From Sulfuriferula multivorans (GTDB taxonomy: Bacteria; Pseudomonadota; Gammaproteobacteria; Burkholderiales; Sulfuriferulaceae), in contig NZ_BGOW01000002.1 of NCBI RefSeq assembly GCF_003851125.1, positions 124,001 through 188,000 of the forward strand: DNA of 64,000 nt. Reading direction: 5' to 3'. Below are positions 1 through 64,000 of this stretch, in pieces. The position numbers and the translations under genes are program-made. How positions within the stretch are numbered: position 1 is the stretch's first letter; every line of letters starts with the position of its first letter. A model generated the notes under the pieces. It made no database searches and was not told the origin of the DNA. It worked only from the letters and a program-made list of their open reading frames with translations.

Positions 1-784
1 CGATGCAGCTGTCTTTGAAACTGTGCGCATATACGCGGTAGCGCGAGATTAAATAGGGAATGATATTGTGGCCGAAATCATGGTCTGAATTGGGATCGTC
101 CGCGTCGCGAATCAGTTGTTCGTAAAGAAAGCTGGCGTTGAACACATATACACCCATGGAGGCCAGTACCCGCTGCGGGTTTCCGGGAATCGTGGCGGGA
201 TTTTCCGTTGGTTTTTCAGTGAAATCCAACACACGCCCGTCTTCCCCCACGGTCATGACACCAAACGCATGTGCCTGTTCTATCGGCACCTCGATACACG
301 CCATCGTCATATCGGCTGCATGGCTGACATGGCAGGCCAGCATTTCTCCATAGTCCATTTTGTAAATGTGATCGCCAGCCAGAATCAGCACATGGTCCGG
401 TTCGTGATTTCGCACAATATCCATATTCTGAAACACGGCATCTGCGGTACCCTTGTACCAATTCAGTTCCGAGATCCGCTGCTGCGCTGGCAACAGTTCG
501 ATGAATTCGTTGAACTCGCCGCGCAAAAACCCCCAGCCACGCTGGATGTGTTTGATCATCGAGTGTGCCTTATACTGCGTCAGTACACCAATGCGACGGA
601 TACCGGAGTTGAGGCAATTGGATAGCGGGAAGTCGATAATGCGGAACTTTCCTCCGAATGGCACGGCGGGCTTGGCGCGCCAGTCGGTTAATTGTTTCAG
701 GCGGGAACCACGACCCCCTGCAAGGATCAGCGCCACGGTATTTTTAGTAAGGCGACTGACAAAACGCGGAAAATCTTTTTGCAA
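1..784 (-). CDS. glgC: Glucose-1-phosphate adenylyltransferase, N-terminal part (cut by window edge)
   Basis: Makes ADP-glucose from glucose-1-phosphate and ATP, the committed step of bacterial glycogen synthesis, in the cytoplasm. The reverse-strand reading shows the family nucleotide-binding signature [11 protein letters not shown] about 24 residues in, followed by [18 protein letters not shown] and [11 protein letters not shown], all characteristic of GlgC. About 261 residues are present; the C-terminal part lies beyond base 1. The start is TTG at 784, chosen because AAAGGAG sits 6 to 8 bases upstream and no ATG is in frame nearby. It is divergent from glgB, so the two glycogen genes share a short promoter region of about 70 bases. 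Confidence 0.95.
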
Positions 785-817
785 GACAGGCTCCTTTTTT
801 GCTTTATTTGTTGATCG

Positions 818-846
818 AATGATTACGATCCCCTCATGGCTATAAT
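818..846 (+). promoter_or_regulatory. Candidate sigma-70 promoter for glgB
   Basis: A perfect -10 hexamer TATAAT lies at 841-846, but no good -35 hexamer is found 16 to 18 bases upstream. Transcription from it would begin near base 853, only about five bases before the glgB ATG at 858, giving a nearly leaderless message. No Shine-Dalgarno sequence precedes that ATG, which fits leaderless initiation. This is an inference from position only. Confidence 0.4.
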
Positions 847-857
847 AGCCCACACCA

Positions 858-3092
858 ATGAACGCCGATACAGTCCAGCCCATGACCCCCAACCTGCCCG
901 TGGCTAATATTGCTAGCGCTGCCCGTACACTTCCCCAATTTGACGCCCTCACCGGCGGGCATGCACATAATCCGTGCGAATTGCTCGGGCCGCACCAATT
1001 GGATGCCGGATGGGTAATCCGTGTATACGATCCTGATGCCCTATCCATGTTCCTGCTCGATAATGGTGCCGAAACCGAGTTGCAACGTGTGGATATACGC
1101 GGCGTATTTGAATGGCGTGGGGCAGTTGCACCGGTTCATCCTTATCGCATACGCCGCACTTATCCCAGCGGCGAAGTCGTCGATCATGATCCTTACGCCT
1201 TCCCTCTCCAACTCACTGAGCACGATCTGTACCTGTTCAATGAAGGCCGGTTAAATCAAGCTTATCAAATGCTGGGAAGCCAGCCATACCGCGTAGATGA
1301 AGTAGACGGGGTGCGCTTTGCATTGTGGGCGCCCAACGCAGACCGTGTCTCGGTAGTGGGGGACTTCAACCACTGGGATGGGCGCAAGCACCCGATGCGT
1401 GCGCATGGCGATTCCGGGGTGTGGGAATTGTTCATTCCCGACATCATTGCAGGCGCACATTACAAATATGAGATACACAACCGCCATAGCGGCCAGTTGC
1501 TGTTGAAAAGCGACCCTTACGCGCGGTTTGCCGAACTGCGCCCCGGCACTGCCTCGCGCGTGGCACCGGTTTCCAGCCACACCTGGAACGACGCGCTCTG
1601 GCTGACCACGCGCGGTGAGCGCAACTGGCTGCAGGCGCCGATGAACGTCTACGAAATCCATGCCGGTTCGTGGCGACGCCACCCGGACGGTCGCTTTTAC
1701 ACATATCGCGAACTGGCCGAGCACCTCGTTCCCTACGTACTCGGCATGGGCTATACCCATATCGAGCTGATGCCGATCAACGAACACCCTCTGGATGAAT
1801 CCTGGGGCTATCAAGCCACCGGCTACTTTGCGCCAACCAGCCGCTTCGGCAGTGCGGATGACCTGCGCTACTTCATCGATACCTGCCACCAGGCCGGACT
1901 GGGGGTATTGCTGGACTGGGTGCCCGCGCATTTCCCGCAAGACGCTTTTGCGCTGGCGCGCTTTGACGGTACAGCCCTGTATGAACATGAAGACCCGCGT
2001 ATCGGCTTCCATCAGGACTGGGGCACCTATATTTTCAATTATGGCCGCAACGAGGTGAAAAGCTTCCTGCTCTCCAGCGCGCACTACTGGCTGGCCGAGT
2101 TCCACTTCGATGGCCTGCGGGTGGATGCAGTAGCGTCAATGCTCTATCTCGACTATTCACGCGAAGCGGGCGAATGGTTGCCCAACAAGTTCGGCGGGCG
2201 CGAAAACCTGGAGGCCATCGAATTTCTGCGCGCGTTGAATATCATGGTGCACGACGATTTCCCCGGTGCACTGACGCTGGCGGAAGAATCCACCTCGTGG
2301 CCGATGGTGTCACGACCGGTGTATCTGGGCGGACTGGGTTTCTCGATGAAATGGAACATGGGCTGGATGAATGACACCCTGACCTATATTCGCCACGATC
2401 CGGTGCATCGCAAGCATCACCACGAGAAGCTTACCTTTGGCCAGCTGTATGCCTATACCGAGAATTTCATGCTGCCGTTCTCGCACGATGAAGTGGTACA
2501 CGGCAAAGGCTCGCTGATCGGCAAAATGCCGGGGGATGCCTGGCAACAATTCGCCAACCTGCGCCTGCTATTTACTTACCAAATGACCACCCCAGGGAAA
2601 AAGCTCAACTTCATGGGCAACGAATTTGCGCAAGGGCGCGAGTGGGATTCAGGCTGGGAACTGGACTGGAGTCTGCAGCAAAGCCACTGGCACGACAGCG
2701 TCCAGAAACTGGTGCGCGACATCAATCACCTGTACCGCGACACCCCGGCATTGCATCAGCTGGACTTCTCGGCGAACGGTTTCGCCTGGATCGATTGCCA
2801 TGACGCGGAACAATCCGTATTGAGCTATATACGCTATGCCGGCGACGGCTCGTACGTCATCGTCGTGTTGAACTTTACCCCGGTGCTGCGCACCAACTAT
2901 CGAATTGGTGTGCCGCAAACAGGTTCATATTCAGAAATATTTAACAGTGATTCAATATACTACGGTGGCAGCAATGCGGGCAACGGCGCCGGTCTGCCGG
3001 CCGATGCCGCAGCATGGATGGGATACCCTGCATCCCTAACGCTGACCGTCCCGCCATTGGCTGGCGTTATCCTTGTGCATAACGGACAATAA
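858..3092 (+). CDS. glgB: 1,4-alpha-glucan branching enzyme
   Basis: Creates alpha-1,6 branches in glycogen by cleaving and transferring alpha-1,4 chains. The 744-residue product has the family layout: an N-terminal N1/CBM48 region, a second CBM48 ([18 protein letters not shown] at about 155-172), a GH13 barrel and a C-terminal beta domain. Catalytic residues are visible: the nucleophile Asp in DGLRVDAV (about residue 423), the acid/base Glu in LAEEST (about 476), and Asp in [12 protein letters not shown]. Length matches the usual 720-750. Another ATG lies at 882. The gene precedes pgi by 28 bases and is divergent from glgC, so polymer synthesis and hexose phosphate interconversion are grouped. 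Confidence 0.96.
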
Positions 3093-3120
3093 TTCAACTG
3101 GCTGGAGCGACTACATAGCA

Positions 3121-4773
3121 ATGTCTGACCCTACCCTCTCCCCTGCCTGGCAGGCACTGAAGACTCAACGCAAAGCATTGGCCAAAACATCCCTGCGCAA
3201 ACTGTTCGCAAAGGATAAAAAACGCTTCGAACGGTTTTCAATAAGCGCAGCCGGCATCCTGCTGGATTACTCAAAAAACCGCATCACGCCGGATACCATG
3301 AAGCAGTTGATCAAGCTGGCGCGAACCAGTCCACTGCAAACGGCCATCGAGGCGATGTTCGACGGCGTCGAAATCAATCTTACCGAGCACCGTGCGGTAC
3401 TCCACACTGCGCTGCGCAACCGCTCGGAGCAGCCGGTGTTTGTGGATGGCGAAGACGTCATGCCGGAAGTGCTCAAAGTGCTGGCACGCATGAAAAAATT
3501 CACCCAGGCAGTGCGCAGCGGCAAATGGCGCGGACACACCGGCAAACGCATTACCGACATCGTGAATATCGGCATCGGCGGCTCCGACCTGGGCCCGGTA
3601 ATGGTCACCCAGGCACTTACGCCATACTGGCAAAAAGGCCTTACCCCGCATTTCGTTTCCAATGTGGACCCTACCCATATCAGTGAAACCCTGCGCCGCC
3701 TGGACCCCGAAACCACGCTGTTTATCGTCGCCTCGAAGTCTTTCGGCACGCCGGAGACCCTGCTTAACGCGCAGGCGGCCAGACGCTGGTTGCTCGCTGC
3801 CTTTAAAGACGAAGCAGCGATCGCCCGGCACTTCGTTGCAGTCTCGACAAATACCGAAAAAGTCCGCGCCTTTGGTATCGATACCGACCACATGTTCGGC
3901 TTTTGGGATTGGGTCGGCGGACGTTATTCGGTGTGGTCGGCAGTGGGATTGTCGGTTGCGCTGATGATCGGTATGGACAACTTTACCAGGCTGCTCGGCG
4001 GGGCTTTCGCCATGGACCAGCATTTCCGTACCGCCCCACTGGCGCAAAACATGCCGGTGATCATGGCGCTGCTGGGCATCTGGTACAACAATTTCTGGGA
4101 TGCGCAAAGCCAGGTGGTGCTGCCCTACGATCAATATCTGGCACGCTTTCCCGCCTATCTCCAGCAACTCGATATGGAGAGCAACGGCAAGAGCGTCACG
4201 CGCGCGGGCAAACCTGTCCACTATGCCACCGGTGCGATTATCTGGGGCGAGCCCGGCACCAATGGCCAACACGCGTTCTATCAGCTCATCCATCAGGGCA
4301 CACGGCTGATCCCCGCTGATTTTCTGGCAGCTGCCGAATCGCATAATCCGATCGATCATCAGCATCAAGTGCTGCTGTCCAACTGTTTTGCCCAGAGCAA
4401 GGCATTGATGCTGGGAAAAACTCGCGCCGAGGTACGTGCCGAACTCACTGCCGCCCATCTGGATGACGCTGAAATCAAGGCGCTGCTGCCGCACAAGGTA
4501 TTTCCCGGCAATCGCCCCAGCAATACCCTGCTCTACCGCAAACTTGACCCGCATACCCTGGGCGCACTGATCGCCCTGTATGAGCACAAGGTATTCGTGC
4601 AAGGCATGATCTGGGATGTGAATTCGTTCGACCAGTGGGGGGTGGAACTGGGCAAGCAGCTGGCAGGCGCCATCGAACAGGGACTGGTCAGCCCCGGCCA
4701 GGTCAGCGAGCACGACAGTTCGACCAACGGCCTGATCAACACCTGCAAGGCATTAAGCGCGGATTCATCCTGA
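3121..4773 (+). CDS. pgi: Glucose-6-phosphate isomerase
   Basis: Interconverts glucose-6-phosphate and fructose-6-phosphate in the cytoplasm, linking glycolysis or gluconeogenesis to glycogen. The 550-residue product has the family length. Signature segments are present: [21 protein letters not shown] in the sugar phosphate pocket, [11 protein letters not shown] (the PROSITE P_GLUCOSE_ISOMERASE_1-like stretch), LDMESNGKS with the catalytic Glu, and [25 protein letters not shown] near the C-terminus in family form. The ATG at 3121 was chosen over an upstream in-frame start inside glgB because the protein then begins as [10 protein letters not shown] and aligns in length with known Pgi. A GGAG lies 14 bases upstream, rather far. 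Confidence 0.95.
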
Positions 4774-4899
4774 CGCTCATTGCGGCTTCGAGAAATCCAG
4801 GCTCACCCCCTCCTTGCCACAATTCGGGAACAGGGTGATAAAGCCGGATTAAATTAAGCGCTTGCAGCCTGCGCTGTTACGACGACAAAAGGGACTCAG

Positions 4900-5280
4900 A
4901 TGACAATTGCCTTGTGGATGGTATTGGCTGCAGCGCTGATACCCTACCTATTCGCTGTAATCGCGAAATTCGGCCGCGATTATGACAATAGCGCGCCGCG
5001 CGAATATCTGGCGCGTGCCACAGGCTGGCGTCAGCGTTCGAATTGGGCTCATCTGAACGGGTTCGAAGCGTTTCCACCCTTCGCTGCTGCCGTTATTACC
5101 GCACACCTATTGATCGGCCAAAGTGCTTTGACCGACTGGCTTGCCCTCGGCTTTGTCACAGTGCGGTTGCTGCATGGCGTCTTTTATATCGCGAACCTGG
5201 CCACGCTGCGCTCGGCGGCGTGGGCTGCCGGATTCTTATGCGTGGTCAGCCTGTTTCTGGCGGCTGCCCGGATCATCTGA
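4900..5280 (+). CDS. MAPEG-family membrane protein
   Basis: A 126-residue integral membrane protein with about four hydrophobic segments (residues 2-22, 55-75, 77-97, 104-124). The charged cytoplasmic-type loop after helix 1 and the segment RSNWAHLNGFEAFPPFAAAV match bacterial MAPEG proteins (membrane-associated proteins in eicosanoid and glutathione metabolism), in which Asn-x-x-Glu-x-hydrophobic is conserved. Its substrate is unknown. A Shine-Dalgarno AAAGGGA precedes the ATG. It is a monocistron ended by a bidirectional hairpin terminator that also faces the tRNA genes. Confidence 0.8.
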   Translation: MTIALWMVLAAALIPYLFAVIAKFGRDYDNSAPREYLARATGWRQRSNWAHLNGFEAFPPFAAAVITAHLLIGQSALTDWLALGFVTVRLLHGVFYIANLATLRSAAWAAGFLCVVSLFLAAARII

Positions 5281-5325
5281 ACGCATCAATCAACGCGTCG
5301 CCGAGGAAACCTCTGCGCGGAAAAT

Positions 5326-5364
5326 AAAAAACCGCAAGATCACAGCGTGATTTTGCGGTTTTTT
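5326..5364. terminator. Bidirectional rho-independent terminator
   Basis: An 18-base stem (5326-5343 with 5347-5364, one G-T pair) with a three-base loop AGC, bearing an A run on the left and a T run on the right. It can end the MAPEG transcript rightward and the tRNA transcript leftward. Confidence 0.85.
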
Positions 5365-5370
5365 AATGGT

Positions 5371-5447
5371 TGGCGGAGTGGACGGGACTCGAACCCGCGA
5401 CCCCCGGCGTGACAGGCCGGTATTCTAACCAACTGAACTACCACTCC
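5371..5447 (-). tRNA. tRNA-Asp (GTC)
   Basis: The reverse strand folds as a 77-base cloverleaf with acceptor stem GGAGTGG/CCACTCC, anticodon loop CTGTCAC giving anticodon GTC, T arm GGGTTCGAGTCCC and an encoded CCA end. It is last in a leftward cluster of three tRNA genes and lies just upstream of the bidirectional terminator at 5326-5364. Confidence 0.96.
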
Positions 5448-5480
5448 AATTTTCCAATGGCGAAGCATCGGAAAACAAAC

Positions 5481-5500
5481 GGGCTGCATCGCTGCAGCCC
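5481..5500 (-). terminator. Hairpin between tRNA-Glu and tRNA-Asp
   Basis: GGGCTGC and GCAGCCC form a perfect 7-base stem with a six-base loop. On the minus strand it is followed by GTTTGTTTT, so it may be a partial terminator or an RNA processing structure after tRNA-Glu. Confidence 0.45.
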
Positions 5501-5508
5501 GTCAAGAC

Positions 5509-5584
5509 TGGCGTCCCCAACGAGATTCGAACTCGTGTTATCGCCGTGAAAGGGCGGTGTCCTAGGCCTCTAGACGATGGGGAC
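5509..5584 (-). tRNA. tRNA-Glu (TTC)
   Basis: A 76-base cloverleaf on the reverse strand with acceptor stem GTCCCCA/TGGGGAC, anticodon loop CTTTCAC giving anticodon TTC, T arm AGTTCGAATCT and encoded CCA. Middle tRNA of the leftward cluster; a short protein gene lies between it and tRNA-Ala. Confidence 0.96.
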
Positions 5585-5612
5585 CTGTGTGCAACTCGAC
5601 GCGAGCAGTTTC

Positions 5613-5792
5613 CTATTTTCCGGAAAACTGCGTTACTACTGTACCCAGCAACAACAGGGCGAACCCTGCGGGTATCATGGCCATCCAGATACTCGGCTCA
5701 CCATATTCAACCAAATCGATGGCACCGAAAATCAATCCAAGCACGCTCATCAAGATACCTGCCCAGACCGTCACTATGCCAACTTTGTGCAT
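5613..5792 (-). CDS. Small two-helix membrane protein between tRNA genes
   Basis: A 59-residue protein of unknown function starting MHKVGIVTVW, with two hydrophobic helices (about residues 4-23 and 35-54) separated by a short acidic loop, and ending TVVTQFSGK. The ATG at 5792 is preceded by GTGGAG 5 bases upstream; a longer reading would run into tRNA-Ala and is not credible. It starts 15 bases after the 3' end of tRNA-Ala and ends 28 bases before tRNA-Glu on the same strand, so it is probably co-transcribed with the tRNAs and cut free by tRNA processing. No family recognised. Confidence 0.65.
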   Translation of the reverse strand: MHKVGIVTVWAGILMSVLGLIFGAIDLVEYGEPSIWMAMIPAGFALLLLGTVVTQFSGK

Positions 5793-5807
5793 TCGGCTCC
5801 ACTTTTC

Positions 5808-5883
<76 letters not shown>

Positions 5884-5942
5884 GAAAGACGCGCATTATA
5901 TGGAGCCACGGCGGTATTGTAAACAGTTTGCCGCAACAATTT

Positions 5943-7325
5943 TCACAGCGGAAGGAGCTTTCCGGGGTTGAGCAGACCCTGTGGATCGAATTTCGCCTTG
6001 ATTAAACGCATCATTTCCAGACTGGCTGCATTAATCTCCATACTGACATAATCGCGCTTTTCACTGCCGATACCATGCTCGCCCGACAACGTCCCGCCCA
6101 GTTCCAATACCTGGGAAAATAATTCCCGCAAAGCCTGCCTGGCATTTTTCATCTGTTGCGAGTCAGCCGGATTCACCATGATATTGACATGCAGGTTACC
6201 GTTGCCGGCATGACCAAAGCTGACGATGGGCAATGCGAAGCGCTCAGCCAACCGGTCAATATAGCCGACCAGTTCAGCCAGACGCGATACCGGGACCACG
6301 ACGTCCTCATTGATTTTCAACGGTGCGATACGCTTCACCGCATGCGACAGCGATCTGCGCGCCTGCCACAACCGGGCAACATCTGCGGGATTGTCCGCCT
6401 CCAGCAATTCGAGCATGCCATTGCCCTGCAGCGCAGTTTTCAGCGCACCGATCTGGCGCGGCAGATCGCTCGCAGCGCCATCGGCTTCCACCATCAGCAA
6501 CGCCTCCGTACCGTCAGGCAAGCCGGTCGCCGCACCCGCCGCCTGGATCGCCAGAAGGGAACGCTGATCCATGAACTCCAGCGCGCACGGCACCACCGCC
6601 TGGTTCATTACCCGCGCCACCGCGGCGCACGCATCCAGATTGGTCGCATAACACACGCGCAAAGTGGCGCGTGCTTCGGGCGCGGGCAATAGCTTGAGCG
6701 TGGCTTCGGTAATCAGCCCCAGCGTGCCTTCCGATCCCACCAGCAGACGCGTGAGGTCATAGCCGGTCACGCCCTTGGTGGTCCGGCAGCCGGTACGCAG
6801 TTCGGCACCGGTACCGGCCACGGCACGCAGCCCCAGCACATAGTCGCGCGTCACGCCGTATTTCACTGCGCGCGGTCCGGCTGCATTCATCGCCAGATTG
6901 CCGCCGATTTGGCAGTAGGGTGAACTGCCCGGGTCGGGCGGATAGAACAGGCCATGCGCGCGCGCGGCAAGTTCGATGTCCGCCGTCACCACACCGGGCT
7001 GCACCACCATGTAGCGGTCGGCTGGATTGAATTCAAGGATGGCGTTCATGCACTCGAAACTCACCACCACACTACCCGGGGCAGGCAGCGCACCCCCCAC
7101 GTTGCCCGAGCCTGCGCCGCGCGCCACCAGCGCAATATGGTGGGCAAGCGCCACGCGCATCAGTGCGACGACGTGTTCATGGCTGGCAGGAAACAATACC
7201 GCGTCAGGCAGACAGGAGCGGGGGGTTTCATCGTGACTGTACAGCGCCAGGGTCACCGCGTCGGTGAAGACGCGCTCGGCAGACAGCGCTGTGGTGAAAT
7301 CCGCCAGTGCAGCAGGGGGTAACAT
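5943..7325 (-). CDS. FAD-linked oxidase, GlcD / D-lactate dehydrogenase type
   Basis: A 460-residue flavoprotein of the VAO/PCMH family, most like the GlcD subunit of glycolate oxidase and related D-2-hydroxyacid dehydrogenases, which oxidise 2-hydroxyacids to 2-ketoacids. The FAD domain contains ARGAGSGNVGGA, the segment IGGNLAMNAAGPRAVKYGVTRDYV and VGSEGTLGLITE. The C-terminal domain has FGHAGNGNLHVN and GTLSGEHGIGSEKR, typical of the family. The start is ATG 7325 because AGAGG lies 5 bases upstream; GTG 7331 is also in frame. Both ribosome binding site and start abut the palindromic element at 7327-7425. No glcE/glcF neighbours are seen, so the exact substrate is open. Confidence 0.88.
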   Translation of the reverse strand: MLPPAALADFTTALSAERVFTDAVTLALYSHDETPRSCLPDAVLFPASHEHVVALMRVALAHHIALVARGAGSGNVGGALPAPGSVVVSFECMNAILEFNPADRYMVVQPGVVTADIELAARAHGLFYPPDPGSSPYCQIGGNLAMNAAGPRAVKYGVTRDYVLGLRAVAGTGAELRTGCRTTKGVTGYDLTRLLVGSEGTLGLITEATLKLLPAPEARATLRVCYATNLDACAAVARVMNQAVVPCALEFMDQRSLLAIQAAGAATGLPDGTEALLMVEADGAASDLPRQIGALKTALQGNGMLELLEADNPADVARLWQARRSLSHAVKRIAPLKINEDVVVPVSRLAELVGYIDRLAERFALPIVSFGHAGNGNLHVNIMVNPADSQQMKNARQALRELFSQVLELGGTLSGEHGIGSEKRDYVSMEINAASLEMMRLIKAKFDPQGLLNPGKLLPL

Positions 7326-7326
7326 G

Positions 7327-7425
7327 GGCACCTCTAAAAATTCAAAATTCTAGGCGAGACAAGGCACGATAAAAATTCTGGAGCAACGCCGTATCGCAAC
7401 GAAGTTTGAATTTTTAGCGGTGCCC
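7327..7425. repeat. Palindromic MITE-like element
   Basis: The 99-base element has 21-base terminal inverted arms (7327-7347 and 7405-7425) that differ at one position; each arm reads GGGCACC, then CTCT or CGCT, then AAAAATTCAAA. The interior carries no ORF and is partly self-complementary. One copy only is seen in this window. The left arm supplies the AGAGG and GTGCCC just before the GlcD-type gene start. Confidence 0.75.
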
Positions 7426-7431
7426 ACATCG

Positions 7432-7974
7432 TTAATTCTCGCTTTCGGCGGCTTCCGACAGCCACGCATCCTTGAGCATGGCATCGCTATCGGGATAACG
7501 CGCATAGGCTTGCTGCACCAGCGCATCATAGTCAAAGCGCGAATACGGCAACTGGGTCTGCTCTTCCAGTGTATGGCGCATTGCCTGCGTCATCGCCGGC
7601 CCCATGCCAACTACACGCTTGGCCTGGATAATCCCGTTGCTGGCGTCCACCAGCGTCATTTGCACGCGCGCACTGTCGCCGGGCGGATTGACCGGCACGG
7701 CCTGCTCGTCCGGGCGCAACTGATGCACGTTATAAGCCACGTCCGACCACTCGCATACATCCTCGATTCGATACAGCAGAAACAGCACCGGTTGCTGAAC
7801 ATACAGCGCAAACTCGACCGGCTGGGTACGGAACCCGCCCACTTCTTCGGGCGTCGGGTTGGTCCAGAACAGCACCAGATCATGCACACCATCGCGATAG
7901 CAATACTGGGTTGCTTCCGAGTAAGTGGTGTGATCGGGTGAGTATCTTTCCCCCACTTGGCGTGTACCCATCAT
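7432..7974 (-). CDS. Hypothetical protein, 180 residues
   Basis: A soluble, acidic protein without signal peptide or membrane segment. It begins MMGTRQVGERYSPD, has an aromatic stretch DGVHDLVLFW, and a C-terminal alpha-helical region ending AAESEN. No family is recognised. The ATGA overlap with the upstream SseB-like gene (7971-7974) and GGAGG directly before the start show translational coupling, so the two proteins probably act together. The second ATG at 7971 has better spacing to the GGAGG. A length of 180 with few basic residues argues against DNA binding. Confidence 0.75.
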   Translation of the reverse strand: MMGTRQVGERYSPDHTTYSEATQYCYRDGVHDLVLFWTNPTPEEVGGFRTQPVEFALYVQQPVLFLLYRIEDVCEWSDVAYNVHQLRPDEQAVPVNPPGDSARVQMTLVDASNGIIQAKRVVGMGPAMTQAMRHTLEEQTQLPYSRFDYDALVQQAYARYPDSDAMLKDAWLSEAAESEN

Positions 7975-8393
7975 GCCTCCGGCGGCAGACTCGCCATCAA
8001 ATCCGCAACCATTTCCGGCTCCAGATCGAAACCCGCTTCCAGCCCCGGGTTTAATGCGATGCCGGCGGGCGCGCCCATTTTCCGCAACACCCAGGAAAAT
8101 TCGGTAAGCAGCCCCCCGCCAAACCCGGGATAGTGCTCGACGAATGTCTTGGCGCGTTCCGGGCTGGTGAACAGCACCAGCACCTTGGTTCCAGTCTCAT
8201 CCTCAACCACCAACGGCTGGGCGCGCGTGCTGCGCTGAAAGCCCTTGATCTCGTTTGTTTCGTCTTCGACCGGCATGAATATTTGCGCATCCATCAGGTA
8301 ATGGATGAAATCATCGCCGGAAACGCTGCCATCCAGCGCACACTGCAGCTGTTTTTCCAAATCGTTTTTAGGTTCAAAAGTGCCTTGATTCAT
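7971..8393 (-). CDS. SseB-domain protein
   Basis: A 140-residue cytoplasmic protein matching the SseB N-terminal domain (enhanced serine sensitivity family): NDLEKQLQCALDG, a FMPVEDETN strand region and LVLFTSPERAKTFVE in the middle, then GIALNPG and a C-terminal FDLEPEMVADL helix. The biochemical role of SseB domains is not settled. It is first in a two-gene leftward operon with the hypothetical protein downstream. The start ATG 8393 leaves a 131-base gap to the divergent gene at 8525, enough for two promoters. Confidence 0.75.
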   Translation of the reverse strand: MNQGTFEPKNDLEKQLQCALDGSVSGDDFIHYLMDAQIFMPVEDETNEIKGFQRSTRAQPLVVEDETGTKVLVLFTSPERAKTFVEHYPGFGGGLLTEFSWVLRKMGAPAGIALNPGLEAGFDLEPEMVADLMASLPPEA

Positions 8394-8524
8394 TGGACTA
8401 GCTCAGAAAGTGACCTTAGAAGTGTAGCGCAATTCGGCAACCGGGCGTATCTCGACTGGCATCACGCGCCGATTTTTCTTAGAATAGCGGTCTTCATCGA
8501 TTATTTGATTCAGAGGAACCAGGC

Positions 8525-8941
8525 ATGTCCGGACATTTCCCTTTCAGCGGCAATACCAATCGCGTCAGCGTGTTCGGTTTTTACGAGCGCTACAATCTCA
8601 ATCCTGCCATGCAGGAAAAATATTACAAGTGGTGGTATGACTGGGCGAAGAATTTTGTCATGGCGGACGCCGACCTCAAGGCCACCAAAGGCATGGAATT
8701 CACTCACTATCCGTTCGGCCAGCATTCGCATGTGGATTTCCATCTGCGCCAGGGTGCCTGGACCACAGCGCTGATCGATCTGGGCGGATTCATCAAAGGC
8801 ACGATCCTCCCAAAGCTGTCCGACGCGCAGATGCACAAGCTCGACGAAGACCATCACCACATGCTGCACACGCTGGAAGAAGAAGCCAAGGCAACACCGC
8901 GTCCGCCGCAGCCTGAGCTCGGCTGGTTCCGCCACACCTGA
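8525..8941 (+). CDS. Hypothetical protein, aromatic- and His-rich
   Basis: A 138-residue soluble protein of no recognised family. It is unusually rich in Tyr, Trp, Phe and His: YYKWWYDWAKNFVMAD near residue 35, then THYPFGQHSHVDFHLRQ, and DEDHHHMLHTLEEE toward the C-terminus. The clustered histidines could bind metal or heme, but this is only an inference. The ATG follows GAGG at 6 to 9 bases. It is 19 bases upstream of nth and divergent from the SseB operon. Confidence 0.75.
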   Translation: MSGHFPFSGNTNRVSVFGFYERYNLNPAMQEKYYKWWYDWAKNFVMADADLKATKGMEFTHYPFGQHSHVDFHLRQGAWTTALIDLGGFIKGTILPKLSDAQMHKLDEDHHHMLHTLEEEAKATPRPPQPELGWFRHT

Positions 8942-8960
8942 TGCACCCCGGCTACGCCGG

Positions 8961-9596
8961 ATGAACGCTGCCAAACGCCGCGAAATTTTTGCACGCTTCG
9001 CGGCGGCCAATCCCCATCCCACCACCGAGCTGGAGTACACCACCCCGTTCGAACTGCTGGTGGCGGTGGTGTTGTCGGCGCAAGCCACCGACAAGAGTGT
9101 CAACCTCGCCACGCGCATCCTGTTTCCGCGCGCCAACACCCCCGCTGCACTGCTTGCGCTGGGCCAGGTGGGGCTGGAAAAATACATTCAGCGCATTGGC
9201 TTGTACAAGAGCAAGGCCAAGCACCTGATCGAAACCTGCCGTATCCTGCTCGAGCAGCACAACGGTGAAGTGCCCACCACCCGTACGGCGCTTGAAGCCT
9301 TGCCCGGCGTCGGGCGCAAAACCGCCAACGTGCTGCTCAATACCGCGTTTGGCGAAGCGGTCATGGCGGTCGATACGCATATTTTCCGTGTCGCCAACCG
9401 GATTCCGCTGGCCCCCGGCAAAACCGTACTCGAAGTCGAGCACAAGCTGATGAAGAATATCCCGCGCGAATACCTGCAGGACGCCCACCACTGGCTGATT
9501 TTGCATGGCCGTTATATCTGCAAGGCGCGCAAACCCGATTGCCCGCATTGCCTGATTGCCGACCTGTGCGAATATCCGCAGAAAACGGCGGGCTGA
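8961..9596 (+). CDS. nth: Endonuclease III (base excision DNA glycosylase/AP lyase)
   Basis: Removes oxidised pyrimidines from DNA and nicks the abasic site. The 211-residue length is standard. It has the helix-hairpin-helix LPGVGRKTANVLLN (about 113-126) followed by the catalytic Asp in VDTHIFRVANR; the catalytic Lys is the one in GRKTAN. The C-terminal 4Fe-4S cluster is formed by Cys residues in ICKARKPDCPHCLIADLCEYP, spaced C-x6-C-x2-C-x5-C. The TGA at 9594-9596 is followed one base later by the next ATG, suggesting coupling with the FIST gene. Confidence 0.96.
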   Translation: MNAAKRREIFARFAAANPHPTTELEYTTPFELLVAVVLSAQATDKSVNLATRILFPRANTPAALLALGQVGLEKYIQRIGLYKSKAKHLIETCRILLEQHNGEVPTTRTALEALPGVGRKTANVLLNTAFGEAVMAVDTHIFRVANRIPLAPGKTVLEVEHKLMKNIPREYLQDAHHWLILHGRYICKARKPDCPHCLIADLCEYPQKTAG

Positions 9597-9597
9597 C

Positions 9598-10689
9598 ATG
9601 AGCGTCGCCACCGGCCTTGCCATCGGCAACACGCCGACTTCCGACCTCGCCACGCAGGCGGTGGCGCAGGCCATGCAGCGTGCCGATATCAGCCATCCCA
9701 ACAGCGTGCTGTTGTTTTTGTCTGCCGATTTCGCCCACGATCCGCAACCCGCCCTGCTCGCCGCCTCGCGCCAGAGCCAGTGCATGCAGATTGTCGGGTG
9801 CAGCGCAGCGGGAATCTTTACCGAGCAGGACTGGGTGCTGGATTCGCCCGCGGCGGCGGCCATGGTGTTTGGCGGCGAGCTGAGTTTGAGTGCGGTGCAC
9901 ACCCCCGCGGACGACGACCTGATACTCGCCCTCACCGCGCCCAATGCGATTGATACCAACTGGATCGGCGCACCCGGCCAGCGCCTCGGCGCCGTATCGG
10001 GTGACGCGACCGGACGCGGACCCTACAAGGTATGGAGCGGCGGCAAAGTCTGCGCCAGCGGACGCTGCGAGATGACCCTGCAAGGCGTGCGCGGGATGAT
10101 GGGCGTATCGCAGGGCATCCGTGCGCTGACCGCCCCGACCGAAGTCACCCAGGTCAACGGCTTCGACCTGCTCAGTCTGGGGCGTCAGTCGGCACTCAAT
10201 GTGCTGGCGCGCGAACTGCCGCTGGAAGTGCGCGAACTCGACCACATCCCGCTACATCTCATCATGGCGGCAGTCACCTTCGGCGAACCGTCCACCGCAT
10301 TTTTTGAAGGCCGCTACCGTCTGGTGCAGGTCATCGCCACCAACCCGGACGACCGCTCGGTGACCTTGTCCGCACGCCTCAACGAGGGCGATAAAGTATT
10401 CTGGGCGCTGCGCCAGCCGCTGGCCGCCGAACGCAATATGCGCGTCACGCTGGATCGTACCGAGCAACTGCTGGCAGCCACGCCCCAATTCGGCCTGATG
10501 TTTTCCTCGATGGGGCGCGGGCCGTCATTCTATGGCGGCATGGATCGCGATCTGCAATTGCTGACCGCACGCTATCCGGACATGCCGTTGATTGGCTTCT
10601 ACGGCAATGGCGAAATCGGCTGGCTCAATTCAGCCAATCAACTGCTGCAATATTCCACCGTACTCGGATTGTTTACCGACCATGTTTAA
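9598..10689 (+). CDS. FIST N- and C-domain signal protein
   Basis: A 363-residue protein with FIST_N (about residues 25-220) and FIST_C (about 221-345) domains, which are thought to bind small ligands such as amino acids in signalling. Recognisable segments are VLLFLSADFAHDP, VGCSAAGIF, GVRGMMGVSQGIRAL and the C-terminal LMFSSMGRGPSFYGG with PLIGFYGNGEIGW, typical of the family. It lacks an attached output domain such as GGDEF, so its partner is unknown. The start ATG 9598 follows the nth stop by one base. Confidence 0.85.
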   Translation: MSVATGLAIGNTPTSDLATQAVAQAMQRADISHPNSVLLFLSADFAHDPQPALLAASRQSQCMQIVGCSAAGIFTEQDWVLDSPAAAAMVFGGELSLSAVHTPADDDLILALTAPNAIDTNWIGAPGQRLGAVSGDATGRGPYKVWSGGKVCASGRCEMTLQGVRGMMGVSQGIRALTAPTEVTQVNGFDLLSLGRQSALNVLARELPLEVRELDHIPLHLIMAAVTFGEPSTAFFEGRYRLVQVIATNPDDRSVTLSARLNEGDKVFWALRQPLAAERNMRVTLDRTEQLLAATPQFGLMFSSMGRGPSFYGGMDRDLQLLTARYPDMPLIGFYGNGEIGWLNSANQLLQYSTVLGLFTDHV

Positions 10690-11119
10690 CCCCAGCCGCG
10701 ACGACGCGCGCCGCTTCTTTTTCGACACCTGGCGCAAATACCGCGCGCAACAGCCTCTTGAAGGGCTGGAAACAACCGTGCTCGACACCCTGTTGGCGCA
10801 CCCCGAATACCACGCCCTGCTCGATAAGCCCGGACGCTATCTGGAACGCGACTACCCGCCCGAATTCGGCGAAACCAACCCGTTCCTGCATCTGTCCATG
10901 CACCTTGCCATCGCCGAACAGCTCGGCATCGACCAGCCCCCCGGCATCCGCGCGCACTACCAGGCGCTGCTGGAAAAAACCGGCGACCCGATGCACGCGC
11001 AGCATGAAATCATGGACTGCCTGGCCGAGATGATCTGGCAGGCACAACGGCACGGCACCGCGTTTGATCCGTTGATTTATTTTGCGTGTCTGGATAAAAA
11101 ATCGCGTAAATATTCTTAA
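10682..11119 (+). CDS. DUF1841 family protein
   Basis: A 145-residue cytoplasmic protein beginning MFNPSRDDARRFFFDTW and containing NPFLHLSMHLAIAEQ and MDCLAEMIWQAQRHG, matching the DUF1841 family common in beta- and gammaproteobacteria. Function unknown. The start overlaps the end of the FIST gene by eight bases, so nth, FIST and DUF1841 are probably one transcript. The length is normal for the family. Confidence 0.85.
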   Translation: MFNPSRDDARRFFFDTWRKYRAQQPLEGLETTVLDTLLAHPEYHALLDKPGRYLERDYPPEFGETNPFLHLSMHLAIAEQLGIDQPPGIRAHYQALLEKTGDPMHAQHEIMDCLAEMIWQAQRHGTAFDPLIYFACLDKKSRKYS

Positions 11120-11332
11120 AAGTCCTTTACCGACTCATTGCGAACATTCGATATTATCTACATAAATTCCATAGCCCATTCCGATTTACGGAACTGAGGA
11201 CAAAATAAGCACAAGGGTAATTTCAACTGTAAATTACGGATACCTAATTTCACTTACGATGGCCTCTGCATACGATAGACTTGCGCGGTGTCAATTCTGC
11301 ATCGAGCTTGCTCGATAGCAGATTGCCTGACC

Positions 11333-14300
11333 ATGTTGCAAACAAAAAAGGGCGGGAACAAGGTGGTTGATTACACGATATTCAAAGACTATCTGGCGCT
11401 AATAGAGAAAGCCTACAAAGCAGGCAACGCCACAGAGCATACTCACCGCCCCGCGCTGAAAGACCTGCTCGAAGCTTTCCAGCCTGGGGTTACGGCCACC
11501 AACGAACCCAAGCGCATCAAATGTGGTGCACCGGATTACATCATCACTCGCAAAGATATTCCGCTGGGCTTCGTGGAAGCCAAAGACATCGGTGTTTCAC
11601 TCGACGACACCGAGAACAGCGAACAGCTTAAGCGCTACCGCGAAGGCCTTGCCAATCTCATCCTTACCGACTATCTGGAATTCCGCTGGTATGTCAGCGG
11701 CGAGTTGCGTCTGACTGTGCGACTTGCCAAACCGCAGACCAATGGTAAGTTGCGAGCGGAGGCTGATGGGGCGCAGCAGCTCGCCGAGCTGTTGCAGTCC
11801 TTCTTCGCCGAAAACATCCCCGTCATTTCCAGCCCCAAGGAACTCGCCACGCGCATGGCGGCATTGGCACGTTTGATTCGCTCCATTATCGGCAAGACCT
11901 TTGCGGAGGAGGACGAATACGGCACATTGCATGAGCAGATGGATGGTTTTCGCAAAGTGTTGTTGCACGACCTTGATGCAGAACAGTTCGGCGACATGTA
12001 CGCACAGACTATTTGCTACGGCCTGTTTGCCGCACGCTGCAACAGTACCGGCGCGCACTTTACCCGCACCCATGCTGCCTACGATCTGCCCAAGACCAAT
12101 CCGTTTTTGCGCAAACTCTTCGCACACATCGCCGGGCCGGAACTGGATGAGCGCATCGTGTGGGTGGTAGACAATCTTGCCGAGTTGCTCAACCGCGCAG
12201 ACATCGCCGCCATCCTGCAAGACTTCGGGCGTGCGACCAGACAGGAAGACCCGGTAGTGCATTTCTACGAAACCTTCCTCGGTGCGTATGACCAGAAGAT
12301 GCGCGAAGCCAGAGGCGTGTACTACACGCCGGAGCCTGTGGTGTCCTACATCGTGCGCAGCGTGGATGCCATCCTGAAAAAAGATTTCAAGTTGAGCGCG
12401 GGACTGGCCGATTCCAGCAAAGTTAAGCTTACCCGCCCGAAGCAGCGCGGCAAGGGAACGGAAACCATCGAAACCCACAAGGTGCAAATCCTCGATCCCG
12501 CCACCGGAACCGGCACCTTCTTGTATAGCGTCATCGGGCAAATCTACCAGACCTTTGCGGGCAATAAAGGAATGTGGCCGAGCTATGTGCAGGAAAATTT
12601 GCTACCGCGTGTGTATGGTTTCGAGTTGCTGATGGCGCCCTATGCCGTGGCGCACATGAAACTCGGTTTGCTGCTGCGAGAAACCGGCTACGATTTTTCC
12701 AGCGACGAACGCCTGCGCGTATTCCTCACCAACACGCTGGAAGAAGCGCACGAAATGACTGGCCTACCGCTGTTCACGCAGTGGCTGGCGGACGAAGCCA
12801 CCAGCGCCAACCTGGTGAAGAAGGAAACGCCGGTCATGGTGGTGCTGGGCAATCCGCCTTATTCCGGGCATTCCGCCAACACTGGCGAATGGATAGCTGG
12901 ATTACTGCGCGGTATCGACAGCACGACTGGGCAAAAGACTGGCAACTATTTTGAAGTGGACGGCGCACCGCTGGGCGAACGCAACCCCAAGTGGTTGAAT
13001 AACGACTATGTGAAGTTCATCCGCTTCGCGCAGTGGCGTATCGAACAGACCGGCTATGGCGTGCTGGCCTTTGTCACCGACAACAGCTATCTGACTAGCC
13101 CCACATTCCGGGGCATGCGCCAGAGCTTGATGCAAAGTTTCGACGACATCTACCTGCTCGACCTGCACGGCAACAGCAATAAAAAAGAAACGGCGCTGGA
13201 TAGCAGCAAGGATGAAAACGTATTTGACATCCGACAGGGTGTCACCATTGGCCTGTTCGTGAAACGCAGTAAAGTACAAGATAAAGGTGCACAGGTTTTT
13301 CACGCCGACCTATATGGCACACGCGCAAGCAAATACGCAGGTCTGGCGGAAAACGACATGACCACCACCCACTGGCAAGCACTCAAACCACAAGCACCGT
13401 TTTACTTGTTCGTGCCGCAGGATGATACAGTGCGCGCCGAGTATGAGCAGGGCTGGGTAATCACCGACATCATGCCAGTGAACAGCGTAGGCATCGTCAC
13501 CGCCCGTGATGCGCTAACCATTCATTGGAGCCGTGAAGATATTTGGCGCACGGTGAATGACTTCGCTCATTTGCCGGTGGAAGATGCGCGTGAAAAATAT
13601 GACTTAGGCAAGGATTCGCAGGACTGGAAAATTGCTTGGGCGCAAACCGATCTCAAAGAAAGCGGACTATCGGATGGGAAGCTTGCCTCGGTATTGTATC
13701 GTCCGTTTGATTCGCGTTACACCTACTATACTGGAAAACCCAGTGGTTTTCATTGCAGACCCTGCGGAGAAGTGATGCGGCAGATGCAAGATGGAAAAAA
13801 CTTGGGGTTTGCGACAACACGTTCAACTGAAATCGGGCGTGGTTGGGAACACTTGTTTTGCACAAATGGTTTGCTTACTCATCACACAGTTTCGATCAAA
13901 GAGGTCAATTATCTTTTTCCACTCTACCTCAACTCAGCCGCCAAGACTGACCTGTTCGACAACAGCGTAGTAGGTGGTCGTCGCCCCAATCTCGCGCCGG
14001 AATTCATCGCAGAATTTGCCATGCGACTGCAACTGGATTTTGTGCCGGATGGATGCGGTGATTTGAAAAAGACCTTCGGCCCGGAAGATGTGTTTCACTA
14101 CGCCTACGCAGTGTTTTATTCGCCGACCTACCGCAGCCGCTATGCCGAGTTTCTGAAAAGAGATTTCCCGCGCTTGCCACTGACGCGTGATGTGGCGCTG
14201 TTCCGCAGCCTGTGCGCTTTGGGCAAAGAGCTGGTGGCGCTGCACTTGATGGAGCAGCTCCCCAAACTGGAAACTCGTTATCCAGAGGCAGGGGATAACA

Positions 14301-14575
14301 CGGTGGACGCTGTGCGCTATACCGAACCGGCAAGCGGTGTGCCGGGGCGCGTGTGGATCAATCAGAAGCAATACTTCGACAACGTGCCGCCGGAAGTGTG
14401 GAACTATCACATCGGCGGTTATCAGGTGTGCCAGAAGTGGTTGAAAGACCGCAAGGAACGGCAGCTTTCCTACGACGACCTGACCCACTATCGCGGCATC
14501 GTTGCAGCGCTGGCGCGCACCATCGAGCTACAGGCCGCGATTGATGACTCGATAAGCGAGTGGCCGTTACAGTAG
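11333..14575 (+). CDS. Single-chain restriction-modification enzyme (type ISP-like / IIG, no helicase)
   Basis: A 1080-residue fusion of nuclease, adenine methyltransferase and target recognition regions. Residues about 60-90 carry a PD-(D/E)xK-type nuclease core with PDYII (Asp68) and FVEAK (Glu82, Lys84). The methyltransferase has motif I LDPATGTGTFL (Asp388) and motif IV LGNPPYSG (Asn507), so it should make N6-methyladenine. The rest is probably target recognition. Similarity is to type ISP enzymes, but the SF2 helicase block expected between nuclease and methyltransferase is absent, hence the IIG-like reading. The start is uncertain: ATG 11333 has no clear ribosome site, GTG 11363 is preceded by AAAAGGG, and GTG 11288 extends it. 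No separate specificity gene is seen. Confidence 0.82.
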   Translation: MLQTKKGGNKVVDYTIFKDYLALIEKAYKAGNATEHTHRPALKDLLEAFQPGVTATNEPKRIKCGAPDYIITRKDIPLGFVEAKDIGVSLDDTENSEQLKRYREGLANLILTDYLEFRWYVSGELRLTVRLAKPQTNGKLRAEADGAQQLAELLQSFFAENIPVISSPKELATRMAALARLIRSIIGKTFAEEDEYGTLHEQMDGFRKVLLHDLDAEQFGDMYAQTICYGLFAARCNSTGAHFTRTHAAYDLPKTNPFLRKLFAHIAGPELDERIVWVVDNLAELLNRADIAAILQDFGRATRQEDPVVHFYETFLGAYDQKMREARGVYYTPEPVVSYIVRSVDAILKKDFKLSAGLADSSKVKLTRPKQRGKGTETIETHKVQILDPATGTGTFLYSVIGQIYQTFAGNKGMWPSYVQENLLPRVYGFELLMAPYAVAHMKLGLLLRETGYDFSSDERLRVFLTNTLEEAHEMTGLPLFTQWLADEATSANLVKKETPVMVVLGNPPYSGHSANTGEWIAGLLRGIDSTTGQKTGNYFEVDGAPLGERNPKWLNNDYVKFIRFAQWRIEQTGYGVLAFVTDNSYLTSPTFRGMRQSLMQSFDDIYLLDLHGNSNKKETALDSSKDENVFDIRQGVTIGLFVKRSKVQDKGAQVFHADLYGTRASKYAGLAENDMTTTHWQALKPQAPFYLFVPQDDTVRAEYEQGWVITDIMPVNSVGIVTARDALTIHWSREDIWRTVNDFAHLPVEDAREKYDLGKDSQDWKIAWAQTDLKESGLSDGKLASVLYRPFDSRYTYYTGKPSGFHCRPCGEVMRQMQDGKNLGFATTRSTEIGRGWEHLFCTNGLLTHHTVSIKEVNYLFPLYLNSAAKTDLFDNSVVGGRRPNLAPEFIAEFAMRLQLDFVPDGCGDLKKTFGPEDVFHYAYAVFYSPTYRSRYAEFLKRDFPRLPLTRDVALFRSLCALGKELVALHLMEQLPKLETRYPEAGDNTVDAVRYTEPASGVPGRVWINQKQYFDNVPPEVWNYHIGGYQVCQKWLKDRKERQLSYDDLTHYRGIVAALARTIELQAAIDDSISEWPLQ

Positions 14576-14642
14576 CATAGTTGTGCATAACAGGGTGTGC
14601 CAGCAGTCCGGCCACAAGCAACATTCCTCACCTTAATACGAA

Positions 14643-16001
14643 ATGATGAAAATGTTTGATCGTGAATACAACATAACAGATCCAGTAAAGATTCTGGCAG
14701 CGTATCTTGAATCGAACCGATTCAGTTACCTATCTTTGCGACGTCGGGCAGTCATCTATTTTTCAAACAACAAATGGACGCTACTGGCATGTACCGTAGA
14801 GGCCATTGTTTCTGATATAGAACCGGTTGAGGCTGTGGCATCAAAATGCTATCCGCAAGCTGTGCTGTTCGAAGACCGGCTTTCTAACGAGGGGCTTTTG
14901 GATTTTGTTAAACAAGTTAGCGAAGGACACTTTTGTTTAGGCGAGTATTCGTTAGGAGCGACAAATACTCACCGGCAGTGGACAAGAGAGCGGGTTCCTC
15001 TTAGCAACAACCACATGTTGCATGCGAGCCAAGTGTGGAGTGCGCGGTTTGATGATGTCAATGTAAATTCGTATGAAGCACTGCTGGCTCCACAACAGCC
15101 CTATTACCCTGATCTGTTTGAGGCGGTAAAAAATTGGCTGCCTTTTCCTGTGTATCACGGCAGTAGCGACTCCAGAAAAGGCGAGGTCATTTTGCTCTTG
15201 CCAGAGACGAGAGCCTATCTGGCCGACGCTACCTTCAAAGGTAAGGTCATTGATATACAGGTCGCAGGGACTGAGTTAAACAAGCTGTCGTTGGAGCTTA
15301 AAGGCGCATGGTGGGATGAGGAAGGCATTCATCACTTTGAAGAGCAAGTTTCCAACGGGCTTGCACAGTTATCTATTCCTGAGTTTGCTAACCGCTTGGA
15401 ATACGTTCTTGCTGATTCTGAAGGTGCGATATATGACCGCCATTATGAAGACGGATATAGGCACACAGGGCTTGGGCGGAAGCGCATAGTCAGTGGTGAC
15501 ACAAGCCTTGTTGATATAGTGCGTGAGGCGTGCCGTAACGGGGAAGGATTGCAGGTGGAATTCAAACCGTTCATCGAACTAGAAAATGATAAGTTGAAAG
15601 AAATTATTAGGGCAGTTGTGGCATTTGCCAATACACAAGGCGGTCGAATTTTCCTTGGCATCGACGATGACTGCGGACTACTAGGAATTGACGGTCAACT
15701 GGCAAAATGGGCTAAAGCTGAGCCAAACGAAGCGACATGTGAACGGTATCTTGGTGCAATACGAGGAAAAATACGCGATGTTGTTCAGGGCGATCCCGTG
15801 TTGAACTTTATGCAAACCGTTGTTGATGATTGCAGGATCGTCGTTATTGAAGTCTCCGCAGCTAAGGAGAAGCCCATTTCTATCCGCCAAGATAAGAGTC
15901 TTTATATCCGTCGTGGATCGAGCAACTCAAAAGCTTTGCCAGAGGAGTGGAAGGCAATTGTTTGCTCTCAAAATAATTTCCCGGTTTTTCAAAATCCATA
16001 G
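14643..16001 (+). CDS. AlbA_2 (Schlafen-type) domain protein
   Basis: A 452-residue protein. Residues about 290-440 form an AlbA_2 putative nucleic acid-binding domain: LQVEFKPF, then IRAVVAFANTQGGRIFLGIDDD, and later VVIEVSAAKEKPI followed by LYIRRGSSN. The first 280 residues match nothing I recognise and contain no catalytic motif I can name. AlbA_2 proteins occur among transcription factors and phage defence proteins. The gene is clearly lower in GC than its neighbours and lies 67 bases downstream of the restriction-modification gene on the same strand, pointing to a shared acquired defence island. ATG at 14643 or 14649 is possible. Confidence 0.78.
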   Translation: MMKMFDREYNITDPVKILAAYLESNRFSYLSLRRRAVIYFSNNKWTLLACTVEAIVSDIEPVEAVASKCYPQAVLFEDRLSNEGLLDFVKQVSEGHFCLGEYSLGATNTHRQWTRERVPLSNNHMLHASQVWSARFDDVNVNSYEALLAPQQPYYPDLFEAVKNWLPFPVYHGSSDSRKGEVILLLPETRAYLADATFKGKVIDIQVAGTELNKLSLELKGAWWDEEGIHHFEEQVSNGLAQLSIPEFANRLEYVLADSEGAIYDRHYEDGYRHTGLGRKRIVSGDTSLVDIVREACRNGEGLQVEFKPFIELENDKLKEIIRAVVAFANTQGGRIFLGIDDDCGLLGIDGQLAKWAKAEPNEATCERYLGAIRGKIRDVVQGDPVLNFMQTVVDDCRIVVIEVSAAKEKPISIRQDKSLYIRRGSSNSKALPEEWKAIVCSQNNFPVFQNP

Positions 16002-16202
16002 ATAACTGAAATCTGACCGTATGAAAATGGCACTTCTGAGTCATTTAATCTCCGGTGAAATCTTGGTGTTTACCCAAGTTGCGGAGCGAAGGGAAATATG
16101 GTGCCCAGTGAGATTTTTGAAGACCATAAAAACACCCCATAACGCTTTGAAGCTACGGGGCAGGGTATAGAAAACTTCTGCAGATTAAGCAACCGCCCAG
16201 AT

Positions 16203-16233
16203 AAAAAGGCGATGGAACATCCATCGCCTTTTT
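16203..16233 (-). terminator. Rho-independent terminator after cytochrome c genes
   Basis: A perfect 13-base stem AAAAAGGCGATGG / CCATCGCCTTTTT around loop AACAT. It sits 20 bases past the stop of the leftward cytochrome gene and could work in both directions. The rest of 16002-16253 shows nothing else convincing. Confidence 0.85.
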
Positions 16234-16253
16234 CATTCCGCAGCACAATCGTT

Positions 16254-16580
16254 TTAGCGCTTCAGCGTCAACCCTTTCTGGCTGCCGAAATACGCTGCCA
16301 GATCGGCCATGTCCTGCTCCGACAGGTTCGTCACCTGACCGGACATGATGGCGTTTTTGCGCTCGCCGGATTTGTATTCGGTCAGCGCCTGGTACAGATA
16401 ATCCGGATGCTGTCCCGCCAGACGCGGGAACATTGATGACTGGCTGTTGCCGTCCACGCCGTGACAGGCTGCGCAAGTTGACGATTTCGCCTTGCCCTGC
16501 GCGGCATTTCCGTCCGGTACTGCCCATGCCTGTGCGCTTGCCACCATCCCCAGCAGCGCCAAAATTGCCAGATGCTTCAT
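16254..16580 (-). CDS. Periplasmic class I cytochrome c (c553-like)
   Basis: A 108-residue protein with a cleavable signal peptide (MKHLAILALLGMVASAQAWA) and a single heme c site CAACH at about residues 36-40, with a C-terminal Met ligand likely in AIMSGQV. The YLYQALTEYKSGERKN stretch is typical of small cytochrome c553 proteins that shuttle electrons in the periplasm. It is second in a leftward pair with a related cytochrome 20 bases upstream; both share the EYKSGER segment, so they are probably paralogues from duplication. GAGAGG precedes the ATG. Confidence 0.9.
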   Translation of the reverse strand: MKHLAILALLGMVASAQAWAVPDGNAAQGKAKSSTCAACHGVDGNSQSSMFPRLAGQHPDYLYQALTEYKSGERKNAIMSGQVTNLSEQDMADLAAYFGSQKGLTLKR

Positions 16581-16600
16581 TGTGTCATCCTCTCTCGTAT

Positions 16601-16921
16601 TTATTTGCCTTCTGAGTAGTACGCGGCCAGATCTTCCATGTCCTGGTCCGTCAAACTCGCCGCAATCGCCCGCATGGTAGCAAAGCTGCGTTCACCGCTT
16701 TTGTATTCCTTGAGCGCAGCGACGATGTAGTCGGCGTGTTGGCCGCCCAGATACGGCACGCTGTACACGGTTGGGTAAGCGGTACGCCAGCCGGCAATGC
16801 CGTGACAACCGATACACATGGAGTTTTTGTTTTTTCCGGCGACCGGGTCACCGGCTGCATGGACGACGGGTGCCAGACATACGCTCAGCGCAACCAGGCT
16901 GAATAACAGACTTGTTTTCAT
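16601..16921 (-). CDS. Periplasmic class I cytochrome c (c553-like), paralogue
   Basis: A 106-residue secreted cytochrome with signal peptide ending VVHAA and heme motif CIGCH near residue 37. It shares GGQHADYIVAALKEYKSGER with the downstream cytochrome. The likely axial Met is in FATMRAI. The ATG at 16921 was chosen because GGAGA precedes it by 4 to 8 bases; a longer in-frame start at 16966 would add residues before an obvious signal peptide. The partner oxidase or reductase is not in this window. Confidence 0.9.
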   Translation of the reverse strand: MKTSLLFSLVALSVCLAPVVHAAGDPVAGKNKNSMCIGCHGIAGWRTAYPTVYSVPYLGGQHADYIVAALKEYKSGERSFATMRAIAASLTDQDMEDLAAYYSEGK

Positions 16922-17146
16922 GCTCTCCTCACTCTTTATGGATGTGAACTCCAGTCGTCCATACATTTTTTGTATATCTGACCGCTTTTTATTTATGGTG
17001 TCTCTGTGGACCCTTGCCTTGCTTTTTTAGCCAAGCCATTGTATGCACACTGAGGCTGGCTGGCAACATCGGCTTGCTGGCGGCTGGACGGCGGTATCCG
17101 CATAACGGTAGCATGGCGCACACTCTTCACAGCGGATCGATCAATC

Positions 17147-17707
17147 ATGGGAAACCGGCTTTCCAAAATCACCACCCGCACCGGCGACGACGGCAGCACC
17201 GGTCTGGGCGACGGTTCGCGCACCCCCAAAGACGCGGCGCGCGTGGAAGCACTGGGCGACGTGGATGAACTCAACAGCCAGATCGGCGTGCTGCTATCCG
17301 AAGACCTGCCCACGGATGTCAGCGCTTTGTTCAACGAGATACAACACGGTCTGTTCGACCTGGGCGGCGAGCTTTCCATCCCCGGTTATACAGCGATCAC
17401 CGATGCCCATCTCGCCGCGCTGGATGCGGCCATTGAGCACTACAATGCCGCGCTGCCGCCGCTGAAAGAATTCATCCTGCCCGCCGGTTCGCGCGCCGCT
17501 TCGCTGTGCCACGTGGCACGCACCGTGTGCCGCCGTGCCGAGCGCCGCGTGGTGACGCTGGCGCGCAATGAACCGGTATCGCCGCTGGCAGTGCAATACC
17601 TGAACCGCCTGTCCGACCTGCTGTTCATCCTGAGCCGCGTCCTCAATCGCCATGCCGGGGGAACGGATGTGTGCTGGCAACCCAAACGCCACGCGCCCAC
17701 TGAATAA
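17147..17707 (+). CDS. Cob(I)alamin adenosyltransferase, PduO type
   Basis: Transfers the adenosyl group from ATP to cob(I)alamin to make coenzyme B12. The 186-residue protein has the PduO N-terminal ATP-binding signature TRTGDDGSTGLGDG, the segment VEALGDVDELNSQIG, and the C-terminal helix RTVCRRAERRVV followed by YLNRLSDLLFILSR, all diagnostic. Length is normal for the single-domain form. It is the first of a rightward set followed 11 bases later by NfeD and SPFH genes; that link seems positional rather than functional. No B12 riboswitch is visible upstream. Confidence 0.95.
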   Translation: MGNRLSKITTRTGDDGSTGLGDGSRTPKDAARVEALGDVDELNSQIGVLLSEDLPTDVSALFNEIQHGLFDLGGELSIPGYTAITDAHLAALDAAIEHYNAALPPLKEFILPAGSRAASLCHVARTVCRRAERRVVTLARNEPVSPLAVQYLNRLSDLLFILSRVLNRHAGGTDVCWQPKRHAPTE

Positions 17708-17718
17708 GGAAAACGCCC

Positions 17719-18126
17719 ATGCAGCCCATGACTTTCTGGTTCATCCTCGCCAGCGTACTGATTGCGCTGGAAATCTTTACCGGCACCTTCTACCTGTTGG
17801 TGTTTGGCGCGGCAGCAGGCGCGGCGGGCTTTACCGCCCTGTACGGCTATCCGCTGGCCGCGCAACTGGTCGTGGCGGCAATGTTTGGTGTCATCGGTCT
17901 GGTCTGGTTGCGGCGCAGGCCAAAAATCGAGCGCCCTGCAGACGACGTCCTGGATATCGGCCAGGCCGTGGAAGTCAGCACATGGCTCGATAATAATACT
18001 GCGCGGGTACGCTATCGCGGCACGGAATGGGACGCCCGGCTCATGGAAGGCGAAACTGCCCAGCCGACACATTGCATCATCCGCGAAATCCGCGGCAACA
18101 CGCTGATCCTGTCCGCCAAACCATAA
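17719..18126 (+). CDS. NfeD-like membrane protein
   Basis: A 135-residue protein with two or three N-terminal helices (residues about 5-65) and a C-terminal OB-fold domain (about 75-135: DVLDIGQAVEVSTW, ARVRYRGTEWDARL, GNTLILSAKP), which defines the short NfeD family (YbbK type). NfeD proteins pair with SPFH proteins in membrane microdomains. Here the SPFH gene starts 15 bases downstream, the standard pairing. AAGGAAAA precedes the ATG. Confidence 0.9.
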   Translation: MQPMTFWFILASVLIALEIFTGTFYLLVFGAAAGAAGFTALYGYPLAAQLVVAAMFGVIGLVWLRRRPKIERPADDVLDIGQAVEVSTWLDNNTARVRYRGTEWDARLMEGETAQPTHCIIREIRGNTLILSAKP

Positions 18127-18140
18127 CCCGGAGACACCCT

Positions 18141-19055
18141 ATGGAAATTGCACTGTTTTTACTTATCGTCGTGGCCGCATTTGTCGCCAGCTCGATTAAG
18201 ATCGTTCCCCAGCAAAATGCCTGGGTGGTCGAACGCCTGGGGCGTTTTCATGGTGCACTGCAGCCGGGTCTCAACATCGTCATCCCGTTCATCGACCGCA
18301 TCGCCTACAAGCATCTGCTCAAGGAAGTACCGCTCGATGTCCAGCCGCAAGTCTGCATCACCAAGGACAACACCCAGGTGCAGATTGACGGCGTGATTTT
18401 CTATCAGGTCACCAATCCGCAGCTCGCCAGTTACGGCACGGCGGATTTCCAGATGGCCATCGTCCAGCTTGCGCAAACCAGTCTGCGCTCCGAGTGCGGC
18501 AAGCGCGAACTCGACCGCCTGCTGGAAGAACGCAACGACATCAATCGCGCTGTCATCTCGGCGCTGGACGAAGCCAGCCCCAACTGGGGCGTCAAAGTAC
18601 TGCGCTACGAAATCAAGGACATCACCCCGCCCGATGCCGTGTTGCGCTCCATGCAAACCCAGATCACCGCCGAGCGCGAGAAGCGCGCCATGGTCGCACA
18701 ATCGGAAGGCAAACGGCAGCAGGAAATCAACCTGGCGGAAGGCGCCATGACCGCCGCCATCCGCGAATCCGAAGGCCAGAAACAGGCCGCCATCAATAAC
18801 GCTCAGGGTCAGGCGGAAGCCATCCTGCTCACCGCTACCGCTACTGCCGAAGCGATCCGCAAAGTCGCTGCAGCACTGAGCGAACCGGGTGGCATGGAAG
18901 CAGTGAATTTGAAAGTCGCGGAGAAATACGTGGAGGCTTTCGGCAATATCGCCAAGCAGGGAAATACCCTGATTCTGCCCGGCGATTTATCCAACATGGG
19001 GGCGTTGGTGGCCACGGCGATGAGCGTGGTGAAGCAACAGAAAATAGAAAGCTGA
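18141..19055 (+). CDS. SPFH / band 7 protein (paraslipin, QmcA-like)
   Basis: A 304-residue membrane-anchored protein with one N-terminal helix (residues 2-18), a band 7 domain (KIVPQQNAWVVERLGRFHGALQPGLNIVIPF, split here as its two recognisable halves QNAWVVERLGRF and PGLNIVIPF), and a long charged coiled coil AEREKRAMVAQSEGKRQQE. It matches the QmcA/paraslipin group, which form large rings or microdomains with their NfeD partner and influence membrane protease activity. The ATG at 18141 follows CCGGAG by 7 bases. Confidence 0.92.
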   Translation: MEIALFLLIVVAAFVASSIKIVPQQNAWVVERLGRFHGALQPGLNIVIPFIDRIAYKHLLKEVPLDVQPQVCITKDNTQVQIDGVIFYQVTNPQLASYGTADFQMAIVQLAQTSLRSECGKRELDRLLEERNDINRAVISALDEASPNWGVKVLRYEIKDITPPDAVLRSMQTQITAEREKRAMVAQSEGKRQQEINLAEGAMTAAIRESEGQKQAAINNAQGQAEAILLTATATAEAIRKVAAALSEPGGMEAVNLKVAEKYVEAFGNIAKQGNTLILPGDLSNMGALVATAMSVVKQQKIES

Positions 19056-19122
19056 ACCTGCCGAAAACTTTACTGGCGCAACTTGTTGTGCAGCCAACGT
19101 ACTCCAATTGAAAGGTGAATTC

Positions 19123-19536
19123 ATGCTTTCATTATTCGAGAAACCCAACGTTCTACTGCGGTTGGAAGGGGGTGCCGTATTTGCTCTGGCCCTCGCCGTG
19201 TATTGGCAGCAATCGTTTAGCTGGCCACTGTTCTGGTCAACAATACTAATCCCGGATTTAGCCATGCTCGGATATCTGGTGAATGCCCAGCTCGGCACCC
19301 GTGCATACAACATCACCCATTCAAAGCTATTGCCCAGCCTGCTGGGAATTTTTGCCATCTCCACAGGCAATGCACTATGCATGGCACTGACGCTAATCTG
19401 GTTCGTGCATATCGGTATAGACCGGCTACTTGGTTATGGTTTGAAATATGCGGAAGGCTTCAAATTCACTCATCTCGGCGTCATCGGACGGCGAGAAGGC
19501 GAACCACGCGGACGCTACTTGCCTTGCGGTAAATAG
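19123..19536 (+). CDS. DUF4260 family membrane protein
   Basis: A 137-residue integral membrane protein with about four helices. The segments LRLEGGAVFALALAVYW, LIPDLAMLGYLVN, LGTRAYNITHS and FVHIGIDRLLGYGLKY match DUF4260 proteins; function unknown. The ATG at 19123 is preferred to an in-frame TTG at 19108 because AAAGGTG precedes it. It stands alone between the SPFH gene and an acetyltransferase gene. Confidence 0.85.
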   Translation: MLSLFEKPNVLLRLEGGAVFALALAVYWQQSFSWPLFWSTILIPDLAMLGYLVNAQLGTRAYNITHSKLLPSLLGIFAISTGNALCMALTLIWFVHIGIDRLLGYGLKYAEGFKFTHLGVIGRREGEPRGRYLPCGK

Positions 19537-19566
19537 CACCCTTCATTCTCTTTTGCGAGATCAGCC

Positions 19567-20007
19567 ATGCAATGGTCGCACAACGAATACACCATCACTG
19601 ATGAGCACGCGGCGCTCGATATAGGGCTGATCCACGATTATCTGCGCGACTCCTACTGGGCGAAAGGCATACCGCGTGAAATCGTCACCAGGGCACTGGA
19701 AAATTCGCTGTGCTTCGGCTTGTTCCACAACGGCAAACAAATCGGTTTCGGCAGGGTTGTCACGGACCGCGCCACCTTCGCCTATCTCGCCGATGTCTTC
19801 GTGATCGACAGTTATCGGGGGCGCGGGCTGGGGAAATGGCTGATCTCGTGCGTACTCGAACATCCCGAGTTGCAGGGCTTGCGCCGCTGGCTGCTGGCTA
19901 CGCTCGATGCGCATGGTTTGTACCGGCAACACGGCTTCGTTCCACTGCGCAATCCGGAAAGGTTCATGGAGATCAACCCTCCGGATATCTATCTGCGCGC
20001 AACATAG
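19567..20007 (+). CDS. GNAT-family N-acetyltransferase
   Basis: A 146-residue acyl-CoA-dependent N-acyltransferase. The acetyl-CoA pocket is visible as VFVIDSYRGRGLGKWLI (Q/RxxGxG/A-type motif A), preceded by the strands IGFGRVVTDRATFAYLAD and followed by LLATLDAHGLYRQHGF, the usual motif B. The substrate cannot be told from sequence. It reads MQWSHNEYTITDEH at the start, a form seen in the group annotated as acetyltransferase PA2-like YjgM relatives, but that is uncertain. The ATG follows GCGAGATCAGCC. Confidence 0.85.
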   Translation: MQWSHNEYTITDEHAALDIGLIHDYLRDSYWAKGIPREIVTRALENSLCFGLFHNGKQIGFGRVVTDRATFAYLADVFVIDSYRGRGLGKWLISCVLEHPELQGLRRWLLATLDAHGLYRQHGFVPLRNPERFMEINPPDIYLRAT

Positions 20008-20065
20008 CACCCGTTTATCCGCTACATTCAGATGCGCCGATTTGGTCACTGGAAAGGATTCAACA

Positions 20066-20239
20066 TTGTTCAAAGCTATCCTGCTTGATAAGACAACGAC
20101 AGTTCACGACACAAAACTCGTCGACCTGGACGATGCGCAGTTACTCGAGGACAACGTCCTGGTCCGCATTGAATATTCCAGCATCAACTACAAAGATGGG
20201 CCAGCGATCACGAGCCGTGCACCCATGGTGCTGCACTAA
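20066..20239 (+). pseudogene. Truncated YhdH/AcuI-type zinc-free oxidoreductase remnant
   Basis: A reading of 57 residues from TTG 20066 gives MFKAILLDKTTT, an acidic stretch LVDLDDAQLLED, and RIEYSSINYKDGPAIT, the N-terminus of the acryloyl-CoA reductase / YhdH quinone oxidoreductase family (about 330 residues in full). It stops at 20239 after APMVLH, and nothing of the Rossmann domain follows; the next gene starts at 20268. An AAAGG precedes the start, so it may still be translated. This is best explained as a deletion remnant. Confidence 0.7.
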
Positions 20240-20267
20240 AGTAAACCAGTCACCAACGGAGCCAGTA

Positions 20268-20834
20268 TTGCGAACCACTCATATCCTTGCTATCTCAGGC
20301 AGCCTGCGCAAAGCATCGCTCAACACCGCCCTACTCCGCGCCGCCGCACGCCTGGCTCATCCCAGCATGCGCATCGAACTGTTTGGCGAACTCGGTATGC
20401 TGCCGTTGTTCAACCCGGATATCGAAGCGACCGATCCGCCGGCCGTGGCAAATTTCCGGACTCGTCTTCTGGCGGCAGACGGCGTTCTGATTGCCAGCCC
20501 CGAATACGCGCACGGCGTAACCGGTGCGATGAAAAATGCGCTGGACTGGATGGTGGGTTGCGAGACATTTGTAAACAAGCCGGTTGCCCTGCTCAATGCG
20601 TCACCGCGTGCTGTCCATGCGCAGGCTTCGCTCAAGGAAACCCTCGCCACCATGTCTGCCCGGATCGTTGACGAAGCTTCAATCACCGTACCCATTCTGG
20701 GCGCCAGGCTTGATGAAGCGGGAATTGCTTCCCATCCCGAAATTGCGGCGTCCCTGCGCGAGGCGCTGATCGCATTTCAGGCGGCAATAGCTGGCTATCA
20801 AGCAGAAGATGCTGCCGGGCAGGATAGAGCATGA
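20268..20834 (+). CDS. NADPH-dependent FMN reductase family protein
   Basis: A 188-residue flavodoxin-fold protein of the SsuE/ChrR type, which reduces FMN, quinones or chromate with NAD(P)H. The phosphate-binding loop ISGSLRKASLNTALLR at residues about 8-23 and ASPEYAHGVTGAMKNALDW at about 75-93 are diagnostic. The start is TTG 20268, supported by CGGAG 6 bases upstream; no ATG is in frame at the right place. The next gene follows by 15 bases. Confidence 0.88.
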   Translation: MRTTHILAISGSLRKASLNTALLRAAARLAHPSMRIELFGELGMLPLFNPDIEATDPPAVANFRTRLLAADGVLIASPEYAHGVTGAMKNALDWMVGCETFVNKPVALLNASPRAVHAQASLKETLATMSARIVDEASITVPILGARLDEAGIASHPEIAASLREALIAFQAAIAGYQAEDAAGQDRA

Positions 20835-20849
20835 CGCGCCGTCACTGAT

Positions 20850-21281
20850 ATGCACGTCACCGACCTTGCCATCAACAAGACCATGGGAATGCAGTTTGCC
20901 GCCCCCGGCGATACGCATATTCTTGAGATGCCCGAATCGCCGCTGCTCCTTAATCATCTGGGCAGTATCCACGCGGGCGTGCAGTTTTCCCTGGCCGAGG
21001 CTTGCAGCGGTGCATTTCTGCAGCTTCATCTACCCAGCTGGCAGGATCAGGTCATGGCCGTTCTGCGCACGTCAGAGGTGAAATTCCGCAACCCGGCGCA
21101 CGGCTGCCTGCGCGCTTCGGCCCAATTCGATGGCGCATCAGTCGAGGCGTTATCCAGGCAACTGGCTACGCGCGGTCGCGCACTCGCCTCCGTACTGGTC
21201 GAGGTGTGCGATGCGCAACGCATCGTCACCATGAGCGGCAGCTATCAGTGGTTTTTACGGTTACAACCCAAAGTGTCTTAA
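20850..21281 (+). CDS. Hot-dog fold thioesterase-like protein (DUF4442/PaaI type)
   Basis: A 143-residue protein with a hot-dog signature: LLLNHLGSIHAGVQFSLAEACSG (the HG/H-x-G pocket and central helix) and VKFRNPAHGCLRASAQF in the strands. Such proteins hydrolyse acyl-CoA or related thioesters; the substrate is unknown. It lies 15 bases after the FMN reductase gene, probably in one transcript. Confidence 0.75.
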   Translation: MHVTDLAINKTMGMQFAAPGDTHILEMPESPLLLNHLGSIHAGVQFSLAEACSGAFLQLHLPSWQDQVMAVLRTSEVKFRNPAHGCLRASAQFDGASVEALSRQLATRGRALASVLVEVCDAQRIVTMSGSYQWFLRLQPKVS

Positions 21282-21336
21282 CAAGCGCTGATGAAGCGAA
21301 ACCCGTCAAGAATTGCAACGCTCCCTGTGAGCCTCG

Positions 21337-22565
21337 TCACTGCACCTTGAGATTATCCATCACTGCCCGGCCCATTTCGTAGCGCAACCGGGTCGATCCA
21401 TCCGCTACCTGCTTTTCCAGCCAGACCAGATACAGATTGCCCTGGCTATCCAGGGTGATGGAAGGATCGGACTGCACACCCGCGCCTGCCGCTCCGGGCA
21501 CGTTGGCATTGTCACTCCATCCCGAAGCAGTTGGCCAGGATAACCAGATATCCGGGGTGCCGTCCCGATTATCGTCCCAGACCACAGCCAGTTTTCCACC
21601 CTGATCGCTGGCAATCGCCGGGTGCCATTGCGGGATGTTGTCGCCGAAGCTGTCCTGCACCATTTGATTGGCACCGAAATGCGCTCCGCCGTCCGTGCTG
21701 AACGCCGCGTAGACATCGTAGCCGGACAGAAAATCCCGCTTGTCGGACCACACCGCCGCCACCTTGGCGCCCGCTTGCGCTGCCAGCGCAACGCGCATGG
21801 CGCCCGTGCCCGGACCGACGCCGGCATTGCGTGCATCGCGCCGGGTTTCGTTCATCTGTACGGGTGCTGCGAATTTTTCGTCGCCAGCACTATGGCTATA
21901 CATGATCGTCGTATGCCCTTTGCGGCGATCCTCCCAAGCGATCGCCACACCCCCCATTTGCAGGGCAGCAACGCTGGGAAAGAGTTGATCACCCGACAAT
22001 GGCGCGCTATCCACCGCTACAGACTTGCCCGGCATCAGTTTGTCCGTACCGGGAACATAACCCAGCTTTTCGATATGGATACCCGAGTAGTGCCCATCGC
22101 GCTGCGACCAGGCTGCCCACAGCCCGGCCTGGGAGGAGAACCCGACACTGGCATCGTTGCTGTCATGACCAGCCAGGTTGATGGGTTCACCCATCTGCGC
22201 GGCGCTCACAACCCGCGCCTTGACGCCGCCATCTTCTTCCCAGGCCACCGCGAAACGGCCGTCGGGCAGGGAAACAATGCTGGGTTCAAATGCCTCCTTG
22301 CCGCCACTGATCTGCCGATCCGCCTCGAAGCCTTTGTTTGCGGATTGTTTTACTGCCACGTAGCAACGCGAAACGCCATCCCGATTGTCTTCCCACACCA
22401 CTGCGATCAAGGCCCCTGAAACCGCAATGCTCTTGCGGCTTCCACATGATGGAACACCTTTGCGCCATGAACCGGCGTGACATTAATGGGTTGGTCGAAC
22501 TGCCACGGCGCTGCCATTACCGCAGCCGGGAGCATAAAAACCGCGAGTGCCAGCGTACGGATCAT
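21337..22565 (-). pseudogene. Secreted sialidase-like (BNR/Asp-box) repeat protein, frameshifted
   Basis: The gene begins at ATG 22565, overlapping the stop of the upstream thioredoxin gene (ATGA), and encodes a signal peptide MIRTLALAVFMLPAAVMA, then PWQFDQPINVTPVHGAKVF. This frame stops at 22407. The rest, 357 residues, continues in the -1 frame from about 22440: SIAVSGALIAVVWEDNRDG and repeated beta-propeller strands with VVWEDNRDG, VAWEDRRKG, FSTDGGAHFG Asp-box elements, ending LKVQ. The downstream frame alone lacks a signal peptide and its only early start is TTG 22410. A single base missing near 22430-22440 would restore one protein of about 408 residues. Function unknown; probably a periplasmic binding or glycan protein. 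Confidence 0.75.
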
Positions 22566-23059
22566 GAAGATTTCCCGCCCAGAAACTGCAACAGCGTCTG
22601 GGTCTTGTAAAAGCCCCCATGCACGTAGCGATCGAAATCCTTGAAATCCTGTATGGTTTTGAAACCGGGAATCTTGACGATTTCCTTGCCTTGCGGATCC
22701 AGAAATACAAATAAGGGGGTAGCGAATGCATTGAAACGCGCGCCCAGGTCAGCTTCCGTAATCCGTTCTCCGCTGGGCAATTTAAGGCGTTTGCCGCTTT
22801 CCGCATCGACGTAGACCAATACGTAGTGTTGAGTGTAGAGGCGATGAATATCCGGGTCGGAAAAACTTTCCTTGTTGGTCTTGGCACACCAACCGCACCC
22901 ATAGCGGCCGAAATACAGGAATATCGGCTTGTTCTCCTGCTGCGCCAGCCGCAAACCTTCACCATAAGAAACAAAAGGGTAGTGGTCGGGTGGGTCGGCA
23001 AAAACGGGGGCTGCGAAACAACCAGCAATCAACAACATTCCCAGCAACAGGCGTTTCAT
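22562..23059 (-). CDS. Periplasmic thioredoxin-fold protein (SoxW-like)
   Basis: A 165-residue protein with signal peptide MKRLLLGMLLIAGCFAAPVFA and the redox motif CGWC at about residues 56-59 in YFGRYGCGWCAKTN. The cis-Pro loop is seen in FATPLFVFLDP. This resembles SoxW-type and thioredoxin_7 proteins that reduce periplasmic disulfides, in keeping with a sulfur oxidiser, though no sox operon is adjacent. It overlaps the frameshifted propeller gene by four bases. GAGGAGA precedes the start. Confidence 0.87.
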   Translation of the reverse strand: MKRLLLGMLLIAGCFAAPVFADPPDHYPFVSYGEGLRLAQQENKPIFLYFGRYGCGWCAKTNKESFSDPDIHRLYTQHYVLVYVDAESGKRLKLPSGERITEADLGARFNAFATPLFVFLDPQGKEIVKIPGFKTIQDFKDFDRYVHGGFYKTQTLLQFLGGKSS

Positions 23060-23190
23060 CTTATTCTCCTCGCAGCATAATTATGCGCATAACTCTACCG
23101 TAGCCACCGACTGCTTTCTATGGTTGATTCAGCACCCAACCGGAACAAGAATCCCGGAAAAACGTGCTGTCAATTGCATGCGAGCAGGCG

Positions 23191-23628
23191 TCAGGGTGTG
23201 CAAACACCGCTGCGGCGGCTGTCGTAATTGATTTTTATTTGTTCGGTCTGCCCGGCTGGCAGATCAACCACTGTGTTCAGAATGCCTGTGTAGCGGGTAG
23301 GGCTCAAGAAAGTGACCTCACCCATCTCATGCTCACGCGACGAGCTTTGCGCGCAACTGAGCGTCCAACTCCATGTGTCGCCGCTACGCCGTGCCGACTG
23401 GATGGCGCACCCGTTCCGCAATATCTGCGGGATGAACTGGCTGGCGTTCTGCATGTCCTGCGCAGTCATGCAACGGGTTTGCACGCGATCGCCGCTGGGC
23501 GCAGCAACGCCGTTCATTTGCATCTGCAAGTGCGTCGTCCACAAACCCGGTTCCAGATTGATGGGCGCGGCCAGGCTGACGTGGCTGCCTGCTGCCAGCA
23601 GAAAGGTGGCAATAGCGGTGCGCAGCAT
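23191..23628 (-). CDS. DUF3617 family secreted protein
   Basis: A 145-residue protein with a signal peptide (ending SHVSLA) and the DUF3617 pattern: NLEPGLWTTHLQMQMNG, then RCMTAQDMQNASQF, a Cys pair region NGCAIQSARRSG and the closing YDSRRSGVC. Four cysteines suggest two periplasmic disulfides. Function unknown. It is a single gene between the thioredoxin and ovothiol genes. Confidence 0.85.
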   Translation of the reverse strand: MLRTAIATFLLAAGSHVSLAAPINLEPGLWTTHLQMQMNGVAAPSGDRVQTRCMTAQDMQNASQFIPQILRNGCAIQSARRSGDTWSWTLSCAQSSSREHEMGEVTFLSPTRYTGILNTVVDLPAGQTEQIKINYDSRRSGVCTP

Positions 23629-23659
23629 GCGAATTCCCCTGGATTGCTTGATAAACAGT

Positions 23660-24832
23660 CTAGCCGGATAAACCTTGCGCCTGACTGACGCGCGCCAGTG
23701 CGGCGGCGATAACGTGACGCGGCGAGGCCAGATTCAGACGCATGTAGCCGCTGCCGCCGGCGCCGAAAACCGTACCCGGGTTCATGCCCAGTTTGGCCTG
23801 ATGAATAAAGAAATCGCGCAGCGCCGCATCACTCAATTGCATGTCGCGGCAATCGAGCCAGAGCAGATACGTGCCTTCAGGTGCAATCGCGCGGATGCCG
23901 GACAGGTGCTGACGCACATAGTCGAGCACAAAATCGCGCGTCTCCTGCAAGTAGGCCATGAGTGCATCAAGCCAGGCGCCGCCTTCACGATAAGCGGCTT
24001 CGAATGCCACGATGCTGAACGGATTGCTGGCGCTGACATGCTGGCTGGCGAACACTGCGCCGATCGTGGCGCGCAGTTCCGGGTCAGGAATGATCAGACA
24101 GGATAATCCGAGACCGGGAATATTGAAGGTCTTGCTCGGCGCCACCGCGGTGATCAGGCTGTCGGACTCGTCCGCCAGGGTGGCCAGCACAGTGTGGTGC
24201 TGATCGGGGTAGACGAGATCGGCGTGAATTTCATCGGATAGCACCACCAGCTTGTGCCGGCGCGCGATGCGCAGTATCTCGACGAGTTCGTCGCGCTGCC
24301 AGACCCGTCCCACCGGGTTATGCGGCGAACACAGCAACAGCAGTTTGGCGCCGTTGGCGGCGCAGTGCTCGAGGTGGTCGAAGTCGATCTGGTAACGGCC
24401 ATCAGTCACGCGCAGAGGGTTTTCAACGAGGCGCCGTGCGCTGCTGGTCACCGCGGAAAAAAACGGGAAATACACCGGCGGCTGCACGATGACGCCCTCG
24501 CCCGCCTGGGCAAAGGCCATCACCGCGGCGTGCAGGGACGGCACCACGCCGGGACACATGACGATCCATTCACGCTTGACCGACCAGCCATGGCGCTGCT
24601 GCATCCAGCCGATCAAGGCATCGTAGAGGCTGTCCGGATAACGCGTATAGCCATAGATGGGATGCGCAGCGCGTGCCGCCAGTGCTGCGGTGACCGCGGG
24701 CGGAGCAGCGAAATCCATATCCGCCACCCATAACGGGGTCACGTCTGCGGTGCCGAAATACGCAATGCGACCATCGTATTTGACGCTGGCAGTGCCTTCG
24801 CGCGAGATGGCCCGATCGAAGTCGAAGCTCAC
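23660..24832 (-). CDS. PLP-dependent C-S lyase, PatB/MalY type; probable OvoB
   Basis: A 390-residue fold-type I aminotransferase-like enzyme. It begins in PatB form (SFDFDRAISREGTASVKYD), has PLWVADMDFAAPP, YGYTRYPDSLYDAL, SPHNPVGRVW, LSDEIHADLVYP and the PLP lysine in APSKTFNIPGLG. PatB/MalY enzymes split cystathionine and similar C-S bonds. Its start GTG 24832 overlaps the ovoA stop, so here the natural substrate is likely the histidyl-cysteine sulfoxide made by OvoA; in ovothiol synthesis OvoB is such a PLP sulfoxide lyase. An alternative start GTG at 24847 adds five residues. The general family is certain, the OvoB role is inferred from coupling. Confidence 0.85.
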   Translation of the reverse strand: MSFDFDRAISREGTASVKYDGRIAYFGTADVTPLWVADMDFAAPPAVTAALAARAAHPIYGYTRYPDSLYDALIGWMQQRHGWSVKREWIVMCPGVVPSLHAAVMAFAQAGEGVIVQPPVYFPFFSAVTSSARRLVENPLRVTDGRYQIDFDHLEHCAANGAKLLLLCSPHNPVGRVWQRDELVEILRIARRHKLVVLSDEIHADLVYPDQHHTVLATLADESDSLITAVAPSKTFNIPGLGLSCLIIPDPELRATIGAVFASQHVSASNPFSIVAFEAAYREGGAWLDALMAYLQETRDFVLDYVRQHLSGIRAIAPEGTYLLWLDCRDMQLSDAALRDFFIHQAKLGMNPGTVFGAGGSGYMRLNLASPRHVIAAALARVSQAQGLSG

Positions 24833-26940
24833 ACTATGCGTTCCCACAGGGTCACTTCAGCCAGGGTGTGCTGAAACTTGCGCCGTGTTTCGCGGATCAC
24901 GAAAGGCACATCCTGAGGTGCCTGCATCAGGCGGAAATGCTTGCCCAGCATGGCTTTCAGGCCGTCCAGAGTGGTGAAATTCTCGCCGTCCTTTTTGTAG
25001 CCCCCTATCCAGTCCTCGCGCCGTGTGTGCTCTTCCAGCCAGGTATAGGGCGAGCTCAGCATGAGGATTCCGCCCAGGTTGATGCGCTCATGCACGCTGG
25101 TGAGGAACTTGGCCGGGCTGTACAGGCGGTCGATCAGATTGGCGGCAAGAATGAAATCGAAGCCGCCGAGGATGGGTTTGAGGTTGCAGGCATCGCCCTG
25201 CAGAAATGCCACCTTGTCGCGCAGTCCATCCAGCCCCAGGTCAGCCAGGCGCCGGGTTTTGTACGACACCAGTTCGCCTTCATCCACCAGGGTGTAGCGC
25301 ATGCTGCCCTGCTCGGCCAGTTGCACGCCGAGATTGATAAAACGCGCCGAAAAGTCCACGCCGGTGACGTGCTCGAAATGCCGTGCCAGCTCGAACGTGG
25401 CACGCCCGGTCGCGCAGCCCAGATCAAGCGCGGTTCGGGCAGGTTTGTCGCCCATGGCGCGGATGGCGATCCGCGCCAGCGTGGCGGGGAAATTGGGCAC
25501 GCCGTAATATTCATCGCCATAGTGGAATTCGGCGTATTCGGAGAGCTGCTTGTCGCTCTCGTAGAACACATTCGGCGCGCTGGCCGGCGCATCGCTCACC
25601 ACGTAACGGAACCCGGCATGCTGGAAGAAATGGCGGCGAAAGGCATAGCGTGCACTGCGCAGCGACTCATTGCCGCAGCTGATCCACGAGCCGCCCTTGA
25701 TGAGGTTGTGGCGGCCATCGAAAGTAGGCGTGGTGAAGTCGTCATAAATCGGGTGGACTTCAAAACCTTCCAGCGGATAGATCGGGGTTTCCGTCCATTG
25801 CCAGACGTTGCCGACCACATCAAACAAATCGCCGTGGCGATAAGTCGTGACCGGGCAGGCGGAGGCCCAGTGGTCGAGATGCAAATTGGCGCTGGCGGCC
25901 TGATCCGGGGGGACTTCTGCCACACCAGCCATATCATACAGACGGTACCATTCGTCCTCGGTGGGCAGGCGCACGGGTTGGCCGGTTTGTTGAGCTTTCC
26001 AGTTACAGAATGCCTTGGCCTCGTGGTAGTTGACTTCCACTGGCCAGTCCCATGGCATGGCTACCACTTCGGCCATCAAACGCAGGCGCCAGCCGCTGCC
26101 ATCAACAAGCCAGAAGTTGGGGTGCTTTGCCTGACTGAAAATTTTCCAGCCGCGCCCTTCCTCTTCCCACCAGGCGTCTGCCTGGTAGCCGCCCGCTTCG
26201 ACAAATCCCAGAAACTCGCGATTGCTGACCAGTTGCTGGCTGGCCTGAAATTCGCTCACAGCAACCTCGCGCAGGCCGTATTCGTTGTCCCAGCCGTAGT
26301 GCGGATCTGATTTGTCCTTGCCCAGACGCACCGTACCCGCAGCTATCGGCACCAACGCATTGCGCGGCGGCTCGCCGGACAGCTTGCACGCCGCCCATGC
26401 CGCATGCGGCTGAACATAGGCCAGCGCATGCTGGCGGATCAGCACCGAGGAAGTCTCCAGGTGGATGCGTTCGTGCTCGATGCCCATCACGATTGCCCAC
26501 CACGGATGATTCCAGTCGATTGGCAGGGTCAATGGGGCGCTGGCGATCACCTGATCCACCAGCGCGCGCACCTGGTCACGATAGGCCTGCAATTCAGCAA
26601 CACGCGGCCAGTCATAGTGGGTGTCGGAGAGATCATCCCAACTCATCTCGTCCACACCCACCGAGAATATGGATTCGAATCGGGGGTGGATGCGTTCGCT
26701 GATAAGTCCCACCAGCAATAACTTGTTGATGAAAAATGTGGCGGTATGGCCGAAATAGAAAATCAGCGGGTGGCGCAACGGGATGGGTTTTTTGTAATAC
26801 GCATCGTCACAGACGAGTGTCTCGAACAATTGCTCGTAACGGTCAAAAGTGGTGTGGAAATAATCGCGGATTTCTGCGCGCATGCGTTCCGGATCGCTGC
26901 CAACGAGGCAAGGTGTACGGGCAAACAAACTGCGGTGCAT
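24829..26940 (-). CDS. ovoA: 5-histidylcysteine sulfoxide synthase with fused methyltransferase (ovothiol synthase)
   Basis: Joins cysteine to histidine C5 as a sulfoxide, using non-heme iron and oxygen, then methylates the imidazole to lead to ovothiol A. The 703-residue product has a DinB-like iron domain with HERIHLE (residues about 155-161), an FGE-sulfatase domain (VRLPTEDEWYRLYD, VGNVWQWTET, GGSWISCGNESLRSARYAF), and a C-terminal Rossmann methyltransferase with LDLGCATGRATFELA (about 507-521). This three-domain layout is that of OvoA and distinguishes it from EgtB. ATG 26940 is chosen; TTG 26949 is also in frame. The coupled downstream lyase completes the pathway. Confidence 0.93.
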   Translation of the reverse strand: MHRSLFARTPCLVGSDPERMRAEIRDYFHTTFDRYEQLFETLVCDDAYYKKPIPLRHPLIFYFGHTATFFINKLLLVGLISERIHPRFESIFSVGVDEMSWDDLSDTHYDWPRVAELQAYRDQVRALVDQVIASAPLTLPIDWNHPWWAIVMGIEHERIHLETSSVLIRQHALAYVQPHAAWAACKLSGEPPRNALVPIAAGTVRLGKDKSDPHYGWDNEYGLREVAVSEFQASQQLVSNREFLGFVEAGGYQADAWWEEEGRGWKIFSQAKHPNFWLVDGSGWRLRLMAEVVAMPWDWPVEVNYHEAKAFCNWKAQQTGQPVRLPTEDEWYRLYDMAGVAEVPPDQAASANLHLDHWASACPVTTYRHGDLFDVVGNVWQWTETPIYPLEGFEVHPIYDDFTTPTFDGRHNLIKGGSWISCGNESLRSARYAFRRHFFQHAGFRYVVSDAPASAPNVFYESDKQLSEYAEFHYGDEYYGVPNFPATLARIAIRAMGDKPARTALDLGCATGRATFELARHFEHVTGVDFSARFINLGVQLAEQGSMRYTLVDEGELVSYKTRRLADLGLDGLRDKVAFLQGDACNLKPILGGFDFILAANLIDRLYSPAKFLTSVHERINLGGILMLSSPYTWLEEHTRREDWIGGYKKDGENFTTLDGLKAMLGKHFRLMQAPQDVPFVIRETRRKFQHTLAEVTLWERIV

Positions 26941-27183
26941 TGGATCCAATTTTGTAATCTCGTTATTTGAGTGTTAAATATAAAAATAACTTGCCAGAGC
27001 ATGGGAGACAAGTTTCAAATGAAAAGAATCCTTTATTCCTAGGCATATATTCTGTCCCGGTCTAAAGTGAATATAAGAGTTCAGGCATGATTGCGTATTT
27101 TGTTATCTGTTATGATCGATACAGGTACGGACCTGAATATCAACAACACGGTTCGCGCATTTAATAATGATTGGAGAACGACC

Positions 27184-27519
27184 TTGATCTCAAAAAAACC
27201 AGCCTCAGAAACGGATTTTACCGACATTACCAAAGATCAGTTGATTTCTGACTTCAAAGTGGTGATTGCCGACGCAGAGGCCTTGCTCAAGGCCACAGCC
27301 AACCAGGGTGGCGAGGCAATGGCTGCGGTACGCGCAAAAGCAGAGGAGTCACTCGCTGTCGCCAAAGTAAAAATGGCCGACGTCCAGGCTGCGCTCATGG
27401 AAAAAACCCGGGCTGCAGCGCGTGCTACCGATGATTATGTGCATGAAAACCCATGGAGAGCGGTAGGAGTTGCTGCGGGCGTGGGTCTGGTCATTGGTCT
27501 GCTGATCGGCCGCCGTTAA
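27184..27519 (+). CDS. ElaB/YqjD (DUF883) family membrane-anchored protein
   Basis: A 111-residue protein with an amphipathic coiled-coil region (residues about 15-80, rich in Ala, Glu and Lys) and a C-terminal helix ENPWRAVGVAAGVGLVIGLLIGRR, the defining tail of the ElaB/YqjD/YgaM family that anchors ribosomes to the membrane in stationary phase. The start is TTG 27184 with TTGGAG 7 bases upstream; ATG 27112 would extend it by 24 residues without a ribosome site. It leads a three-gene yqjDEK-like operon. Confidence 0.85.
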   Translation: MISKKPASETDFTDITKDQLISDFKVVIADAEALLKATANQGGEAMAAVRAKAEESLAVAKVKMADVQAALMEKTRAAARATDDYVHENPWRAVGVAAGVGLVIGLLIGRR

Positions 27520-27524
27520 ACAGG

Positions 27525-27917
27525 ATGGCTGCGGAAAATAGCCCCTCCGGCAAAGGACTGTTCGATTCGCTAAAGACCCTCACTGGCACGCTGATTGCCA
27601 TTGTCTATACGCGTCTTGAATTGCTCTCCATTGATCTGGAAGAAGAACGCGAGCGCCTGGCGATTCTGTTGATGCTCATGCTGATAGCGCTATTCTGCAT
27701 CGGCGTGGGGTTGATTCTTGCTGTCCTGCTGATTGTCGTGGCGTTCTGGGATACGCACCGCTTGCTGGTTCTGGCTGGATTCACCGGGCTGTTTTTGGTC
27801 GGCGGACTTTCAGCCTCCTGGGTGGCGCTGCATAAGCTGCGTACCAAGCCCAGGTTGTTCGCTGCAAGTCTGGCGGAGCTTCGCCAGGACAGCACACAGC
27901 TTGACTCACATAAATGA
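27525..27917 (+). CDS. YqjE-like membrane protein (phage holin-like)
   Basis: A 130-residue protein with two strong helices (about residues 47-72 and 80-104) and the helical lead SLKTLTGTLIAIVYTRLELLSIDLEEERER characteristic of YqjE, here shown by TRLELLSIDLEEER. Function unknown; found with YqjD and YqjK. It begins five bases after the yqjD-like stop and ends overlapping the next ATG (ATGA). Confidence 0.82.
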   Translation: MAAENSPSGKGLFDSLKTLTGTLIAIVYTRLELLSIDLEEERERLAILLMLMLIALFCIGVGLILAVLLIVVAFWDTHRLLVLAGFTGLFLVGGLSASWVALHKLRTKPRLFAASLAELRQDSTQLDSHK

Positions 27918-28192
27918 AATTTCAACTAGATCAACTGGCTCATCGCCGCGAACATTTGCAGGCACTCGTTGCGCGCCAGCGAATTGAACTTGGACTGCAC
28001 GTGGAACCCTTGCGCGCTCCTTTGGCGCTTGTTGATCGCGGCATGGAAGCGGTTCGCTATGTACGGCGCAACCCATTGCTCGTAGCGGGTGCAAGCACAC
28101 TTTTTTTTGCTTTGGGCAAGAAGGGCTCGGGAAAATGGCTGCGTCGAGGCTGGCTGGCATGGCAGCTCATACGCAGAATGCGCATGAAGTGA
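27914..28192 (+). CDS. YqjK-like protein
   Basis: A 92-residue basic protein, with the pattern RREHLQALVARQRIELGLH near the N-terminus and YVRRNPLLVAGASTLFFALG, then a basic Trp-rich tail (KWLRRGWLAWQLIRRMRMK), as in YqjK-like proteins. It overlaps the YqjE-like gene by four bases and completes the trio. Function unknown; the operon is known to be stationary-phase and stress related in enterobacteria. Confidence 0.78.
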   Translation: MKFQLDQLAHRREHLQALVARQRIELGLHVEPLRAPLALVDRGMEAVRYVRRNPLLVAGASTLFFALGKKGSGKWLRRGWLAWQLIRRMRMK

Positions 28193-28301
28193 ACCATTGC
28201 AGCGGCCGATCAGTTTGCTAAGTTTTCAGATTCAGAAACTCGGTGAAAAAAATTACAGCCAGACATCGAGTCTCATAAATTCACTTAATTCAGGGGTAAT
28301 C

Positions 28302-28514
28302 ATGAACGCTGCAAGAATATTGGCGATTGCACTCATTGTGGCTGGCGTCCTGGCTCTGACATATGGCGGCTTCAGCTATACCAAGGAGACGCAAGAGGTC
28401 AAACTGGGTTCGTTTGAACTTTCGGTCAAGAACAAGGAAACAGTCGACATTCCAATCTGGGCGGGCGTGGGAGCGATAGCGGCCGGCGTGCTTCTGCTTA
28501 TCGTACGCAAATAA
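28302..28514 (+). CDS. Small two-helix membrane protein
   Basis: A 70-residue protein starting MNAARILAIALIVAG, with helices at about residues 5-24 and 50-68 and a polar middle (YTKETQEVKLGSFELSVKNKETVDIP). Similar short proteins are found in many proteobacteria with no known role. The start ATG 28302 follows CAGGGG at 6 bases. It sits 110 bases after the yqjK-like gene, in the same direction. Confidence 0.75.
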   Translation: MNAARILAIALIVAGVLALTYGGFSYTKETQEVKLGSFELSVKNKETVDIPIWAGVGAIAAGVLLLIVRK

Positions 28515-28539
28515 CGTCGTCACGGCAGCCTGACTCGAT

Positions 28540-28581
28540 AACGGCTAATCATCCTGCATTCATGCAGAATGATTAGCCGTT
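28540..28581. terminator. Strong inverted repeat between convergent genes
   Basis: Arms of 20 bases beginning AACGGCTAATCAT pair with the mirror ending ATGATTAGCCGTT with one mismatch and a two-base loop. It lies between the converging ends of the small membrane gene and rhlE. No T run follows, so it may be a transcription end, an RNA stabiliser or a protein site. Confidence 0.6.
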
Positions 28582-28652
28582 CGCCTGCCTACTCATCTAA
28601 ACCTCAGAAAATCCTTTGCAGCTTCTCCGAGGTTCCAACAGCGTGGCCCGAC

Positions 28653-29987
28653 TCAACGATTACGACCGCCTGTGCGATGCAGCGCAGGCGCACGGGCGGC
28701 AGGTTTTGCGCCGCCGCCTCCGGCAGGCCGAGCTGCTGGCTGACTGCCGGATCGAACCGGCGTGCGTGCCCTGCCCTGTCCGCCTCCGCGCGGCTGGTTG
28801 CCACGCTGGCTGCCATTGAGTATCGGCTCGGCCTTGATGCGCGGATCGGGTTCAAAGCCCGGCAAAATCTCGGCGGTTAAATCACGTTTGGTCAGCCTGG
28901 CGATATCCGCCAGCAGTTTATGCTCGTCCACACAGACCAGCGACAGCGCTTCGCCTTCACTGCCTGCGCGCCCGGTACGGCCGATGCGGTGTACATAATC
29001 CTCGGCCACATTCGGCAGTTCGAAGTTGACCACGTGCGGCAGTTCGCTGATATCGATGCCGCGTGCGGCGATGTCGGTGGCAACCAGTACCTGCAGGCTG
29101 CCGTCCTTGAACTCCTTCAATGCACGCGTACGCGCCGCCTGGCTCTTGTTGCCGTGGATTGCCATGGCCGGAATGCCGTCCTTGTCGAGCTGCTCTGCCA
29201 GTCGATTGGCAGCGTGCTTGGTACGGGTAAATACCAGCACCTGGAACCAGTTGTGTTCCTTGATGAGATGGGTGAGCAGCTCACGCTTGCGCTCGCGATC
29301 CACCGCGTAGGCTTTTTGCGAGATCAACTCGGCGGTCGCGTTGCGGCGCGCCACTTCGATCATGGCCGGATTGTTCAACAGGCTATCTGCCAGCGTCTTG
29401 ATCTCGTCCGAGAAGGTCGCGGAAAACAACAGTGTCTGGCGCTGTTTGGGAATCAGCGCCATGATTTTCTTGATATCGCGGATAAAGCCCATGTCCAGCA
29501 TGCGGTCAGCTTCGTCCAGCACCAGAATTTCGACTTTGGACAGATCCACGGTCTTTTGCTGGGCATGATCGAGCAGGCGTCCCGGTGTTGCCACCAGGAT
29601 ATCCACACGGCTGCGCAGCTTCTGGATTTGCGGGTTGATGTTGACTCCGCCAAACATCATCATCGAGTTCAGCTTCAGATATTTGCCGTACTCGCGCACG
29701 CTTTCTTCCACTTGGGCTGCGAGCTCACGCGTCGGGGTCAATATCAGGGCGCGAATCGGGGGACGGCCTTCGGACGGGCCTTTGACGGCCTTGTCGGCGA
29801 GGCGATGCAGGATCGGTAAAACAAAACCGGCGGTCTTGCCGGTTCCGGTCTGCGCGCCGGCCAGCAGATCGCCGCCGGATAGCACGGCGGGAATGGCCTG
29901 CAACTGAATCGGGGTTGGGTCGGTATAGCCGCGCTCGGTGACGGCACGGACGATTTCTTCGGATAAACCGAGGGATGCGAATGACAT
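28653..29987 (-). CDS. rhlE: DEAD-box ATP-dependent RNA helicase
   Basis: Unwinds structured RNA, important in ribosome assembly and cold adaptation. The 444-residue protein has Q motif ([14 protein letters not shown], then [13 protein letters not shown]), motif [12 protein letters not shown], motif Ia PTRELAAQV, motif [15 protein letters not shown], motif III FSATFS, and motifs V and [12 protein letters not shown] and [10 protein letters not shown]. The tail after about residue 375 is basic and Gly/Arg-rich ([14 protein letters not shown]), as in RhlE. ATG 29987 follows CAGGAAA; a longer frame from 30113 adds a non-conserved leader. Confidence 0.95.
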
Positions 29988-30403
29988 AAATTTCCTGAAA
30001 AACAGATCGGCCTGTCGCTGCATAGGCAGCGCCAGTCTTGGGCAGGCGGATGGGGGTTTGAAAGCCGGATAGGCAGCGGGATTGAGACTGTAGCAAACAC
30101 CGCAGGCGTGCATTCTAACAGAGCGCGGGGGTTTGCGCTGATATTGCGAATACGCGCATGTTGGACGGGAAAACTGATGTGAGTAAATACGCTGATTTCA
30201 AGGTGGCGCGCAACCATACGCCATTTTTATCTATCAGTAAAAAAGCGTAAGTGAATGATCCATTTTTTCGATGGCTAATTAAATTATATTCGAATATTAG
30301 GCTTATTTTATCCGGCTTAGGATAGACGCTCGGCCACGTTGCCAACACAGATGTTGTCTGCATTGCAGATATCAATTTCAAGCACATCAAGGAAAGGTTT
30401 GTT
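29988..30403. other. Intergenic region between rhlE and SoxB-like gene
   Basis: 416 bases between divergent genes. The part near 30230-30320 is strongly AT-rich and is the likely promoter zone, but I see no clear -35/-10 pair. No RNA gene or ORF with a convincing start is visible. AAGGAAAGG at 30389-30397 is the ribosome site of the gene at 30404. Confidence 0.5.
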
Positions 30404-32137
30404 ATGCGATTAAGAAAAATTCCGCTGGTTGCCGGTTTGTTTCTGGCTTTCTCCTCAGTGACAGTGGCGCAAGCCGGAACCGGAACCGGTGAAGTGACAT
30501 TTATTCATATGGGCGACCTGCATGGTCACTTGATTCTACACCCGAATGTACGTAGCGATGGCAATGGTCAAAGTGAGGGGGGCGTGGCGCGCATTTACAC
30601 GCTGATCAAAGACATCCGCCGTGCCAAGCCCGAGCAAACCTTGCTGGTGAATACGGGCGACACATTACATGGCGGCGCTGAAGCTTTGTTCACCCAGGGC
30701 GAAGCCATGATTAAAGTTTTGAACGCCTTTCATATCGATGCGTATGCACCGGGCAATTGGGACTATGTATACGGCGCGAACAAATTCATCGACTATTTCA
30801 CCGGCCAGCAACCCAAAGCCAACTGGCACCCGATTATTTCCAACCTGTATTACGATAACTATCCCGGCGCCGAGGCACGTACCGGACAAAACGTTGCCGC
30901 ACCCTACGTCATCAAGACGATTAATGGTCTGCGCGTCGGGATCATTGGTTTTACCAGCGACCGCGGACCTCAGGCCGGCGATCCGAACATTACCAAGGGT
31001 CTGAAATTCACCAACGGCGAGGCCGAGTATCAAAAATACGCAAAACTGTTGCGGGAACAGGATGTCGATCTGGTCGTTGCCATCTCCGAGCTGGGATTGC
31101 ATGGCAACCTGACGTTGGCCAATCGGATTCCGGGTGTCGATATTATTCTGTCTTCCGACAAGCATGAAATCACGCCCAAACCTATTGTTTCCAAGCACGG
31201 CACGCTGGTGATCGAGCAAGGCATGGACGGTCAGGTGGTCGGGGAACTCAGCGTACGCGTAGTCAAGGGCAAGGTAGTCAGCAATAAATATACTTCTCAT
31301 CGCATCACCGACCGGATCAAGGAGGATCGTGGCATCGCCGCACTGGTGAAATCTGTGCGTCTACCCTATGTTGCGGGCCCAAAATTCCGGGCAGGCGAGA
31401 TTAAAAACCCCATTAGTGGCGCTCGGCTACGCTATCCTATCGACACAGTTATCGGTCAGACGGTAATCCCGTTGTACCGCAGTAATTTCAGTAATGAATC
31501 CATGCCCGGCGTCATCGAAGGCAGTTCCCACGATTTCCTTACCGACGCATTCCGCGTCATGACCGGCGCTCAATTGGGGGGGATTACCGGATTTCGTTAT
31601 GGCACCACCATAGCAAAGGGTCCGATCAAAATGGAGGATCTCTACCACTTTATGCCCATCGGCCCGCAAATCGCCAAGGGTGAATTGACCGGAGCACAAA
31701 TCAAGAAGACCCTGGAAGGCCAACCTCAAGGTGAGCAAGGACGTCCCGGGGAGTGGGTGAATGGCTGGACGGCGGGTTATAGTGGCCTGACTGCCGATTT
31801 TGATCCACGGGCGGCACAGGGAAATCGTGTCAGTAATATCCAGGTTAATGGCAAACCCCTGGATCCCAATGCCACTTACACGGTCGGCGGTTTTTATTAC
31901 GATCTGATACCCAATCTGATCAATCGTGTCCCGGCCAAAAACATTGTTGTGCTGAAGGACCAGGACGGTAGCATTCTGGATGGCACCGATGTGGTGAAAC
32001 GCTACGTGGAAACGCTACCAGCCAAAACGGTTAATCGCGAGACGTTGCAACTCGATCGTATCCGCCTCATCAATCCATTGCCCCAGGAAGAGCATGGCAT
32101 ACGAGAGATTCAACCATTGGGATCAAATCCTATGTAA
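30404..32137 (+). CDS. SoxB-like periplasmic metallophosphoesterase / 5'-nucleotidase family
   Basis: A 577-residue exported protein with signal peptide ending VTVAQA. It has the 5'-nucleotidase layout: a metallophosphoesterase domain (HMGDLHGHLI at about 35-44, VNTGDTLHGG at about 86, APGNWDYVYG at about 117) and a C-terminal nucleotidase domain (FRVMTGAQLGGITGFRYG, FMPIGPQIAKGELTG). It most resembles SoxB, the sulfate thiohydrolase of thiosulfate oxidation, but the later metal positions differ: SELG replaces SHNG and SSDKHE replaces GGHTHD. No soxAXYZCD neighbours are present. So it is a SoxB-family paralogue of unproven activity. GAAAGG precedes the ATG. Confidence 0.8.
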   Translation: MRLRKIPLVAGLFLAFSSVTVAQAGTGTGEVTFIHMGDLHGHLILHPNVRSDGNGQSEGGVARIYTLIKDIRRAKPEQTLLVNTGDTLHGGAEALFTQGEAMIKVLNAFHIDAYAPGNWDYVYGANKFIDYFTGQQPKANWHPIISNLYYDNYPGAEARTGQNVAAPYVIKTINGLRVGIIGFTSDRGPQAGDPNITKGLKFTNGEAEYQKYAKLLREQDVDLVVAISELGLHGNLTLANRIPGVDIILSSDKHEITPKPIVSKHGTLVIEQGMDGQVVGELSVRVVKGKVVSNKYTSHRITDRIKEDRGIAALVKSVRLPYVAGPKFRAGEIKNPISGARLRYPIDTVIGQTVIPLYRSNFSNESMPGVIEGSSHDFLTDAFRVMTGAQLGGITGFRYGTTIAKGPIKMEDLYHFMPIGPQIAKGELTGAQIKKTLEGQPQGEQGRPGEWVNGWTAGYSGLTADFDPRAAQGNRVSNIQVNGKPLDPNATYTVGGFYYDLIPNLINRVPAKNIVVLKDQDGSILDGTDVVKRYVETLPAKTVNRETLQLDRIRLINPLPQEEHGIREIQPLGSNPM

Positions 32138-32184
32138 GGGACACCGGGGGCTAGTATTTTCGCTTAACCACATTGTGCGGAACC

Positions 32185-33009
32185 TTACTGGTCGGGTCCC
32201 GGTAACCGCACAATATAGCCCCCCTTCTCGGCACGGGTGAGCGCGAGCAGTTTGTGCGCCTGCGCGTCCTCCAGCAAGTCGCTAAACGTACGATAGCCAT
32301 AATACGACTCGTTGAAGTCGGGTTTGCGCCGCTTCATGGTCTGCTTGACCATCGATGCCCACATTTTTTCTTCCTCTCCACGCTCGGCCAGCAGGGCTTC
32401 GACGGTTTCGACCACGAGGTCGAACGCTTCCTGCTGCTTGTCGTTTTCGCTTCTGGGCGCAGTCTTCTTCGCCGCACCACTGACAACTTTATCGGGGGCT
32501 TTGCGCACTGCGCGCTTCTTCTGCGCTTCCTGTTCGCGCACCAGATCGTCGTAGAAAATGAATTCGTCGCAGTTGGCAATGAGCAGGTCGGAGGTGGAGT
32601 TCTTGACTCCCACGCCGATCACCAGCTTGTTGTTCTCGCGCAGCTTGGATACCAGCGGCGAGAAATCCGAATCGCCGCTGATGATGACGAAGGTATCCAC
32701 ATGCGACTTCGTATAGCAGAGATCCAGCGCGTCCACCACCATGCGGATATCGGCGGAATTTTTGCCGGACTGGCGCACGTGCGGAATCTCGATCAGTTCG
32801 AACGCCGCCTCGTGCATCGGCGCCTTGAATTCCTTGTAACGATCCCAGTCGCAATAGGCTTTCTTGACCACGATGCTGCCTTTGAGCAGCAAGCGTTCCA
32901 GCACCTTCTTGATGTCGAACTGTGCGTACTTGGCGTCGCGCACACCCAGCGCGATGTTCTCGAAATCGCAGAACAGGGCCATGTTGTTAATTTCATTGCG
33001 TTCCGACAT
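32185..33009 (-). CDS. NYN-domain RNase-like protein with C-terminal OST-HTH/LOTUS
   Basis: A 274-residue protein. The N-terminal NYN (LabA/DUF88) PIN-like nuclease domain has ALFCDFENI, KNSADIRMVVDALDL, and VIISGDSDFSPLV, supplying the conserved acidic residues. The C-terminal 70 residues (VETVEALLAERGEEEKMW, RKPDFNESYYGYRTFSDLLEDA, KGGYIVRL) form an OST-HTH/LOTUS RNA-binding domain. Such proteins are thought to cleave or bind RNA. It is 9 bases downstream of mutL on the same strand, so probably co-transcribed. Confidence 0.9.
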   Translation of the reverse strand: MSERNEINNMALFCDFENIALGVRDAKYAQFDIKKVLERLLLKGSIVVKKAYCDWDRYKEFKAPMHEAAFELIEIPHVRQSGKNSADIRMVVDALDLCYTKSHVDTFVIISGDSDFSPLVSKLRENNKLVIGVGVKNSTSDLLIANCDEFIFYDDLVREQEAQKKRAVRKAPDKVVSGAAKKTAPRSENDKQQEAFDLVVETVEALLAERGEEEKMWASMVKQTMKRRKPDFNESYYGYRTFSDLLEDAQAHKLLALTRAEKGGYIVRLPGPDQ

Positions 33010-33018
33010 CTCTCTCTC

Positions 33019-34788
33019 CTATTTTCCGCGCATAAACATTTTGTCCAGTTCCGCCAGACTGATCTGGAACCAGGTGGGCCGGCCATGATTACACTGGTTG
33101 GCGCGTTCGGTGGTTTCCATTTCGCGCAACAGCGCATTCATTTCGGTAATGCTCAATTGCCGGTTGGCGCGCACCGCACCATGACAGGCGAGCGTGCCGA
33201 GCAGTTCGTTGCGGCGTTCGGTCAGCACCCGACTGGCCCCCCATTCGCGCAATTCGTGCAGCACATCGCGCGCCAGTTGCGCGGGGTCGGCGTTTTGCAG
33301 CAGCCGCGGCACGGCTCGCACCGCCAGACTGGTGGGGGACAGCGGTGCAATCTCGAAGCCGATTTCGTGCAGGGCGGCCGCGTGCTCTTCGGCAGCCGCC
33401 ACGTCCAGCGCATCGGCCTGGAAAGCGGCGGGGATAAGTAACGGCTGGCTCGCCACCGTTTTTTGGTCGAGTGCGGTCTTGAGCTTTTCATACACCACGC
33501 GTTCATGCGCGGCATGCATGTCCACCAGCACCAGGCCGGCTGAATTCTGGGCGAGGATATACACGCCGTGCAACTGGGCGATGGCGTAGCCCAGCGGGTG
33601 CGCGGCGGTTTCTTCCGTCTGCGCGGCCGCGGTTTTGGGCAACGGCATATCCCGCGTCATCAAGTCATAAAAAGCAGCGGGTTGCGCCACACCCAACGGC
33701 ATCGGCGCTTGATAAGGCGCGCCTGAGGAAAACACCGGGCGCGCGGCATGGCTGGCAGGCTCGGGGCTGGCCAGTTGCGCCTGCGCCGCCGGGTTTTCGC
33801 CGCCGCGCCCGGCCAGCGTCTTGTTCAACGCGTGGTAGAGAAACTGGTGCACAGCGCGGCCGTCGCGGAAGCGCACCTCGATCTTGGCCGGATGCACGTT
33901 CACGTCCACCAGCGCTGGATCGAGTTCCAGGAACAGGCAATATGCCGGATGGCGATCATGATGCAGCACGTCGCGATAGGCCTGACGCAGCGCGTGGGCG
34001 ATGAGCTTGTCGCGCACGAAACGGCCGTTCACAAAAAAATACTGCGCATCGCGGCTAGCGCGTGAATAAGCCGGTAGCGCACTCATGCCGGCAAGGCGCA
34101 GTCCGGCAGCGGATTCGTCTATCTCCAGCGCGGAGGCGGCGAATTCATCACCCAGCAACGCACCGATGCGGCGGCGCGCGTCCTCGCTGCGCAGGTGATG
34201 CTGGGCGCGGCCATTATGCTGCAGGCTGAATGCCACATCCGGCCGCGCCAGCGCAATGCGCCGAAACGCTTCCTCGCTATGACCGTATTCGGTGGCCTCG
34301 GATTTGAGAAATTTACGCCGTGCCGGAGTATTGAAATACAGGTCGCGCACTTCAATGGTGGTGCCCGCTGCCAGCGCCGTGGGCTGGGGTTCTCCGGGCC
34401 GGCCGCCGTCTGTCTCTATCTGGTGGGCATGATCTGCGCCGACAGCGCGGCTCGCCAGGCGCAGCCGCGCCACCGCGGCGATACTGGCCAGTGCTTCGCC
34501 GCGAAATCCCAGGCTGGCAACGCGCTCCAGATCATCCAGGCTGGCGATCTTGCTGGTGGCATGGCGTGCCAGGGCGATCTGCAATTGCGCTGCCGCAATG
34601 CCGGCACCGTTATCCGCCACGCGCATCAGCTTGATGCCGCCCTGCTCCAGTTGCACGCGAATCTCCGTCGCACCCGCATCGAGACTATTTTCCAGCAGTT
34701 CTTTCAACGCCGACGCCGGACGTTCGACCACCTCGCCAGCAGCAATCTGGCTGATCAGTAAATCGGGGAGGAGTTGTATCGCGGACAT
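33019..34788 (-). CDS. mutL: DNA mismatch repair protein MutL
   Basis: The ATP-dependent mismatch repair coordinator that links MutS to downstream nicking or helicase steps. The 589-residue product has GHKL motifs ELLENSLDAGAT, RVADNGAGIAA, HATSKIASLDDLERV and GFRGEALASIAAVA, the conserved ARRKFLK, and a C-terminal dimerisation domain with QLHGVYILAQNSAGLVLVDMHAAHERV (here QLHGVYILAQN and DMHAAHERV), and CHGAVRANRQLS. ATG 34788 was preferred to in-frame TTG 34794. It is flanked by amiC upstream on the same strand and the NYN gene downstream. Confidence 0.96.
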   Translation of the reverse strand: MSAIQLLPDLLISQIAAGEVVERPASALKELLENSLDAGATEIRVQLEQGGIKLMRVADNGAGIAAAQLQIALARHATSKIASLDDLERVASLGFRGEALASIAAVARLRLASRAVGADHAHQIETDGGRPGEPQPTALAAGTTIEVRDLYFNTPARRKFLKSEATEYGHSEEAFRRIALARPDVAFSLQHNGRAQHHLRSEDARRRIGALLGDEFAASALEIDESAAGLRLAGMSALPAYSRASRDAQYFFVNGRFVRDKLIAHALRQAYRDVLHHDRHPAYCLFLELDPALVDVNVHPAKIEVRFRDGRAVHQFLYHALNKTLAGRGGENPAAQAQLASPEPASHAARPVFSSGAPYQAPMPLGVAQPAAFYDLMTRDMPLPKTAAAQTEETAAHPLGYAIAQLHGVYILAQNSAGLVLVDMHAAHERVVYEKLKTALDQKTVASQPLLIPAAFQADALDVAAAEEHAAALHEIGFEIAPLSPTSLAVRAVPRLLQNADPAQLARDVLHELREWGASRVLTERRNELLGTLACHGAVRANRQLSITEMNALLREMETTERANQCNHGRPTWFQISLAELDKMFMRGK

Positions 34789-34816
34789 GGGCAATCCAGA
34801 AATTGATTGCCCAATT

Positions 34817-34845
34817 ATACCCGGCCGGCCAACCCGGCCGGGTAT
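34817..34845. terminator. GC-rich hairpin between amiC and mutL
   Basis: A perfect 12-base stem ATACCCGGCCGG / CCGGCCGGGTAT around CCAAC, seven bases past the amiC stop. No good T run follows on the minus strand, so it may only attenuate read-through from amiC into mutL. Confidence 0.6.
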
Positions 34846-34851
34846 GAAAAA

Positions 34852-36162
34852 TCAGGAATTCGCCGCCAGCTTGGCGCGTATGGTAGCCGGGTTGGTAGCA
34901 AAGTACCGCTTGATGCCATCAACGATGGCCGTTGCCATTTTGTCCTGATAGGCGTCGTCAGTCAGGCGCCGCTCTTCTTCCGGATTGGAAATGAAAGCGG
35001 TTTCCACCAGGATGGACGGGATATCCGGGGCCTTGAGCACGGCAAAACCCGCCTGCTCGACGCGGCCTCTGTGCAGGTGGTTAATGTCGGAGAGTTCGGT
35101 CAGCACCGCACGCCCGAGACGGCGACTATCGTCGTTGGTTGCGGTTTGCGACAGGTCGATCAGGGTGCGCGCCAGGTTTTTATCTTTCACCCCCACGTTC
35201 ACCCCGCCCACCAGGTCGGCATCGTTTTCGTTTTTCGCCAGCCAGCGCGCAGCGGCACTGGTGGCGCCGTGATCGGACAGGGTAAACACGCTGGAACCGC
35301 GCGCATCCCGGTTGACAAACGCGTCGGCGTGGATGGAAACGAACAAGTCCGCATTGATTTGGCGCGCCTTGTCGACGCGCTCGCCCAGCGGAATGAAATA
35401 GTCGCCGTTGCGCGTAAGTTCTGCACGCATGTTGGGTATGGCGTCTATCTTGGCCTGGACGCGTTTGGCGATGGCCAGCGTGACATCTTTTTCGTTGGTG
35501 CCATTGGCGCCATGTGCACCGGGATCGATGCCACCGTGGCCGGGGTCGATCATCACCGTAATCAGGCGCGTGATCTGGAATTGCGGTTTTTTGCCGCGCT
35601 TGCTGACAAGTCTTTCCGCTTTGCGAGGCTCGCTGGCTTGAGCCGGGAGTTCGGATTGTGGAGCGCCATCCGAGGCGATCTCAGGCTGCGGATTGATGGC
35701 TGCTTGTGGAGCGGCTTCCGGAATTTTCGCCGTGGCCGGGTAAACATCCAGCACCAGCCGGTTACCATTCCCGCCTTCCGGTTTGAGATTAAATACACGA
35801 GGCTTAACCTCTCCGCGCAGATCCAGTACCAGACGCATCACACCAGGACGGTTGACCCCCGCGCGCAAGCCTGCAATCCACGGATCGTTAGCACCAATTT
35901 TCCCAGCGAGATCATGCAATGCGGTCGACGGTTCCACACCTTCCAGGTCGATCACCAGGCGTTCCGGATTGCTCAGCGTGAACATCTTGTAGCTGATCGG
36001 CCCGGACGATTCCAGCGTGAGACGGCTGTAATCAGCGGACGGCCAATAGCGCACAGCATCGACCGCGTTGGCTGCCCAGCTCAGCATTGGCGCAAACAGC
36101 AGCGCCACCAGCAAAGTCCAGCTGGTTATCGGTGTATTTTGTCTCGCAATTGATTTAGCCAT
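34852..36162 (-). CDS. amiC: N-acetylmuramoyl-L-alanine amidase (AMIN + Amidase_3)
   Basis: Cleaves the amide between muramic acid and the stem peptide to split daughter cells. The 436-residue exported protein has a signal peptide (ending MLSWAANA), an AMIN septal-targeting domain (about 35-140: VRYWPSADYSRLTLESSG, RLVIDLEGV), a linker, and an Amidase_3 domain with MIDPGHGGIDPGAHG, NADLFVSIHADAF, and DIPSILVETAFISN carrying zinc and catalytic residues. It overlaps the end of tsaE by 37 bases, a frequent arrangement. Confidence 0.93.
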   Translation of the reverse strand: MAKSIARQNTPITSWTLLVALLFAPMLSWAANAVDAVRYWPSADYSRLTLESSGPISYKMFTLSNPERLVIDLEGVEPSTALHDLAGKIGANDPWIAGLRAGVNRPGVMRLVLDLRGEVKPRVFNLKPEGGNGNRLVLDVYPATAKIPEAAPQAAINPQPEIASDGAPQSELPAQASEPRKAERLVSKRGKKPQFQITRLITVMIDPGHGGIDPGAHGANGTNEKDVTLAIAKRVQAKIDAIPNMRAELTRNGDYFIPLGERVDKARQINADLFVSIHADAFVNRDARGSSVFTLSDHGATSAAARWLAKNENDADLVGGVNVGVKDKNLARTLIDLSQTATNDDSRRLGRAVLTELSDINHLHRGRVEQAGFAVLKAPDIPSILVETAFISNPEEERRLTDDAYQDKMATAIVDGIKRYFATNPATIRAKLAANS

Positions 36163-36623
36163 TGCCTGCCCGCCTCCGTTTCTGCCATCAGTTCGGCCGT
36201 TCTACCACTCTCATGCATACTCAACAGCACCCGCACATCCGGCCTGGGGAGCCACTTTCCGGCTTTTTCCGACCACTCGACCAGGCAAATACTGTCTGCA
36301 TTGAAATATTCTCTGAACCCCGCTTCTTCCCATTCTAGCGGATCGGCGAAGCGATATAAATCAAAGTGATATAACTTTAACCTAGAAATAGCATAAAGCT
36401 CAACCAAAGTATAGGTCGGACTCTTAACTTTTCCCTCGTATCCAAGCCCGCGCAGGATACCGCGTGCGAGCGTGGTTTTGCCCGCTCCCAGGTTGCCGTC
36501 GAGATAAAACACCAGGCCAGGAGCCAGTATTCGTGCCATATCTGCGCCCAAAGCAAGGGTGGCGGCTTCATCGGGCAGGTGAAGAGTCAGCGGCGGCGGG
36601 GTATCATCGGCAGGATGGATCAT
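36126..36623 (-). CDS. tsaE: tRNA t6A biosynthesis ATPase TsaE
   Basis: Partner of TsaB and TsaD in making threonylcarbamoyl-adenosine at position 37 of ANN-decoding tRNAs. The 165-residue protein has a P-loop DGNLGAGKTTLARGILRGLG, then KSPTYTLVELY, the Walker B-like YHFDLYRFADPLEWEEAGF, and LVEWSEKAGKWLP, all typical. The start ATG 36623 lies inside the first codons of the divergent queG, so the two 5' ends overlap by nine bases. It heads a leftward tsaE-amiC-mutL-NYN run. Confidence 0.94.
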   Translation of the reverse strand: MIHPADDTPPPLTLHLPDEAATLALGADMARILAPGLVFYLDGNLGAGKTTLARGILRGLGYEGKVKSPTYTLVELYAISRLKLYHFDLYRFADPLEWEEAGFREYFNADSICLVEWSEKAGKWLPRPDVRVLLSMHESGRTAELMAETEAGRQWLNQLRDKIHR

Positions 36624-37694
36624 GGCGAACTCGATTTGGCGAAATTGGTACGGGCTATCAAGGCGTGGGGACAGGAACTCGGTTTTGGCGCCGTGGGCAT
36701 CACCGATTGCGCACTGGACAACACCGAGGCGGAACTGCTCGCCTGGCTGGATAAAGGCTACCACGGCGAGATGGATTATATGGCAAAACACGGCGTCAAA
36801 CGCGCCCGTCCCGCCGAACTGATACCCGGCACGGTGCGCGTGATTTCGGCACGCATGAACTACCTGCCGCCGCAAGCTGCCGAGAGCTGGGCGGTGATGG
36901 ACGACGGCGATCTCGCCTTCATTTCCCGCTATGCACTGGGACGCGATTACCACAAGGTGCTACGCACCCGCCTGCAACAACTGACGACGCGCATCGGGGC
37001 AGCTGTGGGCGCATTCAGCTACCGGGTGTTCACCGATTCCGCCCCGGTGATGGAAGTAGCACTGGCTGCCAATGCCGGACTGGGCTGGCGCGGCAAGCAC
37101 ACCCTGCTGCTGGATCGCGATGCGGGGTCGTGGTTTTTCCTCGGCGAAATCTATACGGACTTGCCGCTGCCGGTGGACAACCCGGTTTCCGCACACTGCG
37201 GCAATTGTCAGGCCTGCATTGATATCTGCCCCACGCAGGCCATCGTGGCACCCTACGAACTGGACGCGCGGCGCTGCATCTCTTACCTCACCATCGAGCA
37301 TGCCGGCAGCATTCCCGTTGCGCTACGCCCGCTGATGGGCAACCGTATCTACGGCTGCGACGACTGCCAGCTGGTGTGCCCGTGGAACCGCTTTGCCCAG
37401 ACCAGCGAACTGGCCGATTTCGCGGTGCGCAACGGTCTGGATAGCGCTGCCCTCGCTGCACTGTTCGCCTGGAGCGAACACGACTTCGACGCCCGCCTGC
37501 AAGGCAGCGCAATCCGCCGAATCGGCCATGAACGCTGGCTGCGCAACATCGCCGTGGCATTGGGGAACGCACCGACCAGCGACGCAGCTATGCAGGCCCT
37601 GCACAGCCGTGCCGACCACCCATCGGCGCTGGTGCGCGAGCATGTACAATGGGCGCTCTCGCAACATCGCAATGTCCAAATCCATGCAGATTGA
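36615..37694 (+). CDS. queG: Epoxyqueuosine reductase
   Basis: Carries out the last step of queuosine tRNA modification, using cobalamin and two 4Fe-4S clusters. The 359-residue protein begins near MDHGELDLAKL, has WGQELGFGAVGITD, SARMNYLP, SRYALGRDYHKVLRTRLQQL, and the DUF1730 Asp region FTDSAPVMEVALAANAGLGW. Clusters are bound by CGNCQACIDICPTQAI and YGCDDCQLVCPWNR. The cytoplasmic adenosyltransferase-like gene at 17.1 kb may supply B12. The start is not certain, as AGG abuts the ATG; an ATG at 36579 is further upstream. Its end overlaps murI by 23 bases. Confidence 0.95.
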   Translation: MDHGELDLAKLVRAIKAWGQELGFGAVGITDCALDNTEAELLAWLDKGYHGEMDYMAKHGVKRARPAELIPGTVRVISARMNYLPPQAAESWAVMDDGDLAFISRYALGRDYHKVLRTRLQQLTTRIGAAVGAFSYRVFTDSAPVMEVALAANAGLGWRGKHTLLLDRDAGSWFFLGEIYTDLPLPVDNPVSAHCGNCQACIDICPTQAIVAPYELDARRCISYLTIEHAGSIPVALRPLMGNRIYGCDDCQLVCPWNRFAQTSELADFAVRNGLDSAALAALFAWSEHDFDARLQGSAIRRIGHERWLRNIAVALGNAPTSDAAMQALHSRADHPSALVREHVQWALSQHRNVQIHAD

Positions 37695-38490
37695 TCCCAA
37701 ACAACCCATCGGCGTATTCGACTCCGGCATCGGCGGACTCACCGTCGTGCGCGCCCTGATGGAGCGCCTGCCGTTCGAAAACATTGTCTACTTCGGCGAC
37801 ACCGCGCGCGTGCCCTATGGCGTCAAATCGGTGGAAACCATCGCCCACTACACCACCCAGATCGCCGAATTTTTGCTGGAAAAACAGGTCAAGGTACTCA
37901 TCATCGCCTGCAACACCATGGCCGCCGTCGCCGCCCAGGTAGTGCGCGACTTGTCCCCGGTGCCGGTGCTGGATGTGATCGAGGCCGGCGCCATCGCCGC
38001 GGTGGAAGCCACCCGTACTCGCCAGATCGGCGTCATCGGCACCCCTACCACCGTCAACAGCAACGCCTACGCCCGCGCCATTCAGGCCATGGCGTCGGAC
38101 GCGCGCATCTACTCCCAGGCGTGTCCGCTGTTCGTGCCGCTGGTGGAAGAAGGCTGGCTTGACCATGAAGTCACCCGCCTTACCGCCCAGGAATATCTCA
38201 AACCGGTGCTGGCGGAACATATCGATACGCTGGTACTGGGCTGCACCCACTATCCGCTACTCAAACCGCTACTTCAGAACGTGATGGGCACAGACGTGAA
38301 ACTGGTGGACTCCGCCGAAGCCATGGCCACCCGTACCGCGGCATTATTGGCGGAACAAGGCCTGGCCAACACCGATCCTGCTCCACCACACTATGAATTT
38401 TACGTAACCGATGTGCCGGTCAAATTTCAGACCATAGGCGAGCGCTTTTTGGGGCGTTCGCTGAATCATGTACATGTGGTGAAATGGTAA
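37672..38490 (+). CDS. murI: Glutamate racemase
   Basis: Provides D-glutamate for peptidoglycan. The 272-residue protein has GVFDSGIGGLTVV, YFGDTARVPYG, the first catalytic Cys in IIACNTMAAVAAQVV, a VIGTPTTVNSNAY segment, and the second catalytic Cys in VLGCTHYPLLKP, as in the family. It overlaps queG and could also start at ATG 37684. Peptidoglycan function matches amiC nearby. Confidence 0.95.
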   Translation: MSKSMQIDPKQPIGVFDSGIGGLTVVRALMERLPFENIVYFGDTARVPYGVKSVETIAHYTTQIAEFLLEKQVKVLIIACNTMAAVAAQVVRDLSPVPVLDVIEAGAIAAVEATRTRQIGVIGTPTTVNSNAYARAIQAMASDARIYSQACPLFVPLVEEGWLDHEVTRLTAQEYLKPVLAEHIDTLVLGCTHYPLLKPLLQNVMGTDVKLVDSAEAMATRTAALLAEQGLANTDPAPPHYEFYVTDVPVKFQTIGERFLGRSLNHVHVVKW

Positions 38491-38533
38491 AGATTGGCGG
38501 CAATTCTGGCCTGCCTATCCGGACATAATCAAC

Positions 38534-39160
38534 ATGAAACTTAGCCCGCAGGATCTGGAAAAAATCTCCGAACTCACGCTCCAGCACTATAACCAGCGTT
38601 CCGAAGATTTTTGGGAAGGCACCCGTCATCATGATGTGAGCCAGAATATCGCGGCACTCCTGCAATACATTGAAGGAGAATCACCCTTTACCATATTGGA
38701 TTTTGGCTGCGGCCCGGGGCGCGATCTCAAGGTGTTTGCCGAACTTGGCCACCGCGCGGTAGGTCTGGACGGCGCCGCGCAGTTTGCTGACATGGCGCGT
38801 GCCCATAGCGGCTGCGAAATATGGCAACAGGATTTTCTGAAACTGGATTTGCCGCACCATCACTTCGATGGAGTATTTGCCAACGCCGTGCTGTTCCACA
38901 TCCCCAGCCAGGAACTGCCAGCGGTGCTGGAACAATTGCACGCGACGCTGAAACCGCGCGGCGTGCTGTTTAGCTCGAACCCGCGCGGCAATAACACGGA
39001 AGGCTGGAACGGCGGGCGCTATGGCGCTTATTACGATCTGCAAACCTGGCAGCGGCATATGTCGGATGCCGGGTTTATCGAGCTGACCCACTATTACCGT
39101 CCCAGCGGTTTGCCTCGGGCTGAGCAGCATTGGCTGGCAAGCGTGTGGCGGAAACCATAA
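38534..39160 (+). CDS. Class I SAM-dependent methyltransferase
   Basis: A 208-residue methyltransferase with the SAM motif I TILDFGCGPGRDLKVFAELG (about 55-74), motif II GLDGA, motif post-II DGVFANAVLFHIPSQELP, and a C-terminal HWLASVWRKP. Substrate unknown; the opening helix LQHYNQRSEDFWEGTRHHDV resembles that of methyltransferases acting on small molecules. It lies 43 bases after murI. Confidence 0.85.
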   Translation: MKLSPQDLEKISELTLQHYNQRSEDFWEGTRHHDVSQNIAALLQYIEGESPFTILDFGCGPGRDLKVFAELGHRAVGLDGAAQFADMARAHSGCEIWQQDFLKLDLPHHHFDGVFANAVLFHIPSQELPAVLEQLHATLKPRGVLFSSNPRGNNTEGWNGGRYGAYYDLQTWQRHMSDAGFIELTHYYRPSGLPRAEQHWLASVWRKP

Positions 39161-39251
39161 TGTGTTGCAGATCATAAAATTAAAACGGCAAGAACCACTG
39201 TTAAAAACGACAGTCTATGATCTTACAGATCGGCAATTTTGGAGAGTTACA

Positions 39252-39998
39252 ATGCCTTATTCGGAGCAAACAGTCACTGCAGTTCGGCCTTGGTCGGATC
39301 GAACCTTCAGCCTGACACTCACCCGTCCGGCCGACTTTGTCTTCGCCAACGGCGAGTTCGTGACCATCGGCCTTAAACAGGAAGGCAAGCTCATCGCCCG
39401 TGCCTATTCCATTGTCTCGACCCAGGATGATGACCATCTGGAATTTCTCAGTATCCATGTCCCGGATGGCCCGCTGACCAGCCGTCTGGTCAACATTCAG
39501 CCGGGCGATACGGTCTGGGTAAATAGCAAGACTACCGGTTCGCTGACACTGGCGCATGTGTTACCGGGGCGCAATCTCTATCTGCTGGCCACCGGCACCG
39601 GCTTGGCGCCCTTCATGAGCATGATCCGCGATCCGGCCACTTACGCTGCCCACGAAAAAGTCATTCTGGTGCACACCGTCCGCAACGAAGCAGAACTGGC
39701 CTATCGTGATGAGCTGGAAAGCATTGCGGGAGACAAACTGCGCTATGTACCCACCGTGACACGCGAGCCTTTTGCACACAGCGATCGCTGCTCGGATTTA
39801 TTCATCTCCGGCGAACTGTTCAAGGAACTCGATCTGCCCCAAGCCGATCCCGAACTGGATCGGGTATTGATCTGCGGCAATCCCGACATGAACCACCAGA
39901 TGACCGCCTATCTGCGCGAGAACGGCTGGACCATGACCAACCACCGTGGCATCGGCAATTTCAGCGTGGAAGCCGCCTTCGTCATTCAGCACACCTGA
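39252..39998 (+). CDS. fpr: Ferredoxin--NADP+ reductase
   Basis: A 248-residue flavoprotein that exchanges electrons between NADPH and ferredoxin or flavodoxin. It has the FAD motif RAYSIVSTQDDDHLEFLSI (RxYS), PDGPLTSRL, the NADP site LLATGTGLAPFMSMIRDP, VHTVRNEAELAYRDEL and the end FSVEAAFVIQHT (Fpr subclass I). The ATG at 39252 follows TTGGAGAG. Confidence 0.93.
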   Translation: MPYSEQTVTAVRPWSDRTFSLTLTRPADFVFANGEFVTIGLKQEGKLIARAYSIVSTQDDDHLEFLSIHVPDGPLTSRLVNIQPGDTVWVNSKTTGSLTLAHVLPGRNLYLLATGTGLAPFMSMIRDPATYAAHEKVILVHTVRNEAELAYRDELESIAGDKLRYVPTVTREPFAHSDRCSDLFISGELFKELDLPQADPELDRVLICGNPDMNHQMTAYLRENGWTMTNHRGIGNFSVEAAFVIQHT

Positions 39999-40004
39999 AA
40001 CAGG

Positions 40005-40046
40005 AAGGCAAAATTCAAGACCTTTCCCTGAGCTTGATTTTGCCTT
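40005..40046 (+). terminator. Terminator-like hairpin after fpr
   Basis: AAGGCAAAATTCAAG (40005-40019) pairs with CTTGATTTTGCCTT (40033-40046) with one bulge, followed by TTGATTTT. Likely rho-independent end of fpr. The AGGCAAAA/TTTTGCCTT sequence resembles the repeat array found in mshK. Confidence 0.65.
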
Positions 40047-40119
40047 TTGATTTTCCAGAACAAACCACGTCGCATATATTTGAGGCGCAGGGAGTGAGCC
40101 TGCTACCATACGAGGACTT

Positions 40120-40992
40120 ATGGAACGGCACATGCTCTGCTCAGGAACCCGCAGCCGGATAGCCCGTGCCACGTGCGCGGCAGTCTTTTTGATGCTCGCG
40201 GGTTCATGGTTGCCGTTTCTCCCCATTTCCCAGGCACACGCCTCCGATCTTCCTCCCTATCGCTTCGGTGTTCTGCCCCTGCAAAGCCCGAACAAGCTCG
40301 CATCCATGTTTTTGCCGCTGACCAAGGTGCTGGAAGATCGCCTGCACCGCCCGGTCCAATTTGTCACAGCGCCGAGCTTCTCGATTTTTATGCAGCGCGT
40401 CGCACAGCGGGAATACGATATCGTGTACCTCAACCCTTTGCTGTGCGCCGAGGCGCAAAAATCCGGCTATCACGTTATTGCCAAAATTGCGGGAGAACCC
40501 TTCACCGGCATCCTGGTGGTACGCCGCGACAGCAATATCACCAAACTTGCCACTCCGCTCCGACCGGGATTGCGCCTGGGTTTTCCCGACCCTGGTGCTT
40601 TCGCAGCGACCGTGATGACACGCCGCTACTTGGAAAGCCTGGGCATCCCGGTAGACAGGGATTTCGAGGTTAAATATTTCGGCTCCCAGGACTCCGTACT
40701 AATGGCCCTGTATTCCGGACTGGTGGATGTTGCCGGCACCTGGAAGCCTTCCCTGCGTTCCATGCCGAAACATATTCAGCAAGCATTGCGGATTATCGCC
40801 GAGACGCCGCCGGAACCGCAGATGCCCATCGCCGTACGCGACGACATGCCGGCTGCCGACATGAAAACGGTTGCCAAAGTCTTGGTGGATATGGGCAGCA
40901 CCAGCACCGGCCGGCAGATTCTTAATGGCATGGAACTACCCCAAGGCTTCGTGCTCACGGACGATAGCGAGTATGTCAAGGTGGGTAAATGA
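40120..40992 (+). CDS. PhnD-like periplasmic substrate-binding protein (sensor partner)
   Basis: A 290-residue exported protein with a signal peptide ending QAHAS, and the PhnD/PF12974 fold: YRFGVLPLQSPNKLASMFLPL, then AQREYDIVYLNPLLCAEAQ, GILVVRRDSNI, GFPDPGAFAATV, and FGSQDSVLMALYSGLVDVAG. In phosphonate transport PhnD feeds an ABC permease, but no permease is here. Instead the stop overlaps (ATGA) a histidine kinase. The sensor domain of TtrS, the tetrathionate kinase, is of this fold, so this protein likely reports a periplasmic sulfur oxyanion or similar anion to the kinase. That role is inferred. Confidence 0.82.
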   Translation: MERHMLCSGTRSRIARATCAAVFLMLAGSWLPFLPISQAHASDLPPYRFGVLPLQSPNKLASMFLPLTKVLEDRLHRPVQFVTAPSFSIFMQRVAQREYDIVYLNPLLCAEAQKSGYHVIAKIAGEPFTGILVVRRDSNITKLATPLRPGLRLGFPDPGAFAATVMTRRYLESLGIPVDRDFEVKYFGSQDSVLMALYSGLVDVAGTWKPSLRSMPKHIQQALRIIAETPPEPQMPIAVRDDMPAADMKTVAKVLVDMGSTSTGRQILNGMELPQGFVLTDDSEYVKVGK

Positions 40993-42449
40993 GCCAGTCC
41001 GAGTCCGGCAACCTGGCCATCTTGTTACCAAAAACCGCTAACAAAAGTTCTGGATTCACCCATACATTGCGTTTTCGCCTGATGCTGTCCGTGGCACTGG
41101 TGCATGTGGTGCTAATGGGCATATTCGTTGCGGTCGCGGTACGGGAACAGTCGGATAAAATCCAGGCCGAGTTATACAGCCGTGGCCGTTCGCTGGTTGC
41201 CCTGACCGCTGTGGCTTCAACCAATGCCCTGCTTACAGAGGATCTGGGTGCGCTTGCGGAAATCATTCACCGGGTCAAGAGCCAGCCCGAAGTGGTGTAT
41301 TGTGAAATTATTGACTCGCGCGGACGCGTGCTGGGGACGACCTATCCGGAACGCCTGGGCAAAGTCTTGCCATTGCTGGCCGCCCAGTCTGAACATTTCC
41401 CGCTGCCTCCGGGCGATCACGTACTTGATCTGCAAGAGCGGATTCGCATAGCCGATCAGACTATCGGAATCGTGACGATTGGATTGTCCACTGTTCGTAT
41501 GGATTCCGCCTTAGCCAAGACCTGGCGCGATGGATTGTTTTTTATCCTCACTGCCTTGATTGTGGGCAGCGGTGCTGCATGGGTTCTTTCTCTGGTCACT
41601 ACGCGCGGATTGCGCAACATGATGGAGGCTGCGAGCAAAATCAGCCAGGGCAACCTTGACGTAAGGGTTCCTGCAAACTCGCAAGATGAGGTGGGCATGC
41701 TGGCTACGGCCTTTAATCACATGGTGGCTTCGCTCAAACAGGCCTCGGAAGACGCCGCACAGGAACACGAACGGCGTAACCAGGCAGAACGGCTCGCTTG
41801 CGTGGGTGAAATGTCGGCGATGATTGCCCACGAAATACGCAATCCGCTATCCGCCATCATTAATTCAGTTAATTTGCTAGGCGGAGACACCCTGAACCAG
41901 GAAGATCGTAGCCAGGTGATCTCCATCCTGAACAATGAATCCGGGCGTCTGAGTCGTATCCTCGGCGATTTCCTGGAGTTTGCCAAAATGCGCGAGTCAC
42001 AATTGACCCGCGCCAACCTGAAAGTGCTCATCGAAGAAATCGCCAACATGTTGTACCAGGATCATCAGGCAGGTAAACGTCTTCGCCTTGCCATTCATTG
42101 CGCACCGGATGCCCAAATGGCCGTTTTCGATCACGACCAGATGCGCCAGGTATTATGGAATCTCATGCTTAACGCACTGCAATCCATGCCTGAAGGTGGC
42201 GAGCTGTCAGTCATGACGCGACGTGCAGGAGAAAAAATAATGGTGCATATTGCGGATACCGGCTGCGGTATCGCACCGGATTTCCAGAAAGAAATCATCA
42301 AGCCCTTCGTCTCCAGCCGCAAGGGTGGTACCGGCCTGGGGCTCGCTATCGTGCAACGCATCCTGGTGCAGCACGGCACCCAGTTGAGCATCAAAAGCAC
42401 ACAGCATGTTGGAACAGAAGTCAGTTTTCAATTAAACGGTATTCACTAG
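40989..42449 (+). CDS. Membrane sensor histidine kinase
   Basis: A 486-residue kinase with TM1 at about 31-51, a periplasmic loop of about 130 residues, TM2 at about 182-203, a HAMP segment (MMEAASKISQGNLDVRVP, then EVGMLATAFNHMV), a HisKA box EMSAMIAHEIRNPLSAIINS with phospho-His281, and a HATPase with N box NLMLNALQSMPEGGE, VHIADTGCGIAP and GTGLGLAIVQRI. The architecture is that of AtoS/ZraS kinases of sigma-54 regulators. It is coupled to a PhnD-like protein upstream and followed two bases later by the regulator gene. Confidence 0.93.
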   Translation: MSQSESGNLAILLPKTANKSSGFTHTLRFRLMLSVALVHVVLMGIFVAVAVREQSDKIQAELYSRGRSLVALTAVASTNALLTEDLGALAEIIHRVKSQPEVVYCEIIDSRGRVLGTTYPERLGKVLPLLAAQSEHFPLPPGDHVLDLQERIRIADQTIGIVTIGLSTVRMDSALAKTWRDGLFFILTALIVGSGAAWVLSLVTTRGLRNMMEAASKISQGNLDVRVPANSQDEVGMLATAFNHMVASLKQASEDAAQEHERRNQAERLACVGEMSAMIAHEIRNPLSAIINSVNLLGGDTLNQEDRSQVISILNNESGRLSRILGDFLEFAKMRESQLTRANLKVLIEEIANMLYQDHQAGKRLRLAIHCAPDAQMAVFDHDQMRQVLWNLMLNALQSMPEGGELSVMTRRAGEKIMVHIADTGCGIAPDFQKEIIKPFVSSRKGGTGLGLAIVQRILVQHGTQLSIKSTQHVGTEVSFQLNGIH

Positions 42450-42451
42450 TC

Positions 42452-43822
42452 ATGGCTACTATCCTGATCGTGGACGATGAGTTTTCCATCCGAAAAACAC
42501 TCGGCCTGCTGTTGAAGACGGACCAGCATCAGGCGCTGGAGGCAAGCAATCTGGCAGCGGCTAAAGCCTGCCTGGACAAGCATATCGTGGATCTGGTGAT
42601 CACCGACCTGCGCATTGGCGAGGAAAGCGGTCTGGAGCTATTGACCTACCTGAAGGACACCGGTTACGCCGCGGAAAGCATCATGATGACCGCCTATGCT
42701 TCCATCGAAACCGCGGTGGAAGCCATGCGTCTGGGCGCTTACGATTACCTCACCAAACCCATTAACCCGGACGAGCTGTTATTGCGGGTACACAAAGTAC
42801 TGGAAAAAAAATCTCTGTACGAGGAAGTCACCCGTTTGCGCGGCGAATTGTCCAGACGCGACAAACTCGGCCACATCACTGCACGCAGTCCACGCATGGC
42901 GGAGATTCGGAAAATTGTCGAACGTATCCGGGATCGCGACCTGCCGGTGTTGATCACCGGGGAAACAGGTACCGGCAAGGAAGTTCTGGCAAACGTCATC
43001 CATAGCGTGAGCGCCCGCAGTCACGGCCATTTTGTCGCGATCAATTGCTGCACGCTGCCTGAAGAATTGCTGGATTCCGAACTGTTCGGCCACATTAAGG
43101 GTTCGTTTACCAGCGCCACTTCGAACCGCAAAGGGCTGTTCCAGCAAGCGCATGGCGGCACGCTTTTTCTGGATGAAATCGGCGACGTCAGCCCGCGTCT
43201 GCAGGCCAAGCTGCTACGCGCCCTGCAGGAAGGAGAGGTGCGCCCGGTCGGCAGCGAAACCTCCGTCAAGGTAGACGTGCGCATCATCGCGGCCACCAAC
43301 TGCGATCTGGAGGAAATGGCGAACCAGGGAAGTTTCCGTCGCGACTTGCTGTTTCGTCTGAACGTGCTTCCCATCCATATCCCGCCGCTACGGGAAAGAC
43401 GCGAAGACATTCTGCCGCTGATTGATTATTTCCTGGAGATGGAACGTAAACAACTCGGGCGTCACGATCTCAACCTGAGCCCCACGGCCCGACAAAAACT
43501 GATCGAGTACGATTGGCCGGGTAATATTCGGGAATTAAAAAATGTTGTAGAGCGCAGTTTCGCTCTCTACGGTGGGCCGGTTCTTGATGCGCACGAAATC
43601 GCATTGTCGATGAAGCAAAATACATCGGGGACTCTGGATAAAAATAAAACCCTGGCGGAGGCGGAGGCCGAACACATCCGGCACGTATTGGTCGAAAATC
43701 ACGGCAACCAAGTGGCCGCTGCGCGTGTTTTGGGCATAAGTCGCTCTACCTTGCGCAGGAAACTGGACGAGATGAGTCACTCATCCCTGTCTCATTCTGA
43801 CTCACCCCCTGTCGCATTTTAA
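42452..43822 (+). CDS. Sigma-54-dependent response regulator
   Basis: A 456-residue NtrC-family activator: receiver (VDDEFSIRKTL, phospho-Asp52 in VITDLRIGEE, Lys in YDYLTKPIN), AAA+ domain with Walker A TGETGTGKEVLA (about 168-178), Walker B GTLFLDEIGDVSP, and VEVRIIAATN-like VDVRIIAATNCDLEEM, and a C-terminal Fis helix-turn-helix GNQVAAARVLGISRSTLRRKL. The sigma-54 contact loop, normally GAFTGA, reads GSFTSA (217-222), an unusual form that keeps Phe and Thr. The 3' end carries candidate activator-binding repeats (43771-43813). It lies just before a sigma-54 promoter. Confidence 0.94.
   Translation: MATILIVDDEFSIRKTLGLLLKTDQHQALEASNLAAAKACLDKHIVDLVITDLRIGEESGLELLTYLKDTGYAAESIMMTAYASIETAVEAMRLGAYDYLTKPINPDELLLRVHKVLEKKSLYEEVTRLRGELSRRDKLGHITARSPRMAEIRKIVERIRDRDLPVLITGETGTGKEVLANVIHSVSARSHGHFVAINCCTLPEELLDSELFGHIKGSFTSATSNRKGLFQQAHGGTLFLDEIGDVSPRLQAKLLRALQEGEVRPVGSETSVKVDVRIIAATNCDLEEMANQGSFRRDLLFRLNVLPIHIPPLRERREDILPLIDYFLEMERKQLGRHDLNLSPTARQKLIEYDWPGNIRELKNVVERSFALYGGPVLDAHEIALSMKQNTSGTLDKNKTLAEAEAEHIRHVLVENHGNQVAAARVLGISRSTLRRKLDEMSHSSLSHSDSPPVAF
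43771..43813. promoter_or_regulatory. Candidate upstream activator sites within the regulator gene end
   Basis: GATGAGTCACTCATC (43771-43785) is a perfect odd-centred palindrome. The overlapping direct repeats ACTCATCCCTGTC (43779-43791) and ACTCACCCCCTGTC (43800-43813) start 21 bases apart, about two helical turns. They lie about 80 to 120 bases before the sigma-54 promoter, the normal position for NtrC-type sites. They are also coding, so codon constraint could partly explain them. Confidence 0.45.
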
Positions 43823-43891
43823 ATCACCTCGCAGCCTATCTCCGTTATCCATCCACAATCAACATATTGAATTAACACAACAATATGCTGA

Positions 43892-43907
43892 TGGCATAAC
43901 CATTGCT
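43892..43907 (+). promoter_or_regulatory. Sigma-54 promoter of the sulfur gene cluster
   Basis: TGGCATAACCATTGCT matches the consensus TGGCACG-N4-TTGCW with exact GG (-24) and GC (-12) at the correct spacing; only the CG after TGGCA differs. Start of transcription would be near 43918, about 46 bases before the first ATG. An inverted repeat CATATTG-N11-CAATATG (43863-43887) lies immediately upstream. Confidence 0.78.
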
Positions 43908-43963
43908 CATGGCATCTCAACACGCTGCAAATAGCGTGGCCATAAGACCCAATGGAGAACCGG

Positions 43964-44455
43964 ATGGATCTGTTCAAAAAAACCCTTAATCCCGTCGCGG
44001 CACTGGCGATCATCGCAGTGCTCGACATCTTTCTATTTCTGGTTGTCGGTGCGTGGACAGTCGGCGGCGGCGAAACCATGATGACCGGGCTCATCGCCAA
44101 ATTCTTCATGGGCAGCGCCATTGATCGCATTCCGTTCTGGAGTGTCGCGTTCCCGCCCGACCCTTACTACTGGAAAATTTACATCAGCCTGGGAATGGTG
44201 TTCGGCGCCTTTGTGGGTGCCGTGTTCAGCAAGGAGTTCTGCTGGCGTATGCCGCATCGCCTGACCGAATGGGTGATGATCACCATCGGCGGCTTGCTTA
44301 TGGGTATCGGCATCCGACTTGCCTTTGTGTGCAATGTGAGCACTTTTTTCGGACTGACGCCGGAAATGAACCTGGGCGGCTACCTTGCGGTGAGCGGCAT
44401 TCTGGCAGGCACCTGGGTCGGTACCTTGATTTACAAAAAGAATCTGGAGGGATGA
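43964..44455 (+). CDS. YeeE/YedE-family permease, N-terminal half protein
   Basis: A 163-residue membrane protein with about four helices (residues about 8-28, 70-90, 105-125, 136-156). The family motif is in GIRLAFVCNVSTFFG, where the Cys corresponds to the relay cysteines of TsuA/YeeE, a thiosulfate importer. Here the usual single permease is split into two genes, as in PmpA/PmpB. ATG 43964 is chosen because TGGAGA lies 6 bases upstream; ATG 43952 is in frame. It opens the cluster just downstream of the sigma-54 promoter. Confidence 0.87.
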   Translation: MDLFKKTLNPVAALAIIAVLDIFLFLVVGAWTVGGGETMMTGLIAKFFMGSAIDRIPFWSVAFPPDPYYWKIYISLGMVFGAFVGAVFSKEFCWRMPHRLTEWVMITIGGLLMGIGIRLAFVCNVSTFFGLTPEMNLGGYLAVSGILAGTWVGTLIYKKNLEG

Positions 44456-44456
44456 C

Positions 44457-45158
44457 ATGACACCTGTGGCGGAATGCCTGTCGGCATTTATTTTTGGCAC
44501 CACCGTGGGGCTGCTGGTACAACGCTCGCGTTATTGCAATGTAGCAGCCCTGCGCGACGCCATGCTGTTCAAAACCTATCGCAATACCAAAGCCATGCTG
44601 GTGGCGATGATGATCATGACGCTGGGGTTTACCGCGTTCATCACCATCGGGGCGGGTAAACCCATGCAATTCGACGTGGGGTTGAACACCTTTATTGGAT
44701 TGTTTCTATTCGGCCTTGGCATGGTGCTGGCCGGTGCCTGTACGGTGTCCACCTGGGTCAAGGCCGGTGAAGGCAATATCGGCGCGATCTGGGCGCTGTT
44801 GTTCACCTTTATCGGCATGTTCCTGTTTTCACTGGTGTGGTCCTTCGATTTCTGGCCGCCTGCGCCGCAGACCATGACCGGCACACCCAACCTGGCAGGG
44901 CTGCAGTTCGGGTTCGCCAATGCGGCAACGCTGCAAAGCAGTACCGGTATTCCAGCCATCGTATTCGGCGCGTTGCAGACACTGGTCCTGTTCGGCATCT
45001 ATCGTGCGATTTTGAAGCGGGAACGTGCGGAGGCTCCGGTACCTGAGCCCCAGGCCGCGTCCATAGAAGCGTCAGCATGCGATGCCTGGGCTGATTCTCC
45101 CGCTGAACCTGCCGTGCAAGGCGCCTTGGCAAGAGCCGAGGCAAGCCAGCCGGCATAA
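44457..45158 (+). CDS. YeeE/YedE-family permease, C-terminal half protein
   Basis: A 233-residue membrane protein with about five helices. Conserved Cys residues occur in QRSRYCNVAALRDAM and VLAGACTVSTWVKAGEGN, matching the relay cysteines of thiosulfate permeases. A hydrophilic tail of about 40 residues rich in Ala, Glu and Pro follows the last helix. It starts one base after the stop of its partner half. Together with TusA it should form a YeeE-YeeD type thiosulfate uptake pair. Confidence 0.87.
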   Translation: MTPVAECLSAFIFGTTVGLLVQRSRYCNVAALRDAMLFKTYRNTKAMLVAMMIMTLGFTAFITIGAGKPMQFDVGLNTFIGLFLFGLGMVLAGACTVSTWVKAGEGNIGAIWALLFTFIGMFLFSLVWSFDFWPPAPQTMTGTPNLAGLQFGFANAATLQSSTGIPAIVFGALQTLVLFGIYRAILKRERAEAPVPEPQAASIEASACDAWADSPAEPAVQGALARAEASQPA

Positions 45159-45187
45159 CCCAATCACCAAGCATAAAGGAGCGAATA

Positions 45188-45496
45188 ATGGGATTTTTCA
45201 GCAAGAAAACCGAGGCAGTGCCCGATGCTGGCCAAATGACGCAGGCGGTATTGCCGGACGGTACCCAGCATCTTATCAAGCAGCAAATCAACTGCCTGGG
45301 TGACTCCTGCCCGCGCCCCCAGCTGATGACAAAAAAGGCGCTCTCCACGGCGATGCCAGGCGATGTCATCGAAGTCCTGATTGACAACGCCACCTCCATG
45401 GAGGCCATTCCTCCCATGATGAAAGATCTGCGTAGCTCGCACCTTGCGACCGTGAGAGCGGACAGGTGCTGGCATGTCTATGTGCGTAAAGATTGA
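45188..45496 (+). CDS. TusA-family sulfur carrier protein
   Basis: A 102-residue protein with an N-terminal extension of about 25 residues and a TusA/SirA core: INCLGDSCPRPQLMTKKAL, where the Cys before Pro (CPRP) is the sulfur-carrying residue, then GDVIEVLIDNATSMEAIPP. TusA proteins carry persulfide sulfur in the cytoplasm, and the YeeD-type partners accept sulfur from YeeE permeases. A strong AAGGAG ribosome site precedes the ATG. A second Cys precedes it (NCLG). Confidence 0.9.
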   Translation: MGFFSKKTEAVPDAGQMTQAVLPDGTQHLIKQQINCLGDSCPRPQLMTKKALSTAMPGDVIEVLIDNATSMEAIPPMMKDLRSSHLATVRADRCWHVYVRKD

Positions 45497-45506
45497 GGAG
45501 ACGACA

Positions 45507-45725
45507 ATGCGTTTCGCAAAATTACAAATGGTCGTGTTCTCGACATTATCGGCGGCAATCAGCATCGGTGGCCTGGCATATATCTTCATGGATCCACCCG
45601 CTTATCTTCATGCTACCCGGCAAGGTGTGCCCTATTTCACCCCACAAGTCATCAACCCCGCCGACGGCAAAGCGCTGGATTTGAATATGCTGGTCAGGCA
45701 TTACCAGGGAAAGGACAAATCATGA
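45507..45725 (+). CDS. Small membrane-anchored protein of the sulfur cluster
   Basis: A 72-residue protein, MRFAKLQMVVFSTLS at the start, with one helix (residues about 7-28) and a periplasmic or cytoplasmic tail with PPAYLHATRQGVPYFTPQVI. No cysteine and no known family. GAGGAG precedes the ATG at 45507. Its stop overlaps the start of the next tiny gene (ATGA), arguing that both are translated together. Confidence 0.7.
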   Translation: MRFAKLQMVVFSTLSAAISIGGLAYIFMDPPAYLHATRQGVPYFTPQVINPADGKALDLNMLVRHYQGKDKS

Positions 45726-45814
45726 CTCTGGATTTTGCAACCATTCTGCAAATCATCATGTTCGTGGTGGCTTTCTATATCACCTATGTCTGCCTTACCA
45801 AGGATATTTTCTGA
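45722..45814 (+). CDS. 30-residue single-helix micro-protein
   Basis: A reading of 30 residues, MTLDFATILQIIMFVVAFYI and then TYVCLTKDIF, starting at ATG 45722 inside the stop of the preceding gene. Almost all of it is one transmembrane helix with a single Cys near the end. Too short for usual gene calling. It is in the gap between two conserved small membrane genes and its coupling by ATGA supports translation. Resembles the very small subunits that stabilise oxidases or permeases, but the role is unknown. Confidence 0.6.
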   Translation: MTLDFATILQIIMFVVAFYITYVCLTKDIF

Positions 45815-45824
45815 GAGGCTCGCG

Positions 45825-46097
45825 ATGAAGAAAGAAATCCTGATTTTCTGGCTGGTGGCTCTGGCTCTCGCCTTCGGTCTGTCGGCATTGCTGTTCCACT
45901 ACGCCGCACTGGCGCCTGGCGCGCTTGCCAAAGCGCGTACGCCGCAGCCGATGGAAAGCATGCCGGACGTCAATTTGGGCAATGCCTATGGCACGGTATC
46001 GGTTACCGATCTGGTCGGCTACTACATCGAACATCCGCCCGCGCCGAAAGGCACCACTGCCGCAGACGACGGCGAGCACCGGTTTGGCGGTTGCTGA
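45825..46097 (+). CDS. Small membrane protein with Cys tail
   Basis: A 90-residue protein starting MKKEILIFWLVALALAFG, with one helix at about residues 5-27, a hydrophilic domain, and the C-terminal sequence EHRFGGC, whose terminal Cys could take part in sulfur transfer. Contains LVGYYIEHPPAPKG. No family recognised. GAGAGGCTCGCG lies before the start. It precedes the tandem rhodanese by ten bases. Confidence 0.7.
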   Translation: MKKEILIFWLVALALAFGLSALLFHYAALAPGALAKARTPQPMESMPDVNLGNAYGTVSVTDLVGYYIEHPPAPKGTTAADDGEHRFGGC

Positions 46098-46107
46098 CTA
46101 GCCGGCC

Positions 46108-47082
46108 ATGCGCGGATTTTTCCCGATCCTTTTCACCATGCTGTGGATGGTGCTGGCCGGGAATAGCCAGGCGTCGGAGGTTGCCTTCGGCTATACCGAT
46201 CATGCCTCGAATCTGATCGGCAGCGTGACGGTCGTGGATGCGCGCGCCGAGGATGCCTGCCTGCATTACACCGTGCGCGGCGCCCACTGCCTTCCCGCTG
46301 CCGATTTTCTTGGCCCGCACGGCCGCCTCGCGAGCTTTCGCGAAATCTATTGGCTTTTGGGAACCGCCGGGCTGTCGGAGCAAGCCCATGTATTGGTCGT
46401 GGGCGATGACCCAACTGAACGTGATTTCGTGGCCGGCATGCTGTATCTGTGTGGGCAAAGAAAAGTATCCATTCTGACTATCCCCATCGCGCGCGGCGCT
46501 GGCCTGGAACAGACTCAAATGGGACAGGGCACAGGCCGCGGAATGACGCGCAATCCGATTTATCTAGGCGTCGTACGCGAAGGCCGGATCGTGTTGCGCG
46601 ACGAACTTGCGCAAGCATTAACCACAAATCATCCACCGCTTTTACTGGACGGGCGCAGCGATGACGAATACTGGGGAGCGCGTATCAGGGCCATGCGCGG
46701 CGGACATCTACCGGGGGCTCAATCCTTGCCGATGTTCAAAGCACGACAGCAAATAGCCAAAAATACTTTGCAGCTACCGCTGCGAGACGGATTGGTCGTA
46801 TATGCCAACGACCCATTTGAATCAGTTGCGTACTTTACCTTGCTGCGCGCAGGCGCGGGCGCGGAAGTGCGGGTGTTTCAGGATGGCTGGGTGGATTGGG
46901 CGAACCATCCCGCATTGCCGATGGACTCTGTCACCTATCCAAACGCTTTACTGAGTGTCGCCCCTGCCAGGCAGCCGGAAAAGCAAACGAATCCCGGTCA
47001 AATTGCGCTGATATTGGGAGGAATTTCCATGTTAACCGCATTTTCAGCAGGATTTTTTTACCTTGGAAAAAGGAGAAGCTAG
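46108..47082 (+). CDS. Membrane-anchored tandem rhodanese lacking catalytic Cys
   Basis: A 324-residue protein with a signal sequence (ending GNSQAS), two rhodanese domains (about 23-130 and 150-270) and a C-terminal helix ILGGISMLTAFSAGFFYLG with basic end KKRRS-like KRRS. The domain folds are seen in VTVVDARAEDACLHYTVRGAHCLP and LLLDGRSDDEYWGARIRAMRGGHLPGA. However, the sites where the active Cys should be read VVGDDPTERD and VYANDPFESV, so neither has a catalytic Cys. It may bind sulfur compounds or act as a scaffold in the periplasm. Spacing to the next gene is zero. Confidence 0.78.
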   Translation: MRGFFPILFTMLWMVLAGNSQASEVAFGYTDHASNLIGSVTVVDARAEDACLHYTVRGAHCLPAADFLGPHGRLASFREIYWLLGTAGLSEQAHVLVVGDDPTERDFVAGMLYLCGQRKVSILTIPIARGAGLEQTQMGQGTGRGMTRNPIYLGVVREGRIVLRDELAQALTTNHPPLLLDGRSDDEYWGARIRAMRGGHLPGAQSLPMFKARQQIAKNTLQLPLRDGLVVYANDPFESVAYFTLLRAGAGAEVRVFQDGWVDWANHPALPMDSVTYPNALLSVAPARQPEKQTNPGQIALILGGISMLTAFSAGFFYLGKRRS

Positions 47083-47373
47083 TTGGAAATGCTGTTTGTC
47101 ATATCAACCGACCGGGGTGGCCGGATTCTGGCGCCGCTCGCTCATGCCTGCATCAGAAAAGGCATCGCATGGGGCTGCTTTTTTACCAATGACGGCGTTC
47201 GCCTGCTTGCCGACAGCGGCATTAAAAACCTGATGGACATGGCGAATCAGGCAATCGCCTGCGAGCACTCCTGGCAACGCTTCATGGCTGAGAAACACTG
47301 CCCTGTGGAACTCGGCAGCCAAACCAACCATAGCGCCATGCTCGCCAGGACAGCCCGAGTCATTACCATCTAA
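47083..47373 (+). CDS. DsrE-like small protein
   Basis: A 96-residue protein with the Rossmann-like DsrE pattern: MLFVISTDRGGRILAPLAHACIRKG-type first strand and helix (shown by LFVISTDRGG), then FFTNDGVRLLAD and the Cys sites AIACEHSW and EKHCPVELGSQ. DsrE carries sulfur on a Cys in sulfur oxidation. Start TTG 47083 is supported by AAAGGAGAAG; ATG 47089 is possible. First of three small proteins resembling a DsrEFH or TusBCD set. Confidence 0.75.
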   Translation: MEMLFVISTDRGGRILAPLAHACIRKGIAWGCFFTNDGVRLLADSGIKNLMDMANQAIACEHSWQRFMAEKHCPVELGSQTNHSAMLARTARVITI

Positions 47374-47384
47374 GGCAAAAAAAA

Positions 47385-47663
47385 ATGACCAATTCCATCA
47401 AGACTATCCTGCTCCTCGGGCGGCGTGATCACGCTGAAGCAATGCGCGTAGCCGCGGGCCTGACGATTTTTGGGCACCAGGTGCGTTTAGTGTTTATGCA
47501 CACGCCAGTCGCCGACACTCCCGAAAATGCAGAGCAGTTCGACCTGCTGGATTTGGCCGACATTGCTCCGGAAACCACCGTGCCGGAAGAGCAATTGCCA
47601 TTTCTTGACAAGGCGGCTCTGGCCGAGGCGATGCTCGAAGCCGATTTCATCATGAGCGTTTAG
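47385..47663 (+). CDS. DsrE/DsrF-like small protein without cysteines
   Basis: A 92-residue protein with a first strand KTILLLGRRD followed by AMRVAAGLTIFGHQVRLVFMH, typical of the DsrE/DsrF superfamily helix-strand pattern. No Cys is present, so it cannot carry sulfur itself and may be a structural subunit, as DsrF-type chains are in the DsrEFH hexamer. It starts 12 bases after the DsrE-like gene. Confidence 0.65.
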   Translation: MTNSIKTILLLGRRDHAEAMRVAAGLTIFGHQVRLVFMHTPVADTPENAEQFDLLDLADIAPETTVPEEQLPFLDKAALAEAMLEADFIMSV

Positions 47664-47664
47664 G

Positions 47665-47871
47665 ATGGAACAGAAAATGGATGAAATCAATGTAGTCGTA
47701 CTGCAAACGGACATTTTTCCAGATCAGGAAACGCTGGCTGAAGCAATCGAGCAACTTCAAAAGACCCATCGCGTGTGGCATTTCGACGCCACACAAACGG
47801 GCAATGCCGAGCGGGATTGGGATCAGGCGCTACTGCGCCTGCTTGATGCCGATCGGATCATCGTTGTTTAA
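47665..47871 (+). CDS. Small protein, possible DsrH/TusB-like subunit
   Basis: A 68-residue acidic protein: NVVVLQTDIFPDQETLAEAIEQL, then HRVWHFDATQTG and LLRLLDADRIIVV. Strand-helix-strand order and position third after two DsrE-type genes suggest a DsrH/TusB-like place, but it is shorter than those and lacks Cys; I cannot assign it by sequence. Starts at ATG 47665, one base past the previous stop; ATG 47677 has better spacing to the GGATGGA. Confidence 0.55.
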   Translation: MEQKMDEINVVVLQTDIFPDQETLAEAIEQLQKTHRVWHFDATQTGNAERDWDQALLRLLDADRIIVV

Positions 47872-47887
47872 CGAAGGAGGAGAAATC

Positions 47888-48820
47888 ATGAAACGGATAT
47901 TGTTTTTAACTGTAGTCTGGCTGGCGACTGCAAGCGCAACCGCATTCGCCGTAGCCGATAGCCCGCTTGTAGACACCAACTGGATTAAACAGAATTCCTG
48001 CAAGCCTGGCATCGTGGTATTGGATATTCGCAACCAGCTCGACGGTCACTCCAAAATAGATTATCTGCGCGGCCATATTCCGTGCGCCATATATAGCGAT
48101 TATATGAAGGATGGCTGGCGCGCCAAGGTGAACAACATACCCGGCATGCTGCCGCCGATTCCGCAGATCGAGAAACTGATCGGCAGCCTCGGCATCGACG
48201 ATAATTCCCACGTGGTGATCTATTCGGCGGGTAGCAACGCCCTGGACATGGGCAGTGCCACGCGCGTTTATTGGACGTTCAAAGTGCTGGGGCACGACGA
48301 CGTTTCCATTCTGAATGGCGGATATGCCGCTTATGAGGCGGACAAGGCCAACAAGATCGAAACCGGCATGAATCAGCCCAAACCGAAAGCCTTTGTAGCG
48401 AAATTCCGCAAGGACATGTATCCCACGGAAGCCGACGTGGAAAAAGCCAGGAAATCCGGCGTTCTGCTGGTCGACAATCGCCCCAACGACCAGTATCTGG
48501 GGGTCAACCGGACGCCCGCTGCGGTCAAACGCAACGGCACTATTCCTGGGGCGAAGAATCTCCCGGAGAGCTGGCTCACCGACAATAACGGCGGCAAATT
48601 CCGCAGCGCGGCCGAACTGGAAAAACTCTATAAAGATGCAGGCGTCCCCCTCAAAGGAGAAGAGATCAACTTCTGCAATACCGGCCACTGGGCGTCGCTG
48701 GGCTGGTTCGTTTCCAGTGAAGTGCTTGGCAACAAACTGGCCAAGGTTTACGATGGTTCGATGGCCGAGTGGAGCGCCGATCCGAAGGCGCCTATAGAGC
48801 AGAAAATCAAGGTGGAATAA
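47888..48820 (+). CDS. Periplasmic sulfurtransferase (tandem rhodanese, active type)
   Basis: A 310-residue exported protein with signal peptide ending ATAFA, and two rhodanese domains. The second has the active site loop NFCNTGHWASLGWFV, in which the Cys (about residue 260) is in the P-loop position. The first has VVIYSAGSNALDMGSATRVYWTF, with no Cys. Known enzymes move sulfane sulfur from thiosulfate to cyanide or thiols. An AAGGAGGAG ribosome site suggests high expression. In the cluster it is the likely periplasmic catalyst. Confidence 0.87.
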   Translation: MKRILFLTVVWLATASATAFAVADSPLVDTNWIKQNSCKPGIVVLDIRNQLDGHSKIDYLRGHIPCAIYSDYMKDGWRAKVNNIPGMLPPIPQIEKLIGSLGIDDNSHVVIYSAGSNALDMGSATRVYWTFKVLGHDDVSILNGGYAAYEADKANKIETGMNQPKPKAFVAKFRKDMYPTEADVEKARKSGVLLVDNRPNDQYLGVNRTPAAVKRNGTIPGAKNLPESWLTDNNGGKFRSAAELEKLYKDAGVPLKGEEINFCNTGHWASLGWFVSSEVLGNKLAKVYDGSMAEWSADPKAPIEQKIKVE

Positions 48821-48826
48821 CGGCCT

Positions 48827-49465
48827 GTGTACTTGGGCCGAGTTCTGGTCGTCCTGGTATTGTTCGCTGCCGCCTTGCCTGCATGGGCGAGCGGCGAACA
48901 TGAGCGCCGTCTGCAGGTGGAGATCGCCGTCTTGTATGGCGACGCTCAACTGCTGCTTAATCCGGCAACGCCTCCATTGCGACGCGAGGGTTTGCGCCTG
49001 CGCATCCGCAGCAGTCTTGGAACTCTGGGAATGCTGGCACGTTATGCCGCTCAGGAAGACCCGGCTTTGCAATCCGTTACTGGCAAGAAAATCGCCAATT
49101 TGCGCACCCAGTTTGCCCACAACAATATCCAGACATTCGCCAGGCAACTGAAGCTGCTTGAATCGAGACAGCCTTTAGACATGTCTGATTTTTTGCCCCT
49201 CACGGCAACGCCTTTGCGTTTGCATACCGGACAGGAAATTTATCAAAACCTGTGTATCGGCTGCCATCTGAACCCCGTCCTGACTCAACCCAATCCGGCA
49301 CCCAATCTTTTCTCAATGGCCGCGACCGTTCCGCGGAATGAATTCATCGCTCGTATGCTGAGCGGCATCCATGGCGTGCATCTGACGACGCTGCAAAATC
49401 CGTTTACCGACGAAGAAATTGCGAGCATGACAGCATTCTTCGAGCAGGCGCAAACCGGCAGATAG
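48827..49465 (+). CDS. Exported protein with C-terminal cytochrome c domain
   Basis: A 212-residue protein with signal peptide ending LPAWA, an N-terminal alpha-helical region of about 110 residues without recognised family (RRLQVEIAVLYGDAQLLLN), then a cytochrome c domain with heme site CIGCH at about 144 and C-terminal Met candidate in IASMTAF. Start GTG 48827 lies 6 bases after the rhodanese stop. It could take electrons from periplasmic sulfur chemistry. It is the last gene of the cluster. Confidence 0.82.
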   Translation: MYLGRVLVVLVLFAAALPAWASGEHERRLQVEIAVLYGDAQLLLNPATPPLRREGLRLRIRSSLGTLGMLARYAAQEDPALQSVTGKKIANLRTQFAHNNIQTFARQLKLLESRQPLDMSDFLPLTATPLRLHTGQEIYQNLCIGCHLNPVLTQPNPAPNLFSMAATVPRNEFIARMLSGIHGVHLTTLQNPFTDEEIASMTAFFEQAQTGR

Positions 49466-49566
49466 GCAACCAAAAGATTCAAAAACTGTATTGCCTTCGT
49501 TACCTCATCCTTACCGCTTTGTTCATCTTGTATTACAAATTTGATTAACCAAGAAACGGCGACTTA

Positions 49567-49693
49567 TCCACGAAAGACACGAAAGGCACGAAATAAATCA
49601 ATAGCTTGTTATCTCATTGAATATTTTGCGAGCTTTCGTCTTACAGCGAAATGCCTACTTACCCCATTTCGTGCCTTTCGTGTCTTTCGTGGA
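49567..49693. repeat. Perfect 28-base inverted repeat with CACGAAAG units
   Basis: TCCACGAAAGACACGAAAGG continuing to base 49594 is matched exactly on the other strand at 49666-49693, with 71 bases between. Each arm contains three CACGAAA units spaced 9 to 10 bases apart. Similar CACGAAAGACACGAAAGG repeats are known as dispersed intergenic elements in proteobacteria. Lies between the converging ends of the cytochrome and reductase genes. Confidence 0.8.
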
Positions 49694-49713
49694 CCAACTG
49701 TTTTTTGCCAGAA

Positions 49714-50688
49714 TTAAGCCGCGGCCAGCGTAAAGGCATCCGCATAAATGTCTTTCATTGCAGCACCGGTCAGGAACGCCTTCTTCTTGGCCGTTTTGAC
49801 CATTTCCGGATTACCGCATAGAAATACCCGCCACCCCGTCAATTTTCCGATATCCGCCAGCGCCACATCGAGGGCCCGGCCCTGGGCATAGCCATCCGCC
49901 GGCATTGCATCACCGGAAATACAAGGGGTATAGCTGAAATTGTCGTGGCAGTCTGCCAAGGCGCACAGTTCGTTGACCAGATACAACCCTTGCGGATTTC
50001 TGCTGCCGTGGTAGAGCCTGATCGGACCAGTGTGGCCCTGTTCCAGCGCATCGCGGGCGATGCCATACAGCGGTGCAAGTCCGGACCCGGTTCCAATCAG
50101 CAGGATGGGTTGCTCCGGGTGGCCTGGCACATAAAAACAATTGCCAACTGCCTGGCTGATCTCGACGACGTCGCCGGGTTTAAGGTTGTGGTGCGCCCAG
50201 CCGCTCACCCGACCGTCGGGCACCTTGCGGATATGCAATTTCAGGTGCTGATCGTGCGCCGGCACGCTGGCCAGAGAGTAGCTGCGCCCCAGCGTGGCAT
50301 CCTTGAAAAGATTGATGAACTGGCCTGCCCGGTATTCGAGCGGATTTTCACAATGCAGTCCCACGCAGATGATTTCATGGTTGAGCGATTCAATGCTGTG
50401 CACGGTCGCCTGGATGCGTGCGCTGCCTGCATCCGGCAGGCTAACTTCCATGTCTTCGAGCGGGTGGCAGCTGCAGGCCAGAAAATAGTTCTGTGCCTTG
50501 AGCGTTTCCTTCAATCCATTTTGCGAATCAAGCGGCGGAGTACCGGATACTGAGCGCATCAAACAGGTCTGGCATATGCCATTGCGGCAGGAAGACGGGA
50601 TGGATACGCCATTCCCGGTCAATGCATCAAGTACTGATTGATTTTCGGCACAAGCATAAGTATCGCCGTTAAAAGTCAGATTGGGCAT
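49714..50688 (-). CDS. 2Fe-2S / FAD / NAD(P) oxidoreductase
   Basis: A 324-residue reductase with an N-terminal plant-type ferredoxin domain (C34 and C39, C42 in SCRNGICQTC, and ACSC near 74), an FAD domain with RSYSLASVPAHD and GRVSGWAHHNLKPGD, and an NAD(P) domain with LLIGTGSGLAPLYGIARD and VFLCGNPEMVKTAKKKAF. It resembles the reductase parts of ring hydroxylases, but the gene is beside a truncated hemoglobin gene on the same strand, so it likely reduces the ferric hemoglobin during NO detoxification. The start follows CAGGAGATA. Confidence 0.88.
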   Translation of the reverse strand: MPNLTFNGDTYACAENQSVLDALTGNGVSIPSSCRNGICQTCLMRSVSGTPPLDSQNGLKETLKAQNYFLACSCHPLEDMEVSLPDAGSARIQATVHSIESLNHEIICVGLHCENPLEYRAGQFINLFKDATLGRSYSLASVPAHDQHLKLHIRKVPDGRVSGWAHHNLKPGDVVEISQAVGNCFYVPGHPEQPILLIGTGSGLAPLYGIARDALEQGHTGPIRLYHGSRNPQGLYLVNELCALADCHDNFSYTPCISGDAMPADGYAQGRALDVALADIGKLTGWRVFLCGNPEMVKTAKKKAFLTGAAMKDIYADAFTLAAA

Positions 50689-50712
50689 GGCGTATCTCCT
50701 GAAATGAATCTA

Positions 50713-51081
50713 TTATTTTCCGAGAACGTCGTTACGCGTGGTCTCGCAAAGCGCTGCCACTTCTGCAATATACGGCTGCGGAACATTGAGCTCCTGTAGC
50801 GTCGCTGCCAGATTTTCCACCACCGCATCAAAATGAGCGTCGTTCAGACCTTTTGCGACCAGATGTGCATGGCCGCGTCGCATATCCATGCCGCTATATT
50901 GATTTGGGCCACCGAAAGCCATCGTCAGGAACGCCTTCTGTTTGGCGGCTTGCCGGTCCATATCCACGTCATCGAAAAAATCGCTGATACGGTCATCGCT
51001 CAGCACCTTTCGATAAAAAATTTCCACGGCTGCGTTCACCGCACCGTCACCGCCCAGCTTGTCAAACAGTGTGTCATTCAT
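50713..51081 (-). CDS. Group I truncated hemoglobin
   Basis: A 122-residue heme protein of the trHbN/GlbN group. It shows the 2/2 globin pattern: SLFDKLGG-like TLFDKLGGDGAVNAAVEIFY with Tyr B10, RISDFFDDVDMDRQ, AFGGPNQYSGMDM, and the proximal His in RGHAHLVAKGLNDAHFDAV. Such proteins oxidise NO to nitrate with O2. The next gene is an oxidoreductase, and the divergent gene is NsrR, giving a clear NO function. The operator candidate lies at 51111-51133. Confidence 0.93.
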   Translation of the reverse strand: MNDTLFDKLGGDGAVNAAVEIFYRKVLSDDRISDFFDDVDMDRQAAKQKAFLTMAFGGPNQYSGMDMRRGHAHLVAKGLNDAHFDAVVENLAATLQELNVPQPYIAEVAALCETTRNDVLGK

Positions 51082-51110
51082 ACTCTATGTCCTTTATTCA
51101 AAACACCAAT

Positions 51111-51133
51111 AACATATATAATATATACATGTT
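51111..51133. promoter_or_regulatory. Candidate NsrR operator
   Basis: The 23-base AT-rich partial palindrome AACATATATAATATATAC, ending ATGTT, matches the NsrR consensus (two AAGATGYATTT-type half sites in inverted order) at about 17 of 23 positions by eye. It lies 30 bases before the truncated hemoglobin start and about 150 before nsrR. Other structures in the region are a 17-base palindrome AAGGGCTGCAAGCCCTT (51148-51164) and AGTATATGAGCGCATACT (51188-51205). Confidence 0.55.
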
Positions 51134-51283
51134 TTAAGGCAAAATTAAAGGGCTGCAAGCCCTTGGTAAACATATACAACGTCATGAAGTATATGAGCGC
51201 ATACTAATATGCCATCGTAGTCATGTCAAAAGAAATTTGCAACAGCGGTATAATCGACGCCAGAACGGCAGCGATCAAGGCAT

Positions 51284-51754
51284 ATGCAACTTACTCAATA
51301 CACGGACTACTCATTGCGCGTGCTCATTTACCTCAGCCTGAAGCAGCCTGATGAACTGGGAACAATCAGTGAAATAGCCGGATTCTATGGAATCTCGCGC
51401 AACCACCTGGTCAAGGTGGTGCACAATCTGGCGAATCACGGCTTGATTCAGACGATACGCGGCAAACATGGCGGCATGCGGCTGGCACGCCCGGCAACAG
51501 AGATTGCCATCGGTGAGGTGGTACGTCTGACCGAACCGAACTTCGATATCGCGGAATGCTTCAACAAAGCGACCAACCTTTGCACGATCACTCCCGTCTG
51601 TGCGCTCAAATCCATATTGGGCGAAGCGCGCAGCAGTTTTCTTCAAGAACTGGATCGCCATACCATCGCGGATGCAGTGTCCAAAAAATCCGCACTATCG
51701 AAACGCATTCATCTGAGCTTGCCCATCACTTCCAGCCCACGCCGTACGGTCTGA
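51284..51754 (+). CDS. nsrR: Rrf2-family NO-sensing repressor
   Basis: A 156-residue transcription factor with an Rrf2 winged helix: MQLTQYTDYSLRVLIYLSL, then ISEIAGFYGISRNHLVKVVHNL recognition helices, and IRGKHGGMRLARP in the wing. Cluster ligands are in ECFNKATNLCTITPVCALK (three Cys), as in NsrR. It would repress the hemoglobin operon until NO destroys the Fe-S cluster. It is divergent from that operon with 202 bases between. Confidence 0.9.
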   Translation: MQLTQYTDYSLRVLIYLSLKQPDELGTISEIAGFYGISRNHLVKVVHNLANHGLIQTIRGKHGGMRLARPATEIAIGEVVRLTEPNFDIAECFNKATNLCTITPVCALKSILGEARSSFLQELDRHTIADAVSKKSALSKRIHLSLPITSSPRRTV

Positions 51755-51789
51755 TTATTGACTGCCGTATTTTAAACATGCACGCTGCC

Positions 51790-53121
51790 TCAAACGGGCA
51801 TAGTCGTCTGCTGCTCCGGCTTGCGTGATTGCCTGGCAACAAAATTCCTTGCCAACCCCTTATACAGCGGCGTGGGACAAACCAGCCGCGAAACTGTACT
51901 GGCGATTAGTGCAGCGCCCATCAGCGGCACCATCATGTCCTGGTTGTCGGTCATTTCCATCACGATGACAAAGGCGGTGATGGGTGCCTGTACCAAGCCG
52001 GAAAAATAGGCGACCATGCCGACTACAATAATGGCGCTGGGATTGAGGCCCGGAAACAGGGGCGCAAGGTTGGCACCCAGTCCGGCACCGACTGACAGCG
52101 ACGGCGCGAACAAACCACCCGGGATGCCGCTCAGGAAGGATACCAGCGTAGCCAGCTGTTTCATCACGCCATAGCTGACCGGCAACGCTACTTTGGCCTC
52201 GATCAGGTGGCGCGCCTCCGGATAACCGCTACCAAATACGGTGTACCCTGAAGCAATCCCCAGCAACGCCAGTATCAGCCCGCAGGCGGCAGCAAACCAG
52301 ACCGGATGCTGACGCATCCATCGCCCCGTGCTGCCAGGCAAACCATGGGTACTGGTGTGCAACAAGATGCGACTGAAAATTCCACCGGCCAACCCACCCA
52401 GCAGGCCGGCGGAAAACACCAGTCCCCAGGCTTGTGTTCCCACCAGGCTGGCGCCGGTATGACCAAAGTAGTTATAGTTGCCAAACACATACATGGCGGC
52501 CAGACCAGCCACGATGACTGCGGTGAGTAGGGTACCGCTGGTTTTTTCTTCGAACGACCGCGCCATTTCCTCGATGGCAAAAACGATCCCCGCTAGCGGT
52601 GTATTGAACGCAGCTGCCACGCCAGCGGCACCGCCTGCGACAATCAGGCCATGTTCCGATAATTGCCTGGGTAGTTTGACCCAGCGCCCGATGGAATAAA
52701 GAATGGCTGCACCTATCTGCACAGTGGGACCTTCGCGTCCGACGCTGGCGCCGCCGCACAACGCCAGCCAGGTCAGCAGCATTTTTCCCGTTGCGATACG
52801 CAGCGACAAAATCTGCCTGCGGCTGGACTGGTCGCGGATTTTCAATGTCGCGATCACCTGTGGAATACCGCTGCCTTCCGCCCCTGGGAAATAGCGGCGG
52901 GTAAGGAACACCACCAGCGCCATGGTCAACGGAGTCAATATCAGGGGGAGCCAGGGGGCATAGCCAGTCAGGTGCGAAAATAGATCCTGGGCCTTGTCCG
53001 CGCCGATGGCAAAAAGGCTGGCAGCAAGCCCCACGACCACCGCACCGATCCAGAAAATCATACGCACCAGCCAGAGACGGCCAGATAATAAAATAAGGCG
53101 GTGACGACGTTTCAGATACAT
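51790..53121 (-). CDS. ClC-family chloride channel or antiporter
   Basis: A 443-residue membrane protein with the three ClC anion-site motifs: GSGIPQV (about 83-89), GREGPTVQIGAAI (about 127, with the gating Glu), and GGLFAPSLSVGAGLG (GxFxP, about 334), and the helix AAFNTPLAGIVFAIEEM. The form with a Pro-like residue pattern is close to ClcB. No CBS domain follows, so it is the short bacterial type. It stands alone on the minus strand. Confidence 0.92.
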   Translation of the reverse strand: MYLKRRHRLILLSGRLWLVRMIFWIGAVVVGLAASLFAIGADKAQDLFSHLTGYAPWLPLILTPLTMALVVFLTRRYFPGAEGSGIPQVIATLKIRDQSSRRQILSLRIATGKMLLTWLALCGGASVGREGPTVQIGAAILYSIGRWVKLPRQLSEHGLIVAGGAAGVAAAFNTPLAGIVFAIEEMARSFEEKTSGTLLTAVIVAGLAAMYVFGNYNYFGHTGASLVGTQAWGLVFSAGLLGGLAGGIFSRILLHTSTHGLPGSTGRWMRQHPVWFAAACGLILALLGIASGYTVFGSGYPEARHLIEAKVALPVSYGVMKQLATLVSFLSGIPGGLFAPSLSVGAGLGANLAPLFPGLNPSAIIVVGMVAYFSGLVQAPITAFVIVMEMTDNQDMMVPLMGAALIASTVSRLVCPTPLYKGLARNFVARQSRKPEQQTTMPV

Positions 53122-53158
53122 GCCGTAGAGAACCGGATTGCAGCCAGGCCAACGTCAA

Positions 53159-53491
53159 TCATCGGCACTGGCCGGGTTGAACTGCAGCATCGAACGCAGC
53201 ATCGATGGCTTCAATGATATGGTTTAACCGGCGAAAATCCGCCGCGCAGCCTTCACCCGCCATGTAACGCCTGCGTAGCGGTCCCAGCGCGTTCACGACC
53301 GCAGCACGGTCGACTTCGGCATGTATATCCGATAACGCACACCACACATATATCATGCTGATGACCTCGCCCAAAAAAGCATCGGGATGACGTCCGGCCG
53401 TCGCTGCAATGAGGGTGGCATCAGCATTGCCGCACAATAGCGTATAGCCGGTGCGAGCCTGAAGGGTTTCCAGTAATTGCACGTAAGTCAT
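53159..53491 (-). CDS. Hypothetical protein, 110 residues
   Basis: A small soluble protein starting MTYVQLLETLQARTGY, Ala-rich, with IYVWCALSDIHAEVDRAAVV and ending AVQPGQCR. Two Cys are internal. No recognised family; it may be paired with the upstream 158-residue protein, from which it is 40 bases downstream on the same strand. The start ATG 53491 was chosen over a longer frame for its better N-terminus. Confidence 0.65.
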   Translation of the reverse strand: MTYVQLLETLQARTGYTLLCGNADATLIAATAGRHPDAFLGEVISMIYVWCALSDIHAEVDRAAVVNALGPLRRRYMAGEGCAADFRRLNHIIEAIDAAFDAAVQPGQCR

Positions 53492-53531
53492 GGAACTCGG
53501 ATGACACCCATTTGGAATTGGCACTACAGCA

Positions 53532-54008
53532 CTAAATCTCCCAGCGCTCGGGATGCGCCCAGTATTTGCTGTTGAGCCAGTCCGGTACCTGTTTGTAATC
53601 ATGAAGGTTGTAACAACACAGTATCATCGTGGCCGCAGCGCAGTCCAGGCGCTGGTAAACCTGCATGCCCAGCGCCAGAAAATCCTGCTCTGTCCAAAGG
53701 CTGCGCTGCCCGGTCAAACCGGAGCCTAGCGGAGCGCCTACCAGCAAATTTTTCGCCTGCGCATCGCGCAAGCGGGCGATCAATGCCAGCGCAGCCTTTT
53801 TATCCATTTGTTCAATGCAGCCTATCAGAATAGCTGCATCATAGCGCGCGTCAGTTTGCACCGTTGATGCAACACTCATCCCTGTCATGTTGTTTGCATC
53901 GGCGGCTCGATAGGCGCTGACGCAAGCTGCCGCATCAGCCCCCAGCGCAAGCAGGGACTGTGGATGACAACCCTCCAGATAACGAGGCTGTAGAAAAAGT
54001 ATCTTCAT
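53532..54008 (-). CDS. Hypothetical protein whose start lies in an IS end
   Basis: A 158-residue protein starting MKILFLQPRYLEGCHPQSL, with YDAAILIGCIEQMDKKAAL and TEQDFLALGMQVYQRL. It looks like a DUF6231-type cytoplasmic protein, but I am not sure. The first eight codons (54008-53987) belong to the inverted end of the neighbouring IS1182 element, so the native 5' end was replaced by the IS end, which supplies ATG and the in-frame join. GGGGG abuts the ATG. It may be weakly expressed. Confidence 0.6.
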   Translation of the reverse strand: MKILFLQPRYLEGCHPQSLLALGADAAACVSAYRAADANNMTGMSVASTVQTDARYDAAILIGCIEQMDKKAALALIARLRDAQAKNLLVGAPLGSGLTGQRSLWTEQDFLALGMQVYQRLDCAAATMILCCYNLHDYKQVPDWLNSKYWAHPERWEI

Positions 54009-54078
54009 GCCCCCAATCGTGCCGGGAACCAAAATAAAGATCAAGGTCGAATTGGAGGACGATATTTTGGAGATGCGC

Positions 54079-55632
54079 ATGGCACGCTACAAACCCATCG
54101 ACACCAGCCCCCGATTTCTTGCCGTTGACCTGCAACGGCAACTACTGCCCGGCAGCTTCGAGCACGCCCTCAACCACCTCATCGACTTTGAGCTGGATCT
54201 ATCCAGCTTCGATGCCCGGTTCAACAACGACGAAACCGGCGCGGCCGCCTACCCGCCTGCCATGCTCCTGAAAGTCGTACTGTTTGCCTACAGCCAGGGC
54301 ATCGTATCCAGTCGTGGCATCGAGCGCGCCTGCCGAGACCATGTGACTTTCATCGCCCTGTCCGGCGACACCCAACCGCACTTCACCACGATTGCCGGAT
54401 TTGTCTCGAACCTTGCCGATGAAATCGCCCGCGTCTTCACCCAGATCCTCTACCTGTGCGACCGCCAGGGCTTGATTGGACGCGAGATGTTCGCCATCGA
54501 CGGCGTCAAACTGCCGAGCAACGCCAGCAAGCAAAAGAGCGGCACCCGCGCCGACTTCGAACACCAGGCCGCCAAGCTCGAAGCCGCTGCCCGCGTCATG
54601 CTCGAACGCCATCGCGAAGCAGACCAGCGTGCCATTGAAACCGACCTCAAAGCGAAAGAGAACCAGCGCATCACCCGCCTGCAAACCGACGCTGCGCGAC
54701 TCCGTCAGTGGCTGACTGCCCACCCCGAAGACCGCAAGGGCAGCCAAGGCACGATCAGGAAGAGCAACCGCACCGACAACGAGTCCGCCAAGATGGCGAC
54801 CAGCAAAGGCGTCATCCAGGGCTACACCGGCGTGGCAGCAGTCGACGCCAAACACCAGATCATCGTCGATGCCCAGGCGCATGGCACCGGCAGCGAACAG
54901 GAACTGCTGGTGCCCGTGATCAAGGCAATCCAGAACGCACTGGCCGATGAACAGGCGCTTATCACCCCGACTAGCCTCATCACCGCAGACGCCGGTTACC
55001 ACTCTGAGGCCAACCTCAAGCAACTCGCCCAACTCGATGTCGACGCCCTCATTGCCGACAATGGCATGCGGCAACGCGATCCGCGTTTCAAGGATCAGGA
55101 CAAGCACAAGCAGGCTCCCGACCCCCTGCACGACAAATCAGGCAACCAGAAAGCAAAGATACAGGCCGCCGTCTATCGCCCCGAAGACTTTGACTACGAC
55201 CCGGAAACCCGGACCTGCGTCTGCCCGGCGGGCAAGACGCTTTACGGCAACGGCAGCCACTGCATCATCAATGGATTCGCAGCCGTCAAGTTTCAGGGCG
55301 CGCAACAGGACTGCGTGCCGTGCAAACAACGAGACAAATGTCTGCGCACCCCGGAAAAGACCAAGACCCGGCAGGTGGCGTTCTTCCATGGCAAGGCCGA
55401 CGGCGAGCCAAGCTTCACCAACAAGATGCAGGCCCGCATCGACAGCCCCGAAGGGCAAGCGAAATACGGCCGACGCTTTGCCACGGTGGAACCGGTGTTC
55501 GGCAACATCCGCCACAACAAGCAGCTCAACCGCTTCACTCTCAGAGGGCAGAAGAAAGTGGATGCGCAGTGGAAGCTCTACTGTCTGGTGCACAATATTG
55601 AGAAGCTGGCACATCATGGGTATGCGCAGTAG
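54079..55632 (+). CDS. IS1182-family transposase
   Basis: A 517-residue DDE transposase. It begins MARYKPIDTSPRFLAVDLQR in the family form, then YPPAMLLKVVLFAYSQGIVSSR, IGREMFAIDGVKLPSNASK (first Asp), SLITADAGYHSEANLK (second Asp), a Zn-like region CVCPAGKTLY with CKQRDKCL, and VEPVFGNIRHNKQLNRF (Glu). ATG 54079 was chosen because TTGGAG lies 6 bases upstream; ATG 54073 and 54007 are in frame. The gene looks intact and probably active. Confidence 0.93.
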   Translation: MARYKPIDTSPRFLAVDLQRQLLPGSFEHALNHLIDFELDLSSFDARFNNDETGAAAYPPAMLLKVVLFAYSQGIVSSRGIERACRDHVTFIALSGDTQPHFTTIAGFVSNLADEIARVFTQILYLCDRQGLIGREMFAIDGVKLPSNASKQKSGTRADFEHQAAKLEAAARVMLERHREADQRAIETDLKAKENQRITRLQTDAARLRQWLTAHPEDRKGSQGTIRKSNRTDNESAKMATSKGVIQGYTGVAAVDAKHQIIVDAQAHGTGSEQELLVPVIKAIQNALADEQALITPTSLITADAGYHSEANLKQLAQLDVDALIADNGMRQRDPRFKDQDKHKQAPDPLHDKSGNQKAKIQAAVYRPEDFDYDPETRTCVCPAGKTLYGNGSHCIINGFAAVKFQGAQQDCVPCKQRDKCLRTPEKTKTRQVAFFHGKADGEPSFTNKMQARIDSPEGQAKYGRRFATVEPVFGNIRHNKQLNRFTLRGQKKVDAQWKLYCLVHNIEKLAHHGYAQ

Positions 55633-55729
55633 GCGAGGGGTAGATGCCCGCATTGCGAGCAACGGAGGCGCCATGACTTGATCAAGACATGGCATTGAAA
55701 CAGTGAGGTGAATCGCACAGCAGGAATTG

Positions 55730-55762
55730 AAAACGGCGTGGAATAATTCACGCCGTTTTTTT
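55730..55762 (+). terminator. Terminator inside the IS after the transposase
   Basis: AAAACGGCGTG pairs with CACGCCGTTTT around GAATAATT, followed by a run of seven T. Typical rho-independent terminator, 98 bases after the transposase stop. Confidence 0.9.
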
Positions 55763-55847
55763 GTGTCGATGATTTGGCTGAAAAGGGGTTTTTCTACAGC
55801 GTCAACGTATTACCGGAGGCACAATGTCGCAGATCATCGCCTGTATT

Positions 55848-57041
55848 TCACTGCCTGGATTGCTTCAGCTGCTGCTCCACGAATGCCAGCAGGTCGGGGC
55901 TTAAAGTATTGCTGGCCTTGGCACGGAGAAATGCTTCCTGCGCTTCCGTCTGGCGTTTTTCGGCTTGCAACGAGATGCCCAGCCCCATCAGCCAGACACC
56001 TGATCCGGGAACTTTGCGCAGTGCCAGTAAATAATGCTCGATGGCTTCCTTATTGCGACCTTCGCGTTGCAGCAGCGCCGCCAGGAAAGCCTGATAATCG
56101 GGCAGTTCAGCAGCATAAGGCAAGCTATGCTGCAGCGTCTTCAGAGCACTCTGGGTATCCCCCTGCTCTACTTGCAGACGCGCCATGATCATTGCCAGAC
56201 CGGTTTGGCCGGGGTTGAGTTTCAGGCCGTCGCGCAAACTGCGCTCGGCGTCGCCATACCGTTTTCCCGCCACCAGCAAGCCCACCAGAGTTTGTCGCGC
56301 AGCCGTATTGCCGGGGTCGAATTGCAGCACATTACCGAGCAATTCGATCGCTTCTGGCGTGCGTCCCTGCTGCAACAAGGATATTGCCTTGCCATATTCA
56401 TTTTCAGCGCGCTGCTGCGGTGTGATTTCCTTGATCTGCTTGGCGACAGCCGCCGTTGCCACCTCGGAATTTCGTCCCGTATCCACCCGACTGCCAGGCG
56501 CGGGAAGCGCCTGCGCAAGTGCGACAGGATTGGGTTTTCCAGAATCCGCATCGGGCTGGGGAGAGGCAGTATTGGCCGGGACGGCCGGCCTGACGGGATC
56601 CACCCTGGAGGCTGGCAGCACCACAGGCTGCAGTTCAGGCAATGGTCTGTTTTCCGTTGCCTGCAGTCGGACAGACGAAAGCTCTTGCGCCGCGCTGATT
56701 TGCATTGCAAGCTTCAAATCAGGCAAGGCATGTTGACTGGGTCCGGGCGACGGCCTGGGTTGCAATGAACGCTGCGCTTCCCTGGCGTTTTTTTCTTGCG
56801 TTGCCAGCGCGTCTGCTGCCGTGCTGGTCAGCGCCGCAGCATCCTTCGTTCTGGAGGGCCACATCCGCCAGACCAGCATGCCCGCAACGATGGTCAAGGT
56901 CAGTAGCAAAATTACCCACCAGGCAGGATGTATCCGGCTGCGTTTCGGCACAGCCCTGAGTTGCGCGGATATCGATGCATCTGTCTCTCTTGCGGAGTGC
57001 CGATTTTCCAGGTCCTGCAGCATTTGATTGATCACGCTCAT
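55848..57041 (-). CDS. mshN: MSHA pilus biogenesis TPR protein
   Basis: A 397-residue inner membrane protein, starting MSVINQMLQDLENRH as in MshN, with one helix (about residues 40-58, WWVILLLTLTIVAGMLVW), a proline-rich periplasmic linker and C-terminal TPR repeats (about 225-390: ENEYGKAISLLQQGRTPEAI, DPGNTAARQTLVGLL). It helps assemble mannose-sensitive hemagglutinin type IV pili. Start overlaps mshM's stop. It is the last msh gene before the IS element, with no mshE following. Confidence 0.9.
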   Translation of the reverse strand: MSVINQMLQDLENRHSARETDASISAQLRAVPKRSRIHPAWWVILLLTLTIVAGMLVWRMWPSRTKDAAALTSTAADALATQEKNAREAQRSLQPRPSPGPSQHALPDLKLAMQISAAQELSSVRLQATENRPLPELQPVVLPASRVDPVRPAVPANTASPQPDADSGKPNPVALAQALPAPGSRVDTGRNSEVATAAVAKQIKEITPQQRAENEYGKAISLLQQGRTPEAIELLGNVLQFDPGNTAARQTLVGLLVAGKRYGDAERSLRDGLKLNPGQTGLAMIMARLQVEQGDTQSALKTLQHSLPYAAELPDYQAFLAALLQREGRNKEAIEHYLLALRKVPGSGVWLMGLGISLQAEKRQTEAQEAFLRAKASNTLSPDLLAFVEQQLKQSRQ

Positions 57042-57991
57042 CGTAGCACCACCCATCCCAATGCACTGCTGCCAACAATCAGCAGCAACGCAGCCGCTAT
57101 TATCCACCAGCGCCACAGGCTCTTTTTAGCCGATCCGGTATCTTTTGCGGCAACTCGCACATGACGCGCACTCACCTGATGCCTGCCCTCGCCATAGGTC
57201 AGCATCAAGGCCTTATGTGCCACGATATTGACCAAGCGCGGAATCCCGCCGCTCGCCGCATAGAGTTGATTTGCCGCACCGCGGCTAAACAGACGCCCGC
57301 CCGTAAAACCCGCCACATTGAGGCGGTGTGAAAGATAATAATCCATGTCGTCGCGCCGCAAGGGGCCAAGATGATAATGGAAGGTGATGCGCTGGTTCAG
57401 TTGGCGGATAGAATCCTGCTGTAACTTCTGGTTGAGTTCCGGTTGCCCGAACAGCACGATCTGCAGCAACTTGCGCTTTTCCGTTTCCAGGTTGGTCAGC
57501 AGGCGGATTGCCTCAAGACTCTCCAGCGGCATTGCCTGGGCTTCATCCAGACACAACACCACCTGTTTATCCTGCCGGGCGAAATCCAGCAAGGCTGCGG
57601 TCAGTGACTTGAGCAAATGATGCTGGTCGACATCCGGCTCCAGAACAATACCCAACTCATCCGCGAGCGCCAGCAGCAAGGTGTGTGGAGTGAGGTAGGG
57701 ATTGGGAATATAGGCGGTCACGAAGCCTTGGGTGACAGACGCCTGCTGCGGCTCACCGTCCGGGACCGCGACAGTGCCGTGCTCCTTGTTGATACTGGCC
57801 AGAAACTGGCGACACAGCAGCGTCTTGCCGGTCCCCACCTCGCCAGTGATCTTGATGAACCCTTCCCCATTCCGGATCGCGACCAGCAGGGTGTTCAGCG
57901 CTTCCTGGTAGTCGGCGCAGGCAAAAAAGTAACTGGTATCGGGAGTGATTCCAAAAGGCGCTTCACGCAATCCGAAGTGGGCAAGGTACAT
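57038..57991 (-). CDS. mshM: MSHA biogenesis ATPase, ExeA-like
   Basis: A 317-residue AAA ATPase: MYLAHFGLREAPFGITPDTS at the start, Walker A GEVGTGKTLLCRQFLAS, Walker B VVLCLDEAQAMP, and AASGGIPRLVNIVAHKAL, then one C-terminal helix (IIAAALLLIVGSSALGWVVL). It resembles ExeA and is thought to support insertion of the secretin MshL into the wall. It ends overlapping mshN by four bases and begins two bases after mshL. Confidence 0.92.
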   Translation of the reverse strand: MYLAHFGLREAPFGITPDTSYFFACADYQEALNTLLVAIRNGEGFIKITGEVGTGKTLLCRQFLASINKEHGTVAVPDGEPQQASVTQGFVTAYIPNPYLTPHTLLLALADELGIVLEPDVDQHHLLKSLTAALLDFARQDKQVVLCLDEAQAMPLESLEAIRLLTNLETEKRKLLQIVLFGQPELNQKLQQDSIRQLNQRITFHYHLGPLRRDDMDYYLSHRLNVAGFTGGRLFSRGAANQLYAASGGIPRLVNIVAHKALMLTYGEGRHQVSARHVRVAAKDTGSAKKSLWRWWIIAAALLLIVGSSALGWVVLR

Positions 57992-57993
57992 GG

Positions 57994-59793
57994 TCAGGGT
58001 CGACCTGCTGAGTGCCCCATACTCGATCCATCTCCAAAAGTATCGTTACGCTGCATTTTCTGGATGCGCTCGCGGCTGTTCAGAATATCTTGCGCCCAAT
58101 CACTGTCGCCCTGAACCACCGTCGTTTTCAGCAGAATCACCAACTCGCGTTTCTGGCTGACGCGGTTGGTATTGCGGAACAGCGATCCAAATACGGGCAC
58201 CTCGCCGGCAACCGGCACTTCCGAGCGATCGTCCGTCATGGATTGCCGCATCAAACCGCCTATGGCGACGATACTGCCATCCTGGACACGCACGACGCTG
58301 TCCGTTTCGGATACCGCGCTGGATGCAAGCGGGAGATTCAGCGAACCCAGCGTACCACCAAGATTAATGGTTTTGAGGTTCTCGGTGACCAGGCTAACCG
58401 AAGGGTGGATATGCAAAATAATCTCGCCGTCTTCGGAAATCTGCGGCGTCACGTCCAGGGCGATTCCCGAGAAAAATGGCTGCAACGTCACGTTAGGCGT
58501 TGTGGTTGTCGCGGTGCCGGTAACCGTGGTCGAGCTTACGTTGGTGACGAAAAAATCATCCGTGCCCACTTTGAGGACCGCCATCTGGTTATTCAAGGTA
58601 GCTATGCGCGGACTGGATAGCACATGCACCGTACCCTGAGTATTCAGGAACGAAAGCAGCGCGGCAAAATTGCTGGTCTGATAGGCCAGGCCGAATAAGC
58701 CATTAGCGGCCGTTGCCGCACTGGCCGTCGCAATATTTGCCAGGGTAGAACCCGGCGTAGCTGCCAGAGAGGGGCTGGTCAGGGGGCCGCCAAGCGTGCT
58801 CAGCGTCGTTCCGGGCGCCACCGAGCCCACCGATATGGCGCTGTTCGGCCCAGTCCTGAATGCCGCCCAGTTAATCCCGGCCTGGTAGCCGCTATTGAGT
58901 TGCACCTCGATGATCTTGGCTTCCAGCATCACCTGACGATCAACCGATAGCTGCGTGGCTTTCAGGTAATTCTGCACATGCCGCATTTCGTTCGGCATGG
59001 CACGAATCAGAACCACGCCAGATTGCGGGCTCACCACTACCTGGCGGCCATCTTTATCGCCGATGATGGCCGTCAACGAACTTTTCAATTCGCCCCAGAA
59101 ATCGGTCTCGGTATCGGTCGTGATTTTGCTGGTTTCAAAGGCGCGGCTGGTAGGCGCACCAGTCGTCGTGGTCGTACCGCCGGGTGTCGTCGGCCCGGTT
59201 GTCGATGAATTGCTCACCGAGCCGGAAATCACCCGAATGTCGGAAGCGCCTTTGCGCTGACCACTGATATAGTTCAACTTGAACACCCGCGTCTGCATGG
59301 TGAGCGGCAGAATGAAAATGCGGGTACCGTCCACCTTGTAATCGTATCCGTAGAGTTCGCGAATCGCGTCGAGCGCTTCAAATACGGTGACGTTCTTGAG
59401 ATTCACCGAGATCGTGCCGCTCACCTCCGGGTGTACCAGCATGCTATAGCGCGTGCCCGACACGATACCCAGGAACACCTGAGTAGCCGGTGCATTGTTG
59501 ACGACCAGGTCGAATCGTTGCTCGGGTGGTTTGTTAACCTTGGGCATTTCGATATTGAGCGGTGGCAGGAGTGCAGCGTTCACAGCGCTCTGCTGCGCCG
59601 GCTTAGCTTGCGCTGCAGCGGCCTTGTCGAGCTCGCTATTGATCTGGTTATAAGTAGATTTATCCGGCGCCTCCATGTTTGCACACCCGCTTAGCGCCAG
59701 TGTCGCCAATCCCAACAAGACCGGCATAAGCCACGCCGCAGCCGAGGTTTCCCGGTTAGTCGACAATTCCCTGAATAAAATTCGTTTTTGCAT
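57994..59793 (-). CDS. mshL: MSHA-type pilus secretin
   Basis: The outer membrane channel for the pilus. The 599-residue protein has a lipobox LALSGCAN after a long N-terminal signal, STN-like domains (about 85-155), a Thr/Gly-rich linker (TTGPTTPGGTTTTTGAPTS), an N-domain with VVVSPQSGVVLIRAMP, and the secretin core with VHVLSSPRIATLNNQMA, VTPQISEDGEIILHIHPSVS, and GGLMRQSMTDDRSEVP. Start ATG 59793 follows AAAGGTAG. It is in line between mshK and mshM. Confidence 0.94.
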   Translation of the reverse strand: MQKRILFRELSTNRETSAAAWLMPVLLGLATLALSGCANMEAPDKSTYNQINSELDKAAAAQAKPAQQSAVNAALLPPLNIEMPKVNKPPEQRFDLVVNNAPATQVFLGIVSGTRYSMLVHPEVSGTISVNLKNVTVFEALDAIRELYGYDYKVDGTRIFILPLTMQTRVFKLNYISGQRKGASDIRVISGSVSNSSTTGPTTPGGTTTTTGAPTSRAFETSKITTDTETDFWGELKSSLTAIIGDKDGRQVVVSPQSGVVLIRAMPNEMRHVQNYLKATQLSVDRQVMLEAKIIEVQLNSGYQAGINWAAFRTGPNSAISVGSVAPGTTLSTLGGPLTSPSLAATPGSTLANIATASAATAANGLFGLAYQTSNFAALLSFLNTQGTVHVLSSPRIATLNNQMAVLKVGTDDFFVTNVSSTTVTGTATTTTPNVTLQPFFSGIALDVTPQISEDGEIILHIHPSVSLVTENLKTINLGGTLGSLNLPLASSAVSETDSVVRVQDGSIVAIGGLMRQSMTDDRSEVPVAGEVPVFGSLFRNTNRVSQKRELVILLKTTVVQGDSDWAQDILNSRERIQKMQRNDTFGDGSSMGHSAGRP

Positions 59794-59822
59794 TTTTTCT
59801 ACCTTTTTGCCTGCCGGGACGA

Positions 59823-60248
59823 TCAGTGTTTATGGTGCTGGCTGCGCATGATGAGGCGTTTGCCGACATCGGGGAAAAGTTTCAATGTCTGCACACCGCT
59901 GCTGCCCTTCAGCATCACTTCATTCTCGTTAATCATGACAACCCGGGCGTCGCCTAGCTTCTCCCCAACTGTGACACGCTGCCCGCTGATAATGGCCGAA
60001 CGCTGGTGTGCCGAGATGAGCACGGACTGCAACTGGGGGCCGCTTGTCACCGGCGTTCCAGCATTTCCTTGCGGCGCAGACAACTCGGCCGGCGGACGCG
60101 TTGGATCCTGCAACACATCGGCAGCAGCAGCAAAAGGCAAAAGACAAAAGGCAAAAATCAAAAGGCAAAAATTAAACCCGTACGTCTCCCGGCTTTTGCC
60201 TTCCAGTTTTGGTCTCCCATTTTTGTCTTTTGTCTTTTGATTTCTCAT
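59823..60248 (-). CDS. mshK: MSHA biogenesis protein MshK
   Basis: A 141-residue exported protein with the MshK core DVLQDPTRPPAEL, then PQLQSVLISAHQRSAIISGQRVTVGEKLGDARVVMIN and the closing LKLFPDVGKRL. The signal peptide is unusual: a basic lead of about 25 residues (MRNQKTKDKNGRPKLEGKSR) and a hydrophobic segment FNFCLLIFAFCLLPFAAAA encoded by repeated TTTTGCCTTTTG units. ATG 60248 overlaps mshJ's stop; ATG 60260 is in frame. Confidence 0.87.
   Translation of the reverse strand: MRNQKTKDKNGRPKLEGKSRETYGFNFCLLIFAFCLLPFAAAADVLQDPTRPPAELSAPQGNAGTPVTSGPQLQSVLISAHQRSAIISGQRVTVGEKLGDARVVMINENEVMLKGSSGVQTLKLFPDVGKRLIMRSQHHKH
60131..60245. repeat. Purine/pyrimidine repeat arrays forming 5' end of mshK
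   Basis: On the + strand, AAAAGGC, AAAAGAC, AAAAGGC and AAAAATC units repeat at 60131-60175, and TTTTGTC, TTTTGTC, TTTTGAT units at 60221-60243. The two arrays are roughly inverted copies around 60180-60200. They encode the leader of MshK. A shorter relative is at 40005-40046. Confidence 0.7.
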
Positions 60249-60961
60249 ATTGCCAGCCATGCCTTATCCAGGCTCAAGGTATACAGTCGCAAGGTAAGCG
60301 TTACCTTGGGATATTTCTCCACATCCAGATCCGCTTTTCCCCAGAACATGTGCCAGGGCAGCGATTCCATCTCGGTCAGATAGCGCAACAGATCCAGGTA
60401 GCTGCCTTCCAGCGTAATCTCGACCCCGTGTTTATATACCAGGCTTTCGGGAGTGGCCGGTTTTTGTGCCTGCGCTGGTTTGTCGGCCTCGCCCGGCGTC
60501 TTGCCGTCAGCTGTCGTTTCAGGCTCGCCCAGAACGGTTACCGGAAGGGTCTTTAATGCCACCAGCCGCAACGAACGGTTGTGCTTCAAGATATCTTCCA
60601 GCAGAACCGGTATCCGCTGGGGTGGTACCAGCCCGCTTTGTATGTCTTCAAGCGTTTTCCCCGTCCGCTCGGATTGTTCCCGCAGTTGCGCGAGGCGTGC
60701 GCGCAAAGCGACATCCGGATCGACATTCCAGCTATTCACCAAGGTCTGGATTTGCCTCTGCATCGCACTGGTTTTTTCTTGTGTCTGAGCAATCTGTTGC
60801 TGCAATTTCTTGTGCCGCGTCAACAAAGGATCGATGAGCAGGGTGTTCACCAGCACGATCAGCACCATCGCGACTGCAAGAAAAATCAGGGCGCGTTCGC
60901 GCAAGCTCATTGCATCAACGCGCTCCGCCAAATTTTGCCACTGTGCTTTCAAGGCGCTCAT
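60245..60961 (-). CDS. mshJ: MSHA biogenesis protein MshJ
   Basis: A 238-residue bitopic membrane protein (PilO-like): a helix at about 24-42 (ALIFLAVAMVLIVLVNTLL), then a coiled coil (LQQQIAQTQEKTSAMQRQI) and a periplasmic domain with ILKHNRSLRLVALKTLP and LEGSYLDLLRYLTEMESLPW, the MshJ/PilO signature. Coupled by ATGA overlap at both ends, to the PilN-like gene and mshK. Confidence 0.9.
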   Translation of the reverse strand: MSALKAQWQNLAERVDAMSLRERALIFLAVAMVLIVLVNTLLIDPLLTRHKKLQQQIAQTQEKTSAMQRQIQTLVNSWNVDPDVALRARLAQLREQSERTGKTLEDIQSGLVPPQRIPVLLEDILKHNRSLRLVALKTLPVTVLGEPETTADGKTPGEADKPAQAQKPATPESLVYKHGVEITLEGSYLDLLRYLTEMESLPWHMFWGKADLDVEKYPKVTLTLRLYTLSLDKAWLAI

Positions 60962-61596
60962 TTGGCAGGCTCCGCTTTTGCCTTGCTCAGGCTGAATTCA
61001 ATATACGGAGGCAGAGGCGCCGGTTTTCCATCCGCCGTTTTTTCGGCCTCGGGTAGGCGCATTTCCAGCATGCTGAATGTCTTCCCTGCCAGCACAGGTT
61101 CTTTTTTCAGATGATTAATGAAAACGGGTACCAGCTCCGCTTGCAGGGTTCGGCCATTGATCGCCATGTCGCTACCCAGGCCAGTTACGTGGAATCCGGT
61201 AATCCATAACCCGCTCAGCGTCTGCCGCGAGAGCGCACGCAGATATTCGGAAAATCCCTGGGTATTGCCCAGCTCCCCTTTGCCCAGTAGCTCGATAATT
61301 TGATGGCGCGCTTTAACATCGTTGTCCATCTGCACGACTTCATCCTGCAGCAATTTGCTGGGCTGGCGTGGTCCAAACGAAGCGGAAGCCTGCGCCAGCT
61401 GCACCTGGGTAGCCTGGAAGGATTTTTCAGTCTGCACGGAGCGCTGCTCCAGTCCGGCGGTGCGATACCAGGCATAACCGTAAACCAGCAACGAACCCAG
61501 CAGGATGAGGCCAAGCGCCTGCATCATGGTCACGGTGGAGAAATATTTCTCCTGTTTGCGGAACAGCGGATTGTAGAGGTTGATCTGTTGGCTCAC
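60958..61596 (-). CDS. PilN-domain MSHA protein (MshI2-like)
   Basis: A 212-residue inner membrane protein starting SQQINLYNPLFRKQEK, the INLYNP opening that defines PilN-type proteins, then a helix at about 25-45 (ALGLILLGSLLVYGYAW) and a periplasmic domain ending SKAKAEPAK. It partners the actin-like MshI and MshJ in the inner platform. It overlaps mshI's end and mshJ's start by four bases each. Confidence 0.9.
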   Translation of the reverse strand: MSQQINLYNPLFRKQEKYFSTVTMMQALGLILLGSLLVYGYAWYRTAGLEQRSVQTEKSFQATQVQLAQASASFGPRQPSKLLQDEVVQMDNDVKARHQIIELLGKGELGNTQGFSEYLRALSRQTLSGLWITGFHVTGLGSDMAINGRTLQAELVPVFINHLKKEPVLAGKTFSMLEMRLPEAEKTADGKPAPLPPYIEFSLSKAKAEPAK

Positions 61597-62555
61597 AGCA
61601 CCTTTACCTCTTGTCGCAGCGCCGCACCCAGCGCCATGAAATAAAGTTGCTGTTGTGAGGCTTGCTCCAGTTCCGGCACTTTGGAAATATCCAGGACGGC
61701 ATCCAGATTGAAGGTTTCAACCGGCATGTATAAATTGGCAGCCAGATATTCCTGCAAACCGGCACTCCCTTCGCCCAAAGGCGCAAGCATCAGCTTGGCG
61801 ACCGCAATAAATCTGAACTGGCGTTCGAAATGATCGAACGAACGCTGCAGTTCCAGAGTGACCCGGTCATAACACGCATTTTTCTGGGTAATATCCGTTT
61901 GCCGCAATTGCTCCAGCGTCACGTCAAAGCGCCGCGACAGATACAATTCACCGGCGAAAGTGACGGTGAGCAAGCCGCCTGCCTTGTCAAAGGAGAGTAA
62001 TGCCAAGCCGCGATCTTGCGGTTCCAGCAAGGCCGAAATATTGCGTTGCGCCATTTCCGGAATATCGATGACGCTCAACGGAATTTTGAGTTGTTCGAAT
62101 AGCGTCTGACGCTGTCTGATGAATGGAGAATGCGCCGCCACCGCATACATGGCGCCTTTGCGCTCGGGTGCGTTTTTATCGCCCGGAATATCCAGCACAT
62201 CGATGGTCGCATCGTCGATATGAAAATCCAGCATGTCCTTCAAGCGCCAGCGTATTGCTGTTTTGAGTTCCTCTTGCGGAACGTTTGGTGCATCCACGGA
62301 TAACAGCTGATACTCGCCGGAATTCAGCAAATTCGTGCACTCATAACGATCGACGTGCAATTCCTTGGCTATTTTTTCCATGGTGGACTGGACCTGCGAT
62401 TTATCGGCGGGATAAAAAGCGATCAGCCCCACTTGAGACAGGGCTGCTGGTATGGGCGTGACATGCGCCATATAAATGCCATCCTCCTCAATATTGATGG
62501 ACAACCAGCCGGCAGTTTTTGTTGTTTTCGAGAATAGACGCATGCCCACAGCCAT
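61593..62555 (-). CDS. mshI: MSHA biogenesis protein MshI (PilM-like)
   Basis: A 320-residue cytoplasmic actin-like platform protein. Shows GWLSINIEEDGIYMAHV at the start, the ELKTAIRWRLKDMLDFHIDDATIDVLDIP region, and LLTVTFAGELYLSRRFDV, all typical of MshI. Start uncertain: ATG 62555 or ATG 62543 (MRLFSKTTK); neither has a strong ribosome site. It is the first of the coupled msh genes; the 139-base gap before it may hold their promoter. Confidence 0.88.
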   Translation of the reverse strand: MAVGMRLFSKTTKTAGWLSINIEEDGIYMAHVTPIPAALSQVGLIAFYPADKSQVQSTMEKIAKELHVDRYECTNLLNSGEYQLLSVDAPNVPQEELKTAIRWRLKDMLDFHIDDATIDVLDIPGDKNAPERKGAMYAVAAHSPFIRQRQTLFEQLKIPLSVIDIPEMAQRNISALLEPQDRGLALLSFDKAGGLLTVTFAGELYLSRRFDVTLEQLRQTDITQKNACYDRVTLELQRSFDHFERQFRFIAVAKLMLAPLGEGSAGLQEYLAANLYMPVETFNLDAVLDISKVPELEQASQQQLYFMALGAALRQEVKVL

Positions 62556-62694
62556 TTGTAAAAACTACTTGAAATTAAAACAATAAGCCATTGTTGTCAA
62601 TTGGCTTTTGCCTTTCCCCTCTTCAATTCACCCGAATACATCCCGTTGCTCTCAGCAATAGCCCTCATTTTCCGTGGTGAGGCAGCTATTTCTG

Positions 62695-64000
62695 CTAATA
62701 CATTTCACGCATGTAAATGAAATCGTTTGCGTTTTTATAAATACCGAAAGTCACCCGCACCCTTGGGTCGCGATCATAATTGGCACCACACCATTTGCCA
62801 CGCAAATACCCCAAACCCGCGCCACTACTTGTGACTAACCAGGCTGGACAGGATTGATCGATGCCGGCTACTCCAAGGTTAATCGCCACATCGACGCTTC
62901 CCAACACAGTCGGTGCAGGTGAAGGTTTGGTCAGTTTCAAACTGCCGATGCCGCTCGCAAATGCGCCGCCTATCATGATGTGACCCGAACCCATATTGGT
63001 AGACGTCAAACCCTTTTGGTAATTGCCAAGAGCAATATTATTCGGACTGAGTGAAGTGCAACTATCTGAAGTATTGGTCGTAAAAACAGTACCATTCCAG
63101 TATTGGGCTATAAGCGGTATCGGCAAATCCAGCGCTTCCGAACCGAAAGCATTGTTCAACCTGATCCGCCCGAAACGTACCGAAGTCGGCACACCTAACG
63201 AGGCGTGATCCGGTGTGCCGTTACCCACATCAAGATTGAGCGGAGACAACTGCACGCCATCCGTATCGATAGGTGCAATGCCTATACTGACGGCATCAAA
63301 GGGTCCATCCGGAGCGCTAAGTCTACTCACCGCCAACGCACTCGAAATACCCGATGCGACGCCTGCGATCCAACTGCCGGAGGATGAACCCAGGGACAGT
63401 CTTGGCGTCAACGGCGTGTTGGTCGCGGCGATATTTATGGCACCGAAACCGAATGAAGCGGGATTGACCAAATCCATCTTGGCAAAATTACCCGCATAGT
63501 TCTGGGTCGTTAGATTGGCCGCACTTTGCGCCGTCAGGGTGAATGTAGCCGACATGGGTTCGTCCATATAGGTAAACGTCGACGCTGGCGAACAAACACG
63601 GTCACTGCGGGTAGTCAGTGCAGCCCCCGAGGACAAGGCAAAATGATGCGGTATAAAGCGTCCGACATTCCCGGTGGTGGTTCCCGTGACATTGCCGGCA
63701 CCAAGATAATCGCCATCCCCTACTTCGGGGGTGAGCGTGATGATGCCGACTTCCGGCCAATTGAAAGCTGTACCCGTCGCCACGCCGTTGCTGAAGGTGC
63801 CGAACGTGCCACCGATGGGCGGGAAATACGTCAGGCCCAGACCCGCAACCAAAGCCGGGGTCAATTTCACGCTTTCCGGGCTGACCTCCTGCCCGTAATT
63901 CGGGGCCACGTTTCCAGTGGCGGTAGTCGCAGTGACCGTTGCCGTAAATGAATCCCCAGCTTTGATAAAAACGGGGCCGCTAGCGCTAGCTGCCGCTGGA
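62695..64000 (-). CDS. MshQ-like / DUF6701 secreted protein, C-terminal part (cut by window edge)
   Basis: About 434 residues of an open frame that continues past base 64000. It is Thr/Gly/Ser-rich with a beta character: GRFIPHHFALSSGAALTTR and VSIGIAPIDTDGVQLSP, VRFGRIRLNNAFGSEALDLP, and the closing CPAWLVTSSGAGLGYLRGKW with DRDPRVRVTFGIYK. These match DUF6701 at the end of MshQ-type large surface proteins encoded with MSHA pili. The 5' end and any lectin domain are outside the window. Confidence 0.87.
   Translation of the reverse strand, partial: PAAASASGPVFIKAGDSFTATVTATTATGNVAPNYGQEVSPESVKLTPALVAGLGLTYFPPIGGTFGTFSNGVATGTAFNWPEVGIITLTPEVGDGDYLGAGNVTGTTTGNVGRFIPHHFALSSGAALTTRSDRVCSPASTFTYMDEPMSATFTLTAQSAANLTTQNYAGNFAKMDLVNPASFGFGAINIAATNTPLTPRLSLGSSSGSWIAGVASGISSALAVSRLSAPDGPFDAVSIGIAPIDTDGVQLSPLNLDVGNGTPDHASLGVPTSVRFGRIRLNNAFGSEALDLPIPLIAQYWNGTVFTTNTSDSCTSLSPNNIALGNYQKGLTSTNMGSGHIMIGGAFASGIGSLKLTKPSPAPTVLGSVDVAINLGVAGIDQSCPAWLVTSSGAGLGYLRGKWCGANYDRDPRVRVTFGIYKNANDFIYMREMY

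Follow-up and report, generated by a model that had tools for sequence, protein, structure and literature searches.

INTRODUCTION

How does sulfane sulfur bound in the periplasm reach an oxidation pathway in the cytoplasm, and does a twelve-gene operon of Sulfuriferula multivorans contribute to this step? In a thiosulfate oxidizer with a truncated Sox system, the sulfur of SoxYZ is described as entering the cytoplasm "by unknown means," and the authors then propose SoxT1A for the sHdr route (PMC11582611). The operon lies within a 64,000-nucleotide stretch of contig NZ_BGOW01000002.1 (positions 124,001 to 188,000), here called the window, in which an original prediction made from the sequence alone had recognized a sulfur transfer cluster. 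The sequence and a Pfam scan of the window place every part of that cluster where it had been predicted, on the plus strand and closely spaced, in the order YeeEa, YeeEb, TusA, TM1, TM2, TM3, rhdM, DsrL1, DsrL2, DsrL3, rhdP, and cytochrome c. Window coordinates are given below, and all features are on the plus strand.

RESULTS

Conservation of the operon

The survey of relatives covered proteobacterial loci. Among the best 80 of 109 such loci, 48 contain the full twelve-gene set, 45 of these 48 in strict order, and the genes that are present are colinear in 73 of the 80. Within the host's order, 9 of 250 genomes carry the operon, and these are spread over six families. Conservation of gene order beyond its own genome, which the original prediction had named as a test, is thus borne out by the other genomes of the order and by the 45 strict-order loci among the best 80 of 109. 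Operon-bearing records include those titled Thiorhodococcus mannitoliphagus, Sedimenticola selenatireducens, Magnetovibrio blakemorei, Rhodobium orientis, and Maritimibacter.

The window copies of the three small membrane ORFs (TM1 to TM3) and the three DsrE-like ORFs (DsrL1 to DsrL3) have no Pfam match above cut-off. The same six turn up again, identically ordered, in other genomes of the host's order and in most of the best 80 of 109 loci, indicating that they are real genes. Third codon positions hold most of the substitutions in TM1 and TM3; TM2, with 30 codons, is too short for this test. Signal peptides and membrane segments were assigned by eye from the sequence. Most of the proposed transfer steps include an invariant cysteine, found in YeeEa, YeeEb, TusA, TM3, DsrL1, and rhdP.

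A split YeeE transporter and a TusA-like carrier

The first two genes encode the C-terminal half (YeeEa, 43964..44455) and the N-terminal half (YeeEb, 44457..45158) of a YeeE/TsuA-type transporter, covering complementary parts of the PF04143 profile (positions 171 to 310 and 1 to 181, respectively). The originally predicted YeeEa start at 43964 fits the relatives, mostly 163 to 165 amino acids (aa) long, better than does the longer ORF from 43952. When aligned to TsuA (6leo), Cys127 of YeeEa (numbered from 43952) corresponds to Cys293 and is a cysteine in 64 of 64 relatives, and Cys27 and Cys95 of YeeEb align with the first two conserved cysteines (65 of 65 each). A TusA-like sulfur carrier with a CPRP motif follows (45188..45496; PF01206, 56.1 bits), and its Cys41 is present in all 67 relatives. 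One further, full-length YeeE is encoded elsewhere in the genome.

These genes could be read as a thiosulfate importer, in which the split YeeE would work as TsuA/TsuB of Escherichia coli does, TusA would cleave the thiosulfate, the DsrL proteins would relay the sulfur, and the periplasmic proteins would deliver or shield the substrate. The two halves together hold all three TsuA cysteines, TusA is adjacent as TsuB is, and NCBIfam TsuA models match both halves, albeit far below cut-off (56.3 and 59.2 bits versus 400 for NF052577, the single-chain TsuA model). However, the match of TusA to the TsuB/YeeD model has an E value no better than 0.1, and two rhodaneses, an anchor with a terminal cysteine, and a cytochrome would be left unexplained. 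Moreover, thiosulfate was excluded as the substrate of SoxT1A in Hyphomicrobium (PMC11582611), and TusA, DsrEFH type II, and DsrC of cable bacteria were not persulfidated by thiosulfate (PMC13293266). We regard thiosulfate import as an unlikely function.

Small membrane proteins with a terminal-cysteine arm

Downstream of TusA are TM1 (45507..45725), a 72-aa protein with one hydrophobic segment, and TM2 (45722..45814), a hydrophobic 30-aa peptide, which are found in 68 and 64, respectively, of the best 80 of 109 loci. The window copy of TM1 has no cysteine and weakly resembles TM3 (hhalign, 60%). TM3 (45825..46097), which recurs in relatives, is membrane anchored, with a Pro/Ala linker and a C-terminal GGC. 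The protein ends in GC in 71 of 71 relatives and in GGC in 62 of the 71, and the cysteine count places Cys at the last residue in 70 of 70; the stop codons that follow are TGA (57 cases), TAG (11), and TAA (3). Additional cysteines occur in 61 of the 71 relatives, and the 32 members scanned had no Pfam match.

From these sequence features, we propose that TM3 acts as a swinging-arm sulfur carrier. SoxY carries sulfur on the cysteine of a Gly-rich C-terminal arm (GGCGG), and TM3 likewise presents a cysteine on a Gly-rich C-terminal arm; it differs from SoxY in ending at the GGC, with nothing after it, in its membrane anchor, and in lacking a Pfam match. If TM3 is a carrier, it extends the set of Cys-arm sulfur carriers.

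Two rhodaneses and a cytochrome c

rhdM (46108..47082; PF00581, 40.7 bits) encodes an exported, two-domain rhodanese-like protein with a C-terminal hydrophobic anchor. As predicted for the anchored rhodanese, the active loop of its C-terminal domain is free of cysteine; Cys51 and Cys61 of the N-terminal domain occur in 55 of 55 relatives, and some relatives have shorter forms without the C-terminal domain. The exported rhdP product (47888..48820; PF00581, 77.4 bits) is of the active type, with Cys263 at the catalytic position (FCNTGHWAS) in an alignment to rhodanese 1rhd, conserved in 69 of 69 relatives. In 10 loci that otherwise hold the set, one of them titled Acidiferrobacter, no rhdP was found at its place. 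Given these absences and the loss of the rhdM C-terminal domain in some relatives, neither rhodanese is indispensable in its full form. The last gene (48827..49465) encodes an exported monoheme cytochrome c with a CIGCH motif and an N-terminal region about 100 aa long; CxxCH is present in 72 of 73 relatives. The window copy matches PF13442 weakly (24.4 bits versus a cut-off of 27); of the 31 relatives scanned, 27 have a match at E ≤ 0.01.

Most of the new parts of the operon look periplasmic or membrane bound, as would suit a line that runs outward or ends in the periplasm, with the cytochrome oxidizing sulfide, whose sulfur would be loaded onto the carrier arm to be stored. In the Thiorhodococcus locus (L028), the operon is followed by flavocytochrome c sulfide dehydrogenase-like genes on the other strand. 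The characterized YeeE-family proteins considered here are importers, however (PMC11582611), and the cytoplasmic end of the operon, consisting of TusA and the DsrE-like trio, resembles an acceptor line. On the other hand, TusA and DsrEFH type II of cable bacteria passed sulfur to each other in both directions in vitro (PMC13293266). Export or periplasmic loading nevertheless seems to us very improbable.

The DsrE-like trio

The original prediction of three DsrE-superfamily-like proteins is supported at the level of modeled fold for DsrL1 and DsrL2, and DsrL3 is a candidate by its position. The AlphaFold model of DsrL1 (47083..47373; pLDDT, 97.7), a DsrE-like small protein, compares with TusBCD (2d1p_A) and DsrEFH (2hy5_C) at VIA Z values of 12.5 and 12.4, and that of the DsrE/DsrF-like DsrL2 (47385..47663; pLDDT, 94.8) compares with 3mc3 and 2hy5_A at 11.1 and 9.2. 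In hhalign comparisons with their DsrE/DsrF-like counterparts in a plain yeeE-tusA cluster (locus L111), DsrL1 and DsrL2 reach 96.1% and 95.7%. Cys60 of DsrL1, present in 80 of 80 loci (best 80 of 109), aligns with the cysteine in the CEHS motif of the L111 DsrE-like protein. DsrL3 (47665..47871), which occupies the DsrH position, is found in 79 of the same 80 loci, and its relatives suggest a start at 47677; its comparison with the L111 candidate for the DsrH of the YTD cluster (see Discussion) gave 12.8%. The trio was also considered as a canonical (type I) DsrEFH, a candidate that we rejected: at E ≤ 1e-6, the TusD/DsrE family model TIGR03012 has a single match in the S. multivorans genome, within the dsr cluster on contig C15, and none in the operon.

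Regulators upstream of the operon

The operon is preceded by genes for a PhnD-like periplasmic binding protein that is a candidate ligand sensor (40120..40992; PF12974, 172.8 bits), a sensor histidine kinase (40989..42449; sCache, HAMP, HisKA, and HATPase domains), and an NtrC-type sigma-54-dependent response regulator (42452..43822; PF00158, 227.7 bits, with PF00072 and PF02954). The kinase is kept beside the operon in loci L011 to L013, and the binding protein accompanies it in these and other loci. Neither these upstream genes nor the terminal GGC of TM3 and the Cys51/Cys61 pair of rhdM were part of the original prediction. A full-scoring sigma-54 (-24/-12) promoter box, TGGCATAACCATTGCT, is located at 43892..43907, and a comparable box occurs in 18 of the 19 loci with an NtrC-type regulator in the stretch. 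In 24 other loci, a Cys-bearing RHH_4-family protein replaces the two-component regulator, and the box is found in 2 of these 24 (P ≤ 0.01 versus shuffles), or in 3 of 24 by score.

With both a -24/-12 box and an NtrC-type activator, this is by its sequence a putative sigma-54 operon, in agreement with the control originally predicted. The upstream sensor pair would switch on transcription through sigma-54, and in other lineages the Cys-bearing RHH_4 protein may control the operon instead, which makes the two-component system and the RHH_4 protein two candidate sensors.

Association with Dsr and Sox genes

DsrA occurs in 48 of the 50 operon genomes examined (44 over cut-off); canonical DsrE and SoxB are over cut-off in 46 and 45, and SoxC occurs in 7. 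In the host's order, 51 of 250 genomes have DsrA (49 over cut-off), among them all 9 operon genomes (Fisher P = 3.3e-7, a value that ignores the relatedness of the 9 genomes from 6 families); in one of the 9 (G161), DsrA is partial and scores under the cut-off. A further genome (G092) with the operon region, where several frames are broken, has SoxC and no DsrA match. The S. multivorans genome contains a dsr cluster (A, B, E, F, H, C, and K, plus DsrL-, J-, and P-like genes), and both of its SoxB genes over cut-off are on other contigs (C10 and C36).

Because 42 of the 51 DsrA-positive genomes in the order are without the operon, reverse Dsr does not need it. SoxC is present in 1 and SoxB in 46 of these 51, so lacking SoxC goes with DsrA-positive genomes as such and not with the operon in particular, and SoxB too is common among them. 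The 5 of 50 operon genomes without SoxB over cut-off indicate that the donor need not be Sox. Neither sox nor hdr genes were found by Pfam among the operon and the adjacent genes scanned, and an sHdr-LbpA cluster was rejected for want of any Hdr-type domain there. The prediction that the operon is distinct from Sox and Hdr systems needs qualifying: its genes are neither sox nor hdr, but its hosts are mostly SoxB and Dsr genomes, and from this distribution, it looks like an accessory to the Sox and Dsr systems.

The operon could also serve signaling or homeostasis, either as a small, SoxT1B-like sulfur intake that informs regulators or as a drain for excess sulfane sulfur, rather than carrying bulk flux. 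SoxT1B of Hyphomicrobium has been proposed as a signaling YeeE (PMC11582611), the operon comes with a two-component system in some loci and with a Cys-bearing RHH_4-family protein in others, and most DsrA-positive genomes of the order are without it. Yet twelve genes, among them those for a cytochrome and for a DsrE-like trio of its own, would be much for a signal, and the presence of DsrA in 48 of 50 operon genomes points to oxidation, making such a role, in our estimation, quite improbable.

DISCUSSION

A proposed sulfur import line

The operon is probably a sulfur import line, leading from the periplasm through YeeE and TusA to the DsrE-like trio and reverse Dsr, and we hold this reading with moderate confidence. 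For the membrane-spanning relay that had been predicted, the parts and their context were recovered, and we infer the direction, the substrate, and the order of transfer. rhdP would take up periplasmic sulfane sulfur, for example, from SoxYZ that stays loaded in a Sox system without SoxCD, or from thiosulfate or polysulfide, and pass it to the GGC arm of TM3, which would be tethered with TM1, TM2, and rhdM next to the split YeeE channel, perhaps in one complex. The sulfur would then move by way of the three TsuA-type cysteines of YeeEa and YeeEb to Cys41 of TusA, on to Cys60 of the DsrL1-DsrL2-DsrL3 trio, and finally to canonical DsrEFH/DsrC, with DsrAB as the oxidizing enzyme; electrons from periplasmic persulfide formation may pass to the cytochrome c, as the electron outlet originally predicted.

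More tentatively, and with rather less than even confidence, we suggest that the operon provides the step across the membrane that is missing between truncated Sox in the periplasm and reverse Dsr in the cytoplasm, that TM3 represents a new class of membrane-tethered carrier whose terminal Gly-Gly-Cys gives persulfide sulfur directly to the cysteines of the split YeeE, and that the cytochrome removes the electrons. As a conserved operon that seemingly extends to both sides of the membrane, in hosts with Dsr and mostly Sox, it supplies named, testable genes for the route of SoxYZ sulfur.

Comparison with known systems

No described system with the full set was known to the original prediction, and we found none in the open-access literature, including for the inserted periplasmic and membrane half (TM1 to TM3, rhdM, rhdP, and the cytochrome); the YeeE-TusA-DsrE core, however, is already described as the YTD, or DsrEFH type II, cluster (PMC13293266, PMC13047784). 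Both have yeeE and tusA in synteny with three DsrE/F/H-like genes, of which the third is a candidate in the operon, a conserved cysteine in the DsrE-like subunit (the active Cys67 in cable bacteria [PMC13293266]), and a trio without a clear sequence-level match to canonical DsrEFH; homology of DsrL1 and DsrL2 to the YTD proteins was judged via L111 as a proxy for the cable bacterial sequences. In vitro, the cable bacterial DsrE of this type accepts sulfur from TusA (PMC13293266). The operon differs in its split YeeE, in the insertion of TM1, TM2, TM3, and rhdM between TusA and the trio, and in the rhdP and cytochrome c that follow the trio. Moreover, DsrEFH type II is reported to occur mostly with reductive DsrAB (73.9%, versus 4.7% with oxidative), whereas most operon genomes have canonical DsrE as well. 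Plainer relatives of the operon include loci L077, L094, L098, the cut-off L096, and L111.

TsuA shares PF04143 and three conserved cysteines (Cys22, Cys91, and Cys293) with the YeeE of the operon, where they are distributed over two chains, and the TsuA/TsuB (YeeE/YeeD) system for thiosulfate uptake likewise has a TusA-like partner. Unlike TsuA/TsuB, the operon has two chains in place of one, a partner that is not TsuB-like, and many extra parts. PmpA/PmpB also divide the YeeE family into C- and N-terminal halves, each chain being about 130 aa long with a single conserved cysteine (PMC11582611); chain lengths of about 163 and 233 aa and two TsuA-type cysteines in YeeEb rule out this identity. 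SoxT1A and SoxT1B of Hyphomicrobium denitrificans resemble the operon in combining YeeE-family sulfur import with a Sox system without SoxCD and a small membrane protein nearby (PMC11582611). Identity with SoxT is ruled out by the two chains and by the adjacent genes scanned, none of which is sox or hdr: SoxT is a single chain encoded in sox/shdr clusters and feeding sHdr-LbpA (PMC11582611), whereas the context of the operon is Dsr.

Organization and conservation of the operon

Twelve genes at 43964-49465 on the + strand form a single run in the order YeeEa, YeeEb, TusA, TM1, TM2, TM3, rhdM, DsrL1, DsrL2, DsrL3, rhdP, and cytochrome c, in which YeeEa/YeeEb, TM1 to TM3, rhdM (an anchored rhodanese-like protein), rhdP (a periplasmic rhodanese of the active type), and DsrL1 to DsrL3 (a trio of small DsrE-like proteins) are short names coined in this analysis. 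YeeEa represents the C-terminal half of the transporter and YeeEb the N-terminal half, and TM2 is a protein of 30 amino acids (aa). Upstream, at 40120-43822, are a PhnD-like periplasmic binding protein, a sensor kinase, and an NtrC-type regulator. Across related loci, the intergenic gaps have medians of -1 to 47 bases, indicating operon-like spacing.

Among 250 genomes of the Burkholderiales, a search with the rhdM protein returned nine matches, including the genome of origin. The gene order of the operon is identical in the eight others, and many of the proteins are 35 to 60% identical beyond the nearest relative; six of these genomes have a cytochrome, or one or two small genes, that did not reach the threshold. 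(The stretch examined for locus L014 stops shortly past rhdP.) None of the six other Sulfuriferula genomes drawn matched the operon in the rhdM and DsrL2 searches.

A DsrL2 profile search of genome contigs identified 109 related loci, the best 80 of which were retained (L019 to L098); these best 80 are titled as Alpha-, Beta-, and Gammaproteobacteria, many merely as "Proteobacteria." Of these best 80 of 109, 48 contain all twelve genes on one strand (45 of the 48 in strict order), and 73 are colinear for the genes present. The remaining 32, sorted into classes by hand, comprise 12 loci at the end of a stretch (2 of them also missing rhdP from the position between trio and cytochrome), 10 without rhdP in its place, 5 complete but for a recognized TM2, 1 without rhdM and the cytochrome, and a different cluster (L077, L094, L098, and the contig-cut L096) in which the trio occurs without TM1 to TM3, rhdM, or the cytochrome. 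In L077, L094, and L098, some 4 kb separate the trio from genes for TusA and a full-length YeeE, with radical SAM-like and oxidoreductase-like genes, named by reading the sequence, in between. Neighboring genes were selected with a crude picker based on codon usage rather than with a validated gene caller.

Viral contigs yielded 42 pattern matches, none of which were confirmed, and plasmids yielded no DsrL2 match. Distances between operon proteins are correlated (r = 0.46 to 0.82 over 37 shared loci), an uncontrolled result to which no weight is attached.

Just past the cytochrome, at 49567-49693, is a perfect 28-base inverted repeat with arms 71 bases apart. The arm pattern matches the genome 20 times at ≤3 mismatches, these two included, with several facing pairs, indicating that this element is a dispersed palindromic repeat. 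An intact 541-aa open reading frame (ORF), transposase-like by eye, occupies 54007-55632.

Association with Dsr and Sox

The operon is associated with genomes encoding DsrA. In the 250 Burkholderiales genomes, DsrA was found in 51 (49 over the cut-off), and all nine operon genomes, which span six families, fall within these 51 (Fisher exact test, P = 3.3e-7); in one of the nine, G161, the DsrA match is partial and below the cut-off. The DsrL2 profile matched 11 of the same 250 genomes: the nine with the operon, G167, which has a plainer cluster, and G092. The last has SoxC and no DsrA match, and its operon region (L110) contains broken frames in TusA, TM1, TM3, rhdM, and DsrL2, which could reflect decay following the loss of Dsr or an assembly error.

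Sox and Dsr genes were also counted in 50 genomes, consisting of the genome of origin and those of 49 of the 80 loci hand-chosen for spread, with two loci resembling the plain YTD cluster (L077 and L094) included. DsrA was present in 48 (44 over the cut-off), canonical DsrE exceeded its cut-off in 46, SoxB did so in 45, and SoxC did so in 7. Depletion of SoxC was considered as a mark of the operon and dropped: with G092 removed, the 51 DsrA-positive genomes of the order include 46 with SoxB and only 1 with SoxC, such that a Sox system without SoxCD is the rule for these DsrA-positive genomes rather than a property of the operon.

In the genome of origin, dsrA, B, E, F, H, C, and K lie in one cluster, all over their cut-offs, along with a protein named here as DsrL-like and with J and P matches below the cut-off; there is one further full-length YeeE. 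About 12 kb ahead of the operon, a 577-aa protein at 30404-32137 scores 180.5 bits against the SoxB model (cut-off, 550) and is a relative of SoxB, not SoxB itself. Past the operon in a Thiorhodococcus record (L028:8174-12111), genes resembling those for flavocytochrome c sulfide dehydrogenase and a gene for a multiheme cytochrome/b561 protein lie on the other strand.

Two putative modes of regulation

A sigma-54 box was scored in the 64 of 81 loci (window included) with a YeeEa start preceded by 120 or more bases, against 200 single-base shuffles for each. The box is present upstream of YeeEa in 18 of the 19 loci, window included, whose stretch also encodes a member of this NtrC-type regulator family (downstream of the operon in a few cases). 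Of the 24 loci with an RHH_4-family protein, 2 have the box, or 3 when score is the sole criterion; this contrast between regulator types has a Fisher P value of 5e-9 with relatedness ignored. Loci with neither type contain the box in 12 of 21 cases, and no scored locus contained both at the threshold used.

The RHH_4-family gene (L035:6566-6871 and 23 other loci) occurs in loci that do not have the two-component system and lies upstream of the operon; a divergent orientation was noted in the few loci inspected. Two of the 24 proteins were checked against Pfam, and both matched PF13467. Three cysteines are invariant in all 24, making this protein a candidate sulfur-sensing regulator.

Conserved cysteines

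Cysteine counts exclude members that scored low or had an unusual length, leaving 55 to 81 members per gene, window included. In these alignments, each protein proposed to touch sulfur has at least one invariant cysteine: Cys127 of YeeEa (64/64 aligned members), Cys27 and Cys95 of YeeEb (65/65 each), Cys41 of TusA (67/67), Cys51 and Cys61 of rhdM (55/55), Cys60 of DsrL1 (80/80; Cys73, 75/80), Cys90 of TM3 (70/70), and Cys263 of rhdP (69/69). The window copies of DsrL2, DsrL3, and TM1 are free of cysteine, and 72 of 73 cytochromes contain CxxCH. Cys263 of rhdP aligns next to the catalytic cysteine of rhodanese 1rhd. The original prediction that rhdM is a rhodanese without a catalytic cysteine is borne out by the alignment, in which the active loop of its C-domain has none; this domain and the anchor are absent in some relatives (e.g., L015 to L018). 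The YeeEa and YeeEb cysteines align to the three conserved cysteines of the thiosulfate transporter TsuA (6leo), two of which are numbered 91 and 293 in PMC11582611, with position 22 read from the alignment.

In TM3, a protein of about 90 aa, a short N terminus leads into a hydrophobic stretch, which is followed by a conserved motif (Y..NPP or Y..HPP), a linker, and a terminal cysteine. The linker, measured from PP to the end, is 15 to 20 residues in 69 of 71 members; all 71 end in GC, and 62 end in GGC. Selenocysteine at this position (GGC followed by UGA) was ruled out: the stop codons vary (57 TGA, 11 TAG, and 3 TAA; n = 71), so GGC is the true end. Residues 2 to 6 of the 71 members include 70 K+R versus 33 D+E, and the positive-inside rule would place the GGC end on the periplasmic side. 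Additional cysteines occur in 61 of the 71 members and are lacking in the window copy. No Pfam family matched any of the 32 TM3 members scanned (E ≤ 0.01).

A predicted DsrE-like fold in two members of the DsrL trio

Profiles of DsrL1, DsrL2, and DsrL3 found no DsrE-family match among PDB sequences, and Pfam DsrE (PF02635) matched 3 of 33 DsrL1 members (best E, 0.00087) and 0 of 33 DsrL2 members. AlphaFold models based on family alignments have high confidence (pLDDT, 97.7 for DsrL1 and 94.8 for DsrL2), and VIA-align places both with the DsrE family. The DsrL1 model aligns with YchN 1jx7_A (Z = 12.6, 2.0 Å, 96 residues), the TusBCD chain 2d1p_A (Z = 12.5, 1.9 Å, 96 residues), and the DsrEFH chain 2hy5_C (Z = 12.4, 1.8 Å, 88 residues), far above the first plainly unrelated row (Z = 6.7). 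For DsrL2, the top eight rows (Z = 8.3 to 11.1) belong to the group of DsrE-like chains also recovered with DsrL1, with a thinner margin over the next, unrelated row (Z = 7.9). Foldseek alone paired DsrL1 with DsrE-family entries (E, 2e-3 to 9e-3) and left DsrL2 unplaced. The best PDB match for DsrL3, a leucine-rich repeat chain (E = 3.2e-5), had no passing stretch and was taken as chance.

Proposed role and relationship to known clusters

An import line that would carry sulfane sulfur to reverse Dsr is consistent with three observations: the link between the operon and DsrA, the co-occurrence of canonical DsrE, and the placement of cysteines on either side of the membrane. Both the direction and the order of transfer are our proposal. 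The donor would most simply be SoxYZ-bound sulfur; since 5 of the 50 genomes have no SoxB over the cut-off, sulfane sulfur derived from sulfide or thiosulfate is a possible alternative.

In an open-access library covering few subscription journals, we found no description of the split transporter with its four-gene insertion, rhdP, and cytochrome, or of the GGC protein TM3. The word "rhodanese" is absent from the main text of PMC13293266. The plainer cluster of G167 (L111) encodes a TusA-like protein, a full-length YeeE, TusA, and a DsrE-like and a DsrF-like protein, followed by a short ORF and then a rhodanese-like one; this last, at L111:9712-11628, resembles rhodanese weakly (31.6 bits with the rhdP profile). 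In hhalign comparisons, the DsrL1 profile matches the DsrE-like protein of L111 at 96.1%, with the conserved cysteine aligned, and the DsrL2 profile matches the DsrF-like protein at 95.7%, thereby linking the operon to the YTD / DsrEFH type II cluster of PMC13293266 and PMC13047784. The core of YeeE, TusA, and a DsrE-like trio is of an already known kind.
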